A DNA stretch of 25,975 nucleotides from a virus. The notes beneath the pieces are model-generated. The model was not told the DNA's origin. It saw only the letters and a list, made by a program, of their open reading frames with translations, and did no database searches. The stretch spans positions 1-25,975 of the IMG/VR virus record IMGVR_UViG_3300005264_000120. One strand, given 5' to 3'. Position 1 is the first letter of the stretch. Each line of letters begins with the position of its first letter. Of this stretch, positions 1 to 25,975 are shown in pieces. Made by a program: the position numbers and the translations under genes.

Positions 1-735
1 AGTGACACCAGTATCAGTTCCCATGGAAGCAGTTTGATATGCTCCAGAAGGACTTAAAGAAGTCATACCTACACCTGCAACAGAAGGGTCAAATTGATCA
101 TAATCATCAAGTGCTGTAAACAAGTCAGGACTAGTTGTACCTGTAGCTAACGTAATGCTATAATCTTCACCTACGGTATCATGTATAAACTTATATCCAC
201 CTAAAGTGTCATCGTAAGAACATGAAATACCAGCAGCTTCTAAAGCGGCGTCTATTTCTGTTGCAACCCCTGTATTAGTTAAGGTCGGACCTGCTTCAAT
301 ATTATACTGAACATCATTTACTTTAAAATAATATGTAGTTGAATTTACTAATCCTGAAGAATCTGCTGCAAGAGCACTACCACATGAAGCGACTTGATAA
401 GCAGCAGTAGCTGTTACAATACCACCACCATAACCACCAGTAAGTCCTAAACCAACATTTTGAGTTGCTTTAGCAGAGTCGATCGGTCTAACTATATGTA
501 GACTACTTGCATATTGAAGGAAATTCCACGCATTATACCAGTCCCTATAGTTATAATTCGTAGGTTCTCCAAAAGTGTCTTCAAGTTCTGAAGGTTTTGT
601 AATTGCTGTAATCTGATAAGCCGGTCCTGTATCACAATGTAGTACCATTCCAGTCTTTGACGTTGGTAAATTTGCTACATTGAAACTTACGTTACGCTCC
701 CGAATCTCTACAGAAGGATAGAGTTGAAAAGCCAT
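1..735 (-). CDS. gp18: Tail sheath protein, N-terminal part (gp18-like), runs off the left edge
   Basis: The first 245 codons of a contractile-tail sheath protein are present; the reading frame is open to base 1. The protein begins MAFQLYPSVEIRERNVS, matching the sheath N-terminus (a P-G/S-V-x-I-x-E-R motif). It continues with a stretch like the T4 gp18 opening: a TSKTGMVLHCDTGPAY segment, then LEDTFGEP and a region with WNFLQYAS followed by LHIVRP. A Gly-rich run (GLTGGYGGG) follows. The ATG at 735 has a good ribosome site (TAGGAGAT, about 7 bases upstream). A late promoter box at 829-836 precedes it. Position directly after the terminase matches the T4 order 17-18. The sheath polymerises around the tail tube and contracts on infection. 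The family call is firm; the C-terminal part is outside the window. Confidence 0.93.
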   Translation of the reverse strand, partial: MAFQLYPSVEIRERNVSFNVANLPTSKTGMVLHCDTGPAYQITAITKPSELEDTFGEPTNYNYRDWYNAWNFLQYASSLHIVRPIDSAKATQNVGLGLTGGYGGGIVTATAAYQVASCGSALAADSSGLVNSTTYYFKVNDVQYNIEAGPTLTNTGVATEIDAALEAAGISCSYDDTLGGYKFIHDTVGEDYSITLATGTTSPDLFTALDDYDQFDPSVAGVGMTSLSPSGAYQTASMGTDTGVT

Positions 736-771
736 ATTTTATATCTCCTATTATATTGTTAACATCAAATT

Positions 772-798
772 TTAAGCAAACTTATCTCATTTGCTTAA
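772..798 (-). repeat. Hairpin in the sheath gene leader
   Basis: A perfect inverted repeat of 9 bases (772-780 TTAAGCAAA, 790-798 TTTGCTTAA) with a 9-base loop. It lies between the late promoter and the ribosome site of gp18 and does not cover the ribosome site. The stem is AT-rich and no U run follows on the minus strand, so I do not call it a terminator. An mRNA-stability or processing element is possible. Confidence 0.5.
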
Positions 799-828
799 TT
801 AAATCATCTTATAATCTTCAATTAATAT

Positions 829-836
829 TATTTATA
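829..836 (-). promoter_or_regulatory. T4-type late promoter for the sheath gene
   Basis: On the minus strand this reads TATAAATA, the full T4 late promoter -10 consensus. It lies just after the terminase stop codon and about 94 bases before the sheath ATG at 735. The 108-base gap 736-843 contains only this box, the hairpin at 772-798 and the ribosome site. A T4-like late sigma factor (gp55) with sliding-clamp activation would be expected to use it; that part is inference. Confidence 0.8.
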
Positions 837-843
837 AAATTGA

Positions 844-2550
844 CTAAAAAACTCGAAAATCTTCATTGAAATGGTCATTAGTAAATCCGAAAGGTATTGG
901 TTCATCGTTCTCATCTTCTTCATCTTCATTTGCATTATTACGATTTCTCGCTTTTGGATTATATTGTTCTATTTTCATAATCTCTTCTTGAATACCATCT
1001 ACTAAATGTCTCTTATGTTCATATCCCATTCTATCCTGTAAGAACACTAAAGAATGTATGAGAGCCATTACAGCATCGTCATTATATCCCATTTCTGCTT
1101 CATACGAATTCTTCTTTTTAATAAATGTTGATATTTGACTAATTGTGTCAATGTCATTTATTTCAAGTTTTTTAGTTTCTACAAGCATCTTTAAGTTCAA
1201 ACATCCGAGTTTCTTCTTTTTTGCAGTCGTTCTAAATCCAGGAACTCCAGCTTTCTCTGAAAATACATTGTCGTATTCATGATCAAGGAACAATGAATCA
1301 GCGATTTCAATTCCTATAGTATCGTTATTTTCAATGAATACAAGAGCTTCATTATAAGCAAATCCAAGTATTTTAATCACTTTAGGTAACTCAGAATAAT
1401 GAATCCCTTCGTTAATAATGATAGTTCCAACTTGTCTAAATGGAAGTTCTGTAACATCAAGAATCTGTATAGCAACACTGTCACCTGATGATTCTATCGT
1501 GATCTGTGCAGGGTCAACACCGATTGTATATTCGTGTCCTTCTTTAGGTAACTCATAAATGCTTATATTTTTCTCAAAGATAGAATTCACCTTAATTATG
1601 TCATCAAAAAATGAAATATCATCTCTAGGTAATATATCAATAAATGTTATCTCTTCAAGAACTTCATTAGTAATCAAAGAGTCTGTCGAAGCTAAGAACT
1701 TACCTCCGTACTCCTGTTGAAAATGTCTCATCCCAAAGTTAGCAACAGTCTCACTGTACCACTCCTTAAAGATGATGTCATAAGTCATTTTATTATCATT
1801 ACGTTTTCTATGCTTTAAGATCCCGTAAAAGTCCTCCCATTCATCGTCTATAAGTACTCTAAATCTTTTATTCTCTTTATTAAGATTTAAGTTTTTCTCT
1901 ATATCACTTAATGTCATTGAATAAATTTGATTAGTATGTAAGTCCTCAAAGTCATATACAGTATTGCCCGGTTCATGTTCAAACTTTAAACCACTTCTAT
2001 CTGTTTTTGCATAATTTGGAACGTTATACCATTGAATTTCGATAGGATTGAAAGTGTTTTGATGTTTAATAGCTTTAGTCCATATACTATAGAAGTGATT
2101 CATTCCACGCGGAGTTGATACTAAAATAATCTTTGAGGTACTTGCAGCAGAAATCGAAGGATAGACTGATTGAAAAAAGTCATGCCATATATTACCTGGA
2201 ATAAAAGCACAGTTAGATACAGTAATATCGTTAGCAATGAACCTATGTCTTTCGTCATCAACGTTAATTAGATCATATAACTCAACGGGATTTGGGTCAT
2301 GTATCTTATTAATAATCGTTACAACATTTCCGTTACCGTCCAATATTTCATCATCTACATTCAACTCATAACCATATTTATATCCTTGAGGCGTATCGAT
2401 TTTATGTCTGTATGAACACCCTATTTCTCGATTATTACTGAACTTGAACAGAACAGATTCTTCTTTAATTTTAATATTAACACCGTCAAAGTCCTTGAAT
2501 CCTTCTGGTGTAAGTACTTCATATTTTTTATTAATCTTATAGTTTTTCAT
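844..2550 (-). CDS. terL: Large terminase C-terminal half carrying the C-part of a split intein (gp17-like)
   Basis: 568 aa. Residues 1-113 are the C-part of a split intein, ending in ITVSN, and Cys114 starts the extein (CAFIPGNIWHDFF). Extein features: motif III/coupling region VSTPRG (145-149), then the RNase-H-like nuclease domain with likely metal-binding Asp346 (YTIGVDPAQ), Glu407 (VFIENND) and Asp491/492 (GYNDDAVMA). These correspond to T4 gp17 D401, E458 and D542. Residues about 181-262 are an insertion absent from ordinary gp17 (see the separate entry). Acidic tail near 541-550. The ATG overlaps the stop of the upstream nuclease gene (ATGA), and no good ribosome site is visible, so translation may be coupled. 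After protein splicing to the N half this forms the DNA-packaging motor and headful nuclease. Confidence 0.93.
   Translation of the reverse strand: MKNYKINKKYEVLTPEGFKDFDGVNIKIKEESVLFKFSNNREIGCSYRHKIDTPQGYKYGYELNVDDEILDGNGNVVTIINKIHDPNPVELYDLINVDDERHRFIANDITVSNCAFIPGNIWHDFFQSVYPSISAASTSKIILVSTPRGMNHFYSIWTKAIKHQNTFNPIEIQWYNVPNYAKTDRSGLKFEHEPGNTVYDFEDLHTNQIYSMTLSDIEKNLNLNKENKRFRVLIDDEWEDFYGILKHRKRNDNKMTYDIIFKEWYSETVANFGMRHFQQEYGGKFLASTDSLITNEVLEEITFIDILPRDDISFFDDIIKVNSIFEKNISIYELPKEGHEYTIGVDPAQITIESSGDSVAIQILDVTELPFRQVGTIIINEGIHYSELPKVIKILGFAYNEALVFIENNDTIGIEIADSLFLDHEYDNVFSEKAGVPGFRTTAKKKKLGCLNLKMLVETKKLEINDIDTISQISTFIKKKNSYEAEMGYNDDAVMALIHSLVFLQDRMGYEHKRHLVDGIQEEIMKIEQYNPKARNRNNANEDEEDENDEPIPFGFTNDHFNEDFRVF
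1771..1971 (-). other. Degenerate intein (Hint-like) remnant inside the large terminase
   Basis: Residues about 194-260 of the terminase C half sit between VPNY and EWYSETVA, which ordinary gp17 proteins join with only a few residues. The segment GNTVYDFEDLHTNQIYSMTL lines up with the true intein N-part in this window (GSSLLTLRDKETGEIKKMTI). It is followed by RVLIDDEWEDFYGI, which lines up with EVLTPEGFKDFDGV of the true intein C-part. The position of the intein first residue is His here, and the block B His and the C-terminal Asn are missing. It is therefore most likely a dead remnant kept in frame. The family link is my own alignment by eye. Confidence 0.6.
2212..2550 (-). other. Split intein, C-part (113 aa)
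   Basis: This part carries the block B-like segment CSYRHKIDTPQGYKYG, the block F-like segment LYDLINVDDERHRFIA and the C-terminal block ITVSN, followed by Cys+1 of the extein. The opening EVLTPEGFKDFDGV is typical of the AceL-TerL type, in which the break comes before block B. The usual penultimate His is Ser here. It would associate with the 30-aa N-part at 3775-3867 and splice the two terminase halves together. Confidence 0.85.
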
Positions 2551-3428
2551 AATTTTTTCATATCATTTATTACGTCTTCTAAAATTTCCTCTTTAAACCA
2601 CTCGGTCCTTCCTATTTTTTTATCATAATCTAATATAACAACATTAAAGGCATCATATTTCTCATGTAGATAATTTTCAACTTCTCTAGATAATTTATAA
2701 TTAAAGGATTTTGTGAAAAATATATTACATTTTTTATTCAAAGACTTCTCTATATCTTTTTTTCTCTTATAAGGATTTTTACTTATACCTATTTTTATTA
2801 AATTAAGACTTTTGCATTCTATAACATAAACATGTCCTTCAACATATTCATCTTTTATTATAGAATTATAAAACTTTCTAAGTCCTTTAATACGATTTTT
2901 ATAAGATTTCTCTGATTGAAAACTATTCTCATGACCGATATTTTTTAGATTGGTTTGTTTAACTTTTTCACGAATCTCAGGTATTTGGGAAAGATTAACG
3001 ACACTATCATCATCAGTATATTTCTCTACAGCCAAATGACGTATTTTTGAATCACTCAACAAATTACTGTAACCGTGTTTTTTTAGATTCGTCTCTTCTC
3101 TTTTTTTCTTAACTTCATCATTACTAGTCATACACTTGATAGAACAATGTTCGTGTGTATGTACACCTTTATAATGTAACATTTTACCACACGTCTTACA
3201 TTTAGGTTGTTCGTAAACATCGTCCAGTATTGCTTGTAGACGTAAATTATATGATGTTTTATATCTAAAAAATGATGTTAAATGAAAAATTGTCTTAGAG
3301 TATTTTTTAGCAAAGGATGAATAATAAACTAACGGATTTCCATCCAATTCATCTACAAGTCGTTTAATATCTTCTCTTGTAAGACCAAAAACAATATCAT
3401 CATATTCAATATATTTTTCTGGTTCACT
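2547..3428 (-). CDS. GIY-YIG homing endonuclease, C-terminal part (after a frameshift)
   Basis: This 293-aa stretch continues the protein begun at 3666, but in a different frame. It has a second zinc-finger-like unit (CKTCGK...HCSIKCM) and two related nuclease-associated repeats (TNLKKHGYSN and TNLKNIGHENSFQ). At the C-terminus is a GIY-YIG nuclease domain of the T5orf172/MUG113 type: GHVYVIEC, IKIGISKNPYKR, then EVENYLHEKY. Free-standing nucleases between the halves of a fractured gene are expected to promote homing of the intein. The same frame stays open up to 3641, but codons above 3428 overlap the N-terminal part in the wrong frame and look non-coding. The stop overlaps the terminase C-half start (ATGA). 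Activity depends on whether the frameshift is real. Confidence 0.8.
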   Translation of the reverse strand, partial: SEPEKYIEYDDIVFGLTREDIKRLVDELDGNPLVYYSSFAKKYSKTIFHLTSFFRYKTSYNLRLQAILDDVYEQPKCKTCGKMLHYKGVHTHEHCSIKCMTSNDEVKKKREETNLKKHGYSNLLSDSKIRHLAVEKYTDDDSVVNLSQIPEIREKVKQTNLKNIGHENSFQSEKSYKNRIKGLRKFYNSIIKDEYVEGHVYVIECKSLNLIKIGISKNPYKRKKDIEKSLNKKCNIFFTKSFNYKLSREVENYLHEKYDAFNVVILDYDKKIGRTEWFKEEILEDVINDMKKL

Positions 3429-3666
3429 TTTGACATGAAACAGAGCAATAATCGAAAAATCCAGTTTTGAACTTATGATATCCTGTAGGTTTACCACAAT
3501 ACTTACAATAACCTTTTCCATATAAGTGAGTATATAACTTTTCTGAAAAAGTCTTACCTTCGATTTCTTGAATTTTTGAATAGAACTTAACATCATATTT
3601 TTGTATAAAGAGTGAAATATGTTTTGGATGGTCTTCAACAATCTTTAATATTTCTTCTTTTTTCAT
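3424..3666 (-). CDS. GIY-YIG homing endonuclease, N-terminal part (ends at a frameshift)
   Basis: 80 codons starting at an ATG with a strong ribosome site (AAGGAGAATAT). The product ends in a zinc-finger-like unit, CKYCGK...YCSVSCQ, which resembles the second unit encoded downstream (CKTCGK...HCSIKCM). The frame stops at TGA 3424-3426, just after CAAAAG. Dropping one A of the AAAA run would join SCQ directly to SEPEK of the downstream frame and give one protein of about 372 aa. This is either a true +1 frameshift, a mutated gene or a homopolymer sequencing error. It lies 108 bases after the intein N-part, behind its own late promoter. Confidence 0.72.
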   Translation of the reverse strand: MKKEEILKIVEDHPKHISLFIQKYDVKFYSKIQEIEGKTFSEKLYTHLYGKGYCKYCGKPTGYHKFKTGFFDYCSVSCQK

Positions 3667-3693
3667 ATATTCTCCTTGATAAATATAGTTAAC

Positions 3694-3764
3694 ATGAAGG
3701 GGAACAGCAGATTTTCCTTGAGTCTGTTTTTAAGGTTTTCAGAGAACCTTAAATTACCCCTCAT
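3694..3764 (-). promoter_or_regulatory. Three-way-junction RNA leader before the homing endonuclease
   Basis: Three helices abut with almost no linker. The outer stem is 3694-3702 with 3757-3764 (ATGAAGGGG/CCCCTCAT, one bulge). One arm is 3703-3707 with 3724-3728 (AACAG/CTGTT). The second arm is 3729-3737 with 3745-3753 (TTTAAGGTT/AACCTTAAA, 7-base loop). It lies between the late promoter (3772-3779) and the ribosome site of the nuclease gene, which it leaves free. The role is unknown; transcript stability or control of the nuclease and terminase C half is possible. The fold was made by eye. Confidence 0.5.
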
Positions 3765-3771
3765 CATATAG

Positions 3772-3779
3772 TATTTATA
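3772..3779 (-). promoter_or_regulatory. T4-type late promoter between the terminase halves
   Basis: A perfect TATAAATA on the minus strand. It overlaps the stop codon of the intein N-part gene (TTATAAATA). It would give the nuclease and the terminase C half their own late transcript, separate from the one that makes the N half. Confidence 0.72.
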
Positions 3780-3867
3780 ATTCTAAAAAAAGGTCTTTTA
3801 TCGTCATTTTTTTTATCTCTCCAGTTTCTTTATCTCTTAGTGTAAGTAAGGATGAACCATATAACGA
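3775..3867 (-). other. Split intein, N-part (30 aa)
   Basis: Thirty residues from Ser1 (SLYGSSLLTLRDKETGEI) to the stop codon. They follow the extein sequence GVLIVDE, which holds the Walker B acids. This is a block A-type start (compare C/S-x-x-G-D-T-x-I). The first residue is Ser, not the more common Cys, and the usual Asp-Thr pair is Ser-Ser. An N-part this short is the mark of atypically split inteins such as AceL-TerL (about 25 aa), in contrast with about 100 aa in canonical split inteins. Confidence 0.85.
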
Positions 3868-4149
3868 TTCATCCACAATCAAAACTCCGATACTTTCACC
3901 TCTTATTGAATCACTACTGGTACTTGCAGCAGATACCTTACATCCGTTAGATAATTCAATAGTCATCTTAGACCACTGTCTTACGTCTACTTGCAGCCAG
4001 AATGGAAGCTCCTGGTATGCATTTTTAATCCGTCTAAGAAGTTCCTTTGAGTGTCTTTCTTTATTTGCAAGTATTGCAACTTCTTTATATTTGTGAAAAA
4101 GTATGTAATGACAGACCCATACAGCAAATACTGTCGATTTTCCAGATTG
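3775..4149 (-). CDS. terL: Large terminase N-terminal half, exon 2, with intein N-part
   Basis: 124 codons that continue exon 1 after intron removal. The first codons give QSGKST, the P-loop, so with exon 1 the protein reads KFPR-QSGKSTVFAVWVC. Downstream come AILANKERHSKELLRR, SKMTIELSNGCKVSAAST and GVLIVDE (Walker B and catalytic acids), matching the T4 gp17 ATPase order. The last 30 codons are the intein N-part. The frame has an internal ATG at 3966, but homology extends well upstream of it, so that ATG is not the true start. This half supplies ATP hydrolysis for packaging once spliced to the C half. Confidence 0.9.
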   Translation of the reverse strand, partial: QSGKSTVFAVWVCHYILFHKYKEVAILANKERHSKELLRRIKNAYQELPFWLQVDVRQWSKMTIELSNGCKVSAASTSSDSIRGESIGVLIVDESLYGSSLLTLRDKETGEIKKMTIKDLFLEL

Positions 4150-4441
4150 TGTTGTGTTGCGATTTAACCGTTTCCGTTAAATCTCTTAATGTCTCCATTA
4201 AGTCCAGACTATATCATCACCTTAAAGGCGTCCGGTGTTTCGAATTCACTTGAATCCTACGTGTTAAACACTAGTCGTTGAACGTTACTCATAAACATAA
4301 GTCCTTAGAGTCTTCGCTGCTGATTGTCCTTTTCATTAACCTTTTTTTAAACTTTCAAGCTCACTTTTTCAAGTCACTTTGTAGTAAGATTAACCTTGGA
4401 GGTTCCAGCAATTAACCGGATTTAACCCACGCCAATCGTTA
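4150..4441 (-). ncRNA. Group I intron (IA-like) in the large terminase gene
   Basis: A 292-base intron with no reading frame. Core elements on the minus strand are P4 (TGCTG 4406-4410 with CAGCA 4318-4322), P7 (GACTA 4272-4276 with TAGTC 4207-4211) inside the classic TTCAACGACTA and ATGATATAGTC strings, a P9 stem 4185-4202 with a GAGA loop, and a further stem 4161-4183. The internal guide GATTGGCGTGGG (4426-4437) pairs with the last 7 bases of exon 1 (CCCGCGT, with a U-G pair at the splice site) and with the first 5 of exon 2 (CAATC). This gives a continuous 12-bp P1-P10 match. It fixes the junction as CGT|CAA, restoring KFPR-QSGKST. The predicted last intron base is A, not the usual G. Confidence 0.92.
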
Positions 4442-4732
4442 ACGCGGGAACTTCACTATATTAAATCGATTATCTGTAAATTCATCAAGACATGTATTCT
4501 GATAGTCTCTCAAGTCTATGTTTACGAACCCAAAATCTTGATGAACGATCTTGTAATAATTCCTTGCAAAGTACTCAACACTATTCCTACATTTCATAAT
4601 CTCTTTAATCATCTCTTCAGTGTAAGCAATAATAGTACCTTCACCTTTTACTTTATTATTTGCAATATACTTAAAAGGTTTACCGTTGATATCAGTTCGT
4701 ATATTCTCTATCTTAGGTGCTACACTAACCAT
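4442..4732 (-). CDS. terL: Large terminase N-terminal half, exon 1
   Basis: 97 codons from an ATG with ribosome site GAGGAGAA. The product contains VEYFARNYYKIVHQDFGFV and LRDYQNTCLDEF, then ends NIVKFPR. This is the region before the P-loop in T4 gp17-type terminases (an adenine-binding Q motif, then the Walker A approach). In unspliced RNA a TAA stop (4439-4441) follows at once, so translation past this point needs intron removal. It overlaps the end of the small terminase candidate by 8 bases. Together with exon 2 (94 extein residues) and the C half (455) it gives a terminase of about 646 aa, close to the 610 aa of T4 gp17. Confidence 0.9.
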
Positions 4733-5104
4733 TTGTATTCTCCTCTATAATGTCAAGAAGACTCTTTGAATCGCCTACATATACAGCAGTAGTCTTCTCA
4801 TCTTGTTCTTTTCCTACTTTCTTTAACTCTGGTGGCATTCTCATCTGTTCTATATCTGCCAAATCCTTATATAACCTTACAACATTTTGTATCTGCATGT
4901 TTATACTACTGGAAAGTAATGCAATCGCTTCTATTTGGCTTGCTTTCATTTCTACAAAGTCATAAAGTTCGTACAATATCAAGCATTCATTAAAAATTTC
5001 CAATATCATATCAGATATTATTGACAAACAATCGGACTTAATATAATTATTTTCTTGAGTCGTTTAGGTATTTTATTCATTGTTTCATATTTTAAGTCTA
5101 CCAT
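4725..5104 (-). CDS. Probable small terminase (gp16-like), with an apparent frameshift
   Basis: Position just before the large terminase, overlapping its start, is that of T4 gene 16. The only good start is the ATG at 5104 with ribosome site AAAGGAGAAC; that frame reads MVDLKYETMNKIPKRLKK and ends at 5018. The rest of the protein is in another frame (down to 4725): NNYIKSDCLSIISDM, a likely coiled-coil region (MKASQIEAIALLSSSINMQI...VVRLYKDLADIEQ) and an acidic tail. One extra A in the AAGAAAATAA run would fuse them into about 125 aa. I cannot find an ATG with a ribosome site for the second frame alone (5027 is TTG). Function rests on position and coiled-coil character, not on clear sequence similarity. 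The small terminase recognises DNA and stimulates the large subunit. Confidence 0.6.
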
Positions 5105-5107
5105 ATG

Positions 5108-5149
5108 TTCTCCTTTAATGTCTATGCACTTGTATTTATTAAAGGAGAA
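5108..5149 (-). promoter_or_regulatory. Hairpin covering the small terminase ribosome site
   Basis: A perfect 12-base inverted repeat: 5108-5119 (TTCTCCTTTAAT) and 5138-5149 (ATTAAAGGAGAA), with an 18-base loop. In minus-strand RNA the ribosome site AAAGGAGAA of the gene starting at 5104 is buried in the stem. The late promoter-like box lies at 5133-5140, so a transcript begun there would lack the 5' arm and leave the site free. T4 uses the same arrangement for the lysozyme gene e to block translation of early read-through RNA. Confidence 0.72.
5133..5140 (-). promoter_or_regulatory. Late promoter-like box before the small terminase
   Basis: The minus strand reads AATAAATA, one base from the TATAAATA consensus. 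It lies about 29 bases before the ATG at 5104, in the only gap between the internal-protein bank and the packaging genes. The predicted start of RNA falls within the loop of the 5108-5149 hairpin. Confidence 0.5.
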
Positions 5150-5158
5150 TATAAGTTA

Positions 5159-5944
5159 TTACAACATATCTAAATTCTTCGTATTCTTCATTTCAGCACC
5201 TAAAATCTTCTCTCTTGACATCCTTTTAAGAAGTTTTTTAAGCCAGTTCTTTCTACCTTCAGGACTTAAGGACTTATATATGATTTGTAGAGGTGGACTT
5301 AACTGAAACACATCTCGAAGATCGTATAAATCCCACATGTCTTTATTAAGTCTTTTAAGTTGCTTCAAGGCGTGTATTTGTGCGTTAAGTTCATAATTAG
5401 TCAATGCTACATTCTCTTCATTTTGCTTTACGTATGTTTGAGCATCTGAAACATTATTAAAAGTCGTTGATTTTTGTATCATTTTATTTATATATCTATT
5501 GTGAAAAGTGTCGTCTAACCAATGACTTAACTCGTGATATATTGTAGCTTTGATTCTAGATCCGTCAAACTCGGCCTTAAAGTTACTATGCTGACTAAGA
5601 GGGATGAAATCTAGTGAATTTTTTATACCATCTTCACTCTTATAAAGGTCAATTGCACTATTATTAAAGTTAACATGAATAGTAGCATCTGAAGGCTTAT
5701 AAAAACCAGTTCCAGGGAAGAAGCCACCTTTAATCTCTACGGGGTTTAATTTACTAGCTCTTTTAGAATCTTTAGAAGGTAATTCACTAGAACGAATAAC
5801 TTCAACTTTTCTTTCAGGTGGCATATAACCATTATCCTTCATTAACTTCTTGACGTACTTCTTAAATATCTTGTTATAGATGTAGTCTACGTCTTTACCT
5901 ATACTGAAGGTTTTCTCAAAGAGATGTTGCTTGAAAGTTCTCAT
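5159..5944 (-). CDS. Packaged zinc metalloprotease-like protein with capsid-targeting leader
   Basis: 261 aa. It begins MRTFKQHLFE, the leader shared by this gene bank, with a likely maturation cut after LFE (residue 10). The core has the zinc protease signature TIYHELSHWLDD: His137, Glu138 and His141. A likely third ligand is Glu185 in NYELNAQIHAL. The C-terminal third is rich in Lys and Arg. No signal peptide or membrane segment is seen. I infer a protease carried in the head and delivered into the host, or acting in head maturation; the target is unknown. It is the last gene of the bank, followed by the 54-base gap before the packaging genes. Confidence 0.75.
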   Translation of the reverse strand: MRTFKQHLFEKTFSIGKDVDYIYNKIFKKYVKKLMKDNGYMPPERKVEVIRSSELPSKDSKRASKLNPVEIKGGFFPGTGFYKPSDATIHVNFNNSAIDLYKSEDGIKNSLDFIPLSQHSNFKAEFDGSRIKATIYHELSHWLDDTFHNRYINKMIQKSTTFNNVSDAQTYVKQNEENVALTNYELNAQIHALKQLKRLNKDMWDLYDLRDVFQLSPPLQIIYKSLSPEGRKNWLKKLLKRMSREKILGAEMKNTKNLDML

Positions 5945-5954
5945 AATATTTCAG

Positions 5955-6746
5955 TTATTTTACAGATTTTATTATTGAATACATTTTTTGATAATCTTTC
6001 ACCTCTTCTATAGGATATTTTGTTTCTGTTTCATATTTAATAATCTTTACAATACTTGTATCTTCTAAATAATCACCAACTGTTACATAACGATTATATA
6101 GTGTTTCTTTAATAGCATAAACTTTAAGAACTTTAATATTATTTAAAATAATTTCATCATAATCAAATCCATCATTAGCTGCTATTGTTAGATCTCTTAA
6201 ATTTATCTTATGTCTTTTCAAAATAGATTCAATACCTTTAATATACATGTCAATAAATTTTGCAACTTTTTTCTTATCTTCCTTACCTAATATAACATCA
6301 GATCTAATCGAATCAAAAGATTTTTTAAAAACCATAAGAGAAATAGCTCTACGAAGTTTATAAAGATCGTTGCCAATTTTTGGAATTTTTTCTGAATCAA
6401 TCCATCGTCTACCTTGAGAATCAATTTCACTGAAAATGTCTGTATTTACCTTTAATAAAAAATCACCTTTCAATTTGACTACGATACCACTTCCAGCTAC
6501 AACACCCATTCTTAAATCACCTACTGACATGTCTGTAAAACAACTTAAAGATTTTTTTGTACCTTCAATCTTTTCTAATTCCTTTAAGTTTTTTGGACCC
6601 ATAACATGAAACGCTACAAATGATTGCTTACCATAAAGCCTTTCTATCATTGGAGAACTTAAAGGAATAAAGGGATGATTAAATATGTATGTTTTAACTT
6701 TAGTTGTATATATATTTTCTTGAAGATGAACTTTAAATGTTTTCAT
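5955..6746 (-). CDS. Putative internal head protein, GTKK/GRRW family, copy 1
   Basis: 263 aa, with leader MKTFKVHLQE (cut expected after LQE, residue 10). It is a paralog of the protein at 9481-10272. Both share the order PLS/TPxML/IxRL, FHV, a K-x-L-x-x-L/I-x-G-T-K-K-S/G segment (here KIEGTKKSLSCF), an L-K-G-D segment (VVKLKGDFLL), then GRRWI/L. The pattern of a His in FHV, a Ser-rich middle and a later conserved strand recalls an ADP-ribosyltransferase fold, but I cannot see a definite catalytic Glu, so no activity is claimed. The ATG overlaps the stop of the gene upstream (ATGA). Function unknown. Confidence 0.7.
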   Translation of the reverse strand: MKTFKVHLQENIYTTKVKTYIFNHPFIPLSSPMIERLYGKQSFVAFHVMGPKNLKELEKIEGTKKSLSCFTDMSVGDLRMGVVAGSGIVVKLKGDFLLKVNTDIFSEIDSQGRRWIDSEKIPKIGNDLYKLRRAISLMVFKKSFDSIRSDVILGKEDKKKVAKFIDMYIKGIESILKRHKINLRDLTIAANDGFDYDEIILNNIKVLKVYAIKETLYNRYVTVGDYLEDTSIVKIIKYETETKYPIEEVKDYQKMYSIIKSVK

Positions 6747-7186
6747 AGTTGATACTGTCCATACTTTATTAAAGGATATTTATTTTTTAAGAATATTCTA
6801 ATTTTCTCTAATCTATCCATAGGTAATCTAAGTTTTGTTAAGTGTTCAACCGCTAATACACTATTTTTAATATCTATTGAATCGCCTTTTTTTACTTTTA
6901 TCATCTCTTCATTTTCACCGTGATTTCTAGTAACATCATGTTGCAAATCCATAAAAGGTTTAATTGAATATTTATTAGATAACTTATCACCGTCTACTGT
7001 AATTCTTATACCTTTTTTTCCAAATTCTTCAAGTCTGGAATTTCTTGAAAAAGATATATAACCATGTTTATATATATCTTTTAACTTAAATTTTGATTTT
7101 AATATTTTTTCAAAAGAATTTAAATCTGTAAAATGATAAATTATACCAACTTGTTTACCTTCTATCAGTTCTTTAAATGTTTTCAT
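6743..7186 (-). CDS. ADP-ribosyltransferase-like internal head protein
   Basis: 147 aa. Leader MKTFKELIE, with an LIE cut site after residue 9. The body reads IIYHFTDLNSFEKILKS, then YISFSRNS, GIRITVDGDKLSNKYSIKPF and GENEEMIKV. This order (Y-H-x-T at the start, a strand with ISFSR, an I-x-V-D-x-D-K-L strand, then an E-x-E segment) is that of compact ADP-ribosyltransferase-like phage proteins. Their NAD-binding His and catalytic Glu lie in those first and last motifs. T4 packages such an enzyme (Alt) in its head and injects it to modify host RNA polymerase. By analogy this may be an injected modifier; the target is unknown. It overlaps both neighbours by ATGA. Confidence 0.6.
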   Translation of the reverse strand: MKTFKELIEGKQVGIIYHFTDLNSFEKILKSKFKLKDIYKHGYISFSRNSRLEEFGKKGIRITVDGDKLSNKYSIKPFMDLQHDVTRNHGENEEMIKVKKGDSIDIKNSVLAVEHLTKLRLPMDRLEKIRIFLKNKYPLIKYGQYQL

Positions 7187-7905
7187 AATTGCTTTAATAT
7201 ATGTTGTGACACTGAAGGTTCAAAAACGTCTCCAAACATACCTGAAAAAGTCACAGGATCGTCTATATCTTGAAGCTTAATGATGTTTAATATTTCTTTA
7301 GGTTCTTTATTGAAATGATCTCCTGCACGTCTTAAAAAGTCATTTAACGATGGTTTTTCTTGTGGTTCGAATAACGGTCGTCTAGACTTCTTCGAGTTCT
7401 TGATTTCGTAATAATCGATAAACTGTTCTCTAGTCATCGTAATAATATCACTTGACTGATAACTTTGAACATAGATCTTTTCAATAGCACGTGGACTTAA
7501 GGTTCCTACAAAGAGACTTTGAGGTTCTCCAGAATCTAAAAGTTCTCCAGTGATTTCAGGCTTATAAGATTTTGGATACTTATTAATAAAATATTCTCGT
7601 TCTTCTTCCTCTCTTGATGGTACTGTATAACGTAATTGTTTTCCAAGTACCTTAAATTTCATTACAACAATTCCAAATCTCTTAGCGACTGAAAAATCTA
7701 CAGTCACGAACAATCCATTTTCACCTTGCGATGATTGTTGATTGTAATGTCTTGAGACCCGTTTCGTAGCATCCACACCCTTAACGCAAAACTCGTAAAT
7801 GTCCTTTTCAGTCGATCCATGAAAGACTAAAAATTTTGAAGTCGGTTTTAAGGACTTGATGGTACTTAGTTTAGACTCTTGAAGATGTTGTTTAAAGGTT
7901 TTCAT
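7183..7905 (-). CDS. Second ADP-ribosyltransferase-like internal head protein
   Basis: 240 aa, with leader MKTFKQHLQE (cut after LQE, residue 10). Next comes FLVFHGSTEKDIYEFCVKGV, then GENGLFVTVDFSVAKRFG and an MKFKVLGKQLRY strand. This is the usual start of PARP/Alt-like folds: H-G-S/T, an I/L-x-x-G-V/I-D segment, G-L-F/Y-V-T, then an A-x-x-F-G helix. A later Glu-rich stretch (PSREEEEREYF) or EITGEL could hold the catalytic Glu; I cannot decide which. The C-terminal 80 residues (PLFEPQEKPSLNDFLRRAG onward) are unassigned. The sequence differs from the 6743-7186 protein, so this is not a recent duplicate. Overlaps both neighbours by ATGA. Confidence 0.6.
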   Translation of the reverse strand: MKTFKQHLQESKLSTIKSLKPTSKFLVFHGSTEKDIYEFCVKGVDATKRVSRHYNQQSSQGENGLFVTVDFSVAKRFGIVVMKFKVLGKQLRYTVPSREEEEREYFINKYPKSYKPEITGELLDSGEPQSLFVGTLSPRAIEKIYVQSYQSSDIITMTREQFIDYYEIKNSKKSRRPLFEPQEKPSLNDFLRRAGDHFNKEPKEILNIIKLQDIDDPVTFSGMFGDVFEPSVSQHILKQL

Positions 7906-8456
7906 CTCTCAAACGCCTCTATTATTTTATATATTAAAGATTTTTGAATATCTGTAAATTTCCAACGTATATTAATATTATCGTCAGCCCATTTTCTACA
8001 AGACCCTTCATTATACTCTTGACTCATTGACTGCCAATCACAAACCATTTCAGCAAGACTAATATCGTCCATTTTAGTCCCATCAATCAATCTTAAAGGT
8101 TTGTCTCGATCATCTGGATTTATTGTTGGTGATTTGTCACTATCCCAATATTCGGGATGGTGTTTATTATTGTTTACGTGATGTTCTGTCGCTTGAGTCA
8201 ATGAAGTCTTTAGATCATTATCGGCTTCTTTACCTATTTTATAATTCCAAGTGATTTCAACATATGGTTCAAATTCAGGATCTACAAATTTTGAACGATC
8301 ATGATTTTCTATCTGCTTACTCAAACCTATTAAACTGGGAATCGTATCTTCTATAAACTTCCCATTTCGCTCTACACGATCTATATGTTCATTTGTTCTC
8401 TTCAAGAAATACAGTTTCTTGTCTTCTGATTCTAAAAATAATTTAAAAGTTTTCAT
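7902..8456 (-). CDS. HD/DUF5662-like internal head protein
   Basis: 184 aa, leader MKTFKLFLE (cut possible after FLE, residue 9). It carries a His/Asp-rich set of motifs: ENHDRSKFVDPEFEPY, ATEHHVNNNKHHPEYW, then LAEMVCDWQSMSQEYNEG. This combination (HDRSKF, HH-x-x-N-x-HHPEYW, EMVCDW) is what I recall for the DUF5662 family, seen in phages and bacteria. It is suggestive of a metal-bound HD-type phosphohydrolase core, although no substrate is known to me. All the putative metal ligands appear intact. Packaging in the head is inferred from the leader. Overlaps both neighbours by ATGA. Confidence 0.68.
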   Translation of the reverse strand: MKTFKLFLESEDKKLYFLKRTNEHIDRVERNGKFIEDTIPSLIGLSKQIENHDRSKFVDPEFEPYVEITWNYKIGKEADNDLKTSLTQATEHHVNNNKHHPEYWDSDKSPTINPDDRDKPLRLIDGTKMDDISLAEMVCDWQSMSQEYNEGSCRKWADDNINIRWKFTDIQKSLIYKIIEAFER

Positions 8457-8719
8457 AATGATTTAAAATAATCTGTAAATGCTTTTTTAAATATTTTAGT
8501 TATATGACTGACATATTTTGGATTACTTTTTGAGCGAACTTTGACAGCCGTACGACCTTGTTGGGATAAAATTAACACTAATTCATCTTTAATGTATTTT
8601 GCAGAATCTCCAAGTACCTTCCAGACTGCATAAGCAGCACCATATCCGTCCATATCTAAATGATAAAAGACCTTAATGGACTGTTTTTGTTCATTTACGA
8701 ATTGTTTAAAAGTTATCAT
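8453..8719 (-). CDS. Shrunken DHH-phosphoesterase-like protein with capsid-targeting leader
   Basis: 88 aa, leader MITFKQFVNE. It continues with KVFYHLDMDGYGAAYAVWKV, the first motif of DHH phosphoesterases (D-x-D-G-x-G-A). After only about 12 more residues it passes to VLILSQQGRTAVKVRSKS, which resembles the C-terminal substrate-binding (DHHA1) region. The middle of the domain, with the DHH motif itself, is absent, so it is probably an internally deleted and inactive relic. The leader and frame are intact, so a short product could still be packaged. Ends in a Lys-rich stretch (HITKIFKKAFTDYF). Confidence 0.6.
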   Translation of the reverse strand: MITFKQFVNEQKQSIKVFYHLDMDGYGAAYAVWKVLGDSAKYIKDELVLILSQQGRTAVKVRSKSNPKYVSHITKIFKKAFTDYFKSL

Positions 8720-8723
8720 ACTT

Positions 8724-9137
8724 TTAATACCCTCGCCTATTCAATCCCTGATTATAACTCCCCTTAGAATATTTCATACCTTTTATTTCTGTTCCTTTAA
8801 TATCATCAATTGATGGCATTAAAATATCATAATGTTCCATATTTGGTTTCAATGAAAAAATTGCTCTATCTATTGCTTTATCAATTTCTAAATCAGCAAC
8901 AATTTCAAATTTATTTTTATAATAATCCAATAATTTTTTTGGAGGAATCAAATTATTTTTGTTTTCTTCGAAAAAGGTTGGTTCAGTAGCATAAAAATCT
9001 TTACCGTGTGAATATTTTTTGTATTTTTTATGATATTGTTTTAATGTTTTACCCCATTCCTTCCAAAGTTTAATCAATTCTTTAAGTTCTTTTTTAGAAT
9101 TTAATTCTTGTTCTAACAATCTCTTATAATTATTCAT
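8724..9137 (-). CDS. Putative internal head protein, unknown function
   Basis: 137 aa, starting MNNYKRLLEQELNSKKELKE. The first nine residues fit the leader of this bank, with LLE at 7-9. The body is basic and rich in Tyr and Lys (LKQYHKKYKKYSHGKDFYAT), with a predicted helical N-terminal half. I recognise no domain. Ribosome site AAAGGTATGAT before the ATG; the stop lies 4 bases before the next gene. Small basic packaged proteins are common in T4-like heads, where they bind DNA or act after injection. That role is inferred from leader and context only. Confidence 0.68.
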   Translation of the reverse strand: MNNYKRLLEQELNSKKELKELIKLWKEWGKTLKQYHKKYKKYSHGKDFYATEPTFFEENKNNLIPPKKLLDYYKNKFEIVADLEIDKAIDRAIFSLKPNMEHYDILMPSIDDIKGTEIKGMKYSKGSYNQGLNRRGY

Positions 9138-9138
9138 A

Positions 9139-9484
9139 TCATACCTTTATAACTTTGATTTTAGGGTTATTAAGATCATTTACTGCTTTAACATTTTTTT
9201 TATCATCGTCATAAAACACTACGTTCTTGAAACCTTCTTTACCTATCAATATATCTTGAAGTACAAAGGCTTTAAGATCTTCAGGACTTAAAGCACCTAG
9301 TGTCTTTAGGTAACTTCGATCTGATCTTAGCAAACTCAGAGGTTGATACTGAACGTTCTTCAGTCTCTCCAGGAAGAGTATAATAGATCTTAGAGGACGT
9401 AAAGAATAAAGCATCGTCAATATCAAATACATGAATCTCACCAGTATTTTGTTTTTCTTGAAGGTGTTGTTTGAAGGTTTTCAT
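9139..9484 (-). pseudogene. Decayed HAD-family phosphatase with capsid-targeting leader
   Basis: The N-terminal part (9281-9484) has leader MKTFKQHLQE and HAD motif I as HVFDIDDALFF, with Asp21 and Asp23 (the usual Thr after DxDx is Ala25). It goes on through STSEFAKIRSKLPKDT and stops. The C-terminal part is in another frame (to 9139): LGALSPEDLKAFVLQDILIG, then VVFYDDDKKNVKAV (motif IV-like Asp pair). A one-base shift near 9300-9310 would join them. Even then the product would be about 115 aa and would lack the central region with motifs II and III. I therefore call a gene broken by an internal deletion plus frameshift. The leader could still direct a 67-aa product to the head. Confidence 0.62.
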
Positions 9485-10272
9485 TTATATTTCCTTCTGA
9501 TTTTTTTAATTTCTTTCTGCATCTCTCTTATGTTCTTAACTACTTTAACTTTAAGTGACTCTTCTTCTAAATCTAATTTTTGCTGCCAGACATCTCTTCC
9601 AGATTTTTCTAACATATCCTCTATAAGAAATACTTTAACTATTTTAAAATTAGTTACTATAAACTCATTAATTGACGAACGTTCTTTCGATAAACCTTCA
9701 AGTATGTCATTTTGATATGTTTTAAAAATACCTTCACATGATTTCATAAATTCTTTAATATATTCATTCTTTTTCTTATTATTCCGAAGATTAAAATCAC
9801 AGCTATAAAAATTATCACAATTAAAATGTTTCTTCAATAACCATAACTTTAAATCATCTAACTCTTTTCTTAAAGACAGTGGAAACTCGATACCAATCTT
9901 CAACCATCTACGTCCGTGCTTATCTGCTGCGGTGTAAAGATCTCTATTTCCATACATCACTACATCACCTTTTAATAAACTAACAGCACCTCCACCTGCT
10001 TCAACTCCTGACTCTAAATAACCTTTTGATATATTAAGAAACCCTGAAACACCTTTTTTAGTTCCTTGAAGTCTTATAAGGTTTTTCAATACATTAAAAA
10101 CACTTGAAACATGAAAAACCTCTCCTTTATATGTCCATCCAAGACGATGTAACATCTTAGGAGTCAATGGAAGATACTTCTGAAAAAAAACCAAATTATT
10201 CATAGGTTCATAATCTGTTACAATATCTTCAATGTTTAATCTTTCTTCTAAATATTGCTTAAATGTTGTCAT
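9481..10272 (-). CDS. Putative internal head protein, GTKK/GRRW family, copy 2
   Basis: 263 aa from the ATG at 10272 (MTTFKQYLEE), chosen because it aligns with the other leaders; ATG 10275 is equally close to the ribosome site (AAGAGAATAAAG). An upstream in-frame start at 10329 lies inside the previous gene. Expected cut after LEE, residue 10. It shares with the 5955-6746 protein the series YLPLTPKMLHRLG, VFHVSS, RLQGTKKGVSGF, SLLKGDVVMY and KHGRRWL. The two diverge strongly outside this core and are both 263 aa. Role unknown; possibly an ADP-ribosyltransferase-like fold. The C-terminus is very Lys-rich. Overlaps the small gene upstream by about 14 bases. Confidence 0.7.
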   Translation of the reverse strand: MTTFKQYLEERLNIEDIVTDYEPMNNLVFFQKYLPLTPKMLHRLGWTYKGEVFHVSSVFNVLKNLIRLQGTKKGVSGFLNISKGYLESGVEAGGGAVSLLKGDVVMYGNRDLYTAADKHGRRWLKIGIEFPLSLRKELDDLKLWLLKKHFNCDNFYSCDFNLRNNKKKNEYIKEFMKSCEGIFKTYQNDILEGLSKERSSINEFIVTNFKIVKVFLIEDMLEKSGRDVWQQKLDLEEESLKVKVVKNIREMQKEIKKIRRKYK

Positions 10273-10393
10273 CATCTTTATTCTCTTTTTTATCTTCTTG
10301 TTTTTTCTTCTTAGACAACTTTTCACCAATCTTCATTATAACTTTCTCTTGAATGATTGTAAATATAAATCCTATCACTGGTAATGGTATCAT
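10259..10393 (-). CDS. Small hydrophobic/charged protein, unknown
   Basis: 44 aa, starting MIPLPVIGFIFTIIQEK and ending in a strongly charged tail (KKKKQEDKKENKDDDN). The ATG at 10393 follows the stop of the amidoligase gene and has an AGAGGG-type ribosome site. The same frame is open further upstream, but that part overlaps the amidoligase gene. The first 15 residues could be a short membrane anchor. It lacks the capsid-targeting leader. Function unknown. Confidence 0.55.
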   Translation of the reverse strand: MIPLPVIGFIFTIIQEKVIMKIGEKLSKKKKQEDKKENKDDDNI

Positions 10394-10394
10394 C

Positions 10395-12044
10395 TTACAC
10401 CCTCTTATATGTTTTAAGCCAGTTGTCAGTGTCGATCTTAAAGTCTTTAATTTTCTTACTAGTCTTATAAAAATTTTTCGTTTTTCCAATCTTTTCAAAC
10501 TCTTTAATCGTTCCATTATGTTCAGGAGTGTAAATCATATAAACATCATTTTTATAAGAATAATAATATCTTATACTGCCATATTTATTAGAAGCTGAAC
10601 CAAGTAACAACCCATCTCTTTCTACAACATTTATTTGCTTTTGAGTCTCTTTAATCTCTTTGTCACTTCTTAAATAATCTGCTTTCACGGCAAGTCTATA
10701 AAGTTTCTTTAAATATTCTTCCTTCTTATATTCAGGATCTAAAGCTAATTTAAGATAACTTGCAAACCTTCCAAGAGCAGTAATGACCTCTTTATATTTT
10801 TTGTGATAATTAGTACCTCCCATCCATCTTATTTCAATATGTCCTTTACCTATAGGTTCCCAATTGATTGAATTATATTTAGTAGATTGAGGCAATACGT
10901 TTGCTTGAAAATCCTTAAAAATCCATTGAATATCATCTTTACCTGATTTAAACAATGCCGATGGATAATCAGGATGTTCTTTAAACGTTTTGTCAAGTTT
11001 CTTTATCATACTTAATGTATATGAATTCCCCTCTCGTTCTGGAAAATTCTTCAAAACCCAATTTTCTTCTGTAAACATCATCATTTTAAGTAAATCAAGA
11101 TTTTGACTCATATTAACACCCTTATAGCCTAAATGTACATGAAGCCCTGTTGAACTATCAGTTTCTCCATTATCACTAATATAATCAAACATGTCTTTAA
11201 TAACTTCTTTAGCTTGAGTTATAGGTAGTGCAGGTGAAATTATCTCAACACCTCCTTCAGAAAGACTTGAGTCTTCTTCAATTCTCCAATTACTACTTGA
11301 AGAAGAACCTCCATGATACTCTGCAACCTCGTAATTATCGAATGGTAGATCATCGAAGTTGAAATTTTGTTCTACGTATTCAACCCAATCAGAACCATCA
11401 GGATAATCGTTTCCATAACTTAAATCGGGATAAACTAAATCAGAATTCCAAGCATCCTCTTCATAAAAAACATCCATATATATACCACGTAAAATTTGTT
11501 CTTCGTCAACTGAATCGTATATCCTCCAAAATTCAAGTAATTCGTCAGGTATACTAATAGTGTTGTAAGGATTTCTCTCAAAATAATCATAATACCAATT
11601 TAACTCGTTTTCAGCCCACTCTTCACGTTCATATCCTTCAATATTTTCAAGTTTATCAATTTCATCTTGAAACTCTCTTATGGCGTTTTCATTTTCTTCA
11701 ATTTCGTCAGTATCCTCTTCTTCGTCAAGGTCACTGTTAGCATCTTCAAGATCATTAATAGACTCTTGTTTATCGTCAATTAACGTTTGAATCTCTTGAC
11801 GAATCTCATCTTGATACTCATCTCGATCCTGTTCATATGATTTTTTAAGTTCTTCGACATCTCTTTCAAGATCACCATACAACTCTTGAAGATATGACGC
11901 ATCTTTTTCAAACTCACCGTTACTTAAGTTATCGTCAACGTATTCAAACTCCATACCGAAAGTAATGTTAGGATCGCTTAAAGCTGATTTAATCTCTTTC
12001 TGAGATATTTTTTCTTGTAATATATATTGTCTAAATCTTTTCAT
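10395..12044 (-). CDS. Amidoligase-like (COOH-NH2 ligase) internal head protein
   Basis: 549 aa, leader MKRFRQYILQE with LQE at 9-11. Core motifs match the amidoligase branch of the COOH-NH2 ligases with a glutamine-synthetase-like fold: TFGMEFEYV near residue 30, EEDSSLSEGGVEIISPAL, STGLHVHLGY, NLDLLKMMMFTEENW and GHIEIRWMGG. These supply the Glu and His ligands for metal and ATP expected in the family. About residues 45-150 are an acidic, Glu/Asp-rich insertion likely to form a coiled coil, in a position I do not expect in ordinary members. Such enzymes form amide bonds on peptides or proteins. With the leader, a packaged enzyme that modifies a host or virion protein is an inference. ATG lies directly at the end of gp15. 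Confidence 0.75.
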   Translation of the reverse strand: MKRFRQYILQEKISQKEIKSALSDPNITFGMEFEYVDDNLSNGEFEKDASYLQELYGDLERDVEELKKSYEQDRDEYQDEIRQEIQTLIDDKQESINDLEDANSDLDEEEDTDEIEENENAIREFQDEIDKLENIEGYEREEWAENELNWYYDYFERNPYNTISIPDELLEFWRIYDSVDEEQILRGIYMDVFYEEDAWNSDLVYPDLSYGNDYPDGSDWVEYVEQNFNFDDLPFDNYEVAEYHGGSSSSSNWRIEEDSSLSEGGVEIISPALPITQAKEVIKDMFDYISDNGETDSSTGLHVHLGYKGVNMSQNLDLLKMMMFTEENWVLKNFPEREGNSYTLSMIKKLDKTFKEHPDYPSALFKSGKDDIQWIFKDFQANVLPQSTKYNSINWEPIGKGHIEIRWMGGTNYHKKYKEVITALGRFASYLKLALDPEYKKEEYLKKLYRLAVKADYLRSDKEIKETQKQINVVERDGLLLGSASNKYGSIRYYYSYKNDVYMIYTPEHNGTIKEFEKIGKTKNFYKTSKKIKDFKIDTDNWLKTYKRV

Positions 12045-12856
12045 CAGTATTCCACAATTGTAGTCGTAATAGGTTCTTCGTCCCGTGTAGCTACAGTCGT
12101 TACAGGGGCTAAATTATCTGCATTAAGCTCGTAAGTCTTAATTTTCTTATAATCATCATCTTTCTGAACATAATAATTTGCAATGATCTCTTTAATGATA
12201 CCCGTAGTTCTCTTAATATAATAATAATTTGCATTTGTTTCAAAACTTAAAGTACTTAAAAAGACCCTTTCGTCTACTATGCCATACTCATCGTTACTAT
12301 CAGGAGTTACAGATGTTAATACGTATGTTATCGACTCTGGAGAAAATCCGTCAATTACATTTACATCAAATGACAGCGATGGTGCGAAAAAGGGGACAAT
12401 CTGTTCTATGATCTGAAACGTATCATCAATAGACTTTGTAAGTATTGAAAGATCGAGAGAGAGAGTATAAGGAACTGGAGTTAAAATACTATCAAGACTC
12501 CCCGAACTTTCATCATATTCACAGGCTTTAAGTTTTTGAAATTTTGTAAGATGTTTAGATGAAGCATAACTCATTCCTGATATATTTACACTCATTCTAG
12601 GTAAAATATAATTTAAATCTAAAGCGTACTCTCCCGTATTAAAATTATCACTTTGATTGCTACCTTGAGCTAGTGAAATAAATCTCTGGCGGTTCGAAAA
12701 ATGTACGGGCGGACGAATATATTTAAGTATATCTCCTTGCTCATCATAACGTTCCACAAAGATACGTTTAGCAAAGAAATCCATAAAAGTTGCTAAAATC
12801 TTTCTTGTAAAAAATCTATGTCCTAAATATTGTACAGGAGTCTCTGTGATTGTCAT
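12044..12856 (-). CDS. gp15: Tail completion and sheath stabiliser protein (gp15-like)
   Basis: 270 aa, against 272 in T4 gp15. The sequence follows the T4 pattern: FFTRKILATFMDFFAKRIFV, then KYIRPPVHFSNRQRFISL, NYILPRMSVNISGMSY and TPVPYTLSLDLSIL followed by DDTFQIIEQIVPFFAP. The C-terminal 60 residues are less conserved. gp15 caps the tail after the sheath is built and forms the joint to the neck. It has no capsid-targeting leader, as expected for a tail protein lying amid internal-protein genes. Its ATG overlaps the stop of the upstream small gene (ATGA). Confidence 0.88.
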   Translation of the reverse strand: MTITETPVQYLGHRFFTRKILATFMDFFAKRIFVERYDEQGDILKYIRPPVHFSNRQRFISLAQGSNQSDNFNTGEYALDLNYILPRMSVNISGMSYASSKHLTKFQKLKACEYDESSGSLDSILTPVPYTLSLDLSILTKSIDDTFQIIEQIVPFFAPSLSFDVNVIDGFSPESITYVLTSVTPDSNDEYGIVDERVFLSTLSFETNANYYYIKRTTGIIKEIIANYYVQKDDDYKKIKTYELNADNLAPVTTVATRDEEPITTTIVEY

Positions 12857-13176
12857 TTTCTGAATTTCACTTTAAGTTGTCTTGAAATGTTTGAAGCTTT
12901 TTTAGATATATCAGGATCGTCATTCTTATTCCATACCACAAGGTTCGTAAGGGCTCTAATCACTTCTTTATATCCTTTAGATTTTACAAGACCCTCATAA
13001 TGACTTAAAGGAAGATCCCAGAAGTTCTTTCCTTCAGGTACTCCAAGTATACCGGGGTTCTTGACAGGTATCTTGACTTTAGGCTCTTTCTTCCCTTTGA
13101 CTTTAGCTTGATATTTCTTAACATCACCCTTAAGTTCCATCAAGGTTGACTCTAGAAGTTGCTTAAATGTTTTCAT
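12853..13176 (-). CDS. Small basic internal head protein, unknown function
   Basis: 107 aa, leader MKTFKQLLE with LLE at 7-9 followed by Ser. The body is basic (KKYQAKVKGKKEPKVKIPVK) and then has GVPEGKNFWDLPLSHYEGLV and KEVIRALTNLVVWNKN, a compact conserved-looking block. I recognise the style from other T4-like phages but no function. The start overlaps the upstream gene by 14 bases. Likely packaged with the DNA. Confidence 0.72.
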   Translation of the reverse strand: MKTFKQLLESTLMELKGDVKKYQAKVKGKKEPKVKIPVKNPGILGVPEGKNFWDLPLSHYEGLVKSKGYKEVIRALTNLVVWNKNDDPDISKKASNISRQLKVKFRK

Positions 13177-13429
13177 GATTTATCTTATCTTTTAAGTTAG
13201 TCATATTACGTTTTCTTTCAAGTCTGAGTATTTCCATTTTAGCAACCCTTATACCCAACTTATCACCTTCCTCAGTCGCTTGTTCTAACTTCTTCTTCCA
13301 GTATCCAAGAGCATAATTTTTACCACGAATACTTGCATGTCTTCCATCACCTTTATCAGTATTCATATTATAGCCAAGAGTCTGAAGTTCCTGGTATGAT
13401 GCTTCAATCAACTTTTTAAAATTATTCAT
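13163..13429 (-). CDS. Small basic internal head protein, unknown function
   Basis: 88 aa, leader MNNFKKLIE with LIE at 7-9 followed by Ala, a near-ideal T4 gp21 site. The body has RHASIRGKNYALGYWKKKLE and a long basic helix (KLGIRVAKMEILRLERKRNM). It is the first gene of the bank in transcription order, behind the late promoter at 13455-13462. The ribosome site AGAGGATGAC is clear. DNA binding or compaction in the head is possible, by analogy with small T4 internal proteins. Confidence 0.7.
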   Translation of the reverse strand: MNNFKKLIEASYQELQTLGYNMNTDKGDGRHASIRGKNYALGYWKKKLEQATEEGDKLGIRVAKMEILRLERKRNMTNLKDKINHENI

Positions 13430-13454
13430 GTCATCCTCTTTAAGTTATTTAATG

Positions 13455-13462
13455 TATTTATA
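13455..13462 (-). promoter_or_regulatory. T4-type late promoter for the internal-protein bank
   Basis: A perfect TATAAATA on the minus strand, in the 35-base gap between gp14 and the first leader-bearing gene (ATG at 13429). It would start a transcript of the bank and gp15. Confidence 0.75.
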
Positions 13463-13464
13463 AT

Positions 13465-14079
13465 TTACCCATAAAGTCCGTCAGAATCGTCATCATCTAT
13501 AATGTCATCAGTCTCATTCTGACTTGTTATAGGAGTGATAATCTTAACTACTTCATCATCATTAATATCTTCAAGATCTAATATAGGTTGATCAGTAACT
13601 TCGTCAGAAACTTCCATATGATCATAATTGTAAAGTTTTGAATCAATTTTATATTTCCAATCGTCAAGTAACGTCACTTTAGTTATCTCGAAGATTTTTT
13701 TAATCTTCTTATAGTAAATCAAATCATCTTCTTGTGGAGTAATATCAAGATAATTAAAATAATTAACTGATCCAAAAAAAGTAGCAACATCTAATTGTGG
13801 AGTATACCCGAACTTAGAAAAAAGAGCACTTTCTTCAGGATAAAAATCATCTTCAATCTGTTCACAAATCAATTGAAGAGGTATTCCACGTTCTATAGTA
13901 TTAGCCAAGTACTCGCCGAAGATATAATCAGGTTGTGCATGAGTCAAATCAATATACTTAAGTTCGGGACCAAAGAGAATCGCTGCCTCATCTAACTGAT
14001 CACTCCACGTCTCTCTCTCACTTACTATATAATCTTCATCATTAAATTTAAAAGGTGGTGTAAATGCTTTATAAGTCAT
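13465..14079 (-). CDS. gp14: Neck protein (gp14-like)
   Basis: 204 aa, somewhat shorter than T4 gp14 (256 aa). Matching stretches are LDEAAILFGPELKYIDL, QPDYIFGEYLAN, ALFSKFGYTPQLDVATFFG and PQEDDLIYYKKIKKIFEITK. They follow the T4 order PDLIFGEDL, FFSNFGMQVQDEV, then EGDLIYFP...LFEI. The C-terminal 45 residues are Asp/Glu-rich and probably flexible. gp14 joins the head to the tail at the neck. No gp13 partner is visible in this window. Ribosome site GAGGATTT before the ATG. Confidence 0.8.
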   Translation of the reverse strand: MTYKAFTPPFKFNDEDYIVSERETWSDQLDEAAILFGPELKYIDLTHAQPDYIFGEYLANTIERGIPLQLICEQIEDDFYPEESALFSKFGYTPQLDVATFFGSVNYFNYLDITPQEDDLIYYKKIKKIFEITKVTLLDDWKYKIDSKLYNYDHMEVSDEVTDQPILDLEDINDDEVVKIITPITSQNETDDIIDDDDSDGLYG

Positions 14080-14087
14080 AAATCCTC

Positions 14088-17000
14088 TTAAAATGGCGTA
14101 TTTGTAACAATATCATCTGACTCTGCTTCAATTTCACTCGTTACTCTATCTTCATCAAAAAATCTAGATCTTAAAGTTTCTTCATCTGGAAAAGGCGATT
14201 CGTCAAGTAAATCAAGACCCCATGGATAAGAAGCTTGATTTACCGCATTCTTAAATTCACTAGGATATGCTCCAGACCCAAAAAGCATGTCTACTAAAAG
14301 TAAGTATCCCGGCACACTAGCACCCGATCCTATAAAACTAAAAAGACCTAAAGTATAATCGCTACTTGAAGGTTTGTTATCATCGCTATCATCTAAAGAA
14401 CCATCAATAAGTTTAGCAATGCCTCCATTCTGTACAGGAACCATATAACCTCGCATATCAAAATCATTTAATTCATCAAATGATTCGATAAGTGATATAA
14501 ACGATTCAATAAGTGTTATTAATGTATCTAATTCATTAATTCTTGATTCTATATAATCTATAGTATCTTCAATGGCTTCAAGTCCTGTAGGTATTTTATC
14601 CTTAAATCCAGATAAAACATATTCTAGTTCATTGAGTATCTCTCCACCTGCAGGAAACCAATCTTTAAACAATTTTCTTTTTTGCCAGAATTTAGGTTGA
14701 TCCTCTCTAACTGTAAAGTCAGTAATAGACGATTCTGTCCAAGTGATGTTATTGTCTCTTACAGTCCCTTTATAATCTTCAGGCCATGTGGGTTCTGTAC
14801 TTCCTGATGTACCATAACCATTAGATCCAACTTTAGTACAAACATATTTATATTTATCTAAAGTTCTTCTTTCTCCACTTTGCGAATCTATAACTCTAGG
14901 TTCTTGATCGATTCGAGTAACAACATCACCTATATAATATTTATGATTTGGTTTCCATTGTGTCCAAAATCTGTTCTGAAGTTCCTGTAACTCTAACGAT
15001 AGAGCTTTGAGTTTAGGATCATCGAAAAAATATATAAGTTGACGGATAATTGTCATAAAGGTTTTAATTGCTTTAATCAAATCTACTCCACCTGAAAATC
15101 CTAACCAAAGTATCATCCCACCTGCAAGTACAGTATCTTTATCAAGTAATGTTGGAGCCTTCTTATAAGTAATTTTACCATCATTATAATATGAATAATT
15201 TTTTATAGGTATTGGAGGATCATATAAAGGTTGATCATAATCATCAATATTGTCAAAAGACTCTGCATACAGTTTTAACGCAGAGTCTCCAGGAAGCAGC
15301 CAGAAACCACTCATTAATAAGTTCTTCAAGTATTTTGCTTCAACTACTTTTTGTCTACTTGCTTCACTAGTCAATGTTTGTAAGACTTCTTGTTCTGTAG
15401 TTAGATTCTTCATCTCTATAGCAGTTAACTGTGAAGGTGACGGATCTTTAAGAGCTGTAACTTCAGAGGCAGTAACTCCATAAGTTTCAGCCTTTTTAAA
15501 TCCAAAGAACTTTATTTCTCTTGTCCCTAACACCAACTTATCATACACTCTACGTTCTTCAGCAGTCAATTCACTTAAAAGTCTCTCTAATTTACCATCT
15601 CTATAATGCGGATTTAAGACCGTTTGATCAATAAAGATTTCATAAAAAAGTTTAGTATCTGGAATAATCTGAGCAAAGAAAAATCCAGAATTCTTTAAAT
15701 TGTTTATAAACGTAATTAAATCTGTTAAGAAAAAATCAAAAGCTGCAAGAACGGGATTTCCAACACCTGACAGTAATATTCTAACAATATTTAAAGCGGA
15801 TTTACCAATATTTAAAAATGATTTAATTCTAGATATATGTGATTTTACATTTGTTAAAATATCTTTAATTTCTGCTGGAAAACTTAATGAAAGATTTACA
15901 CCATCTACCCAACCAGAAGGTCTTGTTATATCCTCAGAATCAGCAGTATCTTCAGAATCTCCATAAAATGTAATACCGATTTCTTGTTTTGGATCATCAC
16001 TAGCAATTATAGTCGCTGTATAAGATGATGAATTGTTTAAATAATCATATACGGTAAATGTAGTTGAATCGTTTGTACTAAAATCTGCTGCAGTTTTACT
16101 TTTAGTCGTTACTGAAACTCCTGTAATGCTTATTGTAGGGTAAACTTCAGAAAAGTTAGATCTTTCAGGTACAGTCACTTCAATAGTTTTAGCGGTTTGA
16201 TCGATAACTCCAGTATAATCTTCTCCAAGTATTTTATTATCTTTCGCTCTTAAAACAAAACTTTCAATTAATTTAACTGTTTGTGAAGTTGAAACGTATA
16301 CAGTGACAATATAATTGACTATATCGCCATTATTATCGTAACAAACATAAGTTATCGAACTTGTAAAATCGTTTGCAGTCGTCCCTGAAGTTTGAGACAC
16401 TGAAGAAACTTGAATATCTGTTGCAGTTGTTACATAACTTGCTACAAGAGCTGTTACATTAACTCCGTAAGGTAAGTTTACAATTATTTCATTTCCTACA
16501 ATGACTCCATAAAAATCTGAAGAAAGAACTGTATTATCTCCATCAGAAAACCAAAACTCACTTATTTCACAATCGGCTGCCGAAGCAACATTAACTGTCA
16601 CGGTATATTCCTTAACAGTACCGTCAGAAGAATAACAAGAATATAACACTTCGTTAGTAAAATCATTTGAAACTAATGTGTTGGGACTCACTCTAGCACC
16701 TAATATAGTAATCTCAGGAACTAAAGAAGTTACATCGGTACCATAAGGAACTGTAACAATTATATCGGTTCCACTTATAACTCCTGTACAGTCATATGCA
16801 AAACCACTGTTATTTTCAATAGTAAAATCAAAAGCAGTAATACTATTTCTAGGTAATCCATAACCTTCAGTAATATTAAAATTTGCAGTTAATGGAAGAC
16901 CTATACATGCAGATCCCTCCTGACTTAACGCATCGTTAGGATTAATAACGTCTAACCAAGTACCTGCAACACATCCATAAAAAATGTTTGAACCATCGGA

Positions 17001-17489
17001 TGCAAAACTTCCATAATATATTTTAGAGCCGCTGCAAGGTTCGTCTGGAAGGTCTAATAGGGAGTCGATTTCTTCACAAATTGGATTTGCTGAATCAGAC
17101 CAACTACAACTACCACCTATACAGTTACATTGATACCATTCTGAATTTGGATATTCACCTACTTGATATATCTGTCCGTCTTTAGTCGAATCACACGCAG
17201 GTAAATCTGCAAAGGTTGCTGCATAACCATCAACACCTGAATTACAACCTATAATTCTTAAAGGTGTCATGGTCATTGTATTATCCCCGTTATCTACAAT
17301 AAGTCCATGCTCTTCACAGGTATAAGGTGCCGTTAGAGGTGTATATAAAGAATATCTACCATTCTCTACAATCAATAACTTATCACCGTCAACATAAGTC
17401 CCGTCAAATTGTATAGGATATGTCGTGCTTATCTTAGTAAAATTAAGTGTGTAGGTGTCTCTAAAACCTCTACATAGTTGAGTTGTCAT
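14088..17489 (-). CDS. Large virion protein with three Ig-like repeats and a carbohydrate-binding-like module
   Basis: 1133 aa. Domains by eye: a Cys-rich N-terminal region (to about 200; GCNSGVDGYA, WYQCNCIGGSCSW). Then three related beta-sandwich repeats at about 217-301, 308-399 and 407-495, each with a V-x-V-P-Y-G/x-x-x-x-V-T-x-L segment (VTVPYGTDVTSLVP, VNLPYGVNVTALVA, VTVPERSNFSEVYP) and ending in a YTVTV-type strand, like DUF5018-type repeats. Next a helical region, then at 844-918 a chitin-binding-like module (KPNHKYYIGDVVTRI, YGTSGSTEPTWPEDYKGT, NNITW). No membrane segment or signal is clear. Probably a neck, whisker or tail-surface protein, perhaps host-binding; I do not recognise the exact family. 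Confidence 0.72.
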   Translation of the reverse strand: MTTQLCRGFRDTYTLNFTKISTTYPIQFDGTYVDGDKLLIVENGRYSLYTPLTAPYTCEEHGLIVDNGDNTMTMTPLRIIGCNSGVDGYAATFADLPACDSTKDGQIYQVGEYPNSEWYQCNCIGGSCSWSDSANPICEEIDSLLDLPDEPCSGSKIYYGSFASDGSNIFYGCVAGTWLDVINPNDALSQEGSACIGLPLTANFNITEGYGLPRNSITAFDFTIENNSGFAYDCTGVISGTDIIVTVPYGTDVTSLVPEITILGARVSPNTLVSNDFTNEVLYSCYSSDGTVKEYTVTVNVASAADCEISEFWFSDGDNTVLSSDFYGVIVGNEIIVNLPYGVNVTALVASYVTTATDIQVSSVSQTSGTTANDFTSSITYVCYDNNGDIVNYIVTVYVSTSQTVKLIESFVLRAKDNKILGEDYTGVIDQTAKTIEVTVPERSNFSEVYPTISITGVSVTTKSKTAADFSTNDSTTFTVYDYLNNSSSYTATIIASDDPKQEIGITFYGDSEDTADSEDITRPSGWVDGVNLSLSFPAEIKDILTNVKSHISRIKSFLNIGKSALNIVRILLSGVGNPVLAAFDFFLTDLITFINNLKNSGFFFAQIIPDTKLFYEIFIDQTVLNPHYRDGKLERLLSELTAEERRVYDKLVLGTREIKFFGFKKAETYGVTASEVTALKDPSPSQLTAIEMKNLTTEQEVLQTLTSEASRQKVVEAKYLKNLLMSGFWLLPGDSALKLYAESFDNIDDYDQPLYDPPIPIKNYSYYNDGKITYKKAPTLLDKDTVLAGGMILWLGFSGGVDLIKAIKTFMTIIRQLIYFFDDPKLKALSLELQELQNRFWTQWKPNHKYYIGDVVTRIDQEPRVIDSQSGERRTLDKYKYVCTKVGSNGYGTSGSTEPTWPEDYKGTVRDNNITWTESSITDFTVREDQPKFWQKRKLFKDWFPAGGEILNELEYVLSGFKDKIPTGLEAIEDTIDYIESRINELDTLITLIESFISLIESFDELNDFDMRGYMVPVQNGGIAKLIDGSLDDSDDNKPSSSDYTLGLFSFIGSGASVPGYLLLVDMLFGSGAYPSEFKNAVNQASYPWGLDLLDESPFPDEETLRSRFFDEDRVTSEIEAESDDIVTNTPF

Positions 17490-17640
17490 TCATCCCTTTT
17501 TTTAGTCTAATTAACTCTTTATACTTTTTTTCATAATCCTTTTTAATCATCTTTAAAGCAATTTTAATATCTTTTAAAGGTTTTTTAGCATTGTTAAAAT
17601 TCACATTAGGATTCCAACCTGAATTTTCATATTGTGTCAT
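17470..17640 (-). CDS. Small lysine-rich protein (56 aa), unknown
   Basis: 56 aa, beginning MTQYENSGWNPNVNFNNAKK and continuing as a Lys-rich helix (DIKIALKMIKKDYEKKYKEL). It overlaps the end of the 1045-aa gene by 14 bases and the start of the 1133-aa gene by 20 bases, so it fills the 137-base gap between them exactly. The ribosome site is weak, and translation is probably coupled to the gene upstream. No function can be given. Confidence 0.6.
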   Translation of the reverse strand: MTQYENSGWNPNVNFNNAKKPLKDIKIALKMIKKDYEKKYKELIRLKKGMNDNSTM

Positions 17641-20600
17641 AAATATTCCATTCGTCTATGTAAGTTTGGATATAATCATAATATCCTTGAATATTATTAT
17701 ATTTATCAATAACATTTTTAACAAACCTAATATTACCTTCTATTGCATAAGTAACAGCATCGTAAATATCCTTAGAGTAACCACTAGCAGTAACAGTACC
17801 TATGAGAGAATCAATGGTCGTAAATGCTTTAAGTCTAGAACCTGAAGTAACCGCTGATCCAGTGTCAAAAGTTGTTAACGCATCATAAAGATTCTTACAG
17901 TCAGTACTAGCCTCGTTATAGTCACCAAAATCTCTATTAGTAGAAAAATTATCTCTCCAATTTTTAAAGTTAATCAAATCCCAAAAGATTTCAATATCAC
18001 TATCTGCAAGACCATCAGTACTTAACAAATCCATTTGATCCTTCACTGCTTGATATGCTGAAGATGCTGTAAGATCGTTAAATTTATGAGTGTAAGCACC
18101 CCCATCTTCAAGAATTTTCCAATACCCTCCAACTTCTTCAATAGTGTATACGTTGGCTCCATCAGCAGGTACGTCTGGAACGCTTGTCATATTTGCAGCC
18201 ATCCAAGTATCTAACGTACTTAAAAGATCATCAAAAAGGTCATAAGTAGCATCATTAATTAAATCTATAGGTTCATCTCTATCTGTAATTGTATGCGTTA
18301 TTAATGAAGTATCTGCTAGTGTGATTGCAGGAGCTCTTTTATATTCAAACTTATATTTACTTAAAACGGCCCAATTAATTCTATATGAATAACCAGGACT
18401 ACTTAAACCGTCTATGTCATAGGTTACATTTACATACGTATCATTAAATAAATCAACAGAATCATCATATGTATCATTTAACTCTGGTAAAAATGGACTT
18501 CTTTCAATATTACTATACAACTCAGATTCTGTTGAATACGAATATTCATCTTCTTCACAAGATTTAAATAAATCATCATCAGTACTATAAGGTGTCAACC
18601 AGTTTAAATATGCGTCAAATGATGCAGAATCCATAAAAGTACATTCATCAGGAGTATTTACGGTAAAATCCCATGAAGGATCGACTTCTAGTCCCTCTGA
18701 CATCACTGTAAGATGTCCGTAAATTGTATGATCTATATATTTCTTTACAGTATATTTTTCAAGCATTGTAGGTACTGTACTCACTACACCTATTACACAA
18801 GTGTTTATAGTACCTCCATTATTTACTGAAGAAAAAGGAACTTCAGTATATGATGAATTCCAAGTTGAATAATCATTTGCAACATCGTAAACAACCTTTA
18901 AGACTCCTCCAGTATCGGGATATATGTAATCTCCTGTCCCTTTCGTAATCGTTATTGAGAAAACACCTGCTTGAGTACATGTACAGACTGTTACATATGC
19001 TTTAGTAGTAGCACCTCCAGTATCGTAAGCATCTGTAATAGAAGTTGTAAGAGCGTTTGAAGGTGTATGTGTAGACCATGAAGTTGTAAAATCACCATTT
19101 TCAACAATCTTAGTGGTTCCTAAATACACTTCAATGTCATTTAAACAAACTGGAGTATCTAAAGACACACTATAAGTGACTGAAGTGACGTTTATAGTAC
19201 CTATAGAATCAGTTTTTGATAGATTATTTTTTTCTACATATTCAACTCTTACAGTATTTTCATATGATGTTGTAATGTCTTTAATACCAATACCCCAATT
19301 ACCTGGAGCGTTAAAGTAACTTGAATCATTTATAAGCGATCCGTAAAACTCTCCATCATCATTCATCATACCTATCTGTTCATCATTTAAATAAACTTCT
19401 ATAGTGTCATATATAGGGCCTTGAGAACCTATACCACTCATAAAACCTACAAACACATCAGAAGAAAAATCATATGTTGTGTGATTATCTGATTGTGTTG
19501 AACTGTAATTTGCATTATCGTATGTATAACGTATTTCAACTGTTACATCATCATCTGAAGGAGTCTCAGAGAAAACTATAGATATTGTTTGAGCGTTATA
19601 ATCTATTGAAGAATTGTTTGTATCAATATAAGTATAACCTCCAAATTGTGTAAACTCACTTAACTCGTCTACTTCTCCTATCTTCGCTTCATCAGATACA
19701 CCCCAAGTCAAATATATGTCAATTGTCGCTCCTTCAGATTGAAATATAGGAACCTCAGAGATATCTCCGACAACTGTTAAAGAGTCCGTTTCAGTCTTAA
19801 AGTCTGAATCTAAAATAGTTGTAACAGATTTAACTGAAGGTACTGAAAGATTATAACCATCATAACGTGTCACTAAGTCACTAGAAGTGTCTTTAACTAA
19901 ATAAAGTTTTTCGTAATAATGATCATCTGCAGGGGTTGTTGAAATGTCTCCACTATTTAAAAGAGTCCCGTCAGGATTATGCATTAAGTAACCAAATCCA
20001 GTAGTCGTAGGTAACGTAAAATCGTGATCGTCTCCATATTCACTAGTGGTTCTAAAATCAAACTTCATTAACTGATCGGGGTAATACTCGCGACATATGA
20101 AATTCTTTATTTGAAAATTTCCAGTAATATTATTTTTAACTTTCAGACCTACTACTTCATTGGAAGTAGAAACTACCGAAGGTGTAAAAACAAAACTATA
20201 AGTAGTCCAATCAGTAGTTGTGACTATACTAGGACTTGTTAAAGTATGATTACCACTAGCGCTAGTAAAGTAGAAATACAACCAAATCATAGCATCTGCT
20301 TCAGTACCATCTTTAACATCTATGGAAATAATATACGATGTCCCAGCTGTAAATGTAGCACTGGTTATAGGAAGTGTTACATATTGATCAGTAGCAGAGG
20401 TAGTAACAGTGTAGTGATCTGAATCAAAGTTTAATGTTATAGAACCAGAACCCGTCCAAGACGCAGTTCCATCAGCACTACAATCGTCTTCTACTTCTAG
20501 ACCGTCATCAATCGCATCTATCATGTCATCATAATCAGTATAACCTAGAAGGACTGCTTGATCATTCCGGTAATTCTCACATATCTCCGGTAAGATACTT

Positions 20601-20764
20601 CCAGTGTCAGGATTCATCACACTTTTAGCAATAGAAGCAGAATCTCTCATATACTCTGCAAGTTCACAAAGCTCTATAAGTTCCTTTCGTTTTCTTATTA
20701 AAGTCCCTGGAGCAGAATCTAAAAGTTCTTCAAGTTGTTCTTTTTTTTCAGTTATTGTTGTCAT
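17627..20764 (-). CDS. Large structural or adhesin-like protein, unknown
   Basis: 1045 aa. A helical N-terminus (EKKEQLEELLDSAPGTLIRK) resembles the attachment part of tail or baseplate proteins. Residues about 93-226 form a beta-sandwich with the look of a carbohydrate-binding module: SYIISIDVKDGTEADAMIWL, TTDWTTYSFVFTPS, VGLKVKNNITGNFQIKNF. The middle is Ser/Thr-rich with many short beta segments and two similar VEIRYTYD/VRVEYVEK strands. The last 300 residues are more helical. No clear catalytic motif. Placed directly after the spike and an unknown 181-aa protein, it is probably a baseplate, fibre or whisker protein. The call is on composition and context. Confidence 0.6.
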   Translation of the reverse strand: MTTITEKKEQLEELLDSAPGTLIRKRKELIELCELAEYMRDSASIAKSVMNPDTGSILPEICENYRNDQAVLLGYTDYDDMIDAIDDGLEVEDDCSADGTASWTGSGSITLNFDSDHYTVTTSATDQYVTLPITSATFTAGTSYIISIDVKDGTEADAMIWLYFYFTSASGNHTLTSPSIVTTTDWTTYSFVFTPSVVSTSNEVVGLKVKNNITGNFQIKNFICREYYPDQLMKFDFRTTSEYGDDHDFTLPTTTGFGYLMHNPDGTLLNSGDISTTPADDHYYEKLYLVKDTSSDLVTRYDGYNLSVPSVKSVTTILDSDFKTETDSLTVVGDISEVPIFQSEGATIDIYLTWGVSDEAKIGEVDELSEFTQFGGYTYIDTNNSSIDYNAQTISIVFSETPSDDDVTVEIRYTYDNANYSSTQSDNHTTYDFSSDVFVGFMSGIGSQGPIYDTIEVYLNDEQIGMMNDDGEFYGSLINDSSYFNAPGNWGIGIKDITTSYENTVRVEYVEKNNLSKTDSIGTINVTSVTYSVSLDTPVCLNDIEVYLGTTKIVENGDFTTSWSTHTPSNALTTSITDAYDTGGATTKAYVTVCTCTQAGVFSITITKGTGDYIYPDTGGVLKVVYDVANDYSTWNSSYTEVPFSSVNNGGTINTCVIGVVSTVPTMLEKYTVKKYIDHTIYGHLTVMSEGLEVDPSWDFTVNTPDECTFMDSASFDAYLNWLTPYSTDDDLFKSCEEDEYSYSTESELYSNIERSPFLPELNDTYDDSVDLFNDTYVNVTYDIDGLSSPGYSYRINWAVLSKYKFEYKRAPAITLADTSLITHTITDRDEPIDLINDATYDLFDDLLSTLDTWMAANMTSVPDVPADGANVYTIEEVGGYWKILEDGGAYTHKFNDLTASSAYQAVKDQMDLLSTDGLADSDIEIFWDLINFKNWRDNFSTNRDFGDYNEASTDCKNLYDALTTFDTGSAVTSGSRLKAFTTIDSLIGTVTASGYSKDIYDAVTYAIEGNIRFVKNVIDKYNNIQGYYDYIQTYIDEWNIYDTI

Positions 20765-21309
20765 TATCTATTCTCTCTAGCTATTCTTTCTTCCTGTTCT
20801 TCCTTCCATTCATCTGTCCACCTACCTATAGCAGTACATAATTCAGTTATATATATCTCTCTAGTTTCTGGTTGAGGGGATAAATTTGATAATAATTTTT
20901 CAAGTCGTTTTATTTTGGCATTGTTTAACGAACCTTCGTATCGTTCTCTACACAAAAACCGTGCTAATCTGAAAATAATTTTAATCGTCGGACTTTTATC
21001 ATTGGGATTTGCCGATCCATCAAGTGCTGCGTCTAGCCACCTTTTAAATAAATTAAGCGATTTTTTGTAATGTTCACGATTTCTCAACCACGAACTGTAC
21101 TGTTCAGTTATAGTTGAATCATAATTTTCATCAGAAGGATCGAGATCATCTGGTCTTGAAAAAGTCGTAGGAGGTATTCCATAACCTAACAATCCTCTAT
21201 AGGAATCCACAAATATTTTAGAAATTTCTTCATGACTTTTAGGTAATTCGGTCAATTTCATCATATTATTTAAAAACCACAATTCTATAGGTCCAAAGGC
21301 AAAAGACAT
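20764..21309 (-). CDS. Unknown protein in the baseplate block
   Basis: 181 aa starting MSFAFGPIELWFLNNMMKL. I place the start at the ATG 21309 because GGAG lies 7 bases before it; a longer reading from 21324 would begin at TTG inside the spike gene. It is helix-rich, with SHEEISKIFVDSYRGLLGYG, a Trp-rich segment (SSWLRNREHYKKSLNLFKRW) and a charged end. It overlaps the next gene by a base (TAATG type). Probably a minor baseplate or neck component; no family recognised. Confidence 0.6.
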   Translation of the reverse strand: MSFAFGPIELWFLNNMMKLTELPKSHEEISKIFVDSYRGLLGYGIPPTTFSRPDDLDPSDENYDSTITEQYSSWLRNREHYKKSLNLFKRWLDAALDGSANPNDKSPTIKIIFRLARFLCRERYEGSLNNAKIKRLEKLLSNLSPQPETREIYITELCTAIGRWTDEWKEEQEERIARENR

Positions 21310-21313
21310 ATCG

Positions 21314-22657
21314 TCACTCCACAAAGATTTTAGTAGAACCTAAAGACTCTGTTGCAGGACTTGATGGTGGTCCAGTGGGACCCATAGAACTAGGATGTGT
21401 ATGTCTATTTAACCATACCCTTAATTGAGATAATAAAACCACTCCTTCAGTTGCACTAGAACTTCCTAATTTAACCATCGGTCCTTCAATCGTAGTATCC
21501 GAAAGACTTATTTTAATACTTCCAGCTGTTCCGTTAAGTTCAATATCTCCTGTAGCCTTAATTGAAATATCTGCAAGAGGACTAGTGAAGTCTACATCAC
21601 CTGTAGTATTTACTTCAATCGACCCTAAAGAATTTGACATACTCACACTTAACGGTAATGTTGATTCTAATGTTATACTACCAGCAATTGTAGAGACATT
21701 AAAATTCCCTGCATTAACTGTAATATTTTTAGAATCACTTCCGGGAAGTCCTGTAACAATCTCTTCAGAAAACCCCACAACAGTCTGAGAAAAGTCGCCT
21801 GTAGTACTCAATGATAAACCATCCATTCCCGATAAAACTAATTTCTCTGACTGTATTTCACGTTTACCAGACGTTTTCTCAATAATTGATGACTTTGATC
21901 TAAACTCTAATTTTCCAACATCAAAAACAAGTAAAGGAGCTCTAAAAGCAATAAAGTCTTTTGAAGTCACTGAATACTGACCTTTAATTGTCTGATCTTT
22001 ATATTTGTTTATTTTTACGATTTCTTCATTGTCAATTATAGTTACTCTTCTTCCACCAATGTTTCTATACTCTGAAGCCCCTATTACAGTACCTAAAGAA
22101 GTGCCAATTGAAACATTTCTTTTTTTACCTATAGATACATAATCTGTTTCTTTAATACTGACTTTTCTATCTTTCTTGATAACTACATTCTGACCTAAGT
22201 TAATAACAGCGTTTTCTGTCCCTTTTACAATTTTATCATAATCTTTAATTACCTTAAAATTATAATTTCCATCATCATCTATAGTCCAGTAAGTACCTGC
22301 AGGATGTCTTAAGTGAATCCTTTTATTTTTTTCAGTCCAGTCAAAATAAAATAAGTGACCTTCTTTATCTATGTCAACTTTAATTTTATTGTATTCTGTT
22401 AATTGAGACGATGGAGCAAGTTCAATTATCTTTGAAGATTTGGAAATGGTTGAAATGATCTCATCTTTATATATAATTTCTACTACAGGGATGAATTCTT
22501 CGTTCAAATCTTCAGCAATTATCCGATCGGCTGTATCGAATTGAGTGACGTTATTATGCTTATTATAAGTACCATCTAAAGTTGTTTTAGGTACTTGTTG
22601 CTGTAATTGACGACTAACACTACTCTCTTTTTTAATTTTGTCTTCTTTACTAATCAT
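21314..22657 (-). CDS. Central spike beta-helix protein (gp5 C-terminal part)
   Basis: 447 aa. The N-terminal 140 residues are mixed. From about 140 the protein shows short repeating beta units rich in V-x-I-x-x and G/N turns (VIKKDRKVSIKETDYVSIGK, ISIKATGDIELNGTAGSIKI), the pattern of the trimeric beta-helix of T4 gp5 and related spikes. The C-terminal tip is NRHTHPSSMGPTGPPSSPA. The HTH group is expected to hold the metal ion of spike tips, and the GPTGPP segment is typical of such ends. The OB-fold that T4 gp5 carries at its N-terminus is in the preceding gene, and no lysozyme domain is present in either. Starts by TAATG overlap. Confidence 0.8.
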   Translation of the reverse strand: MISKEDKIKKESSVSRQLQQQVPKTTLDGTYNKHNNVTQFDTADRIIAEDLNEEFIPVVEIIYKDEIISTISKSSKIIELAPSSQLTEYNKIKVDIDKEGHLFYFDWTEKNKRIHLRHPAGTYWTIDDDGNYNFKVIKDYDKIVKGTENAVINLGQNVVIKKDRKVSIKETDYVSIGKKRNVSIGTSLGTVIGASEYRNIGGRRVTIIDNEEIVKINKYKDQTIKGQYSVTSKDFIAFRAPLLVFDVGKLEFRSKSSIIEKTSGKREIQSEKLVLSGMDGLSLSTTGDFSQTVVGFSEEIVTGLPGSDSKNITVNAGNFNVSTIAGSITLESTLPLSVSMSNSLGSIEVNTTGDVDFTSPLADISIKATGDIELNGTAGSIKISLSDTTIEGPMVKLGSSSATEGVVLLSQLRVWLNRHTHPSSMGPTGPPSSPATESLGSTKIFVE

Positions 22658-23058
22658 TAAAATATCTTATTTATAAAATTTAAGATCTTATCTGAAAATC
22701 CAGTAGTTTTAACTTCTTTATGAGTTGATTTAATCGAATCGTCTGTTCCGTCGACTCCGCCTTGATATGAAGAACGAACGTAACCAAGCCAGACAATATT
22801 CATCGGATCAGTTCTGTTGGGAAATAAAACATAAATATAATCTCCTGGCTCTGGAAGATCACCCGATGTACTTCTATAAGGGGCACAATGATAAGCCCAA
22901 ACTCCATTATCTGTTGACATATTCTCTAAATTGTGAATACCTAGTACTCTCACTAATACTCTTTCTTGACATTTAGGGTCTTCGTTTGAAACTACATATG
23001 CTATCTTCAATCCACTTAAGTCTATATTCGAATTAAAACCGTCTTCTTTACCTAACAT
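22657..23058 (-). CDS. Spike OB-fold protein (gp5 N-terminal domain)
   Basis: 133 aa. The stretch KIAYVVSNEDPKCQERVLVR, then GVWAYHCAPYRS, DLPEPGDYIYVLFP and MNIVWLGYVRS is the OB-fold of gp5/gpV-like spike proteins. It connects the hub to the beta-helix. It is a separate gene here, followed at once by the beta-helix gene (TAATG). The C-terminal 35 residues are unstructured-looking. It begins directly on the stop of the hub gene. Confidence 0.8.
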   Translation of the reverse strand: MLGKEDGFNSNIDLSGLKIAYVVSNEDPKCQERVLVRVLGIHNLENMSTDNGVWAYHCAPYRSTSGDLPEPGDYIYVLFPNRTDPMNIVWLGYVRSSYQGGVDGTDDSIKSTHKEVKTTGFSDKILNFINKIF

Positions 23059-24359
23059 TATCCATTACTCCCTACAAACCAGTTTTCATCGTCTGTATAA
23101 TTTTCCTCTGACCATGTAATCATATCTTTTCTCGAAACTAACTTATATCCATCTGAAATTACAGTCATAGTATTAGAATATATTAAATCTACAATAGAGT
23201 GTTTTAAATTTTTTATTAAATAAGTTCCTGATAATTGTTTATGTAATACCTCTATCTTCCTATTTCTAGAAGGTATTTCAACACCTATCAATCTTCCAGA
23301 TTTCTTATGCACTCCTTCACCATTAGTGACTATATTCAACGTAACCATGTCAGAAAATGTTAACGATTGTTTAGTATTCATTTTTCCATTTAAAAGTTCT
23401 GAAGGCGATCTTAAATATTCCTCACTTTCTATAACATCATCTGTAATTAACGAATCAGTGTTAGGATACAATAACATTTCTTTAGAAGTCCTATATTTAT
23501 CACCAAGATATTTATTGTTTAGAGGTAACACAGTACTTAAATGATTGTGAATATATTCATCTATCCTTAAATCATTTTTCATCATCTCAGTCTTATCGTA
23601 ATCAAAACCTATATACTGACTTCTCCCCAAACCACTATTACCATACTTTATAGAATCGTATGAATTTGCTACTGATAGGTTTAATATCTTTTCATATGAT
23701 AAAGCGTGTTTTGGATTGAATTTAAGATTAAAAGGTACTCTTCCGGCATTAATTTCAGCATGTATTAATCTATTATATGGAAGAAAATTAACATTATCTT
23801 CTCTTAAATCACTGAACAACAAATAACCCCCATGATCATTTCTATCTACTGCAAATCCCATTAAATATCTAATTGTTTGAATAGGACTCCAAAAAGGACT
23901 TACAAATCTGTCAAGTTTTTGTTTAGTTCTCTCAAAAGCACCTAACGTACCTCCACAATCCTCTACTAAATCTGCAACAATCTCATGTATATATTTATTC
24001 TTCCATACCTTACTTCTATTTTGAGTAAATCCTTCAACTAACCATTTTGAACAAAAACTTAATTGAATATATTTATCATCTTGTCCGGGAAGAATTATTT
24101 CTACTGGATCATCTGTTATCACCATTTCAAGCACTAATACGGGATCTGAGTCTCTTCCAAATGAAATATCTACAATATCTCCTGAAAATATATTAAGTTT
24201 CTCCTTTAAAGTCACCCAATCATCTATTACAACATTTCCAACATTCCCTGGAAATTCTATAGATTCAAATATCTCAAGTGACTTAATTTTTGATATATCA
24301 ACTTCAATACTAGAAATCTTAAAATAGTTAAAATTTAATTGTCCCGTAGTGTTACTCAT
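23058..24359 (-). CDS. Baseplate hub protein (gp27/gpD-like)
   Basis: 433 aa. The first 110 residues form a beta-rich domain (LEIFESIEFPGNVGNVVIDD, VDISFGRDSDPVLVLEM, YIQLSFCSKWLVEGFTQN). Next come KNKYIHEIVADLVED and FVSPFWSPIQTIRYLMGFAV, then HGGYLLFSDL. This order (a hub domain, an I-x-x-I-V-x-D-L-V helix, the N/S-P-x-x-x-I-x-x-L-M segment, a G-G-Y-L-F strand) is that of gp27/gpD-type hub trimers that hold the spike. It lies between gp53 and the spike genes, with ATGA and TAATG overlaps. T4 gp27 is shorter (391 aa); the call rests on pattern and context. Confidence 0.78.
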   Translation of the reverse strand: MSNTTGQLNFNYFKISSIEVDISKIKSLEIFESIEFPGNVGNVVIDDWVTLKEKLNIFSGDIVDISFGRDSDPVLVLEMVITDDPVEIILPGQDDKYIQLSFCSKWLVEGFTQNRSKVWKNKYIHEIVADLVEDCGGTLGAFERTKQKLDRFVSPFWSPIQTIRYLMGFAVDRNDHGGYLLFSDLREDNVNFLPYNRLIHAEINAGRVPFNLKFNPKHALSYEKILNLSVANSYDSIKYGNSGLGRSQYIGFDYDKTEMMKNDLRIDEYIHNHLSTVLPLNNKYLGDKYRTSKEMLLYPNTDSLITDDVIESEEYLRSPSELLNGKMNTKQSLTFSDMVTLNIVTNGEGVHKKSGRLIGVEIPSRNRKIEVLHKQLSGTYLIKNLKHSIVDLIYSNTMTVISDGYKLVSRKDMITWSEENYTDDENWFVGSNG

Positions 24360-24901
24360 AGTAATATACTATATCTATCATCTGTTGTTTGTGAAATTAC
24401 TTCTTGCCGAAATTGTTGTATAAAATCGTTCAATTGATTAGCGTTTAAAACTTCTATTCTTCTTCGATTTTCATTCCAATCAAAAATTAAATTATAATAA
24501 GCATCTCTTGTATATTTATTCTCCAAAGTCGCATAAGCATCAACAAGATAATCTATTTGTTCTTGACTTAAGGGCCATTCAGTTAAAGGGTTCTTAATAT
24601 CGTTAAATATTAAAATAACCCACCAAAAATCCTCGCTCTGATAATATTTCAAAGAAATATCTTCCGGGAGCTCACTCTCTCTGATATTATAAATCGTAAA
24701 GGATGCGTTCTTATCCTTGAAGTCCTCTACTACGGTATATCTTTCAAATATGTTAGCTAAAGTCACAATAGCAGGTTGACGATTATTAAATTTTAACGTA
24801 TAATCATTATCTGAAAATTCTTTAAGATATTCCGTTAGATTTATTTCTACATCTTTCAGCTGGTCCATGTAGCTGAAATTTTCGTAAACGTTATTAATCA
24901 T
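24356..24901 (-). CDS. gp53: Baseplate wedge protein (gp53-like)
   Basis: 181 aa, against 196 in T4. The key segment is ELPEDISLKYYQSEDFWWVI followed by LIFNDIKNPLTEWPLSQEQI, the LysM-like part of gp53: E-x-x-A/D-x-x-Y-Y/G, a W-W-V-I-L strand, N-D-x-x-x-P, a W-P stop. The N-terminus (MINNVYENFSYMDQL) and a C-terminal helix (NANQLNDFIQQFRQEV) flank it. gp53 is one of the wedge proteins of the baseplate. The start overlaps the stop of the HNH gene (ATGA). Confidence 0.82.
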   Translation of the reverse strand: MINNVYENFSYMDQLKDVEINLTEYLKEFSDNDYTLKFNNRQPAIVTLANIFERYTVVEDFKDKNASFTIYNIRESELPEDISLKYYQSEDFWWVILIFNDIKNPLTEWPLSQEQIDYLVDAYATLENKYTRDAYYNLIFDWNENRRRIEVLNANQLNDFIQQFRQEVISQTTDDRYSILL

Positions 24902-25975
24902 AGTTTTTTATTCTCTATAGAACTATAAAGTTCTTTTAATGTAATAGAACAGTTTGCACCTTTACTTCCATTATTAAACTCTGATAACATTTGAAGATTG
25001 TTAACATTTGCAATGATGTAAGGTGCAATATTATTTTTAAATCCTTCATAAACACTAAATTTATGATCCAAGTGATACTCACCTCTACCTCTAGGTAAAT
25101 TTTTGGAATTTATTATCTTTTTATATTTTCGATAATTTTTTTTAGTTAAATTATGAACATTTCTTTTATATAAAGACCAATCATTTAATTTTTTTAAAGG
25201 AATCCAGTTTCCTAATTTTTCTTGATTTTTTCTAGCAGATTTTATAGATTTTATTTTTCCACATTTGCTACACCTTTTTCCCTTTTTAAAATTACTCCAT
25301 ATAGTGTATGATATATTTCCACAAGAACATCTATATTTCATTTTAGTGTGATTGTTAATATATTCATTTTCAAGTAATTCGCACTTTTGACTTTTGAAAT
25401 AGTTATAAACTTCTCTATATAGTAATTTCTGTTTTTCTCCAATTCTTTTTCGTGAACACAAAATACATTTATTACCATTCTTAAAATTATTAAATGTTAT
25501 GTATGAGATATTCCCACATGAACAACGATATTTCATTTTAGTAATCGTATTAATATATTTTTCTTCTAATAATTCACAATCTTTACTTTTGAAATATTCT
25601 TTAACTTCTCTTAAACGATATTTTTTTCTTTTATTACATTTTCTACATTTTCTACCTTTTTTAAGATTACTCAATGTCATATAATCAACATTTCCACAAG
25701 AACATCTATATTTCATTTTAGTATTAACATTAACATATATATTTTCAAGAAGTTCAAATGACTGTTCTTTAAATAACGCTTCTACTTTTTTAAATGTATA
25801 TTTTTTATTTTTACCACAAATTGAACAACGTTTACCTTTACTAAAATTATTCCAAGTAATATGTGAAATATTACCACAACTACATTTATATTTCATTTTT
25901 GCAACTGAGTTAACATAAGTATTTTCTAAAAGCTCACAATTTTGACTCTTAAAATAACTATAAACAAACTCATAT
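24898..25975 (-). CDS. HNH endonuclease with tandem zinc ribbons, partial at the right edge
   Basis: The reading frame is open to the edge, so the 5' end is missing; the ATG at 25896 is internal to a repeat. Four repeat units of about 55-65 residues are visible. Each has F-K/E-x-x-x-x-E-L-L-E-x-x-Y-x-N, K-M-K-Y-x-C-S-C-G-N and K-G-x-K/R-C-x-x-C (for example KMKYRCSCGNISYITFNNF), so each unit holds four Cys for one zinc. The C-terminal HNH-type domain reads GEYHLDHKFSVYEGF and ANVNNLQMLSEFNNGSKGAN, with the expected His-Asp-His and Asn. This is a free-standing homing-type nuclease inserted beside gp53. It ends by overlapping gp53 (ATGA). Confidence 0.82.
   Translation of the reverse strand, partial: YEFVYSYFKSQNCELLENTYVNSVAKMKYKCSCGNISHITWNNFSKGKRCSICGKNKKYTFKKVEALFKEQSFELLENIYVNVNTKMKYRCSCGNVDYMTLSNLKKGRKCRKCNKRKKYRLREVKEYFKSKDCELLEEKYINTITKMKYRCSCGNISYITFNNFKNGNKCILCSRKRIGEKQKLLYREVYNYFKSQKCELLENEYINNHTKMKYRCSCGNISYTIWSNFKKGKRCSKCGKIKSIKSARKNQEKLGNWIPLKKLNDWSLYKRNVHNLTKKNYRKYKKIINSKNLPRGRGEYHLDHKFSVYEGFKNNIAPYIIANVNNLQMLSEFNNGSKGANCSITLKELYSSIENKKL

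Follow-up and report, generated by a model that had tools for sequence, protein, structure and literature searches.

Twelve open reading frames on the minus strand of an uncultured virus fragment, lying between positions 5159 and 13429 of the 25,975-nucleotide stretch analysed here (the window), share an N-terminal leader of 9-11 residues, in each case at an ATG start. These genes very probably encode internal proteins for the head of a T4-like phage, each bearing an N-terminal capsid-targeting sequence. The phage was recognised as a T4-like myovirus from homologues of gp53, gp5, the head-closure protein, gp15 and gp17 arranged in T4 order. IMG/VR searches with two single proteins, the terminase and the metalloprotease, returned no near relatives, and the closest terminases by alignment were at most 38% identical.

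Layout of the bank and statistics of the leader

The bank and its bordering genes are arranged as follows.

13465..14079, minus strand: head closure protein (gp14 position), no leader; phrog_679, E=1.3e-14; upstream border of the bank
13163..13429, minus strand: leader gene 1, MNNFKKLIE; 88 aa, basic, no known family
12853..13176, minus strand: leader gene 2, MKTFKQLLE; 107 aa, basic (pI 10), no known family
12044..12856, minus strand: gp15-type tail sheath stabilizer, no leader; phrog_227, E=1.1e-39; core gene within the bank
10395..12044, minus strand: leader gene 3, MKRFRQYILQE; Amidoligase_2 enzyme (PF12224), 549 aa
9481..10272, minus strand: leader gene 4, MTTFKQYLEE; ART-like, paralogue of 5955
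9281..9484, minus strand: leader gene 5, MKTFKQHLQE; HAD-type phosphatase remnant, C-part in another frame, down to 9139
8724..9137, minus strand: leader gene 6, MNNYKRLLE; 137 aa, basic, no known family
8453..8719, minus strand: leader gene 7, MITFKQFVNE; DHH phosphoesterase remnant (phrog_4771), 88 aa
7902..8456, minus strand: leader gene 8, MKTFKLFLE; DUF5662 (PF18907)
7183..7905, minus strand: leader gene 9, MKTFKQHLQE; ART-like by motif only (FHGST...GLFVT)
6743..7186, minus strand: leader gene 10, MKTFKELIE; ART-like by motif only (YHFTD...ISFSR)
5955..6746, minus strand: leader gene 11, MKTFKVHLQE; ART-like enzyme whose leader-tagged family is widespread among phages
5159..5944, minus strand: leader gene 12, MRTFKQHLFE; zinc-metalloprotease-like (HELSH)
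4725..5027, minus strand: probable small terminase (gp16 position), no leader; phrog_735, E=0.0087, weak; downstream border of the bank

A previous sequence-only reading of this DNA had presented the whole span as a bank of leader genes with mostly unrelated bodies. All twelve leaders were recovered with the sequences it had listed, while the span also holds the gp15-type gene (homologues in 1,997 phage records), which lacks the leader. The bodies do belong to unrelated families, with one exception: the product of 5955-6746 is a paralogue of that of 9481-10272 (28% identity, E=2e-24). Stop/start overlaps join several of the genes. The pI is at least 9 in nine of the twelve products, and the amidoligase and DUF5662 products are acidic.

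A regular expression for the leader, run over the window, matched exactly these twelve ORFs (at least 60 aa), against 0.14 expected when residues 2-13 were shuffled. The resulting density of 4.62 leaders per 10 kb compares with 0.040 per 10 kb (four matches) returned by a slightly broader expression from an arbitrary choice of 120 IMG/VR loci (1.0 Mb). Residue 4 is Phe or Tyr, P3 is hydrophobic and P1 is Glu in all twelve leaders; P3 is Leu in ten, Val in one and Phe in one, as the earlier tally of cleavage sites had it. Among leader pairs sharing an amino acid at positions 2-6, the codons agreed in 118 cases, where codon usage predicts 111.5. This comparison gives no hint that the leaders were copied recently as DNA, and the idea that they share such an origin was rejected; their likeness resides at the protein level.

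Cargo of the tagged proteins

The sequence-only reading had also described the bodies as an enzyme arsenal, a claim that stood for several products and was overstated for others. The product of 10395..12044 matched Amidoligase_2 (PF12224; E=2e-11, 44.6 bits with a cut-off of 22) from residue 26, and that of 7902..8456 matched DUF5662 (PF18907; E=8.9e-28, 97.3 bits with a cut-off of 27) from residue 16. The 5159 product gave no Pfam match and is possibly a zinc metalloprotease, as predicted from a HExSH motif followed by a later Glu: H137, E138, H141 and E185, the last a possible third ligand, are invariant across four homologues, with homologues occurring in Vibrio phages PVA8 and F86 and Microcystis phage Mel-JY01. 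Searches of the cargo with PADLOC and NCBIfam returned nothing convincing.

The products of 5955 and 9481 are likely ART enzymes. Within their family (61 homologues) H47 and E198 are invariant and S68 is conserved at 90% or more, the three being taken as the ART H...S...E triad by position and without structural assignment. A fold model reached a pLDDT of 85.7, and its six best structural matches all belonged to the ART superfamily, including DarT, Tpt1 and CteC, but with Z below 8 (DarT: Z 5.7, rmsd 4.5, 124 aligned). A plain Foldseek search gave no match at E<=0.001, and querying cultured phages with an ART-family member (from L064) found none. Members of one alignment (A3) had been picked by the leader, which was also part of the patterns used to collect homologues; the conservation of M1, F4 and E10 in it was therefore set aside as evidence. 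The 6743 and 7183 products may be called ART-like on motif only: no convincing family or phage homologue was found for either, and a single-sequence fold model of the 7183 product was unusable (pLDDT 44).

Two of the supposed enzymes are remnants. The HAD gene (9281-9484) has its N-terminal part in one frame and its C-terminal part (FYDDD) in another, with about 110 residues missing, and is a HAD-type phosphatase remnant with an internal deletion and a frameshift. The DHH gene (8453-8719) is a DHH phosphoesterase remnant, whose phrog_4771 match covers only positions 2-46 of 363. As both retain the leader, the bank might be regarded largely as a graveyard, in which packaging is ancestral, decay has set in among several cargo genes and delivery is confined to some of the products. 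We consider this unlikely, because the ORFs for the amidoligase, the DUF5662 protein, the metalloprotease-like protein and the two ART-like proteins have kept their full length and their conserved motifs. For a bank of tagged internal head proteins, the cargo would turn over by being duplicated or deleted, with the tag retained.

Relation of the leader to the T4 capsid-targeting sequence and to virion proteins

The leader of the T4 internal proteins is of the MKTYQEFIAE type, and the gp21 protease cuts after [L/I]xE. Mutation data on the T4 IPIII capsid-targeting sequence assign residues 4 and 7 to targeting and residues 8 and 10 to processing (PMC9026906). The bank leader agrees with this sequence at most residues important by mutation (aromatic residue 4, hydrophobic P3, final Glu), thus upholding its earlier identification as a T4-type capsid-targeting sequence; residue 7 of the ten-residue leaders is Tyr, His or Phe, with His in four, versus Phe in T4. 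When a relaxed leader pattern was applied to the complete T4 genome, the three matches were ipII, ipIII and gene 61.1 (MKTFKEFIKE). Pfam domains in the tagged proteins begin downstream of the leader.

The leader is widely distributed. In IMG/VR its pattern occurred in at least 120 contigs, against 3 for identical residues reordered. Other uncultured phages carry such banks too, with 5-9 tagged genes and often with ART-like enzymes in tandem; two of them (L327 and L308) have nine each, the former including MKTFNQFIAE, close to the T4 tag, and in a large contig (G002) MKTYQEFISE is flanked by two MKTFKEF genes. The leader also occurs on single, unlinked genes. The 26-kb fragment ends before the expected place of gp21 and holds no gp21 within it. 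An S77 (gp21-type) protease was encoded in 11 of 12 leader-bearing contigs of at least 70 kb versus 6 of 11 control contigs (p=0.06); this co-occurrence was dropped as strong evidence and lends weak support, being common in the control contigs too.

In the cultured T4-like phage S-CREM2 the leader register is associated with virion proteins. All four of its register-bearing proteins were detected by mass spectrometry in the published virion proteome (PMC10665884), compared with 48 of 215 others (p=0.0029; p=3.5e-4 when structural proteins were left aside), the significance resting on the register pattern, as the strictest expression matched one protein only. The four are a SAM hydrolase, an APH-like kinase, a cytidylyltransferase and gp136; three of them are enzymes, and their genes lie apart from those of the tail. 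The S-CREM2 leaders read MKDFDSFLEE, MKRFDAFLTE, MQTFSMFFSE and MKNFSSFLTE. The authors warn that abundant proteins might co-purify. In S-SCSM1 the virion NMNAT begins MKSFLQFLKE, and SSCSM1_30 (MKTFKQFMSE) has no virion annotation.

Together, the shared tag, the T4 match and the S-CREM2 virion proteome point to internal proteins that are packaged in the head and probably injected. The leader might instead dock the proteins onto another structure or complex (tail, neck or an intracellular compartment), where they would act late or in the infected cell without being injected; the bank does sit among neck, tail and terminase genes, and detection in virions does not separate head from tail. Such a role is nevertheless quite improbable, since the register is that of the T4 sequence and recovers ipII and ipIII in T4, gp21 processing requires the P1 Glu and a hydrophobic P3, which would be superfluous for plain docking, and the three S-CREM2 enzymes lie away from tail genes. 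A purely 5' coding function, giving strong translation or coupling with no role at the protein level, would suit a leader placed at the very start of overlapping ORFs but is highly improbable, given that synonymous codons vary with background usage while the amino acids are conserved, that the overlapping gp15 neighbour has no leader, and that unlinked genes elsewhere bear it.

For internal head proteins, the leader would bind the prohead core, mainly through residues 4 and 7 as in T4, a gp21-type protease would cut after the final Glu of [LVF]xE, and the freed cargo would remain in the head beside the DNA and enter the host on infection. The leader would thus behave as a reusable tag on unrelated bodies, namely amidoligase, ART-like, metalloprotease-like, DUF5662 and small basic proteins. 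Packaging, cleavage and injection probably proceed in this manner in the bank phage, and the cargo probably functions in the host, most likely in countering early host defences or in host takeover.

Known systems and implications

The tag is already known from T4, and the bank is larger and more enzyme-rich than that of T4. The T4 proteins IPI, IPII, IPIII and Alt, studied by Black and co-workers, likewise combine a short leader, an aromatic residue 4 and a hydrophobic-x-Glu end with unrelated bodies, and they are mostly basic, as are nine of the twelve bank products; both phages are T4-like, and Alt is an ADP-ribosyltransferase, comparable to the ART-like cargo. However, the four T4 genes stand in separate places, whereas the twelve form one run inserted between genes 14, 15 and 16; the bank leader is of the MKTFKQHLQE type as against MKTYQEFIAE, and the cargo adds amidoligase, metalloprotease-like and DUF5662 proteins. 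On balance, we favour the view that expandable banks of enzymes tagged in this way exist in many uncultured T4-like phages, as a general modular injected-effector system whose members are predictable from the first ten residues alone, with a cargo of tandem ART-like proteins, DUF6267, cytidylyltransferases, amidoligases and metalloproteases. Such cargo would extend well beyond the anti-restriction inhibitors known from T-even phages. The tag may then help to foretell injected proteins across many marine phages and may explain the recurrence of NMNAT, SAM hydrolase and kinases in cyanophage virion proteomes; through a sequence tag, metagenomic phage genomes would yield a catalogue of enzymes that are candidates for host takeover and counter-defence.

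The four S-CREM2 proteins and the S-SCSM1 NMNAT share the register of the bank but are scattered single genes with cargo families unlike those of the bank; the available sections of the S-CREM2 report suggest encapsulation and do not name a shared leader (PMC10665884). An N-terminal signal also directs the P1 effector DarB into the head for delivery, although the Dar N-termini have no consensus and DarB is one 250-kDa protein, not carrying a T4-type sequence (PMC9024508). Finally, in SPN3US and phiKZ the prohead protease cuts after Glu and the cargo is ejected, as proposed for the bank, but several propeptides exceed 100 residues, the cleavage consensus is AxE/SxE and the head proteins are different (PMC5694885).

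The bank of leader-bearing genes and its genomic setting

The virus record is 25,975 bases long with a GC content of 31%, and the genes on its minus strand follow the T4 order.

Recognised genes of the window
24356-24901, minus, gp53
23058-24359, minus, tail protein
21314-22657, minus, gp5-type hub
14088-20764, minus, pair of very large proteins of 1133 aa and 1045 aa, flanked by the gp5 and gp14 positions
13465-14079, minus, head-closure protein at the gp14 position
12044-12856, minus, gp15 sheath stabilizer
4725-5027, minus, small terminase (weak match)
844-4732, minus, large terminase gene, interrupted

The 1133-aa and 1045-aa proteins, which returned no Pfam or PHROG match, are perhaps fibres or whiskers. 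Since the closest terminases found in IMG/VR reached at most 38% identity, the phage was assigned to a divergent T4-like lineage. An ORF upstream of gp53 (24898-25896) contains repeated zinc-ribbon-like stretches (CapR/Zn ribbon) and is perhaps a mobile endonuclease-like gene. The gene for the large terminase is heavily broken up. It contains a group I intron scoring 97 bits (4185-4451) and, beside the Walker B motif (VDE|CAFIP), an apparent split intein; a GIY-YIG/T5orf172 endonuclease region (2547-3666) lies between the putative halves of the latter (3775-3966; start of 844-2550).

The sequence-only reading had described 12 genes sharing one N-terminal leader of 9-11 residues, and the search confirmed this observation: leader matches fell on exactly 12 ORFs of at least 60 aa, on a single strand and all within 5159-13429, versus 0.14 expected from shuffled N-termini and 0.04 matches per 10 kb in control contigs. 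Synonymous codons within the leaders were as mixed as codon usage predicts, thus the likeness is kept at the peptide level. Two leader genes lie between core genes 14 and 15 and ten between 15 and 16; as genes 15 and 16 adjoin in the cultured T4-like phages S-SM1, DLP6, OC and PspYZU05, and Cr30 has just two genes at the place of the ten, the bank represents an insertion in a conserved core.

Comparison with T4 internal proteins and virion proteomes

The T4 leader MKTYQEFIAE was read directly at the ipII and ipIII starts. In published mutants of the IPIII leader, targeting depended mainly on residues 4 and 7 and processing on residues 8 and 10 (PMC9026906); in all 12 window leaders residue 4 is aromatic and the end is hydrophobic-x-Glu. 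Searching the whole T4 genome with a relaxed DNA pattern for this register returned three matches, namely ipII, ipIII and gene 61.1. The last (NC_000866 18966-19130; 467-631 of the T4 comparison locus L348) encodes a hypothetical protein of 54 aa starting MKTFKEFIKE, in the same register as IPII and IPIII, and judged by this N-terminus it is a candidate unrecognised internal protein.

For the T4-like cyanophage S-CREM2, the N-termini of all 219 annotated proteins were set against the published virion proteome (PMC10665884, Table 3). By that table, all four proteins in the IPIII register were virion-detected versus 48 of the 215 others (p=0.0029), and leaving out the named structural proteins gave p=3.5e-4.

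S-CREM2 proteins in the IPIII register, all virion-detected in Table 3
SAM hydrolase, MKDFDSFLEE
APH-like kinase, MKRFDAFLTE
gp136, MQTFSMFFSE, gene flanked by those of the small and large terminase
cytidylyltransferase, MKNFSSFLTE

With a looser leader regex 6 of 10 proteins were detected (p=0.013), and the strictest gave a single match. Because the virion table had already been read when the register pattern was applied, and its authors allow for co-purification (PMC10665884), the test is strong, not decisive. S-CREM2 gp12 (OR473000, 7704-10313), a Cas9-like nuclease listed as virion-detected, carries RFASFMAEA, beginning at residue 18 of the protein as annotated, and may thus have an internal leader-like stretch. 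The virion NMNAT of S-SCSM1 starts MKSFLQFLKE, and SSCSM1_30 of the same phage (MKTFKQFMSE) is without a virion-protein label.

The proposal that the bank encodes internal head proteins is therefore supported by the T4 leader register and the S-CREM2 virion proteome, and we infer that its products are cleaved, packaged and injected in the window phage. The bank probably works like, and is, a T4-type internal-protein system, differing from that of T4 in being expanded and loaded with enzymes. The window fragment stops short of the expected place of genes 18-23, gp21 among them; an S77 (gp21-type) prohead protease occurred in 11 of the 12 leader-bearing contigs of at least 70 kb versus 6 of 11 control contigs of that size (p=0.06).

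Cargo of the bank

The enzyme bodies first proposed were retained in part. Amidoligase_2 and DUF5662 cargo scored above Pfam cut-offs, with domains starting downstream of the leader, while the HAD and DHH genes proved to be remnants; as these retain their leaders, the sequences point to cargo turnover. Among the ART-like bodies, the products of 5955-6746 and 9481-10272 are paralogues, and their family occurs at 66 IMG/VR loci with up to 5 copies per locus and the leader on 91 of 125 ORFs, the search patterns having included the leader. H47, S68 and E198 are conserved in its alignment. The six best structural matches of the predicted structure (pLDDT 85.7) all belong to the ART superfamily (Z 4.5-5.7), and the family is thus likely, though not proved, to be ART; the products of 6743-7186 and 7183-7905 are ART-like on motif alone. 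Worn leaders in some family members, e.g. MKTLLEYSVYS, indicate that the tag is not universal. Full-length homologues of the metalloprotease-like protein (5159-5944) occur in Vibrio phages, where the leaders read MITFNEHLVE and MIIFNQLNE, and in Microcystis phage Mel-JY01, whose copy starts with just MQLNE; HExSH is invariant among them.

Leader banks in other phages

T-even phages have at least 10 internal-protein genes in all, recognised by their signal sequence, and their Ip1-3 inhibit GmrSD-type restriction enzymes (PMC12373910). Our literature search, mostly outside subscription journals, did not find leader banks in other T4-like phages. In IMG/VR, the degenerate pattern MKTFK[QE]xLxE was present in at least 120 contigs versus 3 for the same residues reordered, and among the matches listed nearly all stood at ORF starts; on one 247-kb contig, MKTYQEFISE is flanked by two MKTFKEF leader genes. 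The window's 12 leader genes in 10 kb exceeded the count at any other locus examined; next came L327 and L308 (9 each), then several loci with 5-6 by a slightly broad regex. Among the cargo of these and further leader-bearing loci are DUF6267, DUF5824, a 5'-nucleotidase-like protein and a cytidylyltransferase-like protein. DUF6267, a phage family of unassigned function with a ligase-like KWDGAPA motif, bears the leader in L042 (1414-2028), L308 (4615-5823) and L290 (2379-3593); the tagged proteins are candidate injected nucleotidyltransferases.
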